Of a stretch of 64,000 nt of DNA, positions 1-64,000 are shown in pieces. Source of the stretch: Actinoplanes sp. L3-i22 (GTDB lineage: Bacteria > Actinomycetota > Actinomycetes > Mycobacteriales > Micromonosporaceae); assembly GCF_019704555.1 (NCBI RefSeq), contig NZ_AP024745.1:1856001-1920000 (forward strand). Reading direction: 5' to 3'. Position 1 is the first letter of the stretch, and each line of letters begins with the position of its first letter. The notes below the pieces were generated by a model. It did not search any database. It saw only the letters and a list, made by a program, of their open reading frames with translations, and was not told the DNA's origin. The position numbers and the translations under genes were made by a program.

Positions 1-429
1 TTCGAGGGTCGCAACGGCGCGACCGTCGTCGACGACTCCTACAACGCGAACCCGTCGTCGACCGCGGCGGCGCTGCACGCGCTCGCCGCGATGGGGACCG
101 GCAAGCGCACCACCGCCGTGCTCGGCTACATGGCCGAGCTCGGTGACCACGAGGTGCCCGGGCACGCCGAGGTGGGCCGCCTGGCCGCCGAGCTCGGTGT
201 GGACCGGCTGATCGTGGTGGCGGAGAACGCCCGCCCGATCCTGGACGGGGCCGCGGAGGTGGGCGGATGGCGGGGCGCCGCGCACCTCGCCGCCGACCAG
301 GCCGCCGCGATCGAGTTACTCCGGAACGACCTGCGCGCCGACGACGTCGTGCTGGTCAAGGGTTCCCGGTACCGCACATGGGACGTCGCCGACTGGCTCC
401 GGCGTTCCGAGGAGGTTCAGCCCACGTGA
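1..429 (+). CDS. murF: MurF C-terminal part (UDP-MurNAc-tripeptide-D-Ala-D-Ala ligase), cut by window start
   Basis: Only the last 142 codons are inside the window. MurF adds D-Ala-D-Ala to the UDP-MurNAc tripeptide in the cytoplasm, the last cytoplasmic step before MraY. The visible part opens in frame with [17 protein letters not shown], the conserved DxYNANP segment of MurF, and continues through the C-terminal Rossmann-like domain ([12 protein letters not shown]) to [12 protein letters not shown] near the end, a well-conserved Mur ligase tail. The TGA stop overlaps the mraY GTG as GTGA, so the two genes are probably translationally coupled. The start and the ATP-binding domain lie upstream of the window. 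Confidence 0.95.
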
Positions 430-1541
430 GGGCAGTCATCGTCGCGGCCGCGGTCGCCTTTCTCATCTCGCTGTTCGGCACCCCGGTCGCGATCAGGGTC
501 TTCTCGGCGCTCAAGGCCGGACAGCCGATCCGTACCCTCGGCCCCGCCTCGCACCAGGGCAAGCGGGGCACCCCGACGATGGGCGGCGTGGCCTTCATCC
601 TGGCGACGGTCTTCGCCTACGTCGCCGGCCACCTCGCCCTGACCACGCTGCCGGACCGGCAGATCGCCCAGGAGCGGCCGACCATGACCGCCCTGGTCCT
701 GCTCGGGCTGCTGGTGTTCTGCGGCGCGGTCGGCTTCATGGACGACTTCCTGAAGATCCGCAAGCGCAACTCGGACGGTCTCAGCGCCAAGGGCAAGCTG
801 CTCGGCCAGCTGATCGTCGGCACCGCCTTCGGTATCGCGGCGCTCTACTTCCCGAGCACCAACGGCCAGACCGTGGCCAGCGAGAAGATCTCCTTCATCC
901 GGGACGTGAGCTGGCTGGACGTCGGCAAGGTCGGCGCGGTGATGGTCTTCGTCTTCGTGATCATGGCGATGTCCAACGGCGTGAACCTGACCGACGGCCT
1001 GGACGGCCTGGCCACCGGCTCGTCGATCCTGGTCCTCGGGGCGTACTCGCTGATCGGCTTCTGGCAGTACCGGCACTGGTGTGGTGACGACAACTACCGG
1101 AGCACCAGCGCGCTCACCGAGGCGCACTGCTACCAGGTGCGAGATCCACTGGAGATCGCGCTGATCGCGGCGGCCGCGGCGGCCGCCCTGGTCGGCTTCC
1201 TGTGGTGGAACACCAACCCGGCCCGGATCTTCATGGGCGACACCGGGGCGCTCGGCCTCGGCGGCCTGATCGGCGGCCTGGCGGTGGCCACCCGGACCAC
1301 GCTGCTCTCGGTGATCATCGGCGGGTTGTTCGTGATCATCACGATGTCCGTGGTCATCCAGATCATCTCGTTCAAGACGACCGGTAAACGGGTGTTCCGG
1401 ATGTCGCCGCTGCAGCACCACTTCGAGCTGGCGGGCTGGTCCGAGGTGAACATCGTGGTCCGGTTCTGGATCATCGCGGGCATCTGCGCGTCGATCGGCC
1501 TGGGCCTGTTCTACAGCGACCATCTGGCGGTCATGGGTTAG
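426..1541 (+). CDS. mraY: MraY, phospho-MurNAc-pentapeptide transferase
   Basis: Integral membrane enzyme that moves phospho-MurNAc-pentapeptide from UDP onto undecaprenyl phosphate to make lipid I. The protein is 371 aa, of normal length. Family hallmarks are visible: [11 protein letters not shown] near residue 45, [15 protein letters not shown] around 105, the acidic [12 protein letters not shown] loop, [11 protein letters not shown] and the C-terminal [10 protein letters not shown]. Many hydrophobic helices separate these loops. The GTG start at 426 overlaps the murF stop; a longer in-frame reading from 267 would run inside murF and is rejected. A GC-rich hairpin follows the stop, and the next gene is not murD as expected. 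Confidence 0.96.
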
Positions 1542-1556
1542 CGAGGTTCGGCGTGA

Positions 1557-1592
1557 CCGGGGGGCTGTGGCGATCGCGCCGCGGCCCCCCGG
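1557..1592 (+). terminator. Strong GC hairpin after mraY
   Basis: Arms CCGGGGGGC (1557-1565) and GCCCCCCGG (1584-1592) pair over 9 bp, with a further GC-rich palindromic segment (GGCGATCGCGCC) in the loop. There is no clear T tract, so it may be an imperfect or factor-assisted terminator. It sits 16 bp after the mraY stop and would reduce read-through from murF-mraY into the collagen-like gene. Confidence 0.5.
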
Positions 1593-1695
1593 CGTTTCCC
1601 GGGGTGTTGGCCAATGCCGCCGTTTTCCCCCGAAAGGGTCTGATTTCTTCCTAGGCTGATGAGCGCCAACCATCGCCCAGAGGACGGATCCATCG

Positions 1696-2457
1696 ATGAT
1701 TTCTCGTGTCCTGCTCGCCTCGGCGGGTGCCATGGCAACCGTACTGGCCGGCGCCACCGCGGCGGTCGCCGGCGACCGGGCCACCCCACCGCCGGGCACC
1801 GCCGACGCCTTCGCCGCGGCGACCGCGGTGGTCGCGACGATGCGGGTGTGCGTGGTGCGGAAGACCGGCGCCATGCGCTGGGTCTCCGCCGACACGACGA
1901 GCTGCCGGAGTGGCGAGACCATGCGGTCCTGGAACCAGATCGGCCTGCGCGGTGTCCCGGGCCTCCCCGGCGCCCCTGGCGCGCCCGGCGAGCCTGGCCC
2001 GGCCGGCTCGGTGGGCCCGTCGGGGCCGCCCGGTGCGTCCGGTCCGCAGGGCGCTACCGGCCCGGCCGGCGCTACCGGCGCGACCGGTCCCACGGGTGCT
2101 GCTGGTGCCACCGGCCCTGCTGGTGCCACGGGCCCTGCTGGTGCCCCCGGAATGATGGGTATGCCCGGGATCAGTCTCCCCGGTATCCCCGGTCCTGCCG
2201 GTCCCACGGGCCCCGCTGGTCCCGCCGGATCGATGAGCGTCGTCTCGGAACCTACGGTTCTGAACTCCGGCTCCACTACCTACGAGGTGACCTGTAGCTC
2301 GGGTCAGGCCATCGGCGTCAGCCTCGTCGTAGCCGCGGCGGATGCCGGCAAGTTGATCGGCAGCTACCGGCATGCCTCGATTCTCACCAAATGGGAGCTC
2401 ATCTTCTCGCCCGCCCTGTCGGTGAACGCCTCGGCATATACCTTGTGCGCCGCCTGA
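1696..2457 (+). CDS. Secreted collagen-like protein (Gly-X-Y repeats) in the murD slot
   Basis: 253 aa. Residues 1-26 look like a signal peptide (hydrophobic stretch ending AAVAGD). Residues 50-83 contain [14 protein letters not shown], a second Cys and SWNQIG, resembling the short two-Cys WNQ module that often precedes collagen repeats in bacterial proteins. Residues about 84-178 are some 30 Gly-X-Y triplets (VPG LPG APG ... PAG), rich in Pro, Ala and Thr, with one break at ISLPG. The last ~75 residues form a non-repetitive domain with two Cys (about 200 and 251). Such proteins can form collagen-type triple helices outside the cell; this function is inferred. The gene lies alone between hairpins at 1557 and 2494 and occupies the usual place of murD. 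The ATG at 1696 gives the signal peptide directly. Confidence 0.85.
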
Positions 2458-2493
2458 CCGTGGTCGTGGCGCACGCGACAAACCCTCCTGCGA

Positions 2494-2524
2494 CACGCCA
2501 TCGACGGTGCACGTCGATGGCGTG
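2494..2524 (+). terminator. 12-bp perfect hairpin between the collagen-like gene and ftsW
   Basis: Arms CACGCCATCGAC (2494-2505) and GTCGATGGCGTG (2513-2524) are perfectly complementary around a 7-nt loop. It lies 37 bp after the collagen-like stop and 22 bp before the ftsW start. There is no U-run, so termination is plausible but unproven; an operator role is the alternative. Confidence 0.5.
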
Positions 2525-2546
2525 ATCGCCGGACGATGATGGGGGC

Positions 2547-3923
2547 ATGGCGGACGACCGTTCCCCGAAGGCCCGCCCGTCACTGAGCCGGCAGTTCCTG
2601 CCCGCCGTGCACGGGCTGCTGGCCCGCCCCCTCTCGTCCTACTACCTGCTGATCGCCTGCGCCGGCCTGCTCCTGCTGATCGGGCTGACCATGGTCTTCT
2701 CGGCGACCAGCGTGAAGGCGTACGCCGCCAACGGGAACGCGTTCTCGGCGATCTCCAGCCAGGCGGTGTACGCCCTGCTCGGCCTGGTCGCCTTCTGGAT
2801 CTGCCAGCGGCTGCCCGCGATCACCCTGCGCACCCTGGGCAAGTACGTGCTCGGCGCGTCGATCCTCCTGCTCACCTTCCAGAACCTGGTCGTGATGATC
2901 AAGGACATCGGCGCGCAGGAGAGCGAACCGGTCGGCCCGATCTCGGTCAGCCTGCTCTCGCTCTCCTTCGGCGGGGTCAGCCTGCAGCCCTCCGAGCTGG
3001 CCAAGCTCGGCATGGTGCTGTGGGGCGCCGACGTGATCGCCCGCAAGGGCCCGGCCCTGGGGCACTGGAAAGAGCTGGCGATGCCGCTCTTCCCGGTGAT
3101 CGGCCTGCTCTTCATCCTGGTCGGCTACAACGACGTCGGCACCATGCTGGTCCTGCTGGCGCTGATCGTCGGCCTGCTCTGGGCGGCCGGCGTGCGGATG
3201 CGGGTGTTCGGCGCGCTCGGCGTGCTCGGCCTGACCGGGATCGGCCTGCTGATCGCGGCGGCGTCCCGGGGCGCCGGCTCCGGCTCGGCGGACGCGACGA
3301 ACTACCGCGTGCAGCGGCTGACCGCGTTCCTCACTCCGCTCGACAAGTGCAACGCCGACGTCTGCTACCAGCTGATCCAGGGTCGCTCGGCGATCTTCGA
3401 GGGCGGCTGGTTCGGCGTCGGCCTGGGCAAGGGCGCGCTGAAGTGGGGCTGGGTCCCGGAGGCGGAGAACGACTTCATCTACGCGATCGTCGCCGAGGAG
3501 CTCGGCGTGGTCGGCTGCGCGGTGGTGCTGGCGCTCTTCTCGGTGCTGGCGTTCACCGGGTTCCGGATCGCCCGCCGCTCGGCCGACCCGTTCCGCCGGC
3601 TCGCGGCCACCGCGATCACCACCTGGCTGGTCGCCCAGGCCGTGATCAACATGGGCGGGGTGGTCGGCCTGCTGCCCATCACCGGGCTTCCGCTACCGTT
3701 CATCTCCGCAGGTGGCAGTGCCTTGATCGTGGCCATGGCGGCGATCGGGATCCTGGCCTCGTTCGCCCGTGCGGAGCCGGACGCGGCCCGGGCCCTGAAC
3801 GCCCGTCCGACCTCTCGATGGGTACGACTAGTCTGGGCCCCGCTGCCGCCGGTTCCCCCGCCCCGGCGGCCGGGACAAGCGCGTGAGACGCCCGTGGGCA
3901 CGGGGGGCGAGAGGAGAAGGTGA
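2547..3923 (+). CDS. ftsW: FtsW, septal SEDS peptidoglycan glycosyltransferase
   Basis: 458 aa polytopic SEDS protein that polymerises lipid II at the division septum with its partner class B PBP. About ten hydrophobic helices are visible. Family motifs include GVSLQPSELAKLG in the middle, VGYNDVGTMLVLL, and the conserved PEAENDFIYAIVAEELG loop, followed by GVVGLLPITGLPLPFISAGG near the end. Both N- and C-terminal tails are cytoplasmic in style (basic, Pro-rich end). The ATG at 2547 follows a GGGGG ribosome site. Its TGA overlaps the murG ATG by one base. Because two hairpins precede it, ftsW may be read from its own promoter rather than from mraY. Confidence 0.95.
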   Translation: MADDRSPKARPSLSRQFLPAVHGLLARPLSSYYLLIACAGLLLLIGLTMVFSATSVKAYAANGNAFSAISSQAVYALLGLVAFWICQRLPAITLRTLGKYVLGASILLLTFQNLVVMIKDIGAQESEPVGPISVSLLSLSFGGVSLQPSELAKLGMVLWGADVIARKGPALGHWKELAMPLFPVIGLLFILVGYNDVGTMLVLLALIVGLLWAAGVRMRVFGALGVLGLTGIGLLIAAASRGAGSGSADATNYRVQRLTAFLTPLDKCNADVCYQLIQGRSAIFEGGWFGVGLGKGALKWGWVPEAENDFIYAIVAEELGVVGCAVVLALFSVLAFTGFRIARRSADPFRRLAATAITTWLVAQAVINMGGVVGLLPITGLPLPFISAGGSALIVAMAAIGILASFARAEPDAARALNARPTSRWVRLVWAPLPPVPPPRRPGQARETPVGTGGERRR

Positions 3924-5029
3924 TGGTGCAGCTGCGGTCGGTGGTGCTCGCCGGAGGAGGCACCGGTGGACACATCTATCCGCTGCTCGCTTTCGCCGAC
4001 GCCTTGCGCCGGCACTTCCCGCACATCCGGATCACCACGCTCGGCAGCCCCAAGGGGATGGAGAACCAGCTCATCCCGGCGGCCGGCTACGACCTGCGGG
4101 TGATCCCGGCCTTCCAGCTGCCCCGGTCGCTGAATCTGGACCTGCTGCGCACCCCGGACCGGATGATCAAGTCGGCCGCCGCGGCCGGCGACATCATCGA
4201 CGAGGTGGGTGCCGAGGTGGTCGTCGGGTTCGGCGGCTACGTCTCCACCCCGGCCTACGTGGCCGCCTGGCGCCGCGAGCTGCCGATCGTGATCCACGAG
4301 GTGAACGTGCCCCCGGGCGTCGCGAACCGGATGGGCATGAAGTTCACCAAGCGGGTCGCCGTCGGCTTCCCGCACCAGCTGGAGCAGGCCGAGTCGCTGC
4401 GCAACGCGCGCCTGGTCGGCGTCCCGCTGCGGACCGGGATCACCCAGATGGACCGGCCGGCGCTGCGCCCGCAGGCGCTCTACCACTTCGGACTGCGCCC
4501 GGACCTGCCGGTGCTGTTCGTCTCCGGCGGCTCCTCCGGCGCGCGGACGATCAACCTGGCGGTGGCCGCGGCGGCCAAGCGGCTGGCCCACGCCGGCATC
4601 CAGGTGCTGCACGTGCAGGGCGGGCGGAACGACCCGTTCGAGGTGCCGACCGACCTGCCGGTGCCCTATGTCGTCGTGCCCTACCTCTCCGAGATGCAAC
4701 TCGGATACGCTGCCGCCGACCTGATGCTCTGCCGCGGCGGGGCGATCACGGTGGCCGAGACGACCGCGCTCGGCCTGCCGGCGATCTACGTGCCGTACCC
4801 GTTCAGCAATCAGGAGCAGCGGCGCAACGCGCTCCCGGTGGTCGAGGCGGGTGGCGGCATGCTGGTCGACAACAGTGAGCTGACCCCGGAGTGGATCGAG
4901 CGGAACATCGTCCCGCTGGCGCGTGACCGGCAGCGGCTGGCCGCGATGGGCCACGCCGCCGCCGGGTACGGCCGTCGCGACGGTGACGAGCAGTTGCTGC
5001 GCTTCGTTCTGGAGGCGGTGGACCGATGA
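3923..5029 (+). CDS. murG: MurG, lipid II synthase (GlcNAc transferase)
   Basis: Peripheral inner-membrane GT28 glycosyltransferase that adds GlcNAc from UDP-GlcNAc to lipid I to make lipid II. 368 aa from the ATG at 3923. The N-terminal glycine loop GGGTGGHIYPLLAFADAL and the C-domain loops VSGGSSGARTINLAV, CRGGAITVAETTALGLPAIYVPYPF and NQEQRRNA are all present, so it should be active. GAGGAGAAGG just upstream fits ATG 3923 (6-nt spacing); an in-frame GTG at 3920 is an alternative. It is translationally coupled to ftsW. Confidence 0.96.
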   Translation: MVQLRSVVLAGGGTGGHIYPLLAFADALRRHFPHIRITTLGSPKGMENQLIPAAGYDLRVIPAFQLPRSLNLDLLRTPDRMIKSAAAAGDIIDEVGAEVVVGFGGYVSTPAYVAAWRRELPIVIHEVNVPPGVANRMGMKFTKRVAVGFPHQLEQAESLRNARLVGVPLRTGITQMDRPALRPQALYHFGLRPDLPVLFVSGGSSGARTINLAVAAAAKRLAHAGIQVLHVQGGRNDPFEVPTDLPVPYVVVPYLSEMQLGYAAADLMLCRGGAITVAETTALGLPAIYVPYPFSNQEQRRNALPVVEAGGGMLVDNSELTPEWIERNIVPLARDRQRLAAMGHAAAGYGRRDGDEQLLRFVLEAVDR

Positions 5030-5063
5030 GGCCCGTTGAGCCTGTGACTGAAGGAGAGACCTG

Positions 5064-6500
5064 GTGAACACGGCGGAGCTGACGCCGGCCGGTGAGACGA
5101 CCGCCGAGGACCTGGGCAGCGTCCATCTGATCGGGATCGGCGGGGTCGGCATGGCCGGCCTGGCCCGTCTCCTGCTGACCCGGGGCATCCCGGTCTCCGG
5201 CAGCGAGCTGCGCGAATGGCCCGCCCTGGCGGGGATGCGCGCGCTCGGCGGGACGGTGCACATGGCCCACGAGGCGTCGAACCTGGACGGTGTCGACACG
5301 GTCGTCTACTCCACCGCGATCCCGAAGGATCACGTGGAGATGGTCGAGGCGCGCCGGCGCGGGCTGCGGGTGCTGCACCGCTCCGAGGCGCTCGCGGCGG
5401 CGATGACGGACCGGCAGACCATCGCGGTGGCCGGCACCCACGGCAAGACCACCACCACCTCGATCATGACGGTGATCCTGCAGCACGCCGGGCAGGATCC
5501 GTCGTTCGTGATCGGCGGCGAGATGTCGTCGGCCGGGTCCAACGGCCACCACGGCAGCGGGCCGCACTTCGTGGCCGAGGCCGACGAGCACGACCGCTCG
5601 TTCCTGATCTACCGCCCGCACGTGGCGATCATCACGAACATCGAGGGCGATCACCTCAACAACTGGGGTGACCTGGAGACGCTCAAGGCGGGCTTCCTGG
5701 AGTTCGGCGAGCTGGCCGACGGCTTCGTGGTGACCTGCGCCGACGGTCCCGGCACCGAGGAGCTGATCGCCGGGCTCCGGGCCAAGGGCAAGACCGTCTA
5801 CACGTACGGCGAAGCCGAGGACGCCGACCTGCGGATCAGCGACGTGGTGTCGACCGTGAGCGGGGTGCGCTACCACGCCGAGCTGCACGGCGAGTCGCTG
5901 GGCGAGCTCAAGCTGGCGATGCCCGGCAAGCTGATGGGCCTGAACAGCGCGGCGACCGTGCTCACCGCGCTCAAGCTGGGCCTGCCGCTGGACAAGATCG
6001 CCGAGGCGCTGGCGTCGTTCCCGGGCGTCCGCCGCCGGTTCGAGCGCAAGGGCATCGCGGCCGGCGTGCGGGTCTACGACGAGTACGCGTACCACCCGAC
6101 CTCGGTGCTGGCCGCGCTGCGCACGCTGCGCGAGGTGGCCGGCGACGGGCGTCTGCTGGTGGTCTTCCAGCCGTACCGGGTGTACCGCACCCGCGATCTG
6201 CAGGCCGAGCTGGCCGAGGGCCTGGCGGTCGCCGACCAGGTGATCGTGATGGAGGTGTTCGGCCCGGGGGAGACCCGGGGGCCGGGCGAGGGCGGGCTCG
6301 CCCTGACCGCCGCGATCGACCTGCCGGCCGAGAGCCGGGTGTTCGTCCCGGACTGGGAGGACGTACCGGCCGAGGTGGTCCGCCGCAGCCGTCCCGGCGA
6401 CGTGGTGGTGACCATGGGCGCGCCGCCGATCTCGCTGATGGGTGACGAGCTGCTGGCCGCGCTGGCCGAGGCGGACCTCCAGCCGGGTCTCGCGGGCTGA
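5064..6500 (+). CDS. murC: MurC, UDP-MurNAc-L-alanine ligase
   Basis: 478 aa cytoplasmic Mur ligase that starts the stem peptide by joining L-Ala to UDP-MurNAc. N-terminal Rossmann motif GIGGVGMAGLA, ATP loop AGTHGKTTTTS near residue 125 and the central EADEHDRSF segment are intact. In the C-terminal domain the usual HHP and FQPH motifs read DEYAYHP and FQPYRVYRTRD, i.e. His to Tyr at two conserved positions; this may be lineage-specific. GTG start at 5064 is preceded by AAGGAGAG. The gene lies 34 bp after murG and 2 bp before ftsQ. Confidence 0.95.
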   Translation: MNTAELTPAGETTAEDLGSVHLIGIGGVGMAGLARLLLTRGIPVSGSELREWPALAGMRALGGTVHMAHEASNLDGVDTVVYSTAIPKDHVEMVEARRRGLRVLHRSEALAAAMTDRQTIAVAGTHGKTTTTSIMTVILQHAGQDPSFVIGGEMSSAGSNGHHGSGPHFVAEADEHDRSFLIYRPHVAIITNIEGDHLNNWGDLETLKAGFLEFGELADGFVVTCADGPGTEELIAGLRAKGKTVYTYGEAEDADLRISDVVSTVSGVRYHAELHGESLGELKLAMPGKLMGLNSAATVLTALKLGLPLDKIAEALASFPGVRRRFERKGIAAGVRVYDEYAYHPTSVLAALRTLREVAGDGRLLVVFQPYRVYRTRDLQAELAEGLAVADQVIVMEVFGPGETRGPGEGGLALTAAIDLPAESRVFVPDWEDVPAEVVRRSRPGDVVVTMGAPPISLMGDELLAALAEADLQPGLAG

Positions 6501-6502
6501 CC

Positions 6503-7270
6503 GTGGCGGGCGGGGGCACGCGCAACTGGCGCCTGGTGCGGGCGGACACCGACGCGGTGCCGCCGTCCGCGCGCCGGTTCATGGCCCGCGCCCGGCAGCG
6601 GAAGTTCCGGGCCGCCCTGCCCTGGCTGGTCGGCGCCGGCGCGCTGTTGGTCGCCGGCGGCGTGGCCTGGGTGGTCTACGGCACCTCGCTGCTCGGCGTG
6701 CGGACCGTCGACGTGGTCGGCGCCCAGACGCTGGACCCGCAGGAGGTGCGCGCGGCGGCCGCGGTGCCGGACCGGCGCCCGCTCGCCCGGGTCGACCTGG
6801 ATCAGGTCAGTGCCCGGGTGCGCGGCCTGGCCCCGGTCGGCAAGGTGACGGTGACCCGCAGCTGGCCGTCCACGCTGCGGATCGAGGTGGTCGAGCGGGT
6901 CGCGGTGGCCGCGGTCCCGACCGGTGCGCAGTTCACCCTGATCGACGGCGGGGGCGTGCCGTTCCGGGTGGTCGCCGCGGCGCCGGCCGGCCTGCCGCTG
7001 GCCAAGCTCGCGACCCCGGGGCCGGCCGACTCGAGCACCGGCTCGGCGCTGACCGTGCTGGCGGCGCTCAGCGCCGATCTGCGCGAGCAACTGGTCGCCA
7101 TCTCGGTGACCTCGCCGGCCGGCATCCGCCTGGAGCTGCGCGACGGCCGGGTGGTGATCTGGGGGGACGACACCCAGAGCGAGCGCAAGAGCGAGGTGGC
7201 CACGGCGCTGGTGAAGCGCGCGGGCAAGGAGTTCGACGTCAGCGTCCCGAAAATCGTGACTATTCGCTAA
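6503..7270 (+). CDS. ftsQ: FtsQ/DivIB divisome scaffold protein
   Basis: 255 aa bitopic membrane protein linking early and late division proteins (FtsQLB). A basic cytoplasmic tail of about 35 residues leads into one membrane helix (LPWLVGAGALLVAGGVAWVV), then a POTRA domain starting LLGVRTVDVVGAQTL, and a beta-rich FtsQ domain. GTG at 6503 lies 2 bp after the murC stop, so the two are coupled. It is the last gene before the long ftsZ leader. Confidence 0.93.
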   Translation: MAGGGTRNWRLVRADTDAVPPSARRFMARARQRKFRAALPWLVGAGALLVAGGVAWVVYGTSLLGVRTVDVVGAQTLDPQEVRAAAAVPDRRPLARVDLDQVSARVRGLAPVGKVTVTRSWPSTLRIEVVERVAVAAVPTGAQFTLIDGGGVPFRVVAAAPAGLPLAKLATPGPADSSTGSALTVLAALSADLREQLVAISVTSPAGIRLELRDGRVVIWGDDTQSERKSEVATALVKRAGKEFDVSVPKIVTIR

Positions 7271-7426
7271 CCGGGGTGCTAACCAGACAAAGGCGTACGA
7301 ACGGAATATAAGCGTCGAGGTTACGGGTCAGTCGGATACTCACCTGGTAAGCGGACGCGACACGCCGTCCGGGTTCTTTGGTCCCGGCGCGATGTCCGCA
7401 TACGTTGCGTCGAGAGGTTCTTATGG

Positions 7427-7455
7427 TTGACATAACTATAAACCTCTAGTAGAGG
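7427..7455 (+). promoter_or_regulatory. Putative ftsZ promoter
   Basis: TTGACA at 7427-7432, a 17-bp spacer and TAGAGG at 7450-7455 resemble a sigma-70-type actinobacterial promoter inside the 299-bp ftsQ-ftsZ gap. The local AT content (ATAACTATAAACC) is well above the surroundings. ftsZ in actinomycetes is known to be driven from promoters in this interval in addition to read-through. Confidence 0.55.
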
Positions 7456-7475
7456 GTGAGGGTTTCCTCGCCCTC
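7452..7475 (+). promoter_or_regulatory. Hairpin in the ftsZ 5' leader
   Basis: GAGGGTGAGG (7452-7461) pairs with CCTCGCCCTC (7466-7475) over 10 bp including one G-U, with a GTTT loop. It overlaps an alternative stem CCTCT-AGT-AGAGG (7443-7455). It would lie at or just after the transcription start of the proposed promoter, about 95 nt before the ftsZ ATG. Role unknown: mRNA stability, a switch, or a protein-binding palindrome. The remaining leader shows no ORF I would support. Confidence 0.4.
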
Positions 7476-7569
7476 CCTTGTACGGCAGTGGATGTCGAAG
7501 TGCGGATCCCTCGTCGGAGCCGCAGGGGCCCTCGACATCCGCCAACCCCGGAAGGGAAGGCTGAGCCCG

Positions 7570-8691
7570 ATGACACCTCCGCACAACTACCTTGCGGTCA
7601 TCAAGGTCGTAGGCATCGGCGGCGGCGGCGTGAACGCCGTGAACCGCATGATCGAGGTTGGGCTCAAGGGCGTCGAGTTCATCGCGATCAACACCGATGC
7701 CCAGGCCCTGCTGATGAGCGACGCCGACGTCAAGCTGGACGTCGGCCGGGAACTGACCCGCGGCCTCGGCGCCGGCGCGCAGCCCGAGGTCGGCAAGAGC
7801 GCCGCCGAGGACCACCGGGACGAGATCGAGGAGGTCCTCAAGGGGGCCGACATGGTCTTCGTGACGTGTGGCGAGGGCGGCGGCACCGGTACCGGTGGCG
7901 CCCCCGTGGTGGCCAACATCGCCCGCAAGCTGGGCGCGCTGACCATCGGCGTGGTGACCCGGCCGTTCTCGTTCGAGGGCAAGCGGCGTCAGGTGCAGGC
8001 CGAGGCCGGCATCGACGAGCTGCGCAATCAGTGCGACACGCTGATCGTGATCCCGAACGACCGGCTCCTGGCGCTCGGCGACCGCGGCATCAGCATGATG
8101 GACGCGTTCCGCCAGGCCGACCAGGTGCTGCTCTCCGGTGTTCAGGGCATCACCGATCTGATCACCACGCCGGGTCTGATCAACCTGGACTTCGCCGACG
8201 TCAAGAGCGTGATGAGCAACGCGGGCAGCGCGCTCATGGGCATCGGCAGCGCGCGCGGCGACAACCGCGCGGTCGAGGCGGCCGAGCGGGCGATCTCCAG
8301 CCCGCTGCTGGAGCAGAGCATGGACGGCGCGCGCGGCGTGCTGCTCTCCATCGCCGGTGGCTCCGATCTCGGTCTGTTCGAGATCAACGACGCGGCGCAG
8401 CTGGTCACCGACGCGGCCCACCCGGACGCGAACATCATCTTCGGCGCGGTCATCGACGACGCGCTCGGCGACGAGGTGCGGGTGACCGTGATCGCGGCCG
8501 GATTCGACGGGGGCTCGCCCTCGTACAAGCCGGCCGAGGCGCCCGTGCGCAAGCAGCACAACCCGCCGGCGGTCAGCTCGTCGGCCTCGCTGCCGGCGAT
8601 CGCGCCGGTCCCGCCGTCCACGCCGGCACCGCGCAAGCACGTGCTCTTCGACGATGTGGACGTGCCGGATTTCCTGAAGAACGGTTCCTGA
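7570..8691 (+). CDS. ftsZ: FtsZ, tubulin-like division GTPase
   Basis: 373 aa cytoplasmic GTPase that forms the Z-ring and septal ladders. The tubulin signature GGGTGTG is present in [18 protein letters not shown], the T7-loop [11 protein letters not shown] follows, and the C-terminal conserved peptide [10 protein letters not shown] is preceded by a linker rich in Pro, Ser and Ala. ATG 7570 ([15 protein letters not shown]) has AAGGGAAGG upstream; a longer in-frame reading from 7456 passes through the leader hairpin and is rejected. The C-terminal peptide would dock SepF, encoded two genes on. Confidence 0.98.
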
Positions 8692-8706
8692 CCGTACTGA
8701 TGGCCG

Positions 8707-9444
8707 ATGGGAATGATCGCGGGGCGGTGGGTGGGAACTGAAGATTGGCGGCGGGCCCAGCTCGCCGCCAATCTCGAGCACGTGCATGAGCGGATCGCGG
8801 CGGCCTGTCAGGCGGCCGGTCGTCCGGCCGGGTCGGTGACCCTGACCGCGGTGACCAAGACGTACCCGGCGAGCGATGTGCTGCTGCTCGCCGGGCTCGG
8901 CGTCACCGACGTCGGGGAGAACAAGGACCAGGAAGCGTCCGGCAAGGCCGCCGAGGTGTCGGCCGCCGGTGTGCGCCTGCGCTGGCACTTCGTCGGCCAG
9001 GTGCAGCGCAACAAGGCAAAATCCATTTCGGCGTACGCCGATGTGGTCGAGTCCGTGGACTCGCTCCGCCTGGTCGCGGCGCTGGACCGGGCCGCCGCCG
9101 CGGTGCGCGGCGAGCCGCTCGAGGTGCTGATCCAGGTGAGTCTGGACGGTGATCCGGCCCGTGGGGGCGTGGCCGGTGACGATCTCTGGCGGGTATCCGA
9201 CGCGGTGGCCTCTTCGGACGGTCTGCGGCTGGGCGGCCTGATGGCCGTCGCCCCGCTCGGCCAGGAACCCGGGCAGGCCTTCGCGCGACTGGCCGAATTG
9301 GCTGGTCAGCTCGTCGCGACGCATCCCGGCGCGACGACCGTCTCGGCGGGCATGAGCGGGGACCTGGAAGAGGCCGTCCGGCACGGGGCGACACACGTAC
9401 GGATCGGTACATCTTTACTCGGGATGCGAAACTCGCTGCGGTAG
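8707..9444 (+). CDS. YggS/PLPBP family PLP-binding protein
   Basis: 245 aa single-domain PLP protein of the YggS/YlmE family, involved in vitamin B6 homeostasis and without a known catalytic reaction. The PLP lysine is in [39 protein letters not shown] and the C-terminal phosphate-binding [12 protein letters not shown] ... [11 protein letters not shown] are typical. Start may be ATG 8707 or GTG 8731. It follows ftsZ by 15 bp; the pgeF/yfiH-type gene often found between ftsZ and yggS in actinomycetes is absent here. Confidence 0.92.
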
Positions 9445-9634
9445 CCTTGCGGCGGGCAGCAAACTACACAGGTGTTGTTTTACGCGACGCGTCCTCACGG
9501 GGCGGCGGTGGCGTCCGACGACGCAGCGTCGCAGCGGGTCACGGGTCCGAATCGGACTCGATGTCCGGCTCGCCAGGGGGGACGCGGCACGCCAAGAGGG
9601 GGCGCGGGCCGCAAGAGCGGACGGAGGTGGGGGC

Positions 9635-10384
9635 ATGAGTACTTTCCGTAAGGCGGCCGTCTGGCTGGGACTCGCCGAGGAGGAGGACGACCGCGACTAC
9701 GAGGAGCGTGGGTACGCGGAGCGGTCCTCCTACCGGTCGTCGTCCCGGGGCGGCCGCGACCACGATCGTGACCACCGCTACTCCGCGAGCGACCGGTACG
9801 CCGACGGCGGCTTCGAGGACGACGAGGTCGAGGAGGAGCGCCCGGTGCCGCGGTCGCGCCCCGAGCGGGACCGGTCCGAGCGGTCCGGCCGGCTCAGTGA
9901 GCGCGCCTCCTCGGTCCGCGCCGAGCTGGACCGGGACGAGGACGACCGGATCGAGCGGGGCAGCAGTGTCCGCTCTATCACCCGCCCCTCGGTGGCGCCC
10001 GAGCAGTCCTCGGCGATGACCTACTCCACCCGGGAGAACCTGGCACTCGCCCCGCAGCCGGTGCACCAGCCGCAGGTGCAGCACCGGCCGATCGAGGACG
10101 AGCAGCGGTATCAGATCACCACGCTGCACCCCACGACGTACCGCGAGGCGCGGACGATCGGCGAGCACTTCCGGGACGGCGTGCCGGTCATCATCAACCT
10201 CACCGAGATGGATGAGTCCGATGCTCGCCGACTGGTCGACTTCGCCGCCGGGCTGGCGTTCGGCCTGCGGGGTACGATCGAGCGCGTGACCAACCGGGTT
10301 TTCCTGCTCTCACCGGCAAATGTCCAGGTCACCGCGGAGGACAAGGCCAAGATCGCTGAGGGCGGCTTCTTCACCCAGAGTTGA
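9635..10384 (+). CDS. sepF: SepF, FtsZ membrane tether
   Basis: 249 aa. A short amphipathic N-terminus ([13 protein letters not shown]) for membrane binding is followed by about 140 highly charged, Arg/Asp/Glu/Ser-rich residues likely to be disordered, and a SepF core from about residue 160 ([33 protein letters not shown] ... [15 protein letters not shown]). SepF binds the FtsZ C-terminal peptide and anchors the ring. ATG 9635 has GGAGGTGGGGG before it. The 190-bp upstream gap contains the small palindrome GTCCGA-A-TCGGAC at 9545-9557 and no gene. Confidence 0.95.
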
Positions 10385-10407
10385 CCCGAACGAGGGATCC
10401 GCCTGAC

Positions 10408-10713
10408 GTGCTGTCGATCGTGTTCCAGATCCTCTATCTGTTGGTGTACTTCTTCTTCCTGCTGCTGCTGGGCAGGTTCGTGTTGGGAGCGGTGCTGCAG
10501 TACGGGCGTCGCTGGCAGCCCGGGCGGGGAGCCTCGGCCACACTCGAATTGGTGTGGAGCGTCACGGATCCACCTCTCAAGGCGTTGAGGCGTGTGATCC
10601 CACCGCTGCGCATTGGTAACGTGAGTTTGGACCTGGCTTCCATCGTGCTGCTGGTTATCCTGTTCGTGCTCATGCAGTTAGTGCTGGGTAATCTCATCTT
10701 GAGCTACAGCTAG
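10408..10713 (+). CDS. YggT/YlmG family membrane protein
   Basis: 101 aa with two long hydrophobic segments (residues about 4-30 and 70-98) separated by the basic loop [25 protein letters not shown], the conserved YggT core. YlmG-type proteins lie next to sepF and divIVA in Gram-positives and have been linked to division and envelope integrity. GTG 10408 has GAGGG about 11 nt upstream; the open frame also extends to a TTG at 10381 overlapping the sepF stop, which would add nine residues. Confidence 0.9.
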
Positions 10714-10756
10714 ACAGCAGCCCCAACCGCGGCCGCGACTGACCCGAGGAGTTTCG

Positions 10757-11572
10757 ATGCCGCTGACCCCGGCCGACGTGCATAACGTCGCCTTCAAGAA
10801 GCCCCCGATCGGCAAGCGGGGGTACGACGAGGAGGAGGTCGACGCCTTCCTGGATGAGGTCGAGCGCGAACTCGCCCGTCTGATCGAAGAGAACAACGAG
10901 CTGCGCGCCCAGGTGGAGCGCGGCGGTCGGGGTGGCGCGCCAGCCGGTCCGAGTGCCGACCCCCGCCTCGCGGCCGAGCTCAACGACCTGAAGGGCCAGC
11001 TTGACCGCGTCCAGCGGGACAAGTCCGCGGCCGAGCAGGCCGCCCGGCAGATGCAGGCCGAGCTGGAGCAGGTGCGCGCGCAGGGCCCCGGCCCGGGCGC
11101 CGGCGGCCCGACCGGCGCCGACGGTGAGCAGCAGGCTCTCCGGGTGCTGATGATGGCCCAGCGCACCGCCGACGACCACGTGTCCGACGCCCGCCGCGAG
11201 GCCGACAAGCTGCTCTCCGACGCCCGTTCCAAGGCGGAGGAGGTCACCCGGGAGGCCCGGGCCAAGGCCGACGCCCTCGAGCGCGACGCGCGTCAGCGGC
11301 ACCAGGAGGCCATGGGCGGCCTGGACGCCAAGCGGACCGCGCTGCAGAAGCACATCGAGGAGCTGAAGCAGTTCGAGCGGGAGTACCGCACGCGGCTGAA
11401 GGCCTACCTGGAGAGCCAGCTGCGCGACCTCGACGGCCGTGGCCAGGGTCTGGAGGCCGAGATGGCGCGGGCGGACGCGAGCCGTGCGGTCGGTGGCTCC
11501 GGCGGTCTCGCCGCGGCCGGCCTGGCCGGTTCCTACGGTGGCCGTACCAACGCCATCGAATCGGGTCGCTGA
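10757..11572 (+). CDS. wag31: DivIVA/Wag31 polar growth protein
   Basis: 271 aa coiled-coil protein that marks curved membrane and cell poles and, in actinomycetes, directs tip growth. The N-terminal lipid-binding domain [19 protein letters not shown] ... [15 protein letters not shown] is classic. Two coiled-coil stretches (about 30-55 and 80-110, then 130-235) are split by a Gly/Pro-rich linker [13 protein letters not shown]. The C-terminus ends in a Gly/Ala-rich tail. ATG 10757 follows GAGGAG. It closes the conserved division block. Confidence 0.97.
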
Positions 11573-11603
11573 CCACAGCCCCGCACCTCGACGAGGATGA
11601 GCC

Positions 11604-12605
11604 ATGATTCCTGCTAGTCTCCCGCTCATCCTCGTCGCGGTGGTATGCATCGCGATCGGCCTGGTCCGCGGGTCGAGCAGTCTTCTCATCGTGTCGATCG
11701 TGGCCAGTCTGCTGGCCGCGGTCGCCCTCGTCATCGGCGGCCGGCAGAACGCGGCTCGCCAGGCGGCGGCCCCCGAGCCGGCCGACATGCCGGACCCGGC
11801 GGATGACTTCCCGCCGCCCCCCGGTCCCGCTCCGCGCCGCACCGCGGGGGCGCCCGACGCCCACGATTCTGCCCCGGCCGGCGCCGCGTCCGCAGCCGAT
11901 TCCGGGTACCCCGGCGACTCCACCACCGCGACGGGACGGACCGACCCGATCGGCTCTCCCGCCGCTGATCACGTATACGTGGATCGGCCGTCGGCAGATC
12001 AAGGACCAGACCAGGATCTTCCCCGTACGGGGGAACGCGCGCCTGACGCGGGAACACATCTGCCGGACGAAAGCGTCGTATCGCCCGGCTCCCGGGCGGA
12101 CTATCAGGCCGCCTCGTCGACGATCGGCGCGGCCCGCGGCGGCGCGGACGACGACCAGGCGTGGCGCCGGCCGACCGCCGAGCCGGGGGACGAGCAGGCC
12201 TGGGCCCGCCCGGTCCCGGAGCCGGCCGCCGAGCCGTTCGAGCCCGCCGCCGGCCACCCCGGGCCGTCCGCCGGTCCGGTCCTCCCCGGGCCGGGCTCGG
12301 GGGCCGACGCCGAGGGCGCGGATCCGGCGCTCGTGGACGAGTTCGCCGAGCCGGACGACGACGATCCGGACGACGAGCCGCTGCCGCAGTCGGTCCGGCC
12401 GACCGACGCGTTCCAGGTGGCCCGGCTCGACGTCGAGGTGCTGGTGGTGGACGGGCGGCCGAGGTACCACATGGCCGACTGCCCGCACCTGGTCGGCCGT
12501 CTGACCGAGCCGCTGCCCGCGGCCGAGGCGGTCGAGCTGGGCTTCAGCCCGTGCGGCCTGTGCCGCCCGGTCGACCGGCTGCTCGGCGCGAACGTCCGCC
12601 GCTGA
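11604..12605 (+). CDS. Membrane-anchored protein with disordered linker and C-terminal His/Cys motif
   Basis: 333 aa, function unknown. Two hydrophobic helices (residues about 3-22 and 27-45, LPLILVAVVCIAIGLV and LLIVSIVASLLAAVALVIGG) are followed by about 210 residues rich in Pro, Ala, Asp and Glu, probably disordered and cytoplasmic. The last 65 residues are compact: VDGRPRYHMADCPHLVGRL ... FSPCGLCRPVDRLL, with H, C, H, CxxC spacing that could bind a metal. Genes of this kind are common just after divIVA in actinomycetes, hinting at a polar or division role. ATG 11604 lies 31 bp after wag31. Confidence 0.8.
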   Translation: MIPASLPLILVAVVCIAIGLVRGSSSLLIVSIVASLLAAVALVIGGRQNAARQAAAPEPADMPDPADDFPPPPGPAPRRTAGAPDAHDSAPAGAASAADSGYPGDSTTATGRTDPIGSPAADHVYVDRPSADQGPDQDLPRTGERAPDAGTHLPDESVVSPGSRADYQAASSTIGAARGGADDDQAWRRPTAEPGDEQAWARPVPEPAAEPFEPAAGHPGPSAGPVLPGPGSGADAEGADPALVDEFAEPDDDDPDDEPLPQSVRPTDAFQVARLDVEVLVVDGRPRYHMADCPHLVGRLTEPLPAAEAVELGFSPCGLCRPVDRLLGANVRR

Positions 12606-12650
12606 CGCACCGCGGCCGGCTCGGGCCGGGTGCTGGAAAGGACTACGGGC

Positions 12651-12956
12651 ATGGCGGCGCGGGGAGTGCCGGCCGGGGTTTCGGTGGCGGTCCGGGTCCG
12701 GCCCGGGGCGGGGCGGAACCGGGTCGGTGGGACGTATGCCGGGCCGCACGGTCCGGCGCTGATCGTCGCGGTGGGGGCGCCCGCGGTGGACGGCCGGGCG
12801 ACCGAGGCGGTGCGGCGGGCGCTGGCGGACGCGCTCGGGGTCCGGGCCGCCGACGTGGCGCTGCGGATCGGCGCCACCAGCCGGGACAAGGTCTTCACCG
12901 TCGACGCCCCGGCCGCGGAGCTGGAGCCCCGTCTGGCGCGGCTGCTCGCCGCCTGA
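12651..12956 (+). CDS. DUF167 (YggU) family protein
   Basis: 101 aa small alpha/beta protein. VAVRVRPGAGRNRVGGTYAG, VAVGAPAVDGRATEAVRRALADALGV and GATSRDKVF match the DUF167 pattern (V.P.A..N...G, aPpvdGkAN, G..SR.K). Molecular function is unknown; it often sits by yggS/yggT. ATG 12651 has GGAAAGG about 10 nt upstream; the frame is also open from a GTG at 12630. The 278 bp that follow contain no gene I can support. Confidence 0.85.
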   Translation: MAARGVPAGVSVAVRVRPGAGRNRVGGTYAGPHGPALIVAVGAPAVDGRATEAVRRALADALGVRAADVALRIGATSRDKVFTVDAPAAELEPRLARLLAA

Positions 12957-13234
12957 GCCGCCGGTCGATGCCGGGCCGAGGGGCCGCCGCGGGGGCCGGG
13001 TCCGGCTGACAGCAGGTGATGGCGAAGTGGCCCAGAGTGTATCGTCGTGTATCCGGCGGGCCGGTGGCGTGTTCGTGCCGGTTTGTCGTGGGATGCGGGG
13101 CCGGGGTGGGCGCGGGCAGGACCGCCCGGCGCGCCGCGAGGAATGCAGGGAGCCGGCGGGACTGCCGTGGAGGGCACCGTCGCCGGTTCGAGGAACCGCT
13201 GATCGCCGCGCCGGGCGCGGCCGAGGGAGCGACG

Positions 13235-13660
13235 ATGGCCAAGGCAACCGACATCCGGTCCGCGCAGAGTGGTGCGAACGGCGGCGCGGGACGCACCCGC
13301 TCCGCGGCGGAGACCGAGGAGATCCGGGTAGCTCTGGTGACGCGGCTGGGCGAGCTGCAGGCCGAGTACGATCAGGCGCTCAGTGAGATCACCGCGCTGT
13401 CGCGCGAGCGGCTCGCCGACTCGGCCGGGGACGACCAGGCCGACACCGGCACCAAGACGTTCGAGCGGGAGCAGGAGATCACCCTGGCGAACAACCTGCT
13501 CGAGCGGATCACACAGGTGGAACGCGCCATCGAGCGTCTCGGGCAGGGCAACTACGGTTGGTGCGAGAAGTGCGGTAACCAGATTCCGGTGGAACGACTG
13601 GCCGCCTTCCCGTCCGCGACTCTCTGTGTCTCGTGCAAGCAGTTGGAGGAAAGACGCTGA
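13235..13660 (+). CDS. DksA/TraR-type zinc-finger protein
   Basis: 141 aa. A basic N-terminal tail precedes an antiparallel coiled coil (residues about 28-100, LVTRLGELQAEYDQALSEI ... LLERITQVERAIERLG) and a four-Cys finger CEKCGNQIP ... LCVSCKQLEE. This is the DksA fold; actinobacterial members are thought to bind RNA polymerase. The coiled-coil tip carries DDQADTGTKTFEREQE. ATG 13235 has GAGGGAG upstream; extension back to 13016 has basic non-conserved sequence. Its TGA overlaps the proposed CTG start of lspA. Confidence 0.88.
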   Translation: MAKATDIRSAQSGANGGAGRTRSAAETEEIRVALVTRLGELQAEYDQALSEITALSRERLADSAGDDQADTGTKTFEREQEITLANNLLERITQVERAIERLGQGNYGWCEKCGNQIPVERLAAFPSATLCVSCKQLEERR

Positions 13661-14238
13661 ACGCCGAAAAGGCCCCCCGGTTCGCCCCGCGCGCCGTGGC
13701 CGTGCTGGGCGCGACCGCGCTCATCGCGCTGGCGATCGACCAGTGGGTGAAGCACCTCTCCACCGAGAATCTCGACCCGAACGAACCGGTCAAGATCTTC
13801 GGTGGCCTGATCTATCTCTCCCTGCTGCGCAACAGCGGGGCGGCGTTCAGCTTCGGCAGTGCGTACACCTGGATCTTCCCGCTGATCACGCTGGTGGTGA
13901 TCGGCTGGATCGGCTGGATGGCGACGAAGCTGCGGTCGGCGCCGTGGGCGCTCGCGCTCGGGCTGGTGCTCGGCGGCGCGCTGGGCAATCTGACCGATCG
14001 GCTGTTCCGCGCGCCCGGCCCGTTCCAGGGGCACGTGGTCGACATGATCAGCGTGTTCGCGCCGTACGGCGAAAGGTTCGCGGTCTTCAACATCGCGGAC
14101 AGCTGCCTCACCGTCGGGGTCTGCCTCGCGGTGCTGCTCGAGCTGACCGGGCGGCAGCGTGACGGCAGCCGCCTGAAGGGCAAGAGCGAAGCGAAGGCGG
14201 AATCGGACACTTCAACCGGAACGGAGGAGACGGCATGA
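13657..14238 (+). CDS. lspA: LspA, prolipoprotein signal peptidase (apparent CTG start)
   Basis: 193 aa aspartic protease of the membrane that removes signal peptides from lipoproteins after Lgt has acted. Four hydrophobic helices are visible; catalytic Asp motifs are GNLTDRLF and [12 protein letters not shown], and [11 protein letters not shown] is conserved. GGAGG (13645-13649) stands exactly 7 nt before CTG 13657, which overlaps the upstream TGA as CTGA. The only conventional in-frame start nearby is GTG 13633, inside the upstream gene and before the ribosome site. The C-terminus has a charged 35-residue tail. lgt lies at 55.2 kb in this window. Confidence 0.93.
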
Positions 14239-15164
14239 GCGGCTCACGTTCCCTTCCGGTTCCGGATGGTCTTGACGGCATGCGGCTGGACCAGGCGGTC
14301 TCCCGGCTCTTCGGGCTCTCCCGGACGGCCGCGGCCTCGCTGGTCGAGGCCGGCGACGCGCTGGTCGACGGCATTCCCCGGCCGAAATCGGACAAGGTCG
14401 CCGCGGGCTCCTGGCTCGAGGTGACCCTGCCGCCGCCGATCACCGCGCCGGTGATGGTCGCCGCGCCGGTGCACGGGCTGACCGTGATCTACAGCGACGA
14501 CGACATCGTGGTGGTGGACAAGCCGGTCGGCGTGGCCGCCCACCCGAGCCCGGGCTGGACCGGACCGACCGTGGTCAGCGGCCTGGCCGCGATGGGGCAG
14601 AACGTGGCCACCAGCGGCGCCGCCGAGCGCCAGGGCATCGTGCACCGGCTGGACGTCGGCACCACCGGGCTGATGGTGGTCGCCAAGTCCGAGGTGGCCT
14701 ACAGCGTGCTGAAGCGGGCGTTCAAGGAGCGCGAGGTGGAGAAGCGCTACCACGCCGTGGTGCAGGGCCACCTCGATCCGCTGCGGGGCACGATCGACGC
14801 CCCGATCGACCGGCACCCGACGGCCGACTACAAGTTCGCGGTGATGTCCGACGGCAAGCCGAGCGTCACCCACTACGACACGCTGGAGGCGTTCCGCTCC
14901 GCCAGCCTGGTCGACGTACGGCTGGAGACCGGGCGCACCCATCAGATCCGGGTGCACTTCTCGGCGATGCGGCACCCGTGCGCCGGCGATCTCACGTACG
15001 GTGCGGATCCGACCCTGGCGGCCCGGCTGAAGCTGGACCGGCAGTGGCTGCACGCCAAGGAGCTGGCGTTCCTGCACCCTCGTACGCATGATGAGGTCCG
15101 GTTCGTCAGCGAGTACCCGGCTGACCTGAAGTACGCCCTCGACGTCCTGCAGGACGTCGGCTGA
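14235..15164 (+). CDS. RluD-type 23S rRNA pseudouridine synthase
   Basis: 309 aa. An N-terminal S4 RNA-binding domain ([32 protein letters not shown]) leads into an RsuA/RluA catalytic domain with [18 protein letters not shown], holding the catalytic Asp, then [26 protein letters not shown]. It should isomerise uridines in 23S rRNA; the exact sites are not visible. ATG 14235 overlaps the lspA stop as ATGA, a common lspA-rluD arrangement. Confidence 0.93.
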
Positions 15165-15187
15165 CCTGCTGATTCGGGAGACACACG

Positions 15188-16198
15188 GTGGGACCCGCGC
15201 CTCGACTGCGAGCGGTCCTCGTCAGGTTCGGGGGCGGCTCGCTCCGGTTGCAGCTGATGACCGGAGCGGCACTGGCCGCTACCGCCACGCTGGTCCTCGC
15301 CGTGGCCTGGGCCGGGGGCCCGGGCGGCCGGGGTGACGACGACCCGGGCGACGTGGTGCGGGTCGGCGTGGTCGAGGGCCAGACCGTCGGTGGCTACCTG
15401 AACTCGGCCCGGCGCGAGCTGAGCATGCTGACCGACCCGTCCGGCCCGGCCGCCGGGGACACCTGGGCGCTGGTCAGCCTGCGCGACTACACCGCGCCGG
15501 GGCAGCTGGCGGCGCTGCTGGCGGACGCGGCGGTGGCCCAGGTCTACGCCCGGGTGCCGCTGCCGGACGCGCGGACCCAGGTGTCGCTGATCCCGGTCTA
15601 CACGATGCCCGCCGACGTGACCACCGGGATGCTCGACGCGGCGCTGGTCCGCGATCAGGAGCAGGCCGACTACTCGCGGCTGGAACGCTCGCTGCCCGGC
15701 GAGGGACAGCGCGAGCAGCGGCTGCGGCAGACCTACGCGACGGCTGCCCGGACGGCGGCGCGCGAGGCCGCGGCGTACCGGGAAGGGTGTTCCTGTGTGT
15801 TCGCGGCGGTGATCCGCGCCGCTCCGGCGACCCTGGACGGCATCGCGTCCCGCCCCGGGGTCCGCGCCGTCGATCCGGCCCCCGAGGTGCGCAGCCTGGA
15901 CCGGACCGAGTTCCGCCCGCCGCTGCCGGAGGAGAGCGGCACGGTGTCCGCGGAACCGTCCGCGACGCCTGTGCCAACCGCGCCGCCGGACGTTGCCACG
16001 GCCCCCTCGGCCCGATTACCGTCGTCGATCGGGATCATTGTGACTTCTGCCTCACCCAGTGCCGGGGAACCTGCCTCGGCGCCTGCCGCCGGCTCGTCGG
16101 CGGAGCCGGTTGACGTACCCTCGGAGGCGGAGATGAGCACAGCTCACGCCAGTTCCGGCGCGCCTTCGCAAAGTTCCGGCGCTGAACCGGAGCGGTAG
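15188..16198 (+). CDS. Single-pass membrane protein of unknown function
   Basis: 336 aa. One hydrophobic helix at about residues 19-43 (LQLMTGAALAATATLVLAVAW) follows a basic N-terminus, so the rest is probably outside the membrane. Residues 55-240 look folded: VVRVGVVEGQTVGGYLNSARRELSML, several LLADAAVAQVYARVPLP-like stretches, and a Cys pair CSCVFAAVI. The last ~90 residues are Ser/Ala/Pro-rich and disordered. No family recognised. GTG 15188 is 24 bp after the rluD-type gene, and the gene probably belongs to the same transcript. Confidence 0.75.
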   Translation: MGPAPRLRAVLVRFGGGSLRLQLMTGAALAATATLVLAVAWAGGPGGRGDDDPGDVVRVGVVEGQTVGGYLNSARRELSMLTDPSGPAAGDTWALVSLRDYTAPGQLAALLADAAVAQVYARVPLPDARTQVSLIPVYTMPADVTTGMLDAALVRDQEQADYSRLERSLPGEGQREQRLRQTYATAARTAAREAAAYREGCSCVFAAVIRAAPATLDGIASRPGVRAVDPAPEVRSLDRTEFRPPLPEESGTVSAEPSATPVPTAPPDVATAPSARLPSSIGIIVTSASPSAGEPASAPAAGSSAEPVDVPSEAEMSTAHASSGAPSQSSGAEPER

Positions 16199-16304
16199 TT
16201 TTTCCGTCTGAAGAAACGTTCGGGTGGATGCACGTGCACGACCGGCGTGCCGCCATGTGATCAAGAACGACAGGGGGATGGGCACTCGGTCGGTGGCCCG
16301 AATA

Positions 16305-16337
16305 GGGTCTCGTCCGTAGCCTGTCTTGGCGAGACCC
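16305..16337 (+). promoter_or_regulatory. Inverted repeat and -10-like box before the ParA-like gene
   Basis: GGGTCTCG (16305-16312) and CGAGACCC (16330-16337) are perfect inverted copies 17 bp apart. TAGGGT at 16303-16308, overlapping the left arm, resembles an actinobacterial -10 element. The structure lies 45 bp before the GTG at 16382 and could be an operator or a 5' leader hairpin. Confidence 0.4.
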
Positions 16338-16381
16338 CCTCGCCGGAGCACGTCGTCGGGTAGGCGCAGAAAGGACACGCC

Positions 16382-17920
16382 GTGGACGGGACCGAGACCG
16401 GCTGGGGCCGGCCTGCGGAACCAGCCCCGCGCTGGCGAGCCCTGCTCGACCGGGCCCGGCATGGTCACCGGGCCGAGGAGCCCGCGGAGGAGCCGAAACC
16501 GGAGCCCGCCGCGGTTCCGCAGCAGTGGGACCAGCAGGCGCAGCCGACCCGTGGATCGGCCCGCCCGGTCAATCCGCTGGACAACCGGGGCTTCGAGGCG
16601 CCGCGCCGCGGCCCGGAGCCCGAGCCGCGCCAGCCGGCCGGCGACCCGGCCCAGCGGGCGATGCCGCAGCGGCCGATCAACCCGCTGGACCCGCGCTGGC
16701 AGGCCCGCCCCGAGCAGCCGCAGCAGACCAGCTTCTTCGACCCCGCGCCGCGCTCGCCGCAGCCGGCGGCGACCCCGCCGGCCGCCCCGCCGCAGCCGCC
16801 GTCGCGGGGCGCCTACCCGCCCGCGCCGGGCTATCCGCCGCCGGTGCCGCAGCCGCAGCCCAACGGGTACCCGCAGCCCAACGGTTACCCCCAGCCGAAC
16901 GGCTACCCCCAGCCCAACGGCTACGCCCAGCCGCCGCAGGCGTACGCGCCGCCCGCGCCCCCGGTCGCCCCGCCGGTCGCGCCGCGGCCGGTGTCCCCGC
17001 CGCCGCCCGCGCCGATGGCCCCGCCGGTCCAGGCCGCCCCGCCCGCCGCGCCCCGGCTGGACCCGGCCTCCTCCGGCGCCCGGATCGAGTGGCGGCAGTC
17101 CCGCGCCGACGACGGGATGGAGCGGGCCGTCGGGGTGATGCGCCGCAAGCTCGGCCAGCCCCGGGTGCTGGCGTTCGCCAATCCCAAGGGCGGCGTGCAC
17201 AAGACCACCGCGACCGTGCTGGCCGCGGCCACCATCGGCAGCGTCCGCGGGCGTGGCGTGCTCGCCTGGGACGACAACGAGCTGCGCGGCACGCTCGGCC
17301 TGCGGGCCGGCAGCGCCCGGCACGCCCGGACGATCAAGCACCTGCTCGCCGACCTGATGCGGATCGAGAACCTGCACGGCGACGCGCTGCTGCAGGAGCT
17401 CGACGCGTACCTGCGGCACGCCTCCGACGGGTCGTACGACGTGCTGGCCGGCGAGGAGAACCCGCGCTTCGCCCAGCGGCTGGACCAGGACACCGTGCGC
17501 CGGGTGATGGACCTGCTGCGGCGGACCCACGACGTGATCTGCGTCGACACCGGCAACAACGTGGAGAGCGTGAACTGGCAGACGGTGATGCGCACCGCCG
17601 ACCAACTGGTGATCACCACGGTGCCCCGGGAGGACGCCGCCTTCACCGCGGACTGGATGCTCGACGTGCTCGAGGAGAGCGGGATGGGCGAGATGGTGGC
17701 CAACGCGGTGACGTTGATCTCCTGTCCGTCGCCGGGCGTGCTGCCGCTCCTGGAGGACTTCAAGAAGCACTTCGCGACCCGGACCCGCGCGGTCGCGGTG
17801 GTGCCGTACGACCCGGCCCTGGAGGTCGGCTCGTCGATCGAGTACGCGGACCTTCAACCGGAGACCCGGCAGGCTTGGCTGCGGGCCGCGTCGGTGATGC
17901 TCGAGCCGTTCGCGGAGTAA
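16382..17920 (+). CDS. ParA/MinD-like ATPase with Pro-rich N-terminus and altered P-loop
   Basis: 512 aa. Residues 1-235 are Pro/Gln/Ala-rich and probably disordered, including four QPNGY(P/A) repeats. From about 255 a MinD/ParA-like ATPase domain begins: FANPKGGVHKTTATVLAAAT, with HKTT where GKTT is usual in the deviant Walker A; then ICVDTGNNVESVNW as the switch/Walker B region and LVITTVPREDAAFTADWMLDVLEESG. Such proteins with long Pro-rich leaders are often tied to protein localisation or type VII secretion in actinobacteria; no partner genes are visible here. GTG 16382 has AAAGGA upstream. Confidence 0.82.
   Translation: MDGTETGWGRPAEPAPRWRALLDRARHGHRAEEPAEEPKPEPAAVPQQWDQQAQPTRGSARPVNPLDNRGFEAPRRGPEPEPRQPAGDPAQRAMPQRPINPLDPRWQARPEQPQQTSFFDPAPRSPQPAATPPAAPPQPPSRGAYPPAPGYPPPVPQPQPNGYPQPNGYPQPNGYPQPNGYAQPPQAYAPPAPPVAPPVAPRPVSPPPPAPMAPPVQAAPPAAPRLDPASSGARIEWRQSRADDGMERAVGVMRRKLGQPRVLAFANPKGGVHKTTATVLAAATIGSVRGRGVLAWDDNELRGTLGLRAGSARHARTIKHLLADLMRIENLHGDALLQELDAYLRHASDGSYDVLAGEENPRFAQRLDQDTVRRVMDLLRRTHDVICVDTGNNVESVNWQTVMRTADQLVITTVPREDAAFTADWMLDVLEESGMGEMVANAVTLISCPSPGVLPLLEDFKKHFATRTRAVAVVPYDPALEVGSSIEYADLQPETRQAWLRAASVMLEPFAE
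16856..16927 (+). repeat. Four 18-bp coding repeats (QPNGYP)
   Basis: Four consecutive 18-bp units encode QPNGYP, QPNGYP, QPNGYP and QPNGYA in the Pro-rich region of the ParA-like protein. Third-position differences between units show the peptide repeat is kept while the DNA has drifted. Confidence 0.85.
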
Positions 17921-17955
17921 GCTGAGCGACCTCGCCAATAGAAGAGGGGGCCCGG

Positions 17956-20900
17956 GTGTCAGACTCCTTCGTGCACCTGCACGTTCACACCGAGTATTCA
18001 ATGCTCGACGGAGCGGCCCGGATCAAGGAACTCATCGGGGAGGCGAAACGGCTCGGCATGCCGGCCGCCGCGATCACCGACCACGGCAACATGCACGGCG
18101 CGTACGAGATGTACAAGCAGTCCAAGGACGCCGGGATCACCCCGTTGATCGGGGTCGAGGCCTACGTCGCGCCGGACTCGCGGCTGAACAAGACCAGGGT
18201 CAAGTGGGGCCGTCCGGAGCAGAAGAGCGACGACGTCTCCGGTAACGGTGCGTATACGCACATGACCATGTGGGCCCGGAACGCGGTCGGCCTGAAGAAC
18301 CTGTTCCGGCTCAACTCGCGGGCCTCCATCGAGGGCCAGCTCGGTAAGTACCCGCGGATGGACTTCGACATCATCGCGGAGCACGCCGAGGGCATCATGG
18401 GCACCACCGGCTGCCCGTCCGGCACCGTGCAGACCCGGCTGCGGCTGGGCCAGTTCGACGAGGCGCTGAAGTCCGCCGCGCGGTACCAGGAAGCGCTCGG
18501 GAAGGACCACTACTTCCTCGAGATCATGGACCACGGCCTGTCGATCGAGAAGCGGGTCCGCGACGGCCTGCTGGAGATCGGCAAGAAGCTCAACATCCCG
18601 CCGCTGGTCACCAACGACTCGCACTACACGTACGAGGAGCAGGCCGCCGCCCACGACGTGCTGCTGTGCGTGCAGACCGGCAGCAACGTCGCCGACCCGA
18701 ACCGGTTCCGCTTCGACGGCAACGGCTACTTCGTGAAGTCGGCCGAGCAGATGCGCGCCGTCGACTCCTCCGAGGCCTGGCAGGAGGGGTGCCGCAACAC
18801 CCTGCTGGTCGCCGAGAAGGTGGACATCGACGGGATGTTCACGTTCAAGAACCTGATGCCCCGGTTCCCGATCCCGGACGGCTTCTCCGAGGAGGAGTAC
18901 TTCCGGCACGTGGCGTACGAGGGGCTGCGCAAGCGCTTCCCGGCCGGCATCCCGGACACCCACGTCACCCAGGCCGAGTACGAGCTCGGCGTGATCATCA
19001 GCATGGGCTTCCCGGCGTACTTCCTGGTCGTCGCGGACTTCATCCAGTGGGCGAAGGACAACGGCATCGCGGTCGGCCCGGGTCGTGGCTCCGCCGCCGG
19101 CTCGCTGATCGCGTACGCCATGGCCATCACCGACCTGGACCCGATCCAGCACGGGCTGATCTTCGAGCGGTTCCTCAACCCCGAGCGCGTCTCGATGCCG
19201 GATGTCGACATCGACTTCGACGAGCGCCGGCGCGCCGAGGTGATCCGGTACGTGACCGAGAAGTGGGGCGACGACAAGGTCGCCCAGATCGCCACGTTCG
19301 GCACGATCAAGGCGAAGGCCGCGATCAAGGACTCGGCCCGGGTGCTGGGGTACCCGTTCGCGGTCGGCGACCGGATCACCAAGGCCATGCCGCCGGACGT
19401 GATGGGCAAGGGCATCACCCTCGGCGGCATCTTCAACAAGGACGACAAGCGCTACAACGAGGCCGGCGAGGTCCGTTCGCTGTACGAGACCGACCCGGAC
19501 GTGAAGAAGGTCATCGACACCGCGCGCGGCATCGAGGGCCTGATCCGGCAGACCGGTGTGCACGCGGCCGGCGTGATCATGAGCGCCGAGCCGATCATCG
19601 ACCACATCCCGCTGATGCGCCGGGCCGCCGACGGCGTGATCATCACGCAGTTCGACTACCCGACCTGCGAGGGCCTGGGCCTGCTGAAGATGGACTTCCT
19701 GGGCCTGCGGAACCTGACGATCATCGACGACGCGAACAAGAACATCGAGCTCAACCACGGCGCGCCGCTGGACCTGCTGGCGCTGCCGCTGGACGACAAG
19801 CCGGCGTACGAGCTGCTCACCCGCGGCGACACGCTGGGCGTGTTCCAGCTCGACGGCGGGCCGATGCGGTCGCTGCTGCGGCTGATGAAGCCGGACAACT
19901 TTGAGGACATCTCGGCCGTCCTGGCGCTGTACCGGCCGGGCCCGATGGGCGTCGACTCGCACACCAACTACGCGCTCCGCAAGAACAAGCTCCAGGAGAT
20001 CACCCCGATCCACCCGGAGCTGGAGGAGCCGCTGCGGGAGATCCTCGAGCCGACCTACGGCCTGATCGTCTACCAGGAGCAGGTGCAGCGCGCCGCGCAG
20101 ATCCTCGCCGGGTACACGCTCGGCCAGGCCGACCTGCTCCGCCGGGCGATGGGTAAGAAGAAGAAGGAGATCCTCGACAAGGAGTTCATCCCGTTCCGCG
20201 ACGGTTGCCGCGAGCACGGGTACTCCGACGAGGCGATCCAGGCGGTGTGGGACGTGCTGGTCCCGTTCGCCGGCTACGCGTTCAACAAGGCGCACTCCGC
20301 GGCGTACGGCCTGGTCTCCTACTGGACGGCGTACCTGAAGGCGCACTACCCCGCCGAGTACATGGCCGGCCTGCTCACCAGCGTCGGCGACGACAAGGAC
20401 AAGATGGCCGTCTACCTGGCCGAGTGTCGTCGGATGGGCATCCAGGTGCTGCCGCCGGACGTGAACCAGTCGGCCGGGCCGTTCACCCCGATCGGCAAGG
20501 ACATCCGGTTCGGCCTGGGCGCGGTCCGCAACGTCGGCGGCAACGTGGTGGAGGCGATCGCCCGCTGCCGCAAGGAGAAGAGTGAGTACACCGACTTCTA
20601 CGACTTCCTGTCGAAGGTGGACGCGGTGGCCTGCAACAAGCGGACCATCGAATCGCTGATCAAGGCGGGCGCGTTCGACTCGATGAAGCACAGCCGCAAG
20701 GGGCTGCTCGCCGTGCACGCCGAGGCGATCGACGCGTACGCCGGGGTCAAGCGCAACGAGGCGGCCGGCCAGTTCGACCTGTTCGGCGCGTTCGGCGACG
20801 AGAACGGCGGCTCCTCGGCCACGGTGGCGATGCCGACCATCCCGGACAGCGAGTGGGACAAGCGCGACAAGCTCACCTTCGAGCGGGAGATGCTCGGGCT

Positions 20901-21489
20901 CTACGTCTCCGACCACCCGCTCGCCGGGCTGGAGCAGGTGCTGCAGAGCAACGCGGACGTCAGCATCGCCGCGCTCAACGAGGACGGCACGGTCCAGGAC
21001 GGGCAGATCGTCACGATCGCCGGCATTCTGACCGGCGTCCAGCGCCGGATCACCAAGCAGGGCCGGGCCTGGGCGTCGGCCACCGTGGAGGACCTCGCCG
21101 GCGGCGTCGAGACGCTGTTCTTCCCGAACACCTACGAGGTGATCGGCCAGTACATCGCGGAGGACGCGATCGTCGTGGTCAAGGGCCGGGTCGACCGGCG
21201 TGACGACACCCCGCGGATCATGGCGATGGACATGTCCATCCCCGATGTCTCGCACAACCCGGACGGCAAGCCGGTGGTGCTGACCATGCCGATCACCAAG
21301 GTCACCCCGCCGCTGGTCGACGAGCTCAAGGACATTCTGGCCAGCCACCCGGGCGACACCGAGGTGCACGTCCACCTGCAGAACGGGAAGCGGACCACGG
21401 CCGTCCGGCTGGTCGCCGCCCGGGTGGCGGCGACGCCCGCGCTGCGGGCCGACCTGAAGATGATCCTGGGTCCCGCGGCCGTCGCCTGA
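17956..21489 (+). CDS. dnaE: DNA polymerase III alpha subunit (DnaE1 type)
   Basis: 1177 aa replicative polymerase. Order: PHP domain ([14 protein letters not shown] at residues 6-20, [13 protein letters not shown]), palm with [16 protein letters not shown] and the catalytic [12 protein letters not shown], fingers ([45 protein letters not shown]), a helix-hairpin-helix region and a C-terminal OB fold ([22 protein letters not shown]). Length is typical for actinobacterial DnaE1. GTG 17956 follows GAGGGGG. No intein is visible. Confidence 0.97.
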
Positions 21490-21519
21490 CGCGCGGGCCG
21501 GATCTGGAAGGATCAGAGG

Positions 21520-22242
21520 GTGCAACCTGAGGAGCCCTTGACACCGCAACCGGTCGGGCCGTCCTGGTGGCGGCCGCAACAGACCAGCCGCCGGCCGTGG
21601 CGGCGGACGCTCGCCGTCGCGTTCGGCAGCGCCGCGGTGGTCACCGTGCTCGGCGCCCCGCTCGGGCTGCTCTGGCACCAGGTGTCGCCGTCGGTGCCGG
21701 TGATCGACGCCGGCGCCAACGGCATCGTGGTCAACGACCCGTCGCCGGAGCAGTACATCGCCGCCGACGGCTGGCTCACCCTGCTCGGGATCGGCTTCGC
21801 GCTGATCGTGGCGATGGCCGCCTGGATCCTGCTGCGGCGGGACCGCGGGCCGGCCCTGCTGCTCGGCGTGGTCGCCGGCGCGGCGGCCGCGGTGCGCTGG
21901 ATCGCGGTCCCGATCGGCGAGCTGCTCGGCAAGGACGCCTACGAGCACTGGCGGGCCACGGCCACCCAGGGCGCGACGTACCTGGCGCCGCCGGCCCTGC
22001 ACTCGGTCGGGCCGACGCTGGTCCCGCCGTTCGTCGCGGCGATCGTGCTGACCCTGCTGGCCGGTTGGTCGAACGACCCGGATCTGGACCAGCCGGGCGC
22101 GCAGCCCGGTTACGGCCCGAACCACGGGGAGTACGACTCCTACGAGTCGCCGGTGGTCAGTTCGGGCTGGCCGGCCGGGCCAGATCCGACAGCGGCACCG
22201 GCACCGCCCGCACCCGGGCCAGCAGACCAGCCTCACGGTTGA
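21520..22242 (+). CDS. DUF2567-type membrane protein
   Basis: 240 aa. A cytoplasmic Pro/Arg-rich tail is followed by four hydrophobic segments (about 29-50, 84-104, 109-130, 166-183). SPEQYIAADGWLTLLGIGFALIV and LGVVAGAAAAVRWIAVPIGELLG are the recognisable conserved parts of this actinobacterial membrane family; function unknown. GTG 21520 has GGAAGGA upstream. Its last 86 bp, a Pro/Ala-rich tail, overlap the 3' end of the LON-domain gene on the opposite strand. Confidence 0.8.
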   Translation: MQPEEPLTPQPVGPSWWRPQQTSRRPWRRTLAVAFGSAAVVTVLGAPLGLLWHQVSPSVPVIDAGANGIVVNDPSPEQYIAADGWLTLLGIGFALIVAMAAWILLRRDRGPALLLGVVAGAAAAVRWIAVPIGELLGKDAYEHWRATATQGATYLAPPALHSVGPTLVPPFVAAIVLTLLAGWSNDPDLDQPGAQPGYGPNHGEYDSYESPVVSSGWPAGPDPTAAPAPPAPGPADQPHG

Positions 22243-22861
22243 GCAGCCGCAGCTCGGCGCGCAGCCGGGCGGCGGTGTCCGGCGCGGCCAGCAGCGCGTG
22301 CCGTTCCTCGACGGTGAGCTGGGCGGTCGCGGCGACCAGGTGGGAGAGCACGGTCGGGTCGTCCGGCAGCTGGTCGAGGATGTCCGCACTCGGCCGGAGC
22401 AGCTCCAGGTAGGCCTGGAACGCCGTCAGGACCCGTGGTCGCAGCAGCTCGGCCAGCTGGTCCGGGGTCTCGTCGGGCAGCCACTCGACCCGCGCGGTCA
22501 GGTAGGCCTCCGGGCCCTGGCTCACCTCGAGCACCCGGAAGCGGCGGCGCCCGACGGTCATGATGTCGAACCGGCCGTCCGGCAGCTCGGTGACGTGCCG
22601 CAGCTCGGCGGTGCAGCCCACCTCGAACAGCTCGGCGGCGCCGACCGGCGTGGGCGGCGGGGCCGGACCGTCCCCGGGCTCGGGCGCGACCTCGGTGCCG
22701 TGCCGGAAGGTGACCACGCCGAACTCAGCCGGTGGCTCCGCCGGTTGGGCCTGCAATTCCCGCACGAGGGCGCGATAACGCTCCTCGAAGATGTGCAGGG
22801 GCAGCACCAGACCGGGAAAGAGCACCGTGCTCAGCGGGAAGACCGGCAGCCGATCGCTCAC
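22157..22861 (-). CDS. LON substrate-binding (PUA-like) domain protein
   Basis: 234 aa stand-alone LON N-terminal domain without ATPase or protease. MSDRLPVFPLSTVLFPGLVLPLHIFEERYRALV is the classic opening, followed by GCTAELRHVTELPDGRFDIMTVGRRRFRV. These proteins are presumed to bind unfolded or specific protein substrates; precise role unknown. It is convergent with the DUF2567 gene, sharing 86 bp at the 3' ends, and divergent from the next gene with 87 bp between. Confidence 0.92.
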   Translation of the reverse strand: MSDRLPVFPLSTVLFPGLVLPLHIFEERYRALVRELQAQPAEPPAEFGVVTFRHGTEVAPEPGDGPAPPPTPVGAAELFEVGCTAELRHVTELPDGRFDIMTVGRRRFRVLEVSQGPEAYLTARVEWLPDETPDQLAELLRPRVLTAFQAYLELLRPSADILDQLPDDPTVLSHLVAATAQLTVEERHALLAAPDTAARLRAELRLLNREAGLLARVRAVPVPLSDLARPASPN

Positions 22862-22948
22862 GCGTTCAGCCTAGTCGTCCGCTGACCTTGGTCAACCCGG
22901 TCGGTAAACGGGTCGCGGCGAGTCGGTCGTGATCGATACCGTGCCGCG

Positions 22949-23710
22949 ATGCCATCGAACTTCGACTGTCTGGGTCTCGGCGGGCTCGATCGGGCCGCCT
23001 TCAACCGTCTGCTCAGCCCGATCATGGCCGAGTCCGAGCTGCTCGGCGAGCGGGACGGGCGGACCGTGCGGCGCTGGACCGACCCGTCCGGCGTCCGGCT
23101 GATCCTCACCCTGCGCGGCGACGACCTGCAGGAGATGCTGCCGTCCTTCGCCGGCACGCCCGGCGCCCGGCTGCGCGCCGCCCGGCGGGTCAACGACGAG
23201 ATGATCGTCGCCGACGTGGTCGACGAGGAGGGCGAGCAGGTCACCATGCTGGCCGCCGCGGCCGAGCAGCTGCATCTGCTCGACGGGCCGCTGGACGGCC
23301 TCGGCTCGGTGGTCGCGCTGGGCGGCGGGGTGACCGTGCACGCGGACGAGGCGGCCTACCACGCGTCGGACGCGAGCATCCTGGGCACGCCGGAGGAGGG
23401 GAAGGAGCCGGTCCGGATGGGCGCCGAGTCGTTCATCTCGTACGGCGTCTTCGACCAGGCCGACGGCGAGCCCTACGCCCAGCTGGCCGGCGTGGTGCTG
23501 GCCGCCGAGCGCCGCCGGGTCCGGATCTCCGGCGGCGAGTTCACCGTGGCCCGGGTGCGCACCGCCGGTTTCGAGTCGGACGTCTGCCTGCCGGGCGACC
23601 TGCCCACCCCGGCCCCGGGCGCGGTCCTCGGCGGCGTCGTGTACCTGGTCGCCGACCTGCCCTTCGAGGCCACGCCCGAGCCGCAGCGCCGTGCCTGGTG
23701 GCGCAGGTGA
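22949..23710 (+). CDS. Conserved-looking protein of unknown function
   Basis: 253 aa, soluble, no signal or membrane segment, and no family recognised. Composition is ordinary for the genome, with well-formed alternating beta and alpha stretches: LGLGGLDRAAFNRLLSP, RRWTDPSGVRLILTLRGDDLQEMLPSF, FISYGVFDQADGEPYAQLAGVVL and RISGGEFTVARVRTAGFESDVCL. TACCGT at 22937-22942 is 6 nt before the ATG, so the message may be leaderless. It lies just ahead of hisD, 70 bp away. Confidence 0.72.
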   Translation: MPSNFDCLGLGGLDRAAFNRLLSPIMAESELLGERDGRTVRRWTDPSGVRLILTLRGDDLQEMLPSFAGTPGARLRAARRVNDEMIVADVVDEEGEQVTMLAAAAEQLHLLDGPLDGLGSVVALGGGVTVHADEAAYHASDASILGTPEEGKEPVRMGAESFISYGVFDQADGEPYAQLAGVVLAAERRRVRISGGEFTVARVRTAGFESDVCLPGDLPTPAPGAVLGGVVYLVADLPFEATPEPQRRAWWRR

Positions 23711-23768
23711 CAGATCCCAACGCCTGGGCCGGGCCGGTCGCGGCGACGGTCCGGCCGGGGCTGCCGCC

Positions 23769-23781
23769 TAGACTGGTGCCG
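23769..23781 (+). promoter_or_regulatory. -10-like box giving a leaderless hisD message
   Basis: TAGACT at 23769-23774 matches the actinobacterial -10 pattern and is 6 nt before the hisD GTG, so transcription would begin at or next to the start codon. No convincing -35 is visible and no ribosome site precedes the GTG, which agrees with a leaderless transcript. Confidence 0.5.
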
Positions 23782-25118
23782 TGCTGAATCGGATCGACCT
23801 GCGCGGCTCCCGCCGGGACCCGCGCGGTCTGCTGCCCCGTGCCCAGCTCGACGTCTCCGTGGCCGTCGAGAGGATTCGTCCCGTTGTCGAGGCGGTCCAT
23901 GAGCATGGGTTCAGCGCGATCCGGGAGGCGACCGAGCGCTTCGACGGCGTGACGCTGGAGCGGCTGCGCGTGCCGGCCGAGGCGATCGCCGCCGCGGCCG
24001 AGACCCTCGAGCCGGAGGTCCGCGCCGCCCTGCTCGAGTCGATCAAGCGGGCCCGCAAGGTGCACGCCGACCAGCGGCGGACCGACGTCACCACCCAGGT
24101 GGTCGACGGTGGCACGGTGACCGAGCGCTGGGTGCCGGTCAGCCGGGTCGGGCTCTACGTGCCCGGCGGCCTCGCCGTCTACCCGTCCACCGTGGTCATG
24201 AACGTGGTGCCGGCCCAGGAGGCCGGTGTCGAGGGCCTGGTCGTGGCGTCGCCGCCGCAGGTGTCCAACAACGGCCTGCCCGATTCGCGGGTGCTGGCCG
24301 CGTGCGCGCTGCTCGGCGTGACCGAGGTCTACGGCGTCGGCGGCGCGCAGGCGATCGCGATGCTGGGCTACGGCTCCCGCGGCGCAGCCGCGCAATCAGG
24401 CTCTGCCGGTGCGGTCGATTTCGAACATTGCGAGCCGGTCGACGTGATCACCGGACCGGGCAACATCTGGGTGACCGCGGCCAAGCGGCTGCTGCAGGGC
24501 CGGGTCGGGATCGACGCCGAGGCCGGGCCGACCGAGATCGCCGTCCTGGCCGACGAGACCGCCGACCCGCGGCACGTCGCCGCCGACCTGATCAGCCAGG
24601 CCGAGCACGACCCGCTCGCCGCGAGCGTGCTGGTCACCGACTCGACGGCGCTCGCCGACGCGGTCGAGGCCGAGCTGGCCATCCAGGTCACCACGACCAA
24701 GCACGACGAGCGGGTGCGCACCGCGCTGGGCGGGGAGCAGTCCGCGATCGTGCTGGTCGACGACCTGGAGCAGGGGCTCGCGGTGGTCGACGCGTACGCC
24801 GCCGAGCACCTGGAGATCCAGACGCGGGACGCGCGGGCGTGGGCCATGCGGGTCCGGAACGCCGGCGCGATCTTCGTGGGCGCCTGGTCGCCGGTGTCGC
24901 TGGGGGACTACGCGGCCGGGTCGAACCACGTGCTGCCGACCGCCGGCTGCGCCCGGCACTCGTCGGGGCTGTCGGTGCAGTCGTTCCTGAAGGGCATCCA
25001 CGTCATCGAGTACGACGAGGCGGCGCTGCGCGACGTCGCCGGTCACGTGGTGACGCTGGCGAACGCGGAGGACCTCCCCGCGCACGGGGATGCCGTGAAG
25101 GTGAGGTTCGACCGGTGA
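23781..25118 (+). CDS. hisD: HisD, histidinol dehydrogenase
   Basis: 445 aa zinc enzyme oxidising L-histidinol to L-histidine in two NAD steps. [54 protein letters not shown], the [11 protein letters not shown] segment, [16 protein letters not shown] and [12 protein letters not shown] are all family hallmarks. It leads the his cluster. Its stop overlaps the hisC GTG as GTGA, indicating coupling. The GTG start appears leaderless. Confidence 0.97.
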
Positions 25119-26188
25119 CGACGATCGACGAGTTGCCGATCCGGGACGATCTGCGGGGCAAGTCGCCGTACGGCGCGCCCCAGCTGGACGTGCCGGTGCG
25201 GTTGAACACGAACGAGAACTCGTACCCGGTGCCGGAGGACGTGGTCGACGCGATCGGCAAGGCCGTCCAGGCCGAGCTGCGCGATCTCAACCGCTACCCG
25301 GACCGGGACGTGATCGCCCTGCGTACCGAGCTGGCGGCCTATCTCGGCCACGGGCTGTCCACGGCGAACGTGTGGGCGGCGAACGGGTCGAACGAGGTGC
25401 AGCAGCAGCTGCTCCAGGCGTTCGGCGGGCCGGGGCGGAAGGCGTTGGGCTTCGGGCCGTCCTATTCGATGCATCCGCTGCTGGCGCAGGGGACGGGCAC
25501 CGAGTGGATCGGTGCGCTGCGGGACCCCGATTTCGGACTGAATCCCGAAAGAGCCGTCGAGGAAATCCGCAAGCACGACCCTGACCTGGTCTTCGTCTGC
25601 TCGCCGAACAACCCGACCGGGACAGCCCTCGACCCCTCGGTGATCGACGCGGTGCTGGAAACCGCACGCGGCATGGTGATCGTCGACGAGGCGTACACCG
25701 AGTTCGCCCGCCCCGGCACGGTGAGTGCGCTGAGCCTGCTCCCCGGACACCCCCGCCTGGTGGTGAGCCGGACGATGAGCAAGGCGTTCGGCTTCGCCGG
25801 CGGCCGCCTGGGCTACCTGGCCGCCGACCCGGCCGTGGTCGACGCGGTCCAGCTGGTCCGGCTGCCCTATCACCTGTCCGCGATCAGCCAGGCCGCCGCG
25901 CGGGCGGCCGTGGTGCACCGCGAGTCGCTGCTCAAGACCGTCGAGGCGATCAAGGAGCAGCGCGACCGGATCGTGGCCACGTTGCGGGGTCGCGGAGTCC
26001 AGGTGGCCGACAGCGATGCGAACTTTGTCCTGTTCAAGACGCGGCCCGATCAGAAGGCCGCGTGGCAGGCCTTCCTCGATCGCGGTGTGCTGATCCGCGA
26101 CGTGGGCCTGACCGGCTGGCTGCGCGTCACCGCCGGCACCGAATCCGAGACTTCCGCATTTCTGCACGCCGCCGAGGAGATTCTGTGA
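25115..26188 (+). CDS. hisC: HisC, histidinol-phosphate aminotransferase
   Basis: 357 aa fold-type I PLP enzyme that converts imidazole-acetol phosphate to histidinol phosphate. [12 protein letters not shown] opens the substrate region; [46 protein letters not shown] and the PLP lysine in [18 protein letters not shown] are intact. GTG 25115 overlaps the hisD stop. The open frame upstream to 24302 lies inside hisD and is a shadow. Confidence 0.96.
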
Positions 26189-26796
26189 GCCGCACCGGGC
26201 GGATCGACCGCGTTACCAACGAGACCAAGGTGCTCGTCGAGATCGACCTCGACGGCACCGGCAAGGGCGACCTGAGCACCGGCGTCGGCTTCTACGACCA
26301 CATGCTCAACCAGCTCGCCAAGCACGGCGGCTTCGACCTCACCGTGCGGACCGAGGGCGATCTGGAGATCGACTCGCACCACACCATCGAGGACACCGCG
26401 ATCGCGCTCGGCGAGGCCTTCGCGCAGGCGCTCGGCGACAAGCGAGGCATTCGACGGTACGGCTCGGCCACCATCCCGATGGACGAGGTGCTGGTCCGGG
26501 CGGCCGTCGACCTGTCCGGCCGGTCCTACGTGGTGCACGACGAGCCGCTGCTCACGCCGTACATCGGGCCGGTCTACGCGACCAGCATGACCCGCCACAT
26601 CTTCGAGGCGTTCGGCCACGCGGCCAGGGTGACCCTGCACGTGGACGTGCTGCGCGCCTGCCGTCCGGGCGGTCACCCGGACGCGCACCACGTCGTGGAG
26701 GCCCAGTTCAAGGCGTTCTCCCGGGCGCTGCGCGAGGCCGTCGAGATCGACCCGCGGAACGCCGGCGCGCTGCCGTCGACCAAGGGCGTGCTCTGA
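26185..26796 (+). CDS. hisB: HisB, imidazoleglycerol-phosphate dehydratase
   Basis: 203 aa monofunctional dehydratase with no phosphatase domain, as normal in actinobacteria. Manganese-binding motifs [17 protein letters not shown] and [20 protein letters not shown], plus [20 protein letters not shown], are complete. GTG 26185 overlaps the hisC stop as GTGA. A separate histidinol-phosphate phosphatase is not in this window. Confidence 0.97.
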
Positions 26797-26797
26797 G

Positions 26798-27415
26798 ATG
26801 ACGAACGTGGTGATCCTCGACTACGGGTCGGGGAATCTGCGCTCGGCGGAGCGGGCCGTCGCCCGTACCGGCGTGGAGGTCGTCGTCACCAGCGACCTGG
26901 ACGCCGCGGCCGCAGCCGATGGTCTCGTCGTGCCCGGCGTCGGGGCCTACGCGGCGTGCATGGCCGGGATCCACGAGCTGGGCGCCGGTCCGATGATCGC
27001 CGCCCGGGTCGCCGCGGGCCGTCCGGTGCTCGGCATCTGCGTCGGCATGCAGATCATGTTCGACTCCGGGGTGGAGCACGGGGTGGAGACCAAGGGCCTG
27101 GGGCTGCTGCCCGGCTCGGTCACCCGGCTGCACGCCGAGCGGATCCCGCACATGGGGTGGAACACCGTCACGGTGCCGGCCGGCTCGAAGCTGCTCGCCG
27201 GGCTCGCTGCCGACACCCGGTTCTACTTCGTCCATTCGTACGCCGCACGGGATCTTGATCTGTTGCGGGATGCCGCCGTGACGATCGCGGCCCACGACCA
27301 GCCGTTCGCGGCCGTGGTGGAGGCGGGCGCCCTCAGCGTCGCCCAGTTCCATCCGGAAAAATCGGCCGATGCCGGATTTGAGCTGCTGCGCACCTGGGTC
27401 ACCACGCTGCGATGA
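26798..27415 (+). CDS. hisH: HisH, glutaminase subunit of imidazole glycerol phosphate synthase
   Basis: 205 aa class I glutamine amidotransferase that feeds ammonia to HisF. The nucleophile Cys is in PVLGICVGMQIMFDSG, and the His-x-Glu dyad is in AQFHPEKSADAG. VILDYGSGNLRSAERAV opens the protein. ATG 26798 is 1 bp after the hisB stop. HisF is encoded 2 kb downstream, beyond three other genes. Confidence 0.97.
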   Translation: MTNVVILDYGSGNLRSAERAVARTGVEVVVTSDLDAAAAADGLVVPGVGAYAACMAGIHELGAGPMIAARVAAGRPVLGICVGMQIMFDSGVEHGVETKGLGLLPGSVTRLHAERIPHMGWNTVTVPAGSKLLAGLAADTRFYFVHSYAARDLDLLRDAAVTIAAHDQPFAAVVEAGALSVAQFHPEKSADAGFELLRTWVTTLR

Positions 27416-27488
27416 GAGAGCTTGCGAACGAATCCATGGACTCAGTCTTCAGCTCAGCGCGGCGCCGGAGCGCAGCGGAGGTGACGCG

Positions 27489-27812
27489 CTGAGCAAGGAA
27501 CGTGCGCGACGGCGGGCCGAGCGGCTCGTCGTCGAAGAGCGAGAGAAGGCCGTCCGGGCCCGGAAAGTGGCCCGGCGGCAGCGACGTCGTGCCCTGCTCA
27601 AGAAGCTCGAGCTGCCGAAGATCGGCAGCGACGGCCGCCTCTACCAGCGCAGCCGGCGCCAGCGGGCCGGCATCGCGATCGTGCTGCTGCTGGCGATCGC
27701 CGCGGTCTGGATGTTCATCCCGGAGACGGCGCTGCGGATCCTGCTCACCGTCCTGCTAGTCCTGGCCGCCCCCGCGCTCGTCGTCGTGGTGCTCGGCCGC
27801 CGTTCCTCCTAG
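27489..27812 (+). CDS. Small basic membrane protein inside the his cluster (apparent CTG start)
   Basis: 107 aa. The first 58 residues are strongly basic ([20 protein letters not shown] ... [19 protein letters not shown]), then two adjacent hydrophobic helices ([18 protein letters not shown] and [19 protein letters not shown]). Function unknown; perhaps nucleic-acid or lipid contacting. A perfect GGAGG (27477-27481) lies 7 nt before CTG 27489. No ATG, GTG or TTG in this frame fits; the open frame otherwise reaches back into hisH. It is 8 bp before priA. Confidence 0.72.
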
Positions 27813-27820
27813 GGAGAAAA

Positions 27821-28549
27821 GTGACTCTTCAACTGCTGCCCGCCGTCGACGTCGCGGACGGTCAGGCGGTCCGCCTGGTCCAGGGCGCCGCCGGCTCGGA
27901 GACCGCCTACGGCGACCCGCTCGACGCCGCGCTGGCCTGGCAGAACGACGGCGCCGAGTGGATCCACCTGGTCGACCTGGACGCCGCGTTCGGCCGCGGC
28001 TCGAACGCCGAGCTGCTCGCCGACGTGGTCCGCCGCCTGGACGTCAAGGTGGAGCTCTCCGGCGGCATCCGCGACGACGAGTCGCTGACCCGGGCACTGT
28101 CCACCGGCGCGCAGCGGGTCAACATCGGCACCGCCGCCCTGGAGGACCCGGAGTGGTGCGACCGGATCTGCGCGGAGTACGGCGACCGCGTCGCGATCGG
28201 CCTCGACGTCCGCGGCCGCACCCTGGCCGCCCGCGGCTGGACCAAGGACGGCGGCGACCTGTACGAGGTCCTCGCCCGCCTGGACAAGGCCGGCGCCACG
28301 CGGTACGTGGTCACCGACATCACCAAGGACGGCACCATGCGTGGCCCGAACCTGGAGCTGCTCCGCGAGGTGTGCGCCGCCACCGACCGGCCGGTGATCG
28401 CCAGCGGTGGCGTCTCCACCCTGGACGACCTGCGCGCCCTGGCCACCCTGGAGTCGATCGGGGTGGAGGGCGTGATCGCCGGCAAGGCGCTCTACGCCGG
28501 CGCGTTCACCGTCCGACAGGCTCTCGACGCCCTGCTCGAGACCCGGTAG
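27821..28549 (+). CDS. priA: PriA/HisA, probable bifunctional phosphoribosyl isomerase (His and Trp)
   Basis: 242 aa (beta/alpha)8 barrel. [69 protein letters not shown] and [16 protein letters not shown] are the HisA/PriA pattern. In actinobacteria this enzyme also does the TrpF step. Supporting that here, trpE, trpC, trpB and trpA are in the window but no trpF. GTG 27821 has AGGGAG upstream. The bifunctional assignment is inferred from lineage and context. Confidence 0.95.
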
Positions 28550-28618
28550 TCCGACTACCCGGACGATGAAGTAATTGTCGCTGGTGCTTAACGGTTCCCG
28601 CCCGCCAGGCTGGGAGCC

Positions 28619-29494
28619 ATGAAGCCGCGTGACATCGCCCTGGCCGTCGCGGTAGCGGCGGTCTGGGGCGTCAACTTCGTCGTCATCGAGACCGGGCTGG
28701 ACCACTTCCCGCCGCTGCTCTTCTCCGCCCTGCGCTTCGGCCTGGCCGCGTTCCCCGCGGTGCTGTTCGTCGGCCGCCCGCAGGTCCCGTGGCGCTGGGT
28801 CGCCGCCGTCGCGCTGATCCTCGGCGTGGTCAAGTTCTCGCTGCTCTTCGCCGGGATGGCGGCCGGGATGCCGGCCGGGCTCAGCTCGCTGGTCCTGCAG
28901 AGCCAGGCGATCTTCACGATGCTCTTCGCCACGCTCTTCCTGCGCGAACGGCCCCGCCCGGTGCAGATCGCCGGGCTGGCCGTGGCCGGCGCCGGCGTCG
29001 CCCTGGTCGCCACCCGGATGGGCACCGGCCTGCCGGCCTTCCTGCTGGTGATCGGCGCGGCGGTGGCGTGGGGCCTGTCGAACGTGGCCACCCGCCGGGC
29101 GTCCCCGCCGGACACCCTGCGCTTCATGGTCTGGGTCAGCGCGCTCGCGACCGGCCCGCTGATCGTGCTGTCGCTGCTGATCGACGGCCCGTCCGCGGAC
29201 CTGGCCGCGCTGCGCGGGATCGACACCGAGGCGATCCTGGCGCTGGCCTACATCGCGTTCCTCTCCACGCTCGGCGGGTTCGGCGCGTGGGGCTACCTGA
29301 TCCGCAGGCACGGCGCGGCCACCGTCGCCCCGTTCTCGATGCTGGTCCCGTTCTTCGGCATCGCGTCGGCGGCGCTGATCCTCGGCGAGCCGGTGCACGC
29401 GATCGACGTCGCCGGCGGGGTGCTGGTCGTCACCGGCGTGCTCGTGGGACTGGTCTCTTTCCGGCCGGTCCCGGTCGTTAGGGTGAACGCATGA
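28619..29494 (+). CDS. EamA/DMT-family transporter
   Basis: 291 aa with about ten hydrophobic helices in two EamA halves. The first opens [20 protein letters not shown] and includes [25 protein letters not shown]; the second includes [20 protein letters not shown] and [18 protein letters not shown]. Members export or import small metabolites, often amino acids. Position between priA and hisF, with an ATGA overlap into hisF, suggests co-transcription; a His-related substrate is speculation. Confidence 0.92.
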
Positions 29495-30252
29495 CGGTCG
29501 CGGTGCGTGTGATCCCCTGTCTCGACGTGGACGCCGGTCGGGTGGTGAAGGGGGTCAACTTCGTCGACCTCCGGGATGCCGGCGACCCGGTCGAGCTGGC
29601 CGCCGCCTACGACGCGGCGGGCGCCGACGAGCTCACGTTCCTCGACGTGACCGCGTCGTCCGACGACCGCGGGACGATGCTGGACGTGGTCCGGCGTACC
29701 GCGGAATCGGTTTTCATCCCGCTCACCGTCGGCGGCGGGGTCCGCTCGGTGGCCAACGTGGACGTGCTGCTGCGGGCCGGCGCCGACAAGGTCGGGGTGA
29801 ACACCGCGGCGATCAACCGGCCCGAGCTGATCAGCGAGATCGCCGAGCGGTTCGGCAACCAGGTGCTGGTGCTGTCGCTGGACGTGCGCCGCTCCGCGGA
29901 CCAGCCGTCCGGGTGGGAGGTCACCACGCACGGCGGGCGGCGCAGCGCCGGGCTGGACGCGGTCGAGTGGGCCGCCCGGGTCGCCGAGCTGGGCGCCGGC
30001 GAGATCCTGCTGAACTCGATGGACGCCGACGGGACCAAGGCCGGCTTCGACCTGGAGCTGATCCGGGCGGTCCGGGCGGTCGTCGACATCCCGGTGATCG
30101 CCAGCGGCGGGGCCGGGGCGGTCGAGCACTTCCCGCCGGCCGTCGCGGCGGGGGCGGACGCGGTGCTGGCCGCGAGCGTGTTCCACTTCGGCGACCTGAC
30201 GATCGGCGAGGTCAAGCAGACCCTGCGCGACGCCGGCAATCCGATCCGCTGA
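29491..30252 (+). CDS. hisF: HisF, cyclase subunit of imidazole glycerol phosphate synthase
   Basis: 253 aa (beta/alpha)8 barrel that makes IGP and AICAR from PRFAR with ammonia from His[28 protein letters not shown] carries the first catalytic Asp, and [21 protein letters not shown] the second; [13 protein letters not shown] closes the phosphate site. ATG 29491 overlaps the EamA stop. TAGGGT at 29479-29484 could also drive a leaderless message. Its stop directly abuts the stop of the next gene on the other strand. Confidence 0.97.
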
Positions 30253-30681
30253 TCAACGGCCGTCAGCCAGCCGCATGCTGTACTCCCGCACCGCCGCGTT
30301 GTACGTCGCGTCCTCCAGCGCCCAGTCCGTGTAACCGGGCTCGGCGGCCCGGTTGAGCTGCGCCTGCAGGGTCATCACCGCGGACGACAGCCCGCTGAAC
30401 GGCCGGGTCCGCCAGAGCTGCTCCCCGGCCGGGGCGACCTCGATGATGTCGTCCTCGACGGTGATCAGGCCGGCGCCGGCCAGGCGGCGCACGGACTCCT
30501 CGAGCTCGGTGCGCGCGGGCACGCTGTGGTGCAGGAAATCGGCCGCGGCCAGCAGATCGGCGAGCGTCGCTCCGGACACCGGCAGGGCGGCGTGCAGCGC
30601 CCGGTCGCGTTCCAGGCGCTCAGCGATGACCGCGGAGACGAAGATCCACGCGTCGTTCCAGTTCCAGCCGCCGGCCCCCAT
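30253..30681 (-). CDS. Uncharacterised small protein
   Basis: 142 aa from ATG 30681 (MGAGGWNWNDAWIF); the frame stays open to a GTG at 30738. Mostly helical: IFVSAVIAERLERDRALHAAL, TLADLLAAADFLHHSVPARTELEESVRRLAGAGLITV reads like a winged-helix element, then DDIIEVAPAGEQLW. No family recognised. Stop codons of this gene and hisF are adjacent with no gap. It starts the accessory block between hisF and hisI. Confidence 0.68.
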   Translation of the reverse strand: MGAGGWNWNDAWIFVSAVIAERLERDRALHAALPVSGATLADLLAAADFLHHSVPARTELEESVRRLAGAGLITVEDDIIEVAPAGEQLWRTRPFSGLSSAVMTLQAQLNRAAEPGYTDWALEDATYNAAVREYSMRLADGR

Positions 30682-30814
30682 GCCGCAATGATGCCGTGTG
30701 GTCGGCATGTCCGGAAGCGAATGTGTCCGGATGATCACCGGCTCATGGCGGGGGTCAAAACAGGACGTTCATCTTTAGACAAGTGCATAGGCCGCACATC
30801 GGGGTCGACCCGTC

Positions 30815-31438
30815 TCAGTGTGCGGGCACCGCACCGATGTGCGGCTGGCGCCCACGCTCGGGCACCGTCAGCTTCGGCAGGAACAGGTGCACCAGCGGGC
30901 CGATGGCCAGCGCGTACGCGATCGTCCCCACCCCCGCCGTCCCGCCCAGCAGCATGCCGGCGCCGAGCACGAGCAGCTCGATGCCGGTCCGGATGACCCG
31001 GATCGACAGCTTCGGGAACCGCGCGTGCACCCCGGTCATCAGCCCGTCCCGCGGGCCGGGGCCCATCCGGCTGCCGAGGTACAGCCCGGTCGCGAACCCG
31101 TTCAGCAGGATCCCGCCGACCAGATCGCCGACCTTGGCCGGGATCGTCGCGCCGGCCGGCAGCAGGGCCAGCGCCGCGTCCGCGGAGAAGCCGACGATCA
31201 CCAGATTGGCCACCGTGCCGACGCCCGGGCGCTGCCGCAGCGGGATCCAGAGCAGCAGCACCGGCACGCCGACGAGCAGCACGATCCAGCCGAAGCTGAT
31301 CCCGGTCGCCTCGGACAGTCCCTGATGGAAGACGTCCCACGGGTTCAGGCCGAGCCCGGATTCGATCATCAGGGCCATGCTGGCGCCGTAGAGGACCAGT
31401 CCGGCGAGAAGCTGTGTGACGCGTCGAACCAGGATCAT
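30815..31438 (-). CDS. YczE/YitT-like membrane protein
   Basis: 207 aa with five or six hydrophobic helices. VRRVTQLLAGLVLYGASMALMIESGLGLNPWDVFHQGLSE and GFATGLYLGSRMGPGPRDGLMTG are characteristic of the YczE family. Function is unclear; the family is frequently encoded next to, and divergent from, MocR-type regulators, as here (58-bp gap to the MocR start). Probably regulated by that neighbour. Confidence 0.88.
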   Translation of the reverse strand: MILVRRVTQLLAGLVLYGASMALMIESGLGLNPWDVFHQGLSEATGISFGWIVLLVGVPVLLLWIPLRQRPGVGTVANLVIVGFSADAALALLPAGATIPAKVGDLVGGILLNGFATGLYLGSRMGPGPRDGLMTGVHARFPKLSIRVIRTGIELLVLGAGMLLGGTAGVGTIAYALAIGPLVHLFLPKLTVPERGRQPHIGAVPAH

Positions 31439-31452
31439 GCTGCCACTCTCGA

Positions 31453-31481
31453 TGCCAATTCCGCGATGTTAAAGTGCCAAT
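31453..31481 (+). promoter_or_regulatory. Direct repeats between yczE-like and mocR-like genes
   Basis: TGCCAAT occurs at 31453-31459 and again at 31475-31481, 22 bp apart (about two helical turns, same face). MocR regulators typically bind repeated half-sites in the divergent intergenic region and repress or activate both genes. Assignment is by position and spacing only. Confidence 0.45.
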
Positions 31482-31496
31482 CGTCGGGAGGTGGCT

Positions 31497-32951
31497 ATGA
31501 CCACGTCGGTTCGCGGGGACCAATTGGCCCGGTTGCTCGGTCGGTGGCACTCGTTGCCGGGCCGTCACCGGAGTCCGGACTATGCCGCGCTGGCCGCCGC
31601 CGTGCGCGGGCTGCTGGCCGACGGGCGACTGCCCCTCGGGGTGCGGCTGCCCGCCGAGCGGGAGCTCGCCGAGTCGCTCGGCGTGAGCCGGACGACGGTG
31701 TCCGCGGCGTACCGGGCGCTGCGCGAGAGCGGCCACCTGACCAGCCGCCGCGGCGCCGGCAGCTGGACCACGCTGCCGAACGGGCACCGGGTCGCCACCT
31801 CCGGCCTGTGGACCCCGGACGACGACCTCGACATGATCGACATGGGGGTGGCCGCGTCCGCCGCGCCGGTCGAGCTGGTCCCGGCCGCCCGCGCCGCCGC
31901 CGAGGAGCTGCCGCGGTATCTGGGCAGCGCCGGCTACCACCCGACCGGCCTGGCCGAGCTGCGCGCCGCGGTCGCCGAGATGTACACGAACCGGGGCGTG
32001 CCCACCTCCACCGAGCAGATCCTCATCACCAGCGGCACCCAGCAGGCGCTCGACCTGGTCCTGCGCCTGACCGTGCCGGCCGGCGCGCCGGTCCTGGTGG
32101 AGACGCCGACCTATCCGAACGCGCTGGCCGCACTCTCCGCCCGGCGCGCCCGGATCAGCACGCACGGCATGGACACCGCCACCGGCTGGGACGGCGAGCT
32201 GCTGCTCGGCGCGCTCCGGCAGACCCGGCCGCGGCTCGCCTACATGATCACCGAGTTCCAGAACCCGACCGGCCACCTGATGCCCGCCGACCTGCGCGAA
32301 CGGATGGTCGCCACGGCCCACGCGGCCGGCACCGAACTCGTCGTCGACGAGTCCTTCGTGGACCTGCCACTCGACGATCCGGAGATGCCGCCGCCGGTCG
32401 CGGTCTTCGACCGGCACTCCCGGGTCCTGTCGATCGGGGGGATGAGCAAGCCGTACTGGGGTGGCCTCCGGATCGGCTGGGTGCGCGCGTCGGCCCCGCT
32501 CGTCCAGCGCCTCGCCGCGATCCGGGTCGGCGTCGACATGGCCAGCCCGGTCCTGGAACAACTCGTCGCCGTCCAACTGTTGCGCCTGGCGCCGTCGATC
32601 GTCGAGGCCCGCCGCGCCCAGCTCCGATTCCGCCGGGACGCGCTGGTCACGGCGTTGCGCGAACAGCTGCCGGAGTGGCGCTTCTTCGTCCCCGGCGGCG
32701 GCGTCACGCTCTGGGCCGAGCTCGACGGCCCGATCTCCAGCACCCTCTCCCGCGCCGCCGAGGACGTCGGCGTCCGCCTCGCCCCGGGCCCGCGCTTCGG
32801 CCTGGACGGCACGCTGGAACGCTTCCTGCGCCTGCCCTTCACCCTCCCCGCGGATGACCTGGTCGAAGCGGTCCGCCGGATCGCCTCGGTCCGCCACGAC
32901 CTCGACCGCGGCGCCCGCCCCAGCTGGCGAACCCCCTCAGTGATCGCCTGA
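31497..32951 (+). CDS. MocR-type regulator (GntR wHTH plus aminotransferase domain)
   Basis: 484 aa. Residues about 27-95 are a GntR winged helix (YAALAAAVRGLLADGRLPLG ... LAESLGVSRTTVSAAYRALRESGHL). From about 115 comes a fold-type I aminotransferase-like domain with ILITSGTQQALDLVLRL, TEFQNPTGHLMP and the PLP lysine in SIGGMSKPYWGGLRIGWVRA. Such regulators sense PLP or an amine adduct. ATG 31497 has GGGAGG 5 nt before it. Likely controls the divergent YczE-like gene. Confidence 0.93.
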   Translation: MTTSVRGDQLARLLGRWHSLPGRHRSPDYAALAAAVRGLLADGRLPLGVRLPAERELAESLGVSRTTVSAAYRALRESGHLTSRRGAGSWTTLPNGHRVATSGLWTPDDDLDMIDMGVAASAAPVELVPAARAAAEELPRYLGSAGYHPTGLAELRAAVAEMYTNRGVPTSTEQILITSGTQQALDLVLRLTVPAGAPVLVETPTYPNALAALSARRARISTHGMDTATGWDGELLLGALRQTRPRLAYMITEFQNPTGHLMPADLRERMVATAHAAGTELVVDESFVDLPLDDPEMPPPVAVFDRHSRVLSIGGMSKPYWGGLRIGWVRASAPLVQRLAAIRVGVDMASPVLEQLVAVQLLRLAPSIVEARRAQLRFRRDALVTALREQLPEWRFFVPGGGVTLWAELDGPISSTLSRAAEDVGVRLAPGPRFGLDGTLERFLRLPFTLPADDLVEAVRRIASVRHDLDRGARPSWRTPSVIA

Positions 32952-32987
32952 CCAGCTCTTTCCCCAAAACCTTCAAGATCAAATTCT

Positions 32988-33127
32988 TCTTTGCCTCGGT
33001 CCGCCGGGGTACAGATCGTCGCTCCCGCGGGGACCCTTCCGGGCCTCGCAGGGCGCGGGGCGCCCAAAAACGCGAGGCCCTCCAGGGCGGCGTCCGAGGG
33101 TGGTTGCGGTTTCAAAGGACCCACGCG
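32988..33127 (+). repeat. Structured dispersed repeat, copy 1
   Basis: About 140 bp, near-identical to the reverse complement of 34101-34240 and clearly related to 46076-46215. Core hairpin GGGCCTCGC / GCGAGGCCC at about 33040-33080 encloses an inner stem GGGCG/CGCCC. It begins 37 bp after the mocR-like stop, AT-rich end first. Confidence 0.85.
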
Positions 33128-33216
33128 ACGCCGCGCCCCACACCTCGCTCCGGCCGCACCTCCCGGCCCAGCCCGCCCGCGCCCGCGCTGCCCGCCCGAG
33201 CCGCCCGCTAGCGCCC

Positions 33217-33408
33217 GCCAGCGCCCGCCCGCGCCAGCGCCCGCCCGCGCCAGCGCCCGCCCGCGCCAGCGCCCGCCCGCGCCAGCGCCCGCCCGCGCCA
33301 GCGCCCGCCCGCGCCAGCGCCCGCCCGCGCCAGCGCCCGCCCGCGCCAGCGCCCGCCCGCGCCAGCGCCCGCCCGCGCCAGCGCCCGCCCGCGCCAGCGC
33401 CCGCCCGC
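33217..33408 (+). repeat. Twelve perfect 16-bp tandem repeats
   Basis: Unit GCCAGCGCCCGCCCGC is repeated 12 times without a mismatch, flanked by degenerate GC-only versions from about 33180 to 33430. Sixteen is not a multiple of three and no reading frame here has support, so this is a non-coding VNTR-like array. It lies inside the interval bounded by the inverted structured repeats. The rest of 32952-33552 holds no gene I can support. Confidence 0.95.
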
Positions 33409-33552
33409 GCCCGCGCCTGCTCCCGCGCCGCCCGAGCCGCGCCTCGCCCGGCCGCGCGCCGGCCGGCTCCGGCTGGTTCTTACGTTGTTATCGGGCTCTG
33501 GAACGACCTCGGGTGCCGGCCGGAGAGCGCGGTGCGGAGGGACGGCGGCTGG

Positions 33553-33891
33553 TCAGGCGGTTGGGCCCTGGTAGAGGCCGAAGCGGTTGCCGTCGGCGTC
33601 GAGCAGGGTCGCGATCAGGGGGCCGCCGACGTCGTGGATCGAGCGCTCCTCGGTGGCGCCGGCCGCGAGCAGCGACTCCACCTCGGCCGCGATGTCGTCG
33701 ACGTGCCAGAAGACGACCGGGCCGGCGGCGACGTCACCGTGCGGGTCGAGACCCAGCTCCGGGCCGCCTTCGGGCCGGAAGCCCACGTAGTAGGGCGCGT
33801 CGGCATACGGCTCGACCCCGAGCAACCTGGTGTACAGGGCCTTGGCAGCGTCCAGGTCCTTGACCGGGACGGTGATCGTGCGGATCGGCAT
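33553..33891 (-). CDS. VOC/glyoxalase-fold protein
   Basis: 112 aa. MPIRTITVPVKDLDAAKALYTRLLGVEPYADAPYYVGF is a typical vicinal-oxygen-chelate half-barrel opening, with VVFWHVDDIAAEVESLLAAGATEE and ATLLDADGNRFGLYQGP at the end. Single-domain members dimerise and bind metal; substrate unknown. ATG 33891 has GGGGGAG upstream; the longer open frame to 34128 begins inside repeat copy 2 and is rejected. The gene sits between inverted repeats. Confidence 0.88.
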   Translation of the reverse strand: MPIRTITVPVKDLDAAKALYTRLLGVEPYADAPYYVGFRPEGGPELGLDPHGDVAAGPVVFWHVDDIAAEVESLLAAGATEERSIHDVGGPLIATLLDADGNRFGLYQGPTA

Positions 33892-34100
33892 GTCTCCCCC
33901 TTCGTCACGTCGGACCCGTGCAACGTATGACGGACTCCGGCCGGGGCGGGCGACGATGAGCGAATCCGGCCGGTGCGCCCGGCTCTTCCGGGCCCGGGAA
34001 CAACGGCGAAAGCCGGCCGGCCGCGATGCGGAAGCGCACCCGGTCGTCCGGGTGGTCGATGAGGGCCGGCCCGCGCCGCCGGCCGGACCCCGGCGGCGCT

Positions 34101-34240
34101 CGCGTGGGTCCTTTGAAACCGCGACCACCCACGGACATCGCCCTGGAGGGTCTCGCGTTCTGGGCGCGCCAGCGCCCTGCGAGGCCCGGAAGGGTCCCCG
34201 CGGGAGCGACGATCTGTACCCCGGCGGACCGAGGCAAAGA
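34101..34240 (-). repeat. Structured dispersed repeat, copy 2
   Basis: Inverted relative to copy 1. The first ~70 bases of the element (minus strand) match copy 1 exactly, with scattered changes later. Core: GGGTCTCGC, inner stem GGGCGC-GCCA-GCGCCC, then GCGAGGCCC; the T keeps a G-U pair where copy 1 has C-G. It lies downstream of the acyl-CoA synthetase gene, AT-rich end nearest that gene. Confidence 0.85.
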
Positions 34241-34257
34241 AAGGTTTCAAGCAGCAG

Positions 34258-34286
34258 AAAGGCCGCCTCCGAGAGCAGAGGCGGCC
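34258..34286 (-). terminator. Rho-independent terminator of the acyl-CoA synthetase gene
   Basis: GGCCGCCTC (34261-34269) and GAGGCGGCC (34278-34286) form a perfect 9-bp stem with an 8-nt loop. Read on the minus strand it is followed by TTTCTG, 14 bp after the stop at 34300. Confidence 0.8.
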
Positions 34287-34299
34287 GTTCCGGAACGGG

Positions 34300-36123
34300 C
34301 TAGATCTGGGCGAGCGAGCCCTCGTACATCTTCTCGATCTGGCCGGCGAAGTTGGTCTCGACGCTGCGGCGCTTGATCTTCATCGACGGCGTGATCTCGC
34401 CGTTCTCGATGCTCAGGTCGCGGGGCAGGATGGTGAACTTCTTGACCGTCTCCCACCGGTTGAGCTTGCTGTTCAGCTCGGCCAGATAGCCCTCGACCAG
34501 CTTGTGCGTCTCCGGCGCGGCGACGATCTCCGCGTAGCTCTTGCCGGCGAGCGGCCCGTCGGCGGCCCAGCCGGCGATCGCGTCCTCGTCCAGGGTGATC
34601 AGCATGGTGACGAAGTTGCGGGACTGGCCGACGACGATCGCCTGCGACGTGTAGGGACAGACGGCCTTGAACGCGCCCTCGATCGCGCTCGGCGCGATGA
34701 ACTTGCCGCCGGACGTCTTGACCAGGTCCTTCTTGCGGTCGGTGATGCGCAGGAAGCCGTCCGCGTCCAGCTCGCCGATGTCGCCGGTGCGCAGGAAGCC
34801 GTCCTCGGTGAACGCTTCCGCGGTCGCCTCGGGCAGGTTGTGGTAGCCGCGCATCACCGGCGCGCCGCGCAGCAGCACCTCGCCGTCGGTGTCGATGCGG
34901 ACCTCGAGGTCGCCGAGCGCCTCACCGACCGAGCCGATCTTGAGGCGGCCGTGGCGGTTCACGAAGTTCGCCGCGGAGGCCTCGGTCATGCCGTAGCCCT
35001 CCAGGATCGGCAGGTTCGCCGCGGCGAAGAACTCGGAGATGTCCCGGCTGAGCGCGGCCGAGCCGCTGACCAGCACGCGCAGGTTGCCGCCGAGCCGGGA
35101 CTGCAGCTTCGAGAAGACCAGTTTCTCGGCGACCGCGTACTGCGCCTTGAGGCCGGCCGGGACCGGCTTGCCGGCCTGCTCGAGGGCGACCTTCTTCTTA
35201 CCGGTCGCGACGGCCCAGGTGAAGATCTTCGGCTTCAGGCCGGAACCGGAGAGGCCGCTGGTGACGGTCTTGTTGTAGACCTTCTCGAAGATCCGCGGCG
35301 GGGCGCACATCAGCGTCGGCCGGATCACGCCGAGCAGGTCGATCAGCTTGTCCACCCGGCCGTCGACGTAGGTCGGCACGCCCACGTGCACGATGCCGCA
35401 GAGCAGCGTCTTGCCGAACGCGTGCGACATCGGCAGCCACAGGTAGTGCAGGTCGGTGGGGGAGAACAGGCCGGTGCTCTCCTGGGCCACGCCCTCCCAG
35501 GTCCAGGCGCGGTGCAGCAGCTCGACGCCCTTGGGGCGGCCGGTGGTGCCGGAGGTGTAGATCAGCGTCGCGATGTGGTCCGGGGTCAGCTCGGCGACCA
35601 CGTCGTCGATCAGGCCCGGGTCCCGCTTGAGGGCCGCGGCGCCCAGCTCCTCCAGATCGGCCAGGGTGATCTGCGGCGGGGTGGCGCCGGCGTCGGCCGC
35701 GCCGTCGATCAGCACGACCTTGGTCAGGCTGGTCGTCGCGCCGGCGATCTTCAGCGCCTGCTTCGGGTTCTCCGCGATCAGCACCTTCGACCCGGAGTCG
35801 GACACGATGAACGTGGTGTCCTCCGGCTCGGTGGTCGGGTAGACCGTGGTGGCGGCCGCGCCGGCGGCGTTGATGCCGAGGTCGGCGAGGACCCACTCCA
35901 GCCGGGTGCTGGACAGGATCGCGACCCGGTCCTCCAGCCCGACGCCGAGCTCGCGCAGCCCGGCGCCGATCGCCGTGGCCCGCTCACCCACCTGGCGCCA
36001 GGTCAGCCAGCTCATCCCGGAGTCGTCCGCGTTCGGCCCGGCGAACGCCCGCGCGTCGGGGGTCTTGGCCACGCGCTGGAACAGCATGTCCGGGATCGAC
36101 CGGTAGGGAACCTCGAGAGCCAT
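34300..36123 (-). CDS. Long-chain acyl-CoA synthetase (AMP-binding, FadD15-like)
   Basis: 607 aa adenylate-forming enzyme activating fatty acids to acyl-CoA. TLIYTSGTTGRPKGVELLHR is the P-loop; YLWLPMSHAFGK, LEGYGMTEASAANF, FLRTGDIGELDADGFLRITDRKKDLVKTSGGK and the C-terminal PSMKIKRRSVETNF follow in normal order. Length and motifs fit bacterial long-chain (FACL) types. ATG 36123 is preferred over an upstream TTG at 36126; AAGGCGG lies before it. Monocistronic, with a clear terminator. Confidence 0.94.
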   Translation of the reverse strand: MALEVPYRSIPDMLFQRVAKTPDARAFAGPNADDSGMSWLTWRQVGERATAIGAGLRELGVGLEDRVAILSSTRLEWVLADLGINAAGAAATTVYPTTEPEDTTFIVSDSGSKVLIAENPKQALKIAGATTSLTKVVLIDGAADAGATPPQITLADLEELGAAALKRDPGLIDDVVAELTPDHIATLIYTSGTTGRPKGVELLHRAWTWEGVAQESTGLFSPTDLHYLWLPMSHAFGKTLLCGIVHVGVPTYVDGRVDKLIDLLGVIRPTLMCAPPRIFEKVYNKTVTSGLSGSGLKPKIFTWAVATGKKKVALEQAGKPVPAGLKAQYAVAEKLVFSKLQSRLGGNLRVLVSGSAALSRDISEFFAAANLPILEGYGMTEASAANFVNRHGRLKIGSVGEALGDLEVRIDTDGEVLLRGAPVMRGYHNLPEATAEAFTEDGFLRTGDIGELDADGFLRITDRKKDLVKTSGGKFIAPSAIEGAFKAVCPYTSQAIVVGQSRNFVTMLITLDEDAIAGWAADGPLAGKSYAEIVAAPETHKLVEGYLAELNSKLNRWETVKKFTILPRDLSIENGEITPSMKIKRRSVETNFAGQIEKMYEGSLAQI

Positions 36124-36250
36124 CAAGCGCCGCCTTCAAAACCTCAACGGGGGGACGTAACGTCGTTGTTACCGCAGGGTAATGGGATGGCGGTGACACG
36201 GCTAGAGCGCCCCGGAAACTGACGTCAATCCTAGTCGCTACGGTGAGCCC

Positions 36251-37141
36251 ATGGCTTTCCTGGTGATCGGCGGGACGGGTGTCGACACCGTGGTCCCGGT
36301 GGCGGATCTGCCGGTGCTCGGCGCGGACTCGGCGCGGCCCCGCGGCCCGATCGAGGACCATGTCTCGCACACCGGCACCTGCGTGGCCCTCGGGCTGCGC
36401 GCCCTGGGCGAGTCCGTGCAGGTCATCGACACGATCGGCGACGACGGCCCGGGGCGCCGGGTGATCGCCGCGTTCCGCGAGTGGGACATTCCGCTGCGGG
36501 TCGTGCCGGCCGCCGGCGGGACCCGGCGGGCGGTCAACCTGATGAGTCCGGACGGCCGGCGGCTGTCGCTGTACGACGGGCGGGACGTGCCCGGCTACCG
36601 GTTGCCGGTGGCGTACTACGAGCCGCTGCCGGCCGGGATCCGGCACGTGCACGTGACGATCATGGACTGGGCCCGGCATCTGCTGCCGTCGCTGCGGGCG
36701 GCCGGGGTGACCATCTCCACCGACCTGCACGACTGGGACGGGGCGAACCCGCACCACCGGGACTTCGCGCTCGGCGCGGACGTGGTGTTCGTCAGCGGGG
36801 TGGCCCTGCGGGACGGCGCGGCCCGGCGGATCCTGGCCGACGGGGTGGCCTCGCACGTGGTGGTGACCCGGGCCGCCGCCGGGGCGGACCTGTTCACCCG
36901 GGCCGGGATGACGCACCGGGACGCGGCCGACCCGGGCGGGCCGATCGTGGACTCGAACGGGGCCGGGGACGCGTTCGCCGCCGCCTTCCTGACCGCGTGG
37001 ACCGCGGGGAAGAGCGACGGCGAATGCCTGGCGGACGGGACGGTCGCGGGCGCCTACGCCTGCACCCGGACGGTCGGGGCGGATGCGTTCGTCACCGCGG
37101 AGGAGTTACGGACGAGAAGCGGACGGCTGTCAGAGCAGTGA
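36251..37141 (+). CDS. PfkB-family sugar kinase
   Basis: 296 aa ribokinase-like protein. GGTGVDTVVPV opens it, HTGTCVALGLRALGESVQVIDTIGDDGPG is the N-terminal substrate lid region, and VDSNGAGDAFAAAFLTAW is the C-terminal PfkB signature with the catalytic Asp (DxxGAGD; the usual DTT is DSN here). Substrate is not evident. TACGGT (36239-36244) 6 nt before the ATG suggests a leaderless message. Its last 12 bp overlap the stop end of the tiny secreted-peptide gene on the other strand. Confidence 0.9.
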   Translation: MAFLVIGGTGVDTVVPVADLPVLGADSARPRGPIEDHVSHTGTCVALGLRALGESVQVIDTIGDDGPGRRVIAAFREWDIPLRVVPAAGGTRRAVNLMSPDGRRLSLYDGRDVPGYRLPVAYYEPLPAGIRHVHVTIMDWARHLLPSLRAAGVTISTDLHDWDGANPHHRDFALGADVVFVSGVALRDGAARRILADGVASHVVVTRAAAGADLFTRAGMTHRDAADPGGPIVDSNGAGDAFAAAFLTAWTAGKSDGECLADGTVAGAYACTRTVGADAFVTAEELRTRSGRLSEQ

Positions 37142-37321
37142 GACGGCGGGGCTGCCGAGCAGCGACACCGCGGGATTGGTGAGCAGCGAGACGTCGCCGC
37201 CCGGGTTGAGCAGGGACACGCCCGGGTCCTTCGCGGCCGCCGGACCGGCCGCCACCCCGAGCGCACTTGCCACCACGAGCAGCACCACCGCTGCCCGGAA
37301 CCCGCCACGTCGGATTCTCAT
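37130..37321 (-). CDS. Tiny secreted peptide with four VSLL repeats
   Basis: 63 aa. MRIRRGGFRAAVVLLVVASALGV... is a textbook signal peptide, with likely cleavage after AAGPAAA near residue 30. The mature ~33 residues are essentially four copies of VSLL, separated by short turns: GVSLL NPGG, DVSLL TNP, AVSLL GSP, AVSLL at the very end. GAGGGGGA stands just before the ATG (37321), which strongly supports expression. No Cys. Repeated beta-prone hydrophobic strands with Asn/Gly/Pro turns suggest self-assembly, surface activity or a signalling peptide; this is inference. No family recognised. Confidence 0.78.
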   Translation of the reverse strand: MRIRRGGFRAAVVLLVVASALGVAAGPAAAKDPGVSLLNPGGDVSLLTNPAVSLLGSPAVSLL

Positions 37322-37424
37322 GTCATCCCCCTCGAGTTTCTTACTGAGCTACTGATGCTCCGTTCCTGAGCGTAGGCGCGGAACTACGCTGCCGGGCATC
37401 CTGGTTTGTCTATACCGTCGAGGC

Positions 37425-38816
37425 GTGGATCTGGTGATCGAGACCGGTCCGGGCCCGGGCGGGACGACCGCCGCGGTGTACCGGGCGTTGCGCGCGGCGA
37501 TCGCGGACGGCCGGCTGCCCGCCGGGCACCGGCTGCCGGCCAGCCGCGCGCTCGCCGCTGACCTGGGCGTCTCCCGGGGCAGCGTGGCCGGGGCGTACGA
37601 GCGGCTGGTCGCCGAGGGGCACCTGACCGCGCGGGTCGGGGCGGGAACGTTCGTCGCCGCGGCCCGCGCGCCCCGGAAGACCCCGCGCCCGGTGGCCGAC
37701 CCGCTGCGGCCGAGCCCCGGCTGGGCGGTCGACCCGGTGCCGACGAGTGGGGACGGGCCGCCCCCGCGGTACGACTTCCGGGTCGGCATCCCGGACGCCG
37801 GGCTCTTCCCGTTCGACACCTGGCGGCGGATGGTCGCCGCCGAGCTGCGGCTGCGGGCCAACGGGCCGGGGACGTACGCCGATCCGTACGGTCACCCGGC
37901 GTTGCGGGCCGCGATCGCCCGCTATCTCGGGTACGCCCGCTCGCTCCGGGCGACCGCCGGCGAGGTGCTGGTCACCAACGGGGCGCAGCACGCGTTCGAC
38001 CTGATCGGCCGGGTGCTGCTGCGGCCCGGGGACACGGTCGCGATGGAGGAGCCGGGATACCCGCCGGCCCGGGCGCTGTTCGCGTCGCTCGGCGCGCGGG
38101 TGGCCGGCGTCCCGGTCGACGGCGAGGGGCTGGTGGTGGACGCGCTGCCGGCGCACGCGCGGATCGTCTACGTCACGCCGTCGCACCAGTTCCCGCTCGG
38201 GCCGGTGCTCAGCCTGGACCGCCGCCGGCAGCTCCTGGACTGGGCGCGGCGCCGGCAGACCGCGATCGTGGAGGACGACTACGACAGCGAGTTCCGCTTC
38301 GGCAGCCGTCCGCTGGAGCCGTTGCGGGCGCTCGACCAGTGCGAACGGGTGCTCTACGTGGGGACGTTCTCGAAGAGCATGCTGCCCACGATCCGGACCG
38401 GGTTCATCCTCACCCCGCCCGGCCTGCGGCCCGCCCTGGCCACCGCCCGGCAGCTCACCGACGGCCACGGGCAGGTCGCCGTGCAGGCGGCGCTGGCCCG
38501 CTTCATCGAGGAGGGCGAGCTGGCCCGGCACGTGCGGCGCGCCCGGCGGGAGTACGCGGCCCGGCACGATCGGATCGTGGCGTTCCTGGGGCGGCTGCCG
38601 GGGTTGGACGTGGTGCCGTCGGCGGCCGGCCTGCACGTGACCGCGCTCGGCTCGCTCGTGACCGACATCTCCGAGAAATCGCGGCAACGCGGGCTAGCGA
38701 TCGACGACCTGAGCGCCTACGACGGCGGGCGCAGCGGCCTGGTCCTCGGCTTCGGCGCGGTGAACCCGGAATTGATCGACGAAGGCCTGACGATTCTGTC
38801 CGAATTTATCGGTTAG
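37425..38816 (+). CDS. Second MocR-type regulator
   Basis: 463 aa. GntR winged helix at residues about 14-80 (TTAAVYRALRAAIADGRLPAG ... LAADLGVSRGSVAGAYERLVAEGHL) then an aminotransferase-like domain with VLVTNGAQHAFDLIGRVLL, VTPSHQFPLGPVLS, IVEDDYDSEFRF and PLP lysine in YVGTFSKSMLPTIRTGF. GTG 37425 is 7 nt after TATACCGT, so possibly leaderless. Its last 123 bp are antisense to the 3' end of the permease gene, an obvious candidate target. Confidence 0.92.
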   Translation: MDLVIETGPGPGGTTAAVYRALRAAIADGRLPAGHRLPASRALAADLGVSRGSVAGAYERLVAEGHLTARVGAGTFVAAARAPRKTPRPVADPLRPSPGWAVDPVPTSGDGPPPRYDFRVGIPDAGLFPFDTWRRMVAAELRLRANGPGTYADPYGHPALRAAIARYLGYARSLRATAGEVLVTNGAQHAFDLIGRVLLRPGDTVAMEEPGYPPARALFASLGARVAGVPVDGEGLVVDALPAHARIVYVTPSHQFPLGPVLSLDRRRQLLDWARRRQTAIVEDDYDSEFRFGSRPLEPLRALDQCERVLYVGTFSKSMLPTIRTGFILTPPGLRPALATARQLTDGHGQVAVQAALARFIEEGELARHVRRARREYAARHDRIVAFLGRLPGLDVVPSAAGLHVTALGSLVTDISEKSRQRGLAIDDLSAYDGGRSGLVLGFGAVNPELIDEGLTILSEFIG

Positions 38817-40004
38817 CACCTGATAGGTCAGCGCGCCGGCCGCGAACCCCAGACTCAGCAGCGCCGGCCACCCGTTCAGCCACAGCAGGCCGCAGACCGC
38901 CACGAACGCGACCCCGGCCACCACCCGGGACCAGCCGCGGGGGAGCAGGCGCAGCGCCGCCGCCGTGCCGATCACGTAGACCAGCGTGAAGCAGCCGGTC
39001 ACCAGCAGCGCCGACCGCGCCACCGGCAGCCGCAGCAGCGCGCACCCGAGGCTGACCACGAGGATGACGGTGAGGGAGCGGCGCCGGCCCCCGAACACCC
39101 GGGCCGGCAGCGCGCCGTCCCGGGCCAGCGCCACTCCGAGCCGGCCGGCCCCCGCGAAGTACGCGTTCACCGCGCCCAGCGTCAGCACCACGGCGACCAC
39201 CGCGGTCACCGTCCGGACCGGCCCGCCGACGCCGATCGCCAGCAGATCCGCGAGCGGCGCCCGGCTGGTCGCCAGGCCGGGGCCGAGGGTCAGCACGCTG
39301 ACCGCGGCCACCGCCAGGTAGAGCACGCCGACCACGGCGACCGCGAGCATCGTGGCCCGGGGCACGTCGCGGCGCGGGTTCCGGTACTCCGCGGACAGCG
39401 ACGAGAGCGCCTCCCAGCCGGCGAAACCCCAGACCAGGATCGCCGCGGCGGCGCCCAGCCCGGCCCAGCCGTGCGGCGCGAACGGGGTCAGGTTCGCGAA
39501 CCTCAGGTGCGGCAGCGCGGCCAGCACGGTCACCACCAGCAGCAGGGCCAGGGTGCCGGTGAGCACCAGCTGCACACGGCCGGAAATGCGAAGACCGAAG
39601 AGATTCATGACGTACGCCGTGAGCACCACCCCGAGGAACGTCAGCAGCTCGGTGGTCCGGCCGCCGCCGAGCGCGTCCGCCACGTACCCACCGGTGAACG
39701 ACGTGGCGACCGGCGCGCCCAGTGGCACCGCGAAGAAGAAGCACCACCCCACGGCGGCGGACGCGCGTCGTCCGAAGGCCATGCCCGCGTACGTCGCCAC
39801 CCCGCCCCCGTCCGGGAAGCGCGCGCCGAGCGCCGCGAACGTCCAGGCCAGCGGGGCGGAGAGGAGGATCAGGGCGAGCCACGCGAGCAGCGCGGCCGGT
39901 CCCGCGGCCGCGGCGGCCAGCGCCGGCATGGAGATGAGCCCGGTGCCCAGCACGGCGCCGATCGACAGCGCCGTGCCCTGAGCCACCGAGAGTCGGGCGG
40001 TCAT
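38694..40004 (-). CDS. APC-family amino acid permease
   Basis: 436 aa with about twelve hydrophobic helices. SIGAVLGTGLISMPALAAAAAGPAALLAW is the TM1 region with the GxG unwound segment; FAGWEALSSLSAEYRNPRRDVPRAT is the conserved loop. Substrate is probably an amino acid or amine. The last ~40 residues (VLTDKFGQNRQAFVDQFRVHRAE...) are non-hydrophobic and are coded opposite the MocR 3' end. ATG 40004 has an inverted repeat 20 bp upstream. Likely controlled by the convergent MocR. Confidence 0.9.
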   Translation of the reverse strand: MTARLSVAQGTALSIGAVLGTGLISMPALAAAAAGPAALLAWLALILLSAPLAWTFAALGARFPDGGGVATYAGMAFGRRASAAVGWCFFFAVPLGAPVATSFTGGYVADALGGGRTTELLTFLGVVLTAYVMNLFGLRISGRVQLVLTGTLALLLVVTVLAALPHLRFANLTPFAPHGWAGLGAAAAILVWGFAGWEALSSLSAEYRNPRRDVPRATMLAVAVVGVLYLAVAAVSVLTLGPGLATSRAPLADLLAIGVGGPVRTVTAVVAVVLTLGAVNAYFAGAGRLGVALARDGALPARVFGGRRRSLTVILVVSLGCALLRLPVARSALLVTGCFTLVYVIGTAAALRLLPRGWSRVVAGVAFVAVCGLLWLNGWPALLSLGFAAGALTYQVLTDKFGQNRQAFVDQFRVHRAEAEDQAAAPAVVGAQVVDR

Positions 40005-40023
40005 GGGACGAACCTAGAGCCCG

Positions 40024-40072
40024 ATTGGCCCGTACGCTCAGGCCAATCTTGTGGGTTTTGAATGAGCCAATC
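40024..40072 (-). promoter_or_regulatory. ATTGGCC inverted repeat plus extra GCCAATC upstream of the permease
   Basis: ATTGGCC (40024-40030) and GGCCAAT (40041-40047) form a 7-bp inverted repeat with a 10-bp spacer; GCCAATC recurs at 40042-40048 and 40066-40072, 24 bp apart. The core GCCAAT resembles the repeats in front of the other MocR gene at 31.5 kb. A regulator site is likely; identity is inferred. Confidence 0.5.
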
Positions 40073-40697
40073 AGAACCCGAAACTGGCCCCGCGCAGTCG
40101 CTCGGCCACCGCCGGGTCGCCCTCGATCTGGACCCGGGCGATCCGCTGCCGCCCGGAGAAGAACAGCGCCAGCTCACCCGCGTCGCCGGTGATCCGCACC
40201 TGCGGGGCCGGGCCGGTGCGCACCGGCGGGAACCCGTCGGCGACCACCTCGGCAACCACGCCGGCCCGGCGCAGCGCCATCCGCGAGGTGAGCTTGCCGC
40301 TGCGCCAGAGCGCGGCCTGGTGCCCGGCGGGCAGCGGACGCGGCTCCCACGCCGGGGCGGCGCGGCGGACGTCCTCGTGGTGGATGAAGAACTCCAGGGT
40401 GTTGGCGAGACCATCGGTGAGCGGGTTGCTGACCGGGCTCCAGACCGGGGGCTGACGCACCTCGGCGATCAGGTCGGGGTACGGCAGCGCGGCCTTGGAC
40501 AGGCGCACCCGCTCACCGTAGGAGTGGAGTGCCGGGACGAGCATCCCGACCGAGGCGTCCGGGCGACGGTCCCGGATCACCAGATGAGCGGCCAGATCCC
40601 GGGTGGTCCACCCGGTGCACAGCGTCGGCGCGTCCGGGCCCTCGCGCAGCAGCAGGTCGGCGAGCAGCCGGCGTTCCTGGCGGGCGTAGTCGTTCAT
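40071..40697 (-). CDS. TIGR03085/maleylpyruvate isomerase-N-like protein
   Basis: 208 aa DinB-like helical bundle family. YARQERRLLADLLLREGPDAPTLCTGWTTRDLAAHLVIRDRRPD is highly typical of TIGR03085 proteins, which carry metal-binding His in the bundle; EFFIHHEDVRRAAPAW supplies further His. Often linked to mycothiol-using enzymes; substrate unknown. ATG 40697 overlaps the stop of the upstream Cys-motif ORF as ATGA, so the two are probably coupled. Confidence 0.9.
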   Translation of the reverse strand: MNDYARQERRLLADLLLREGPDAPTLCTGWTTRDLAAHLVIRDRRPDASVGMLVPALHSYGERVRLSKAALPYPDLIAEVRQPPVWSPVSNPLTDGLANTLEFFIHHEDVRRAAPAWEPRPLPAGHQAALWRSGKLTSRMALRRAGVVAEVVADGFPPVRTGPAPQVRITGDAGELALFFSGRQRIARVQIEGDPAVAERLRGASFGF

Positions 40698-41023
40698 CCA
40701 CCGATCGTATGCAGGATCACGTGCTCCCCGGTAACCGGAACGAGGCAGGTCCGTGCTGAGCACGCGGCGTAGCCCAGCCTGACCTGATAGCGATCGCCGT
40801 CCCCGGAGAACGCGCCGACCCGGGTCTTCCCGCCCGGGGCCGCATGGAGTCCCTCGCATCGATGATCATGCGGCGGGGGAGGCCGGCTGGTCAGGCCACT
40901 TGTCGCTGCCCGAATTTCCGGGGGCGGGGATTCGTGGGTGTAATCGTCACCACAATGTAAACACTGGGGTGGCGGCCACTCGTTCGGCAGGATGGGATCG
41001 GTAAGGCCGGATTCGCCGGTCAA
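40694..41023 (-). CDS. Possible small Cys-motif protein coupled to the TIGR03085 gene
   Basis: Up to 109 aa; start uncertain (a TTG at 41023). WPPPQCLHCGDDYTHE near residue 16 looks like the CxHCG-YTH motif of small actinobacterial zinc-ribbon-like proteins, and YAACSARTCLVPVTGEHVIL near the end supplies two more Cys. The middle is not conserved-looking. The stop overlaps the next ATG as ATGA, which argues for translation. Codon use is less GC-biased than neighbours, so a decaying gene is possible. Confidence 0.42.
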   Translation of the reverse strand: MTGESGLTDPILPNEWPPPQCLHCGDDYTHESPPPEIRAATSGLTSRPPPPHDHRCEGLHAAPGGKTRVGAFSGDGDRYQVRLGYAACSARTCLVPVTGEHVILHTIGG

Positions 41024-41045
41024 TACTTACCAGTCAGGTAGGACA

Positions 41046-42818
41046 TTGAGCAGCAGGGCCAGCCGCGACGTGCTGGGACGGGGTCTGCGGGTGCTCGGGC
41101 ACGCGATCCGTACCGAACCGCGCCTCTTCACCATCGGGACCATCGGCAGCAGCCTGTTCGGGCTGCTCATCATCGCGAACTCGTACGTCGTCGGCTGGGT
41201 GATCGGCGACATCGTCGTCCCCGCCTTCGCCGCGCATCGCGCCCGCACCGGCGAGCTCGCCCTGGTCGCCGCGGTCTTCCTGGGGATCAGCGCGCTGCGC
41301 GTGGCAAGCATCTTCGGCCGCCGCCTCGGCGCCGGGTACATGCAGTTCCACCTCCAGGCGCGCTATCGCCGGGCGGTGACCGGGCGTTACCTGGCGCTGC
41401 CGCCGGCCTGGCACCAGCGGCACGCCACCGGCACGCTGCTCTCCAACGCGAACTCGGACGTCGAGGCGGCCTGGGGCCCGATCGCCCCGTTCCCGTTCGC
41501 GGTCGGCACGATCGTCATGCTGATCGGCGCGCTGATCTCGCTGTTCGTCACCGACTGGGTGCTCGCGCTGGTCGGCGCCACGCTGTTCCCCGGATTGTTC
41601 GGGCTCAACCTGGTCTACTCCCGGCGGATGTCGCCGCGGCAGATCCGGGTCCAGCAGAACCGGGCGAAGGTCAGCGCGGTCGCGCACGAGAGCTTCGACG
41701 GCGCGCTGGTGGTCAAGACGATGGGCCGGGAGGCCGACGAGTCGCGCCGGTTCGGCGTCTTCGTCGACGAGCTGCGCGACTCGCTGATCGCGGTGGGCCG
41801 GCTGCGCGGCCTGTTCGACCCGCTGATGGACAGCCTGCCCAGCCTCGGCACGCTCGCCGTGCTGCTGCTCGGCGCGTGGCGGATGCAGACCGGCGCGATC
41901 ACGGTCACCGAGCTGGTCAGCGTCGCGTTCCTGTTCACCGTGCTGGCGTTCCCGGTGCGCGCGATCGGCTGGGTGGTCGCCGAGCTGCCGCGCAGCGTGG
42001 CCGGCTGGGACCGGGTGCAGGCGGTGCTCGGCGCCGAGGGCGATCTCGCCTACGGCGAGGGTTCGCTGCCCGGTCACGGCCCGGCCGAGTTGCGGTTCGA
42101 GCACGTCAACTTTCGGTACGGCGACGGCCCCGCGGTCCTGCACGACGTCAGTTTCACCGTGCCGGCCGGAAAGACCGTGGCGCTCGTCGGCGCGACCGGC
42201 TCGGGCAAGTCGACGATCGCCTCGCTCGCCGTGCGCCTGGTCGACCCGGAGTCCGGCGGCGTCGGCCTGGACGGGGTGAAGCTGCCGGATCTGGCGCTGT
42301 CCGCGCTGGCCGCCGCGACCGCGCTGGTGCCGCAGATCCCGTTCGTGTTCGACGACACGGTGCGCGGCAACATCGCGCTGGACCGGCCCGCGGTCGACGA
42401 CGACGCGGTCCGGTCCGCGATCGGGCTGGCCCAGGCCGAGCGGTTCGTCGACCGGCTGCCGGCCGGGCTGGACACCGCGGTCGGCGAGCGTGGCACCTCG
42501 CTCTCCGGCGGGCAGCGGCAGCGGCTCACGCTGGCCCGCGCGCTGGCCGGCAAGCCCCGCCTGCTGGTGCTCGACGACGCCACCAGCGCGGTCGACCCGC
42601 GGGTGGAGGCGGACATCCTGAACGCGCTGCGCGGCGGGGACGCGGACGCGTCGATCCTGGTGGTGGCGTACCGGCGGGCCACCATCGCGCTCGCCGACGA
42701 GGTGGTCTTCCTCGATCGCGGCCGGGTGGTGGCGACCGGGACGCACGCCGAGCTGATGACGTTCCACGCGGGCTACCAGGCGCTGGTCACGGCGTACGAG
42801 AAGGAAGCAGAGAAGTGA
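41046..42818 (+). CDS. ABC exporter half-transporter A (degenerate-site subunit)
   Basis: 590 aa from TTG 41046 (an ATG at 40992 would add 18 residues). Six hydrophobic helices in residues ~25-300, then an ATPase domain: Walker A GATGSGKST, signature LSGGQRQRLTLARAL, Walker B LLVLDDATSAVD with Asp in place of the catalytic Glu, and an H-loop reading VVAYRRATIA with Tyr for His. These changes mark the inactive-type site of a heterodimeric exporter. GTGA overlap with subunit B. Substrate unknown, perhaps a drug, lipid or peptide. Confidence 0.93.
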   Translation: MSSRASRDVLGRGLRVLGHAIRTEPRLFTIGTIGSSLFGLLIIANSYVVGWVIGDIVVPAFAAHRARTGELALVAAVFLGISALRVASIFGRRLGAGYMQFHLQARYRRAVTGRYLALPPAWHQRHATGTLLSNANSDVEAAWGPIAPFPFAVGTIVMLIGALISLFVTDWVLALVGATLFPGLFGLNLVYSRRMSPRQIRVQQNRAKVSAVAHESFDGALVVKTMGREADESRRFGVFVDELRDSLIAVGRLRGLFDPLMDSLPSLGTLAVLLLGAWRMQTGAITVTELVSVAFLFTVLAFPVRAIGWVVAELPRSVAGWDRVQAVLGAEGDLAYGEGSLPGHGPAELRFEHVNFRYGDGPAVLHDVSFTVPAGKTVALVGATGSGKSTIASLAVRLVDPESGGVGLDGVKLPDLALSALAAATALVPQIPFVFDDTVRGNIALDRPAVDDDAVRSAIGLAQAERFVDRLPAGLDTAVGERGTSLSGGQRQRLTLARALAGKPRLLVLDDATSAVDPRVEADILNALRGGDADASILVVAYRRATIALADEVVFLDRGRVVATGTHAELMTFHAGYQALVTAYEKEAEK

Positions 42819-44578
42819 GCACGGCTGAGGGAACGATGGCCACGGTCAAGCGGGGGCTGGCGCTGTCGCCGGAGCTGCGGACCGGGCTGGGCGGCACGAT
42901 CGTCCTGGCCACGCTGCAGATGGCCGGCCGGGTCGCGGTGCCGATCGCCGTGCAGCAGGGCATCGACCACGGCATCCGCGCGGCCGGCGGCCCCGACCTG
43001 GGCGTGGTCGGCGAGATCGTGCTGTTCACGCTCTGCGCGCTGCTGATCTCCACGCTGTGCGGGTACCTGATGACCCGGCGGCTCTTCACGGTCAGCGAGA
43101 CCGCGCTGGCCGCGCTGCGGTCCCGGGCGTTCCGGCACATCCACGACCTGTCGATGCTGCACCAGCAGTCCGAGCGGCGCGGCTCGATGGTCTCCCGGGT
43201 GACCAGCGACGTCGACCAGATCTCCCAGTTCCTGCAGTTCGGCGGGGTGCAGCTGTTGCTCGCCTCGGGCCAGCTGCTGGTCTCGGCCGCGGTGATGTTC
43301 GTCTACTCCTGGCAGCTGGCGCTGGTCGTGCTGGTCGCGTTCGGCCCGGCGGTCGGCGTGATCCGGCTGTTCCAGACCCGGCTGCGGGCCGTCTACCAGG
43401 CGTCCCGGGAGCGGACCGGGGTGATGCTCGGCGCCATCGCGGAGAGTGTGGTGGGCGCCACGGTGATCCGGGCCTACGGGGTCTCCGGCCGCACCCAGGC
43501 CCGGCTGGACACCTCGATCGAGGATCTCCGGCAGGCCCAGCAGAAGGCGCTGAAGACCAGCGTGACCAGCTTCTCCAGCGGCGAGATCGGGGCCGGGCTG
43601 GCGATGGCCGGGGTGGTCGTGGTCGGGGTGCTGCTCGGGGCGGACGGGGATCTGACCGTCGGGCAGCTGACCGCGTTCCTGTTCCTGGTGACGCTCTTCA
43701 TCCAGCCGGTGCAGATCGCCACCGACATGCTGAACGAGGCGCAGAACGCGGTGGCCGGCTGGCGCCGGATCCTGGACGTGCTGGACGTCGAGCCGGACGT
43801 GGCCGACCCGGACGACCGGGGCGTGCCGCTGCCGGCCGGGCCGCTGTCGGTGCGCTTCGCCGACGTCTCGTTCCGGTATCCGGGCGGCCCGATCGTCCTG
43901 TCGGACGTCGATCTCGAGCTGGCGGCGCGGCGGAAGTATGCCGTGGTGGGGGAGACCGGCAGCGGGAAGACCACGTTCGCCAAGCTGCTCACCCGGCTGA
44001 TGGATCCGGCCGCGGGCGAGGTGCTGCTCTCCGGGACGCCACTGACCTCGGTGCAGTTCTCGTCGCTGCGGTCGCGGGTGGTGATGGTCCCACAGGACGG
44101 GTTCCTCTTCGACGCCACCATCGCGGAGAACATCCGCTTCGCCGAGCCGGCGCTCACCGACGGGCAGCTGCTCGACGCGTTCACCGAGCTGGGGCTGGCC
44201 GACTGGCTGGGTGGTCTGCCGGCCGGGCTGGAGACCCCGGTGGGGGAGCGCGGGGAGGCGCTCAGCGTCGGGGAACGGCAGCTGGTGGCGCTGGTCCGGG
44301 CGTACGTGGCGGACCCCGACCTGCTGGTGCTGGACGAGGCGACCAGCGCGGTCGATCCGGCCACCGAGGTGCGCCTGCAGCACGCGCTGGACCTGGTCAC
44401 CCGCGGCCGGACCACGGTGGCCATCGCCCATCGACTGTCCACCGCGGAGGCCGCGGACGAGGTGATCGTCGTGGACGCGGGCCGCGTCGTGCAACGCGGC
44501 CCGCACGCCCAGCTCGTCGCCGAGCCGGACTCCATCTACGCAAAGCTCTACGCCAGCTGGCTTGAACAGACACGCTGA
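42815..44578 (+). CDS. ABC exporter half-transporter B (catalytic-site subunit)
   Basis: 587 aa from GTG 42815 (ATG 42836 also possible). Six-helix membrane domain, then Walker A GETGSGKTTFAKLL, signature ALSVGERQLVALVRAY (LSVGE replaces LSGGQ), Walker B LLVLDEATSAVD with the catalytic Glu, and H-loop VAIAHRLSTAEAADE. Its normal Walker A/B pair with subunit A's normal LSGGQ, while its odd LSVGE faces A's degenerate Walker B, a fully consistent asymmetric heterodimer. A two-tier hairpin follows the stop. Confidence 0.94.
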   Translation: MSTAEGTMATVKRGLALSPELRTGLGGTIVLATLQMAGRVAVPIAVQQGIDHGIRAAGGPDLGVVGEIVLFTLCALLISTLCGYLMTRRLFTVSETALAALRSRAFRHIHDLSMLHQQSERRGSMVSRVTSDVDQISQFLQFGGVQLLLASGQLLVSAAVMFVYSWQLALVVLVAFGPAVGVIRLFQTRLRAVYQASRERTGVMLGAIAESVVGATVIRAYGVSGRTQARLDTSIEDLRQAQQKALKTSVTSFSSGEIGAGLAMAGVVVVGVLLGADGDLTVGQLTAFLFLVTLFIQPVQIATDMLNEAQNAVAGWRRILDVLDVEPDVADPDDRGVPLPAGPLSVRFADVSFRYPGGPIVLSDVDLELAARRKYAVVGETGSGKTTFAKLLTRLMDPAAGEVLLSGTPLTSVQFSSLRSRVVMVPQDGFLFDATIAENIRFAEPALTDGQLLDAFTELGLADWLGGLPAGLETPVGERGEALSVGERQLVALVRAYVADPDLLVLDEATSAVDPATEVRLQHALDLVTRGRTTVAIAHRLSTAEAADEVIVVDAGRVVQRGPHAQLVAEPDSIYAKLYASWLEQTR

Positions 44579-44655
44579 CCAGGTTTTACCTGGTGAGATG
44601 GTGTGTCGCTCGCCCCGGCCGCAACCGCGACCGGGGCGAGAAACCCGCCATCTCA
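44578..44655. terminator. Nested hairpins between convergent ABC and S4 genes
   Basis: First hairpin ACCAGGT-TTT-ACCTGGT at 44578-44594. Then an outer stem TGAGATGG/CCATCTCA (44594-44601, 44648-44655) encloses a 10-bp stem CTCGCCCCGG/CCGGGGCGAG (44609-44618, 44631-44640). It fills the gap between two convergent genes, so bidirectional termination is likely even without a U-run. Confidence 0.6.
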
Positions 44656-44669
44656 GCGATGCATGAGCT

Positions 44670-45278
44670 TTATCGCGCGTAGTACTCGACGACGAGCTGC
44701 TCGTCGCAGAGCACCGGGACCTCGGTGCGCACCGGCACCCGGATCACGGTGGTGCGCAGCTCCTCCAGGACGGTCGACAGGTAGGGCGCGGTCGGCCCGT
44801 CGTTGTGCGCGCCGGTCGCCGCGATCTGGAACGGCGGCTTCTGCCGGCTCGTCTCCTTGACCTCGATGACCTGGCCCGGCTTGAGCTTGTAGCCCGGCCG
44901 GTCCACCTTCTTGCCGTCCACCGTGAAGTGACCGTGCACGACCAGCTGACGAGCCTGGTAGATGGTGCGGGTGAAGCCGGCCCGGAAGACGGTGGCGTCG
45001 AGACGGCGCTCCAGCAGGGTGACCATGGTCTCGCCGGTCTTGCCCTCGGCCTGGTGGGCGGCGTCGTACGCGGCCCGCATCTGGACTTCGCTGATGTTGT
45101 ACTGGTGCCGCAGACGCTGCTTCTCCAGCAGCCGGACCTGGTAGTCCGAGCTCTTGCGCCGGCCGCGGCCGTGCACGCCCGGCGGGAACGGCCGCCGCTC
45201 GAAGTACTTCACACACTTGCGGGTGAGAGGGATGCCGAGCGCCCGGGAGAGCTTGGCTTTGGGTCGCGAGTTGTTCAC
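44670..45278 (-). CDS. rpsD: 30S ribosomal protein S4, stand-alone copy lacking the Cys zinc cluster
   Basis: 202 aa. NNSRPKAKLSRALG, then FERRPFPPGVHGRGRRKSSDYQVRLLEKQRLRHQYNISE, the S4 RNA-binding domain (LLERRLDATVFRAGFTRTIYQARQLVVHGHFTVDGKKVD) and CDEQLVVEYYAR at the C-terminus. It resembles the lone S4 of Streptomyces and has no N-terminal Cys cluster. It is outside any ribosomal operon; actinomycetes usually also have an S4 gene near rpoA, so this may be a second copy. GTG 45278 has AGGAGAT 7 nt upstream. Its promoter region contains iron boxes. Confidence 0.93.
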   Translation of the reverse strand: MNNSRPKAKLSRALGIPLTRKCVKYFERRPFPPGVHGRGRRKSSDYQVRLLEKQRLRHQYNISEVQMRAAYDAAHQAEGKTGETMVTLLERRLDATVFRAGFTRTIYQARQLVVHGHFTVDGKKVDRPGYKLKPGQVIEVKETSRQKPPFQIAATGAHNDGPTAPYLSTVLEELRTTVIRVPVRTEVPVLCDEQLVVEYYAR

Positions 45279-45297
45279 GCCGGATCTCCTGTTACGG

Positions 45298-45331
45298 TTA
45301 GCCTTGCCTAACTTAGGTAAGCCTAACCGGT
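45298..45331. promoter_or_regulatory. Overlapping iron boxes (DtxR/IdeR/DmdR-type)
   Basis: TTAGGTAAGCCTAACCGGT at 45313-45331 matches the iron-box pattern TWAGGTWAGSCTWACCTWA at 16 of 19 positions. A weaker match, TTAGCCTTGCCTAACTTAG, starts at 45298, and the centre CTTGCCTAA-C-TTAGGTAAG (45303-45321) is itself nearly palindromic. They lie between the S4 and HugZ-like starts, 20 bp from the former and 18 bp from the latter, so one regulator could control both under iron sufficiency. Confidence 0.72.
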
Positions 45332-45348
45332 GCCCGGAGGTGCTCGAC

Positions 45349-46074
45349 ATGCAACCCAGTCCCGCCGAGATCGCGCGTACTCTCGCCGCCGGTCACCTGC
45401 CCGCCGTCGCCCACATCGCCTGCCACCCCGGACCGCTTCCGGTCCGGCACGTGACCGACGCCCAGGGGCGCCCGCTGCTGCTCGTGCCGACCGGGAGCAC
45501 GCTGGTCACGGCGCTGCGGCCGCAGCCGGGGAACGATGACACCGCGCTGGTTCTCGACATCCGGGACGTCCCGCCGATGTCCACGTCGCCGGCGCTCGGC
45601 CGGGTCTGGGTCTCCGGCTGGGCCGCTCGCCTCACCGGCGACGAGGCCCGCGCCGCCGCGCTGGACTACGCCGACACCGACGCCTGCGGAGATCTGCTGG
45701 ACGTCGGCGGGACCCAGGCGCTGTACCGGATGGACGTGGCCGAGGTGCGCTTCGAGCGCACCGAGAAACTGGTCGAGATCGACCCGGACGACTACGCCGA
45801 GGCGTCCCCGGACCCGCTGCGGGCCATCGAGTTCGACCTGATCGCGGACCTGGCCGATCACCACATGACCGAGATGGGCGACTACGTGCGCCGGCAGCTC
45901 GGCAAGGCCGCCCGGCCGGGCGACGAGCCCAAGGTGGTCCGCCTGGACCGCTACGGCTTCCTGGTCCGGATGGGCTCGCGCAGCGCCCGGCTGGCCTTCC
46001 CGCGCCCGGTGACGGACCGCCACGACCTGGCCCACCTGCTGCACCCGATCCTGTGCGGTCGTTGCTCGGCGTAG
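45349..46074 (+). CDS. HugZ-like/DUF2470 protein, probable haem or iron utilisation
   Basis: 241 aa. An N-terminal FMN-binding-type split barrel (residues ~15-135, LPAVAHIACHPGPLPVRHVTDAQGRPLLLVP ... LVLDIRDVPPM) is followed by a DUF2470 domain (DPLRAIEFDLIADLADHHMTEMGDYVRRQLG ... VRLDRYGFLVRMG ... ARLAFPRPVTD). HugZ-type proteins degrade haem to release iron. The tail ends HPILCGRCSA with a CxxC. ATG 45349 has GGAGG 8 nt upstream and iron boxes just beyond, supporting iron-repressed expression. Reaction inferred. Confidence 0.82.
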   Translation: MQPSPAEIARTLAAGHLPAVAHIACHPGPLPVRHVTDAQGRPLLLVPTGSTLVTALRPQPGNDDTALVLDIRDVPPMSTSPALGRVWVSGWAARLTGDEARAAALDYADTDACGDLLDVGGTQALYRMDVAEVRFERTEKLVEIDPDDYAEASPDPLRAIEFDLIADLADHHMTEMGDYVRRQLGKAARPGDEPKVVRLDRYGFLVRMGSRSARLAFPRPVTDRHDLAHLLHPILCGRCSA

Positions 46075-46075
46075 G

Positions 46076-46215
46076 GGGTTTTCCGCAACCACCCGCGGAC
46101 GTCGCCCTTGCGGGCCTCGCGTTCTGGGCGCGCCAGCGCCCTGCGAGGGTCGGAAGGGTCCCCGCGGGAGCGGCGGTCAGTTATCGGCCGCAGCCGAGGC
46201 AATAAAAAAAGATTT
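46076..46215 (-). repeat. Structured dispersed repeat, copy 3
   Basis: Same element as at 32988 and 34101 but more diverged: on the minus strand a ~20-bp segment after TTGCCTCGG is replaced, while GCTCCCGCGGGGACCCTTCC and the hairpin core (outer CCTCGC/GCGAGG type, inner GGGCGC-TGGC-GCGCCC) are kept. Its AT-rich end (run of seven A at 46204-46210) points to the gene at 46367-48355, as with copies 1 and 2 relative to their genes. Confidence 0.78.
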
Positions 46216-46312
46216 TGAAAGGCTCGGGATCCTCTCTCCCTCCTTCTGCCGCCGTCGGGTGGGGGGATCCCGTTCGCCCCGTCCGAAGGTGCCGCGGAGG
46301 GCGGGGTAACGC

Positions 46313-46352
46313 AAAAGGCGGGCAGCCCCGTGCCGGGGGCTGCCCGCCTTTT
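46313..46352. terminator. 17-bp perfect terminator hairpin
   Basis: AAAAGGCGGGCAGCCCC (46313-46329) pairs with GGGGCTGCCCGCCTTTT (46336-46352) around a 6-nt loop. Terminal A and T runs make it a bidirectional rho-independent terminator, 14 bp past the stop of the minus-strand gene at 46367. Confidence 0.92.
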
Positions 46353-46366
46353 CGCGTGCCGGCGGA

Positions 46367-48355
46367 TTACAGCGAGAGGATGCGGTCCAGGAACTCGCGG
46401 TAGCCGCGCATCGCCATCCGCATGCTCTCGGTGTCCGTGGTGCCGGTGCCGCGCAGCGGGTCGAGATCGTCCCGCTCGGCCAGCAGCACCTCGGTCAGCT
46501 CGTTCACCGCGTCGGTGAGCAGGTCGTGCGCCCGGGTCAGCGCGTTCACCGGGTCGTCGACGAACTCCGCCTTCACCTCGTGCCAGGCGGCCCGGAAGTG
46601 CCGGGCGGCGTCCTCGTCCCAGATGTTGGGACGGATGATCGCGCCCTCCTCGCCGCCGAGGGACGACTCGGAACCGAGATCGTCGTCCTCGGCCGCCGCG
46701 CGACGGCCCGGCCGGCGAACCGGCTCGGCGTCCTCGAGGCTGGCCGAGCGGCGGGCCGCCGGGCGCTCGTCGTCGACCAGACCGCGCCGGAGACCGCCGA
46801 CCGAGACGCCGGTCAGACCGGACTCCGGGTACGGCTGGAACTCGAGCGGCGGCGGCGTGACCGAACCGGCCTGCGGCGCGGCCGGGGTCACCGAGGCGAC
46901 CCCGAAGGCCTCGCCGGAGCGGCCCAGGCTGTAGCCGGTGGTGGCCGGCGAGCCGAACGCGAACCCGGTCTCCGTGGACTGCGGCAGGTCGGACGGCGCG
47001 CGGGTGGCCGGGATCTGCGGCATCGGCGCCGGATGCGTCGGCGTCGGGTACACCAGCTCCGGCAGCTGCATGGTGGCCGAGCCGGTCACCGGCGCCGGCG
47101 GCGGACCCGGGGCGGTCGGCGGGGCCGGGCTGAACGGCTGGACCGGACCGGCCGGCTGGGCCTGGCCGAGCGGCGGGACCGGGCCGAGCGGCTGGGCCGG
47201 GGAGACCGGGGCCGCGGAGGCCGCCGGGTCGAGCGGCACCGGGGCCGGCTGCTCGCCGTTCGGCTCCGGCGTCAGCGTGCTCGCCGGGTGGTCCGGGGTG
47301 AAGTCGGTCGGCAGGTACGGCGCCGGGGCGTACCCCGGCGACACCGGCGCGCCCGACACCGGGCCGGCCGGCCCGCCCGAGGTCGGCGGCTGGACCGGGA
47401 CCGACGCCCAGCCGGCGGCCGGGTGGACCTCGACCGGCTCGTCGAGCGGGCCGTCCGCCACGGGCGCCTCGTCCTGGCCCGGCATGTCGCCGGGCTGTGC
47501 GTACCCGGGGGCTCCTGCCCGTCCGTTCATGTGTTCACGTCCGTTCTCGTCGCGTGGTCCCGCCTCCTCGGCGGGGTCCTGGCCGGCCTCCGGCGACGTG
47601 TCGTCCGCCGGCTCGTCCTCCGGTGCGGCACCGGTGGACTCCTCGTCGGCCGGTGATTCGGCGACTTGAGCGTCGCCGGGCGTCTCCTCCGCGGCCGAAG
47701 CCTCCGCCTCGGAGGTGTGCCCGTTGACGCCGGCGTGCGCGTCCGGGGCCCGGCCACCGAAGAGGAAGCGCCCGGTGCCGCCGAGCCGGAATCCCCCGAA
47801 AGAGGTATCCCGTCCCGGTGTTTCGGCCTCGGGCTCCCGAGACTCTACGTCCTGGCCAGGCTCCGGCTCGTGGTCCGAAGGGACCGAGTGATCAGAATCG
47901 CCGTGCCGGGGGCGGGTCGGCGGGGTCCCGCCGCGGTCGCTCCGACCTGGGCCGGGGACCCGGCCGGCGGCCCGGTTCAGCCCGAACGGATCGCTGCCCG
48001 GCAGCTCGCCGGGGGTGCCGTGGAAGCCGTTGGCGTCGCCCGGGCCGTGCGGTCCGCGGGCCGAGGCGATCGGCGCGAACGGGGACCCCGGGTGCGGTCC
48101 GAACGGCCGGGAGGACCCGGTCATCAGGTCGATGGGCAGCGGCGGGAGGGTGAGCTCCGGCTCGATGGCCCGGCGGGAGCCCAGGGACACCATCTCCGGC
48201 TCCGGCACTGGCTCCGCTTCCCGCGTCTCCTCCGCCGGGGGCAGATAGGCGGAGGGCAGATAGCTCGACTCGGCCTCGGCATCGGGACGAACCTGCCAGA
48301 ATCGGGCGAGTCCGGGTGCCGGCCGGGCATTGTCGGGGCTGGACGTCGGCTCCAT
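46367..48355 (-). CDS. Large disordered Pro-rich protein with a conserved-looking C-terminal domain
   Basis: 662 aa from ATG 48355 (GGGAG about 9 nt upstream); the frame is open to 48436. Residues 1-560 are Pro/Gly/Glu/Ala-rich, low-complexity and certainly disordered. The last ~90 residues look folded and helical: [41 protein letters not shown] ... [12 protein letters not shown]. No signal or membrane helix. Not recognised; the terminal domain probably carries the function. It is divergent from hisI, 206 bp away. Confidence 0.75.
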
Positions 48356-48561
48356 CGGTAAACCACTCCCGTCGCAAGGCGCGCCCACCGGTGCTTGGAG
48401 CTGCGCAGACACACCCGGCGGCGGGCGCCGGGGCATCTAGGCGGTACGGCGCCCCGCCGACGGTACCGTCCCGATCGGTCCGGCACATCCCCTGTGACCG
48501 GATCGTGGGCCCTCCATGCCGCGTGCAAGATATCCGCCCGCGATGCGGGACAATCGTGCTC

Positions 48562-48918
48562 GTGTCAGATGCAGAGACTTCCCTGGACGCGGCGATCGCC
48601 GCACGGCTCAAGCGGACTCCGGACGGCCTGGTCGCCGCGATCGTGCAGGAGCACGGCACCGGCGACGTGCTGATGCTGGCCTGGATGGACGCGGAAGCCC
48701 TGCATCGGACGCTGACCACCGGCCGGGCCACCTACTGGTCCCGCAGTCGCGGGGAGTACTGGGTGAAGGGCGCCACCTCCGGTCACCACCAGAAGGTGCG
48801 GAAGGTGGCGCTGGACTGCGACGGGGACGCGCTGCTGCTGACCGTCGAGCAGACCGGGGCGGCCTGCCACACCGGCACCCACACCTGTTTCAGCGAGGAA
48901 CTGGAGGTGGCTCAGTGA
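48562..48918 (+). CDS. hisI: HisI, phosphoribosyl-AMP cyclohydrolase
   Basis: 118 aa zinc enzyme opening the purine ring of [48 protein letters not shown] holds the core signature; [26 protein letters not shown] holds the metal-binding Asp, Cys and His. GTG 48562 or 48556 (two codons earlier). Monofunctional, with no HisE fusion. It overlaps trpE by GTGA, tying a His gene to the Trp cluster and lying 18 kb from hisF. Confidence 0.96.
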
Positions 48919-50420
48919 CCAGCGGAGCGACACTTCCCGACGAAGACCGATTCGTCCGTACGCATCGTCGGGTCATCCCGGTCACCCGCAAGCTGCTGGC
49001 CGACGGGGAGACCCCGGTCGGCGTCTACACCAAGCTGGCCGGCGGCCCCGGCACCTTCCTGCTGGAGTCGGCCGAGCAGGGCATCGCGTGGTCCCGCTAC
49101 TCGTTCATCGGCGTCCGCAGCGTGGCGACCCTGATCGAGCGGAACGGCGAGGCGGCCTGGCTGGGCACCCCGCCGGCCGGGGTGCCGCTCGACGGTGACC
49201 CGGTCGAGGTGCTGCGGCAGACCGTGGCGGCGCTCGCCGACGGCCCCGCGGCCGACGACCTGCCCCCGCTGACCGGCGGCATGGTCGGCTATCTCAGCTA
49301 TGACCTGGTCCGGCGCTTCGAGCGGCTGCCCTCGACGGCCGAGATCGACGTGCCGCTGCCCGAGCTGGGCATGATGCTCGCCACCGACCTGGTGGTGCTC
49401 GACCATCACGACGGCTCGGCGCTGCTGGTCGCGAACGCGGTGCTGGCCGAGGACGCGGACGACGCGGCCCGCCGGGCGGCGTACCACCACGCGGTCGGCC
49501 GGCTGGACGCGATGACCACCGCGCTGTCCCGGCCCACCCCGCCGATGGTGTCCACGGTGCATCGGCGGCCGGCCGGCGAGCCGGTCAGCCGGACCGTCCC
49601 GGGCGACTACCAGAAGGCGGTGGAGCAGGCCAAGGAGGCGATCCGGGCCGGCGAGTGCTTCCAGATCGTGGTGGCCCAGCGGTTCGAGCGGCCCACCGAC
49701 GCGAACGCGCTGGACATCTACCGGGTGCTGCGGGCCACCAACCCGAGTCCGTACATGTACCTGCTGCGCTTCGACGACTTCGACATCGTCGGCTCGTCGC
49801 CGGAGGCGCACCTCAAGGTCAGCGCGAACCGGACCGCGCTGCTGCACCCGATCGCCGGCACCCGCTGGCGGGGCGCCACCCCGGAGCAGGACGCCGCGCT
49901 CGCCGCCGAGCTGCTGGCCGACCCGAAGGAGCGCTCCGAGCACGTGATGCTGGTCGACCTGGGCCGCAACGACCTGGGCCGGGTCTGCGAGCCGGGCAGC
50001 GTCGAGGTGCCGGAGTTCGCCCGGATCGAGCGGTACAGCCACGTCATGCACATCGTGTCCACCGTGGTCGGCCGGCTGCGGGCGGACCGGACCGCGTTCG
50101 ACGCGCTGGCCGCGACGTTCCCGGCCGGCACGCTCTCCGGCGCGCCCAAGGTCCGGGCCATGGAGATCATCGAGGAGCTGGAGCCGACCCGGCGCGGCCT
50201 GTACGGCGGCACGGTCGGCTACTTCGGCTTCGCCGGCGACATGGACATGGCGATCGCGATCCGGACCGCGCTGCTCAAGGACGGGGTGGCCTACGTCGGC
50301 GCGGGCGCCGGCATCGTCGCCGACTCCGACCCGGCCGCCGAGGAGCAGGAGACCCGGAACAAGGCGGCCGCCGTGCTGGCCGCGATCGCCGCCGCCGAGA
50401 CGCTCCGAGCGGCCCGATGA
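48915..50420 (+). CDS. trpE: TrpE, anthranilate synthase component I
   Basis: 501 aa chorismate-using enzyme. [18 protein letters not shown] is near the N-terminus with the regulatory Trp-binding LLES motif. The catalytic half has [85 protein letters not shown] and the closing [22 protein letters not shown] 48915 overlaps hisI. No TrpG is in the window, so the glutaminase subunit is elsewhere. Confidence 0.96.
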
Positions 50421-50962
50421 GCCGTCGCTCGCACGCCGCCGCGGTCCTGGCCTGTCTGGCCGGGGCCGGCCTGACCCTGTTCGCTGTCACCCGTACGTGG
50501 TCGATGACGGTCGAGCACCGCACCGGGCTCTCGGATCTGACGACCGTCCGGACCGGCGCCGACGAGCAGCCGTGGCTGATCGGCCTGGCCGTGGTCGGGC
50601 TCGCCGGGGCCGGCGCGCTGCTCGCCACCAAGGGCCTGGCCCGGCGGGTGCTCGGCGGTGTGCTGCTGCTGGCCGGGCTGGGGGTGGCAGCCGGCGGGGT
50701 GCTGGCCCGGGCCGGGCTGGACGCCGGCGAGGCCGGGGCCGGGGCCGCGTTCTGGCCGGTGGCCTGCGTGCTGGGCGGGGTGGCGGTGGCGGCCGGCGGG
50801 TTCCTCGCCGCGCGCCACGGGCACCGGTGGGCGGCGATGTCGTCGCGGTACGAACGGACGCCGGCCACCGCGGCCGTCCGCCGGGAGAGCTCTGAGCTGG
50901 AACCGGCGGACAACCGTGCCGCCTGGGACGCCCTGGACAGGGGCGACGATCCGACCGTTTAG
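50417..50962 (+). CDS. TIGR02234 Trp-associated membrane protein
   Basis: 181 aa with four hydrophobic helices ([80 protein letters not shown]) and a polar C-terminus with DNRAAWDALDRGDDPT. This is the conserved actinobacterial protein found beside trpE/trpC; function unknown. ATG 50417 overlaps the trpE stop as ATGA. Confidence 0.9.
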   Translation: MSRRSHAAAVLACLAGAGLTLFAVTRTWSMTVEHRTGLSDLTTVRTGADEQPWLIGLAVVGLAGAGALLATKGLARRVLGGVLLLAGLGVAAGGVLARAGLDAGEAGAGAAFWPVACVLGGVAVAAGGFLAARHGHRWAAMSSRYERTPATAAVRRESSELEPADNRAAWDALDRGDDPTV

Positions 50963-50989
50963 GGCCGGGCGTTTATTCGCGTCATCAGC

Positions 50990-51020
50990 AAACCCGGTTT
51001 TTTCCGCGGACCGGGTTTTT
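50990..51020 (+). terminator. Terminator after hisI-trpE-TIGR02234
   Basis: AAACCCGGT (50990-50998) pairs with ACCGGGTTT (51010-51018), followed by TT, 27 bp after the TIGR02234 stop. It ends the hisI-trpE transcript before trpC. Confidence 0.7.
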
Positions 51021-51048
51021 CAGCGGACCGGGCTTTCAGCGGACCGGG
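51017..51048. repeat. Short 16-bp direct repeat
   Basis: TTTCAGCGGACCGGG occurs at 51018-51032 and 51034-51048 (period 16), a third partial copy of the terminator's right arm. It overlaps the stop of the minus-strand gene at 51036. Confidence 0.7.
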
Positions 51049-51323
51049 GCGGCGGCCGTGCGGGCGCGGTGCCGGGCCGCGGACCGGGTGCGCCGCGGGC
51101 GGGTGGCGACGATCGCGGCCACCGCGCGGCTGGTCTCGGCCCGGGCGGCGGCCCGCGCCCGGTCCGCCTCGATCGCCGACCAGGCGTTGTCGCTGGCGGT
51201 ACGCATGTTGTCCGGGCCCACGACCGCCCGCTGCACGCCGGTCACGACCTCGGCGGCGATGGCGACGAGGGTCCGGGAGACCTCGGCGAAACCGGCTGTC
51301 TGAGGGGTCTGATCAGTGGCCAT
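51036..51323 (-). CDS. Small helical protein of unknown function
   Basis: 95 aa. [54 protein letters not shown] is a long amphipathic helix-rich core, followed by a very basic tail ([19 protein letters not shown]). It could bind nucleic acid. ATG 51323 has GGAG about 8 nt upstream; the open frame beyond, to 51608, runs into the trpC leader and is not supported. It is divergent from trpC. Confidence 0.6.
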
Positions 51324-51642
51324 TGGTCGACTCCGCATCATCGTCCGGGTGGCGGCGCCGTCGGCGCCGTCGACTAGTCTGCCCGAGCCACACGATGCCG
51401 GAGCCGTATTTCCACACCGTGACGGCCCGGTCAACGCAAAGTACGGTCGGCCGTTCGGGGGAGGTGCCCCAGCACAGCGGCCTGAGGGCCGTTCGCTCGA
51501 TGTGAGCGAAGTGACATGCGGGGCGGGCAGCCTGGCATTATGCCCCAGTCCAACTCGTGAGGCGCGCCATACCCCGGGAGCCCGGGGGCCTGCCTCGCCG
51601 CCTAGCATCGGGCCGAAGACACCCGGAGAGGGGAGTCATTAC
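51324..51642 (+). other. 319-bp leader before trpC
   Basis: No gene I can support. It holds a GC hairpin CCCCGG-GAGC-CCGGGG (51572-51587) and a 36-codon open frame from about 51396 ([13 protein letters not shown]...) that contains no Trp codons, so a classical Trp-rich leader peptide is not visible on the plus strand. TAGCAT (51603-51608) resembles a -10 box. Confidence 0.45.
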
Positions 51643-52500
51643 GTGACATCCGATCAGGCGGAAGCGGGCAGTGGCGGACCCGCGCGGCCGCAGAACGTAC
51701 TCGAGGAGATCCTCGCCGGTGTGCGCGAGGACGTAGCGGCACGTCAGGCCGCGACTCCACTGGAGCAGGTACGCGAGCTCGCGGCGGCGGCGCCGCCGGC
51801 GATCGACGCGTACGCGGCGCTGCGCAAGCCCGGCGTGGCGGTGATCGCCGAGGTGAAGCGATCGTCGCCGTCCAAGGGCGCGCTCGCCGACATCCCCGAC
51901 CCGGCCGAGCTGGCCGGGGAGTACGCGGCCGGCGGCGCCCGGTGCATCAGCGTGCTCACCGAGGGCCGGTGGTTCGGCGGGTCGCTGGACGACCTGGTGG
52001 CGGTGCGCGCCGCCGTGAAGGTGCCGGTGCTGCGCAAGGACTTCGTGATCTCCAGCTACCAGGTGCACGAGGCCCGGGCGCACGGCGCGGACCTGGTGCT
52101 GCTGATCGTCGCGGCGCTGGAGCAGAACGCGCTGGTCGGCCTGCTCGAGCGGATCGAGTCGCTGGGCATGACCGCCCTCGTCGAGGTGCACAACGAGGAG
52201 GAGGCGGACCGGGCGCTCGAGGCGAACGCGAAGGTCATCGGCGTGAACGCCCGTGACCTGCGGACCCTCGAGGTGGACCGGTCGGTCTTCGAGCGGATCG
52301 CCCCCGGCCTGCCGAACAACGTCGTGAAGATCGCCGAGTCCGGCGTCCGCGGCCCGCACGACCTGATCCGCTACGCGTCGGCGGGCGCCGACGCGGTGCT
52401 GGTCGGCGAGGGCCTGGTGACCCAGAAGTCGCCGCGCGACGCGGTGGCCGAGCTGGTCAACGCCGGGAACCACCCGGCGACGCCCAGGCCGGTGCGATGA
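51643..52500 (+). CDS. trpC: TrpC, indole-3-glycerol-phosphate synthase
   Basis: 285 aa (beta/alpha)8 barrel making indole-glycerol phosphate from Cd[20 protein letters not shown] carries the catalytic Glu/Lys, then [55 protein letters not shown] and [26 protein letters not shown]. Monofunctional, with no TrpF fusion. GTG 51643 has GGGGAG 7 nt upstream. It overlaps trpB by ATGA. Confidence 0.96.
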
Positions 52501-53738
52501 CGGCGCCGTCCCTTCCGGATCTGGCCGGCCACTTCGGTAGGTATGGTGGCCGGTTCGTTCCGGAGGCGCTGATCAAGGCTCTCGACGAGCTGGAGGCGGC
52601 GTACCGCTCGGCCAAGGTTGACCCGGAGTTCCAGGCGACCTTCAAGGACCTGCTGCTGAACTACGCGGGCACCCCGTCGCTGCTGTACCCGGCGAAGCGG
52701 CTGTCCGCGAAGCTCGGCGCGGAGATCCTGCTCAAGCGGGAGGACCTGAACCACACCGGCGCCCACAAGGTGCGCAACGTGCTGGGCCAGGCGCTGCTCG
52801 CCAAGCGGATGGGCAAGCCGCGGGTGATCGCCGAGACCGGCGCCGGCCAGCACGGCGTGGCCAGCGCGACCGCGGCCGCCCTGCTGGACCTCGAGTGCGT
52901 GGTCTACATGGGCGAGACGGACACCCAGCGGCAGGCGCTGAACGTGGCGCGGATGCGGATGCTCGGCGCCACCGTCGTCCCGGTCACCAACGGCTCGCGC
53001 ACCCTGAAGGACGCGCTGAACGAGGCGCTGCGCGACTGGGTCTCGACCGTGGACTCCACGCACTACCTGCTCGGCACGGCGGCCGGCCCGCACCCGTTCC
53101 CGGAGATCGTCCGGGACTTCGTGAGCGGCATCGGCGTCGAGGCCCGGCAGCAGTGCCTGGATCAGATCGGCCGGCTGCCGGACGCGGTCGCGGCCTGTGT
53201 CGGCGGCGGCTCCAACGCGATCGGCATCTTCCACGAGTTCGTCCCGGACCCGTCGGTGCGGCTGTACGGCTTCGAGGCCGGCGGCGACGGCGTGGAGACC
53301 GGCCGGCACGCGGCGTCGATCACCGGCGGCTCGGTCGGCGTGCTGCACGGCAACCGGACCTATCTGTTGCAGGACGAGGACGGGCAGACCATCGAGTCGC
53401 ACTCGATCTCGGCCGGCCTGGACTACCCGGGCGTCGGCCCGGAGCACGCCTGGCTGCACGACACCGGGCGGGCGACGTACGAGCCGGTCACCGACGCCGA
53501 GGCGATGGCGGCGTTCCAGCTGCTCTGCCGGACCGAGGGGATCATCCCGGCGATCGAGAGCTCGCACGCGCTGGCCGGGGTCGCGAAGATCGCCCCGCGG
53601 CTGCGCGAGGAGCTGGGCCGCACCCCGACCATCGTGGTGAACCTGTCCGGCCGCGGCGACAAGGACGTGCACACCGCGGGCGCCTACTTCGGCATCCTCG
53701 ACCCGGTCGAGGCGGTCGTCCCCGGGGAGAACACGTGA
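52497..53738 (+). CDS. trpB: TrpB, tryptophan synthase beta chain
   Basis: 413 aa PLP enzyme condensing indole with serine. PLP lysine is in [51 protein letters not shown] and [14 protein letters not shown] are the classic TrpB1 motifs. [14 protein letters not shown] opens the protein. ATG 52497 overlaps trpC, and the stop overlaps the trpA GTG. Confidence 0.98.
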
Positions 53739-54532
53739 GCATCGCGGACACTTTCGCGAAGGCGAAGGCCGAGAACCGCGCGGTGCTGGTCGGCTGCATG
53801 CCGGCCGGCTTCCCGACGGTCGACCACAGCATCGAGCAGATGATCGCGATGCACGAGGCCGGCTGCGACGTGATCGAGGTCGAGCTGCCGTACTCCGATC
53901 CGGTGATGGACGGCCCGGTGATCCAGAAGGCCAGCGACATCGCGCTGGCCAACGGCGTCCGGACCAGGGACACCCTGAAGATCATCGAGGCGGTGTCCGC
54001 GGCCGGCGCCACGGTCGTCCTGATGACCTACTGGAACCCCATCGAGAAGTACGGCGTGGACGCGTTCGCCCGCGACCTCGCCGCCGCCGGGGCCACCGGG
54101 CTGATCACGCCCGACCTGATCCCGGACGAGGCCGCCGAGTGGATCGCCGCCTCGGACAAACACCGGATCGACCGGACGTTCCTGGTCGCGCCGTCGTCGA
54201 CCGACGAGCGGATCGCGATGACCGTGGCGAACTGCCGGGGCTTCGTCTACGCCACCGCGCTGATGGGCGTCACCGGCGCCCGTACCTCGGTCTCCTCGCA
54301 GGCTCCCGAGCTGGTCGACCGGATCCGCAAGGCCGACCCGGCGATGCCGGTCGGGGTCGGGCTGGGCGTCGGCAACGGGGACCAGGCCGCCGAGGTGGCC
54401 GCGTTCGCGGACGGCGTGATCGTCGGCAGCGCGCTGATCCGCTGCGTGCTGGAGGCGCCCGACCGGGCCGCCGGGCTGGGCAACCTGCGGGCGCTCAGTG
54501 CCGAGCTGGCCGAGGGCGTGCGCCGCCGCTGA
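53735..54532 (+). CDS. trpA: TrpA, tryptophan synthase alpha chain
   Basis: 265 aa barrel that cleaves indole-glycerol phosphate and channels indole to Trp[17 protein letters not shown], the catalytic Glu in [57 protein letters not shown] and [17 protein letters not shown] are present. GTG 53735 overlaps trpB. Its stop overlaps the next ATG by one base. Confidence 0.97.
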
Positions 54533-55185
54533 TGAGTATCAGCTGGTTGTTACGCACCCTCCCGGCGATGGCCGGCGAGCTGTCGCACTTCGACCTGGAC
54601 CGCACCCCGGCCGAGCCGCGCGAGCTGTTCCTGCGCTGGTTCGGCGAGGCGGTCGCGGCCGGGGTACGCGAGCCGCACGCGATGAACCTCGCCACGGTCG
54701 ACGAGGACGGGCTGCCGGACGTCCGGGTCCTGCTGCTGCGGGACGTGGACGAGCGGGGCTGGCAGTTCGCGACCGACCGCCGCAGCGCCAAGGGCCGGCA
54801 GCTCACCGCCCGGCCGGACGCGGCCCTCGGGTTCTACTGGCCGGAGCAGGGGCGGCAGGTCCGCGTACGCGGAAAGGTCTTCGATCTGGGTCTTGCGGCC
54901 TCGGCCGCGGATTTCCTGTCGCGCTCGCCGGTCTCCCGGACGGCGTCGCTGAGCAGCGTGCAGAGCGACACGATGGCCGAGGACTCGGACATCACCCTCG
55001 CGCTGCAGGAGGCCGAGCGGCTGCTGGCCGCCGACCCGGACTTCGTGCCGGAGAGCCACGCGGTCTACGCGGTGGTGCCGGTCAGCGTGGAGTTCTGGCA
55101 GGGCGATCCGGCCTCGCGACGGCATCCACGGCTGCGCTACCGCCGTTCGGCCGATTCCTGGGTGAAGGAACGGCTCTGGCCCTGA
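54532..55185 (+). CDS. Pyridoxamine-phosphate oxidase-type protein
   Basis: 217 aa FMN split-barrel of the PdxH type. MNLATVDEDGLPDVRVLLLRDVDERGWQFATDRRSAKGRQL is the FMN-binding N-half, VEFWQGDPASRRHPRLRYRR ... VKERLWP is the PdxH C-terminal region. It would oxidise PNP/PMP to PLP, useful to its PLP-dependent neighbours (TrpB, HisC, YggS, MocR); the link is inference. ATG 54532 shares one base with the trpA stop. Confidence 0.85.
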   Translation: MSISWLLRTLPAMAGELSHFDLDRTPAEPRELFLRWFGEAVAAGVREPHAMNLATVDEDGLPDVRVLLLRDVDERGWQFATDRRSAKGRQLTARPDAALGFYWPEQGRQVRVRGKVFDLGLAASAADFLSRSPVSRTASLSSVQSDTMAEDSDITLALQEAERLLAADPDFVPESHAVYAVVPVSVEFWQGDPASRRHPRLRYRRSADSWVKERLWP

Positions 55186-55204
55186 ATCGGGACCTCCCTG
55201 GGCA

Positions 55205-55232
55205 TTGCGTGCTGGCCCGGCGACGGTAGCGT
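55205..55232 (+). promoter_or_regulatory. Putative lgt promoter giving a leaderless message
   Basis: TTGCGT (55205-55210), 16-bp spacer, TAGCGT (55227-55232), then 8 nt to the lgt GTG. With a start 6-8 nt past the -10, the mRNA would begin at or next to the GTG; no ribosome site is seen. Confidence 0.5.
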
Positions 55233-55240
55233 GTGCACCC

Positions 55241-56383
55241 GTGAACTACGCCCTCATCCCCAGTCCCACCACGTCGGTGTGGCACCTGGGCCCGTTCCCG
55301 CTCCGGGCCTACGCGCTCTGCATCATCGCCGGCATGGTCGTCGCGACCCTCCTCATGGAGCAGCGGCTGCGTCACCGGGGCGTGGCGCCCTGGGCGTCGC
55401 TGGACATGGTGGTCTGGGCGGTGCCGTTCGGCATCGTCGGGGCGCGGCTCTACCACCTGATCACCTCGCCGCAGGACTACTTCGGCTCCGGGGGTGACCC
55501 GGTCCGCGCGCTGTACATCTGGGAGGGCGGCCTCGGGATCTGGGGCGCGGTCGCCGGTGGCGCGGTCGGCGCCTGGATCGCGGCCCGTCAGATGGGCATC
55601 CCGCTGAGCGTCTTCGCCGACTCGCTCGCGCCGGCGCTGCCGATCGCGCAGGGCATCGGCCGGTTCGGCAACTGGTTCAACAACGAGCTCTACGGCAAGG
55701 TCACCACGCTCCCGTGGGGCCTGCAGGTGCACGAGATGGACTCGGCCAACCCCGGCCACGCCACCATGATCGACGGTGAGCCGGTCACCCGCCCGGACCT
55801 CTACCACCCCACCTTCCTGTACGAGGCGATCTGGGATCTCGGCGTCGGCGGTCTGGTCTGGCTGCTCGACCGGAAGTTCAAGTTCGGCCGCGGGCGGGCG
55901 TTCGCGCTCTACGTGATGGCGTACACGGCCGGCCGGTGCTGGATCGAGGCGCTCCGCACCGACGAGGCCAACCACTTCTTCGGCATCCGGCTCAACGTGT
56001 TCGTCTCGATCGCGGTGTTCCTGGGTGCGGCGATCTACTTCATCGTGATGCGCGGGCCGCGGGCGTACCTGGTGCCCGTCGACGCCCCGGACGTCGCGGT
56101 GGAATCGGCCGGCGACGTCTCCGCGGTGGACGTGTCCGCGGAGGCCACCCCGGCCAAGAAGCCGGCGCCGGTGGCGTACCAGGTGGTCACCGAGGAACAG
56201 TTCCTGGCCTATCAGGCGACCGGCGTGCTGCCGTCGCCGGAACCGGTGCTGGTGACCAGCCCGGCCGGCCCGGCCGCCGACTCGGCCGACGCGGCTTCCC
56301 CCGGGTCCGCTTCCTCGGGGTCCGCCTCCGCGGACGGGGGCGACGGCGACGAGCCCGCCGACCGGCCCGCCGACGAGCGCTGA
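55241..56383 (+). CDS. lgt: Lgt, prolipoprotein diacylglyceryl transferase
   Basis: 380 aa. Moves diacylglycerol from phosphatidylglycerol to the lipobox Cys of prelipoproteins, before LspA (also in this window). Seven hydrophobic helices; the Lgt signature QGIGRFGNWFNNELYG near residue 141, and PLRAYALCIIAGM and HPTFLYEAIWDLG, are present. The C-terminal ~100 residues beyond the last helix are acidic and Pro/Ser-rich, an actinobacterial extension. GTG 55241; extension to 55205 would run through the promoter. Confidence 0.94.
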   Translation: MNYALIPSPTTSVWHLGPFPLRAYALCIIAGMVVATLLMEQRLRHRGVAPWASLDMVVWAVPFGIVGARLYHLITSPQDYFGSGGDPVRALYIWEGGLGIWGAVAGGAVGAWIAARQMGIPLSVFADSLAPALPIAQGIGRFGNWFNNELYGKVTTLPWGLQVHEMDSANPGHATMIDGEPVTRPDLYHPTFLYEAIWDLGVGGLVWLLDRKFKFGRGRAFALYVMAYTAGRCWIEALRTDEANHFFGIRLNVFVSIAVFLGAAIYFIVMRGPRAYLVPVDAPDVAVESAGDVSAVDVSAEATPAKKPAPVAYQVVTEEQFLAYQATGVLPSPEPVLVTSPAGPAADSADAASPGSASSGSASADGGDGDEPADRPADER

Positions 56384-56406
56384 CCCACCGGAAAGGCGAG
56401 CGGCAC

Positions 56407-57597
56407 ATGCGTACGGCCGTGGTGGTGGGCGCCGGAATGGCCGGTCTGGCCGCGGCCGGCGCGCTGTCCCGCACCGGATGGCGGGTCACGCTCCTGGAGC
56501 GTGCCGAACGGATCGCCGCCCCACCCACCGCCGTGGTCCTCTGGCCCAACGGCCGCCGCGCCCTGGACTCGCTCGACCCGGACGGCGGCTGGTCGGCGTG
56601 CGCGTCCCCGCTGCCCGACGGCGGGGTGCGCCGCCCGGACGGCCAGTGGCTGATCCCGCCGCGCCAGCGGGCCGGCGCGACCGGCCCGGTCCCGGCCGTC
56701 GCGCACCTGGAAGACCTCTACGACGCGCTGGTCGCGGGCCTCGGCGACACCGAGATCCGGACCGGCTTCGACGTGACCACGGTCCGCACCGGCCGCCGGG
56801 AACGCCCCGCGGTCGGCGACGGGCACACCCTGATCGAGGCGGACCTGCTGATCGCCGCGGACGGCATCGACAGCCGGGTCCGGGCGGCGGTGGCTCCGGA
56901 GGCCGCCGCGGTCGGCTCCGGCTTCGCGGCGTGGCAGGCGGTGATCCCGGCGTACCGGGTCCCGAAGCTCTCCGCGGGGCAGGCGCTCGGCGGCGAGACG
57001 CTCGGCGCCGGATACCGGTTCGTCGCCATCCCGCTCGGCGCGCACGCGGCCGGCAAGGGCGGCATCTACTGGGTGGCGACCGCGGCCGGCGCCCCGCGCC
57101 CGGAGCCGGCGGCCACCCAGCTGGCGTTGCTGCAGCGCTGGTTCGCCGGCTGGCACGAGCCGGTCGGTGAGCTGCTCTCGCTGACCCGGCCCGAGGAGCT
57201 GGTGCCGCAGGGCGTGCGGGAGTTGCGGCCGCTGCCGCGGACCTACGCGTTCCCGTCCGGCCCCGGCGGCGTGCTGCTGATCGGCGACGCCGCGCACGCC
57301 ATGCCGCACCACCTCGGGCAGGGCGCGTGCCTGGCCTTCGAGGACGCGGCGACGCTGCAGTCGCTGGTCGGCGGGGCCGCGCCCGGCGCCGATCTGGCCC
57401 GGGCGCTGGAGCAGTACACCCGGTTGCGCCAGCCGCGGACCACCACGGTGGTGCGGCAGAACCGGCGGATGTCGGCGGTGGTCCAGGCTCGGGGGCGGCT
57501 CGCGCTCCGGGCCCGGGACGCGGCGCTGAACCACATGCGGCCGCGGCTCCTCGGCCGGACGCTGGACCCGGTGTCGGACTGGTCGCCGCCGGAATAG
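56407..57597 (+). CDS. FAD-dependent monooxygenase
   Basis: 396 aa class A flavoprotein monooxygenase. Rossmann FAD loop TAVVVGAGMAGLAAAGALSRTGWRVTLLER at the N-terminus, the central DLLIAADGIDSRVRAAV (DG motif), and LIGDAAHAMPHHLGQGACLAFEDAATL (GD motif) give the full set. Likely hydroxylates an aromatic or polyketide-like substrate; not identified. ATG 56407 has GGAAAGG upstream. Possibly co-transcribed with lgt (23-bp gap). Confidence 0.92.
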   Translation: MRTAVVVGAGMAGLAAAGALSRTGWRVTLLERAERIAAPPTAVVLWPNGRRALDSLDPDGGWSACASPLPDGGVRRPDGQWLIPPRQRAGATGPVPAVAHLEDLYDALVAGLGDTEIRTGFDVTTVRTGRRERPAVGDGHTLIEADLLIAADGIDSRVRAAVAPEAAAVGSGFAAWQAVIPAYRVPKLSAGQALGGETLGAGYRFVAIPLGAHAAGKGGIYWVATAAGAPRPEPAATQLALLQRWFAGWHEPVGELLSLTRPEELVPQGVRELRPLPRTYAFPSGPGGVLLIGDAAHAMPHHLGQGACLAFEDAATLQSLVGGAAPGADLARALEQYTRLRQPRTTTVVRQNRRMSAVVQARGRLALRARDAALNHMRPRLLGRTLDPVSDWSPPE

Positions 57598-57670
57598 GCG
57601 GCGTCCGCGCTGCTCGCGGGCACGGCCTGGTCGCTGTCGGCTTGCCAGGCGGCGTCCGCGCTGCTCGCGG
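57596..57670. repeat. Direct 24-bp repeat after the monooxygenase gene
   Basis: A 24-bp block beginning AGGCGGCGTCCGCG is present at 57596-57619 and again at 57647-57670, followed by related GGCCTGGTCGC segments, so about 51 bp has been duplicated. The first copy overlaps the monooxygenase stop. Confidence 0.8.
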
Positions 57671-58014
57671 TTCCGGCCGCCGGTTCCGGCCCGGCCTGGT
57701 CGCCAACTGCTTGCGGGGTACGTCGTGACCGGCCGGCCGGGCTCGGCTGGTGGTCAGGGCTGTTCAGGGCGCTGTTTTCGACCCTCAGCGCCAGCCGGCG
57801 TGCCGGAGCCCGGGCGCCGGTGTGCGGTGCGGGATCCGGATCTTGGGACTGATGACGTTCTTCACCGGTGGTTCACATGTTGGAGACAGATCGGCCGAGC
57901 ACGCCGGGACGCTCGGACGGAACGTGGATCCGAGCGCGTCGGTAACGAGCTATTGCGCGCGCGGTCCTTACGTCGTACCAAATGATGGGAAGTGTGAGGG
58001 AATCGCGCGGGGCC
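57598..58014. other. 417-bp gap with the duplicated segment, no supported gene
   Basis: Apart from the 51-bp duplication, base composition falls below the genome norm from about 57840. Open frames here (for example from 57852, MTFFTGGSHVGDRS...) have no ribosome site or recognisable domain, and run into the antisense of the GNAT gene. I see no gene. Confidence 0.5.
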
Positions 58015-58893
58015 TCAGAGCGGCACGGCCGCCGGCTCCGCGATGCACGCCGTGCCCACCCGGCGGAAACCCACCTTGGTGTAGAGCCGCGCCACGTCGT
58101 CGTCGCCCGCGGACAGGAAGATCAACTCGACACCGCGGCTGATCAGGTTGCGGGCCAGGGTCGCGGTGAGCTGCGACGCGTAGCCGCGGCCGCGCGCCGA
58201 CGGCAGCGTGGCCACCCCGGCGATCTCGGCCACGTCGCCGGCCCGCTGGCTGGTGCCGGTGGCCAGGATGCCCTCCTCCGGCGACTCGGCGACCGCGGTC
58301 TCGTAGTCCCCGCCGGCCAGCATCGCGCGGAGCCCGCCGACCGCCTCGTCGCTGAGTACGAGGTCCGCCGCGGCGTCCCGTTCGGACGGTCCGGCACCCG
58401 AGACGACCAGGGATTTCTCGGTCATCTCGACCGGTGATCGATGGGCCGGCGCGGCGAATCCGAGGCGGGCCACGGCCCGGGACGCGGCCAGGTCGGCGTG
58501 CAGGCCGGGGTCGGCCGGGTCGAGCACCCGGATCGCGGCGCCGGGCACCGGCAGGTCCGGCACCAGGGCCTGCGGGTCGAGGCCGAGCAGCGGCGCGAGC
58601 AGCACGTCGAGGCCGGCCGAGCGGGCCACCGCGAGCAGGTCCGGCGTGGTCTCGTGGACCCACTCGAACGTCTCCGGAAGACCCAGCTCACGCTGCCTGG
58701 CCCGGCAGGCGGTGAGGTCGGCCGCGGAGGGCGTGGGGGCGCCCCGCCGGGGGCGTGCGTAATAGGGCCAACCCTCGCCCTCGCGGACGAAGAGCACCAG
58801 GGAGCCGATCTCCTCGACCCGGGCCCAGGGCCGGGGCAAAGCGTCGTAGAACTGTTCGAGCCGGTCGAAGTGGTCGGAATCCGCTCGTGCCAT
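58015..58893 (-). CDS. GNAT-family N-acetyltransferase
   Basis: 292 aa. The C-terminal ~100 residues form the acetyl-CoA site: EIAGVATLPSARGRGYASQLTATLARNLISRGVELIFLSAGDDDVARLYTKVGFRRVGTACI, with the R-G-R-G-Y/A loop. The N-terminal ~150 residues are a degenerate GNAT-like half (VLDPADPGLHADLAASRAVARLGF). Target unknown. ATG 58893 heads a promoter region shared with gltB. Confidence 0.9.
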   Translation of the reverse strand: MARADSDHFDRLEQFYDALPRPWARVEEIGSLVLFVREGEGWPYYARPRRGAPTPSAADLTACRARQRELGLPETFEWVHETTPDLLAVARSAGLDVLLAPLLGLDPQALVPDLPVPGAAIRVLDPADPGLHADLAASRAVARLGFAAPAHRSPVEMTEKSLVVSGAGPSERDAAADLVLSDEAVGGLRAMLAGGDYETAVAESPEEGILATGTSQRAGDVAEIAGVATLPSARGRGYASQLTATLARNLISRGVELIFLSAGDDDVARLYTKVGFRRVGTACIAEPAAVPL

Positions 58894-58998
58894 CGCGCGA
58901 GACTACCGGTCCCCGGTGCGGCTGTGCTATTCAGTTCGTCCACACAAACCCTGATCCCGGGGCTAGGTGTGATCAATCCGCACCTGGCGGAGATCAGT

Positions 58999-59023
58999 GT
59001 CTCTTAACGTAGACTCAAGAGAC
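58999..59023 (+). promoter_or_regulatory. gltB promoter with a perfect inverted repeat
   Basis: GTCTCTT (58999-59005) and AAGAGAC (59017-59023) flank TAGACT (59010-59015), a good -10 box. A regulator bound to this palindrome would block RNA polymerase at the gltB promoter, 61 bp before the GTG. Confidence 0.6.
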
Positions 59024-59083
59024 TTTGCAGGGCCGACGTCGTCCCGACCTTGATCCGAAACACCAGAGACGACAGGAGGCCCG

Positions 59084-63629
<4,546 letters not shown>

Positions 63630-63637
<8 letters not shown>

Positions 63638-64000
63638 TCCGAACGGTTTCCTCCGCTACGAGCGGCAGCTCCCCAAGCGGCGTCCGGTCCCGCTGCGGCT
63701 GATGGACTGGAAAGAGGTCTACCCGCCCGCGGGCGAGGAGCTGATCCGCGACCAGGCCACCCGCTGCATGGACTGCGGCATCCCGTTCTGCCACGAGGGC
63801 TGCCCGCTGGGCAACCGCATCCCGGACTGGAACGACCTGGTCCGGACCGGTGCGTGGGAGTCGGCGATCGAGTCGCTGCACGCCACGAACAACTTCCCGG
63901 AGTTCACCGGGCGGCTCTGCCCGGCGCCGTGCGAGGCGGCGTGCGTGCTCGGCATCGGGGACGACCCGGTGACCATCAAGCAGGTCGAGGTGGAGATCGC
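63630..64000 (+). CDS. gltD: GltD, glutamate synthase small subunit, N-terminal part (cut by window end)
   Basis: First 123 codons. The small subunit takes electrons from NADPH and passes them to Glt[30 protein letters not shown] opens the protein; the Cys cluster [20 protein letters not shown] and [16 protein letters not shown] bind two 4Fe-4S clusters. GTG 63630 lies 8 bp inside the gltB end, so the two are coupled. FAD and NADPH domains lie beyond the window. Confidence 0.96.

What the first reader, a model, noticed from the sequence alone, without database searches (positions are those of the whole stretch)
32988..46215. A ~140-bp structured repeat in three copies, always downstream of a gene in the same orientation
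Copies at 32988-33127 (+), 34101-34240 (-) and 46076-46215 (-) share a nested hairpin: outer CTCGC/GCGAG and inner GGGCGC/GCGCCC. Changes between copies keep most pairing (for example C-G to U-G). Each lies just after a gene with its AT-rich end towards that gene's stop. It may be a REP/BIME or MITE-like element, or a 3' RNA element affecting mRNA ends.
Basis: seen in the sequence. Interest (0 to 1): 0.7.

Follow-up and report, generated by a model that had tools for sequence, protein, structure and literature searches.

The report
Shuffling hairpin repeat at gene ends
The three copies belong to a family of nearly 200 small hairpin-forming DNA elements scattered at gene ends in an Actinoplanes genome; related species carry many of them at the same places, yet copies within one genome seem to overwrite one another in short blocks while the base pairing of the hairpin is kept.

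Summary
The own genome has 178 exact 12-mer cores (control 0), 192 with a 16-mer at up to 1 mismatch. A covariance model finds the family in 45 of 67 Actinoplanes genomes and in none of the other 43 genera sampled in its family; Rfam has no match. The inner hairpin is well supported: 11 of 14 stem pairs change on both sides; within A. cyaneus four of five varying pairs have r2 0.84-1.0 (fifth 0.10), unpaired columns average 0.06. Unexpected: elements sit at the same gene junctions in different species, but own/A. cyaneus orthologues are no more alike than shuffled pairs (0.761 v 0.759, n=31), while copies within own (0.88) and A. cyaneus (0.82) are. Within those genomes alleles over 15 bp apart are nearly unlinked (r2 0.02-0.06). 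Short-tract copying between fixed sites fits best. Closely related species do not show this contrast. 'Always downstream' is 93 of 117; 63 of these lie between convergent genes. RAYT mobilisation and canonical terminators are not supported. Function is unsettled; a 3'-end barrier to convergent or antisense transcription is my guess.

The parts
32975..33128 (+). copy c1 with AT-rich leader, starting 24 nt after the stop (32951) of a GntR/aminotransferase-type gene
33041..33080 (+). c1 inner hairpin, the part supported by covariation
   Evidence: read; structure
34100..34256 (-). copy c2 with leader (leader edge by eye), downstream of an AMP-binding enzyme gene (34300-36123, -)
34148..34187 (-). 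c2 inner hairpin
   Evidence: read; structure
34261..34286 (-). terminator-like hairpin between the stop of the AMP-binding gene and c2
46076..46223 (-). copy c3 with leader (edges by eye), between convergent genes 45451-46074 (+, DUF2470) and 46367-48208 (-, no Pfam match)
46112..46151 (-). c3 inner hairpin
   Evidence: read; structure
46313..46353 (.). strong GC hairpin flanked by AAAA and TTTT, terminator-like on both strands, between the 46367 gene and c3
   Evidence: read directly; this stretch was not scanned

Best explanation
The copies are members of a family of dispersed structured elements found only in Actinoplanes among the genomes searched: AT-rich leader, conserved CGCTCCCGC block, inner hairpin of about 40 nt, variable right tail. 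They sit at gene 3' ends, above all between convergent genes. SHOWN by calculation: sites shared between species; homogenisation in own and A. cyaneus; near linkage equilibrium within these genomes; preserved pairing of the inner hairpin. INFERRED: homogenisation is by short-tract (about 10-15 bp) gene conversion or template switching between dispersed copies, and selection keeps the pairing. GUESSED (about 0.3): the element acts as a nucleic-acid barrier at the 3' end, most likely limiting convergent or antisense transcription into the gene, since it is commonest between convergent genes with its AT-rich end at the stop codon, and its inner stem tolerates mispairs that would be G-U on the complementary strand.
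For: Copy number with control. Spread: 45 of 67 Actinoplanes at E<=1e-3; 40 of 250 family genomes, 1 of 44 genera (at most 14 candidates scored per genome). Covariation: 114 cells changed on both sides v 46.9 shuffled, 0/500; genus-wide 226 v 77.9, 0/500, 11 of 14 main-stem pairs. Within-genome linkage: paired columns r2 0.94 (own, one pair) and 0.84-1.0 for four of five (A. cyaneus) against 0.046 and 0.057 for unpaired columns 8-45 apart. Shared sites: partners in 119 own copies for 37 of 66 A. cyaneus, 11 of 18 G038, 10 of 20 G037, 7 of 15 G027, 3 of 5 G060, 3 of 3 A. liguriensis, 1 of 4 G040. Homogenisation. Linkage decay in own: r2 0.64 (1-5 bp), 0.33 (5-15), 0.02-0.03 beyond; 72 module combinations in 119 copies. 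Convergent placement 63 of 115 v 5 of 21 window gaps over 150 bp, p=0.016. Inner stem C-A 170 v G-T 4 over 276 elements.
Against: The outer helices show more G-U than C-A in the given orientation (269 v 22 in A3, 247 v 128 in A4), opposite to the inner stem, so the strand is not settled. Helix 2 has no two-sided change (0 of 10 pairs). Within-species identity does not exceed between-species identity inside some groups: G037/G038 0.84 within and between, G029/G001 0.79 between v 0.78 and 0.80, G060 0.76 within v 0.80 with A. liguriensis (3-20 copies each). For G037/G038 orthologues are slightly nearer than shuffled pairs (0.861 v 0.847, p=0.10). In G037 (20 copies) linkage shows no clear decay (0.14 to 0.07). 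Left module and right-end block are not fully independent in own (A 14/10, B 50/8). Sites are gained or lost: at sdhB the element was seen in 3 of 30 genomes read. The element is not a canonical terminator on either strand. No expression data.
Confidence: 0.5

Rival explanations
1. A non-autonomous mobile element (REP/BIME or MITE type) that spreads by transposition, lands in the same gene-end hot spots independently in each species, and so looks species-specific.
For: High copy number, intergenic placement, species-wise subfamilies, presence/absence at sdhB; in G038 and G027 one copy each shares its place with own only in the opposite orientation.
Against: Orientation agrees in 49 of 50 own/A. 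cyaneus same-place pairs (11 of 16 with G038, 10 of 14 with G037, 6 of 8 with G027, where most opposite pairs are the second element of a two-element gap). 18 of 31 one-to-one own/A. cyaneus pairs agree within 10 bp. Alleles are nearly unlinked beyond 15 bp, whereas a spreading lineage makes linked subfamilies. No Y1 transposase in own, G001, G007, G027, G029, G037, G039, G042, G043, G060.
Confidence: 0.2
2. Old fixed elements whose sequence is set by selection from a co-evolving trans-acting partner, so species differ without copying between sites.
For: Strongly conserved 5' block across the genus; near independence of sites.
Against: Multi-base alleles are shared by many dispersed copies (left module B 82 and A 31 of 119), and paired states that look neutral differ in frequency between species; that suggests copying of blocks.
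Confidence: 0.15
3. The compensatory changes come from quasi-palindrome template switching (one arm copied onto the other) and not from selection for structure.
For: Long imperfect palindrome; two-sided changes with hardly any G-T intermediates in the main stem.
Against: Does not by itself explain shared gene-end positions or conserved unpaired blocks; C-A mispairs are tolerated and G-T hardly at all (170 v 4).
Confidence: 0.15
4. A 3'-UTR RNA element in the sense transcript (stability or termination).
For: AT-rich end close to the stop of the same-strand gene; 93 of 117; G-U pairs of the outer helices in the sense strand; 45 own copies follow the stop within 60 nt, with no room for another terminator.
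Against: 10 of 25 own copies with a 60-120 nt gap lie beyond a terminator-like hairpin of the gene (control 2 of 25), though 0 of 17 in A. cyaneus; inner-stem mispairs point to the other strand; terminator-like itself in 1 of 119 own copies on the sense strand.
Confidence: 0.25

Closest known systems
REP/BIME/REPIN with RAYT (TnpA-REP)
   Same: Many extragenic imperfect palindromes in one genome. Evolution of REP by gene conversion was raised in a 1988 review title (Higgins et al., seen only in the reference list of PMC3116915).
   Different: About 110-150 nt and not a short stem; no GTAG-led stem noticed; no Y1 transposase in ten element-rich genomes; sites shared between species and copies in near linkage equilibrium in own and A. 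cyaneus.
ERIC/IRU of enterobacteria (recalled, from no call)
   Same: Intergenic imperfect palindrome of similar size, dispersed, without a gene of its own.
   Different: Different bacterial lineage; no ERIC consensus was compared here.
Intrinsic terminator
   Same: GC hairpin soon after stop codons, frequent between convergent genes.
   Different: No T tract: scored terminator-like in 1 of 119 (sense) and 3 of 119 (complement) own copies, 0 and 2 of 66 in A. cyaneus; far longer, with conserved sequence.
Rfam families
   Same: Covarying structured element.
   Different: No match at gathering score in the window; over 12 loci one match at E<=1 (E 0.077), outside the element.

Membership tests
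REP/RAYT elements | Y1 (TnpA-REP) transposase in genomes with many copies | tested here: not met
   PF01797 in 21 of 67 genomes; 0 in own and in G001, G007, G027, G029, G037, G039, G042, G043, G060. Some element-bearing genomes have it, e.g. G038 5, G040 3, G014 2 short matches
REP/RAYT elements | Short stem preceded by a GTAG-type tetranucleotide | tested here: inconclusive
   Not seen by eye in alignments A2 and A3; no formal search. Feature taken from passages of PMC8266576
MITE | Terminal inverted repeats and target duplications | tested here: inconclusive
   Edges fade gradually; one locus read in 30 genomes gave no clean duplication by eye; no systematic search
Intrinsic terminator | Hairpin followed by a T tract | tested here: not met
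   1 of 119 own copies sense, 3 of 119 complement; A. cyaneus 0 and 2 of 66
Known Rfam family | Reaches a family's gathering score | tested here: not met
   0 in the window; none over 12 loci
Conserved structured element | Compensatory changes beyond shuffled and slid controls | tested here: met
   for the inner hairpin; outer helices mixed (helix 1: 4 of 6 pairs with two-sided change but 79% paired; helix 2: 0 of 10)
Integron attC sites (considered) | Tandem arrays of cassettes separated by attC | tested here: not met
   The 100 sites listed are spread over 8 Mb, with a few close pairs; R-box sequences not tested

The most novel reading that the evidence does not exclude
Nearly 200 dispersed, positionally fixed elements behave as a freely recombining population inside one chromosome, exchanging blocks of about 10-15 bp through a dedicated or hairpin-driven copying process (the folded single strand, possibly a complement-strand transcript, serving as donor), while selection keeps the hairpin because it guards 3' ends between convergent genes.
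Probability: 0.15. Interest if true: 0.9.

Novelty: new variant of a known kind. Interest (0 to 1): 0.72.

Why it matters
It would be an unusually clean bacterial case of concerted evolution of dispersed non-coding repeats: sites fixed across species, alleles shuffled in blocks of about 10-15 bp, base pairing retained. This would make the old question whether REP-like sequences evolve by gene conversion directly testable and would offer a natural assay for very short-tract conversion. It would also add a genus-wide structured element that Rfam lacks.

Tried and rejected
Plasmid collection, distant blastn: no match. Genome-contig scan with an 18-mer: 86 stretches, 75 from A. cyaneus or A. liguriensis and 11 from unrelated organisms, none of which matched the element profile. 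RNAalifold on 57 own copies gave 0 two-sided pairs, since own copies vary little; the wider set was needed. Outer helices: energy supports them, covariation is mixed and within-genome linkage shows nothing for them. Strand from mispairs: inner stem and outer helices disagree, left open. Replichore bias of orientation: none (43/41 v 43/51, p=0.55). Reverse transcriptases (PF00078): in 45 of 67 genomes, own one weak match; by eye no strict link with the element. Literature: seven searches; no title or abstract listed describes such an Actinoplanes repeat; listings were capped and the library holds open-licence papers only. In RepRanger (PMC12306157, passages) the word Actinoplanes does not occur in the main text. 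A coding reading of the leader was considered and dropped, since single-base indels break it.

Rows dropped: 8 incomplete copies before (196 to 188); one A. cyaneus copy (L136) left out when typing A3, which holds 72 of the 73 drawn from the 188; four duplicate loci and two weak opposite-strand matches before (276 elements in all). Own statistics use 119 copies: the sites listed up to 8.1 Mb plus BLAST hits beyond, out of 178-192. One search counted 38 pairs, some ambiguous; supersede it.
Full report
CHECK. The window is 1,856,001-1,920,000 of a single 12,014,766-base contig. BLAST with c2 gave 43 places, with 40 of 221 candidates scored. The 12-mer GGGACCCTTCCG occurs 86 times forward and 92 reverse, reversed control 0; a 16-mer with up to one mismatch occurs 192 times. 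Density of the 12-mer is 17-22 per Mb up to 3.9 Mb and beyond 8.1 Mb, but 3-8 per Mb between.

ANATOMY. In 117 own copies anchored on GGGACCC, conservation reaches back to about -60. The stretch 40-60 nt before the core is AT-rich (GC 0.32, against 0.65-0.70 further out). Then come a two-allele left module, the strongly conserved CGCTCCCGCGGGGACC, the inner hairpin, a right block and a fading tail. Single copies fold only moderately better than shuffles.

SPREAD. The 16-mer search pointed mainly to G014 (127; A. cyaneus by contig match) and G031 (17; A. liguriensis), with exact hits also in G027, G037 and G038. A covariance model (R1, 72 copies) widened this to 45 of 67 Actinoplanes genomes and 40 of 250 family genomes, 1 of 44 genera. 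Diverged copies keep the rod with different letters; L217, for example, has a 15-base arm and its exact complement.

STRUCTURE. On A3 (72 copies) 114 cells changed on both sides against 46.9 in shuffles, 0 of 500; slid controls reached at most 38. On A4 (94 matches, 90 distinct) it was 226 against 77.9, 0 of 500, slid controls at most 71, with 11 of 14 pairs of the main stem changed on both sides (this alignment is fitted to the model). The outer helices are mixed: helix 1 has 4 of 6 such pairs but 79% pairing, helix 2 none of 10. Shuffles ignore relatedness, so the within-genome test matters more. Own: the one pair varying on both sides (46-80) has r2 0.94, unpaired columns 8-45 apart mean 0.046 (n=169). 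A. cyaneus: four of five varying pairs 0.84-1.0, the fifth (46-80) 0.10; unpaired mean 0.057, 95th percentile 0.28 (n=482). For the outer helices no paired columns stood out in this way.

POSITIONS. Flank comparison finds a copy within 350 bp of the expected place among 119 own copies for 37 of 66 A. cyaneus, 11 of 18 G038, 10 of 20 G037, 7 of 15 G027, 3 of 5 G060, 3 of 3 A. liguriensis and 1 of 4 G040 copies, although own has 178-192. Same orientation: 49 of 50 pairs with A. cyaneus, 11 of 16 with G038, 10 of 14 with G037, 6 of 8 with G027; most opposite pairs are the second element of a two-element gap, but one G038 and one G027 copy have only an opposite partner. c2 of the window has partners in A. 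cyaneus, G037, G038 and G027, same orientation, within 4 bp; c1 has one in A. cyaneus, 22 bp off; none was found for c3 among the loci in hand.

SEQUENCE. One-to-one same-orientation orthologues are as different as shuffled pairs: own/A. cyaneus 0.761 v 0.759 (31 pairs, p=0.22), own/G038 0.774 v 0.776 (9), own/G037 0.765 v 0.764 (10), own/G027 0.777 v 0.786 (6); G037/G038 0.861 v 0.847 (9, p=0.10). Flanks are 84-90% identical. Mean identity within own is 0.88 and within A. cyaneus 0.82, between them 0.76. Limit: among close relatives the contrast vanishes (G037, G038 and G027 0.81-0.84 within and 0.82-0.84 between; G001 with G029 or G043 likewise), and G060, with 5 copies, is no more alike within (0.76) than to others. 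So homogenisation is seen between groups, not between close species. The odds given above were kept, since the claim rests on the own/A. cyaneus contrast.

LINKAGE. Among 119 own copies mean r2 falls from 0.64 at 1-5 bp to 0.33 at 5-15 and 0.02-0.03 beyond; 111 of 111 column pairs 60-120 apart show all four combinations. A. cyaneus (66 copies): 0.35, 0.23, then 0.06 to 0.03. G037 (20 copies): 0.14 falling only to 0.07, no clear decay. 72 five-module combinations occur in 119 own copies. Left module (31 copies A, 82 B, 6 unclassed) and right-end block are not fully independent (A 14/10, B 50/8). Multi-base blocks travel as units, which recurrent point mutation does not readily make; short-tract copying does. 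That step is inference.

CONTEXT. With a home-made ORF caller: own 63 convergent, 28 tandem after a same-strand gene, 16 tandem the other way, 8 divergent, 2 overlapping a gene, 2 without a called downstream gene. 48 of 91 same-strand stops lie within 80 nt of the profile start; the right-hand gap is wider. The convergent excess against the window's own gaps over 150 bp is significant but rests on 21 gaps (63 of 115 v 5 of 21, p=0.016). In the 60-120 nt class 10 of 25 own copies lie beyond a terminator-like hairpin of the gene (control 2 of 25), above 120 nt 5 of 23 (control 3); in A. cyaneus 0 of 17 and 1 of 12 (control 0 and 2). So this point is not general.

GAIN AND LOSS. At sdhB 30 of 67 genomes were read over 420 nt past the stop: by eye the element follows a terminator-like hairpin in own, A. 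cyaneus and G037 and is not seen in the other 27, A. liguriensis, G038 and G027 included. In three of the 30 rows (G044, G052, G065) my stop finder took another stop.

STRAND. Over 276 elements the inner stem has 3564 standard pairs, 170 C-A/A-C, 4 G-T/T-G and 126 others; in species-by-pair combinations 35 against 3. C-A becomes G-U on the complement, so a complement-strand RNA (or single-stranded DNA) is favoured for the inner stem. The outer helices show the opposite: 269 G-U v 22 C-A in A3, 247 v 128 in A4. I therefore leave the strand open.

MECHANISM. Transposition by RAYT is not supported. Short-tract conversion fits linkage, homogenisation and fixed sites. A barrier at 3' ends fits the placement but is untested. 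No RNA data were available.

Noticed in passing
window 33206-33430: A GC-rich tandem array with 16-bp period (consensus like CAGCGCCCGCCCGCGC) lies right after c1. Tandem arrays within 350 bp are commoner on the right side of elements than on the left: own 26 v 11 of 119, A. cyaneus 15 v 3 of 65.
   Followed up: partly
L067, L082, L108, L127, L142 and other A. cyaneus loci: A second palindrome follows many A. cyaneus elements; its centre TTATTCGTGCCTCATAA lies within 600 bp on the right of 18 of 66 elements, often about 122 bp away, and on the left of none; 0 in the own loci in hand.
   Followed up: partly
G001, G002, G007, G027, G029, G034, G037, G039, G043 and others: A recurrent reverse-transcriptase class (PF00078 positions about 9-203, open frames of roughly 440-700 aa) occurs in many Actinoplanes genomes, by eye without strict link to the element.
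   Followed up: no
window 2030-2228: Short direct repeats in steps of 9 bases, suggesting a Gly-rich collagen-like coding stretch; not translated (D2).
   Followed up: no
L237-L266 (sdhB locus): A hairpin like CCGGCACAACGGCGTGCCGG downstream of sdhB recurs, with variants, in many of the 30 Actinoplanes genomes read.
   Followed up: no
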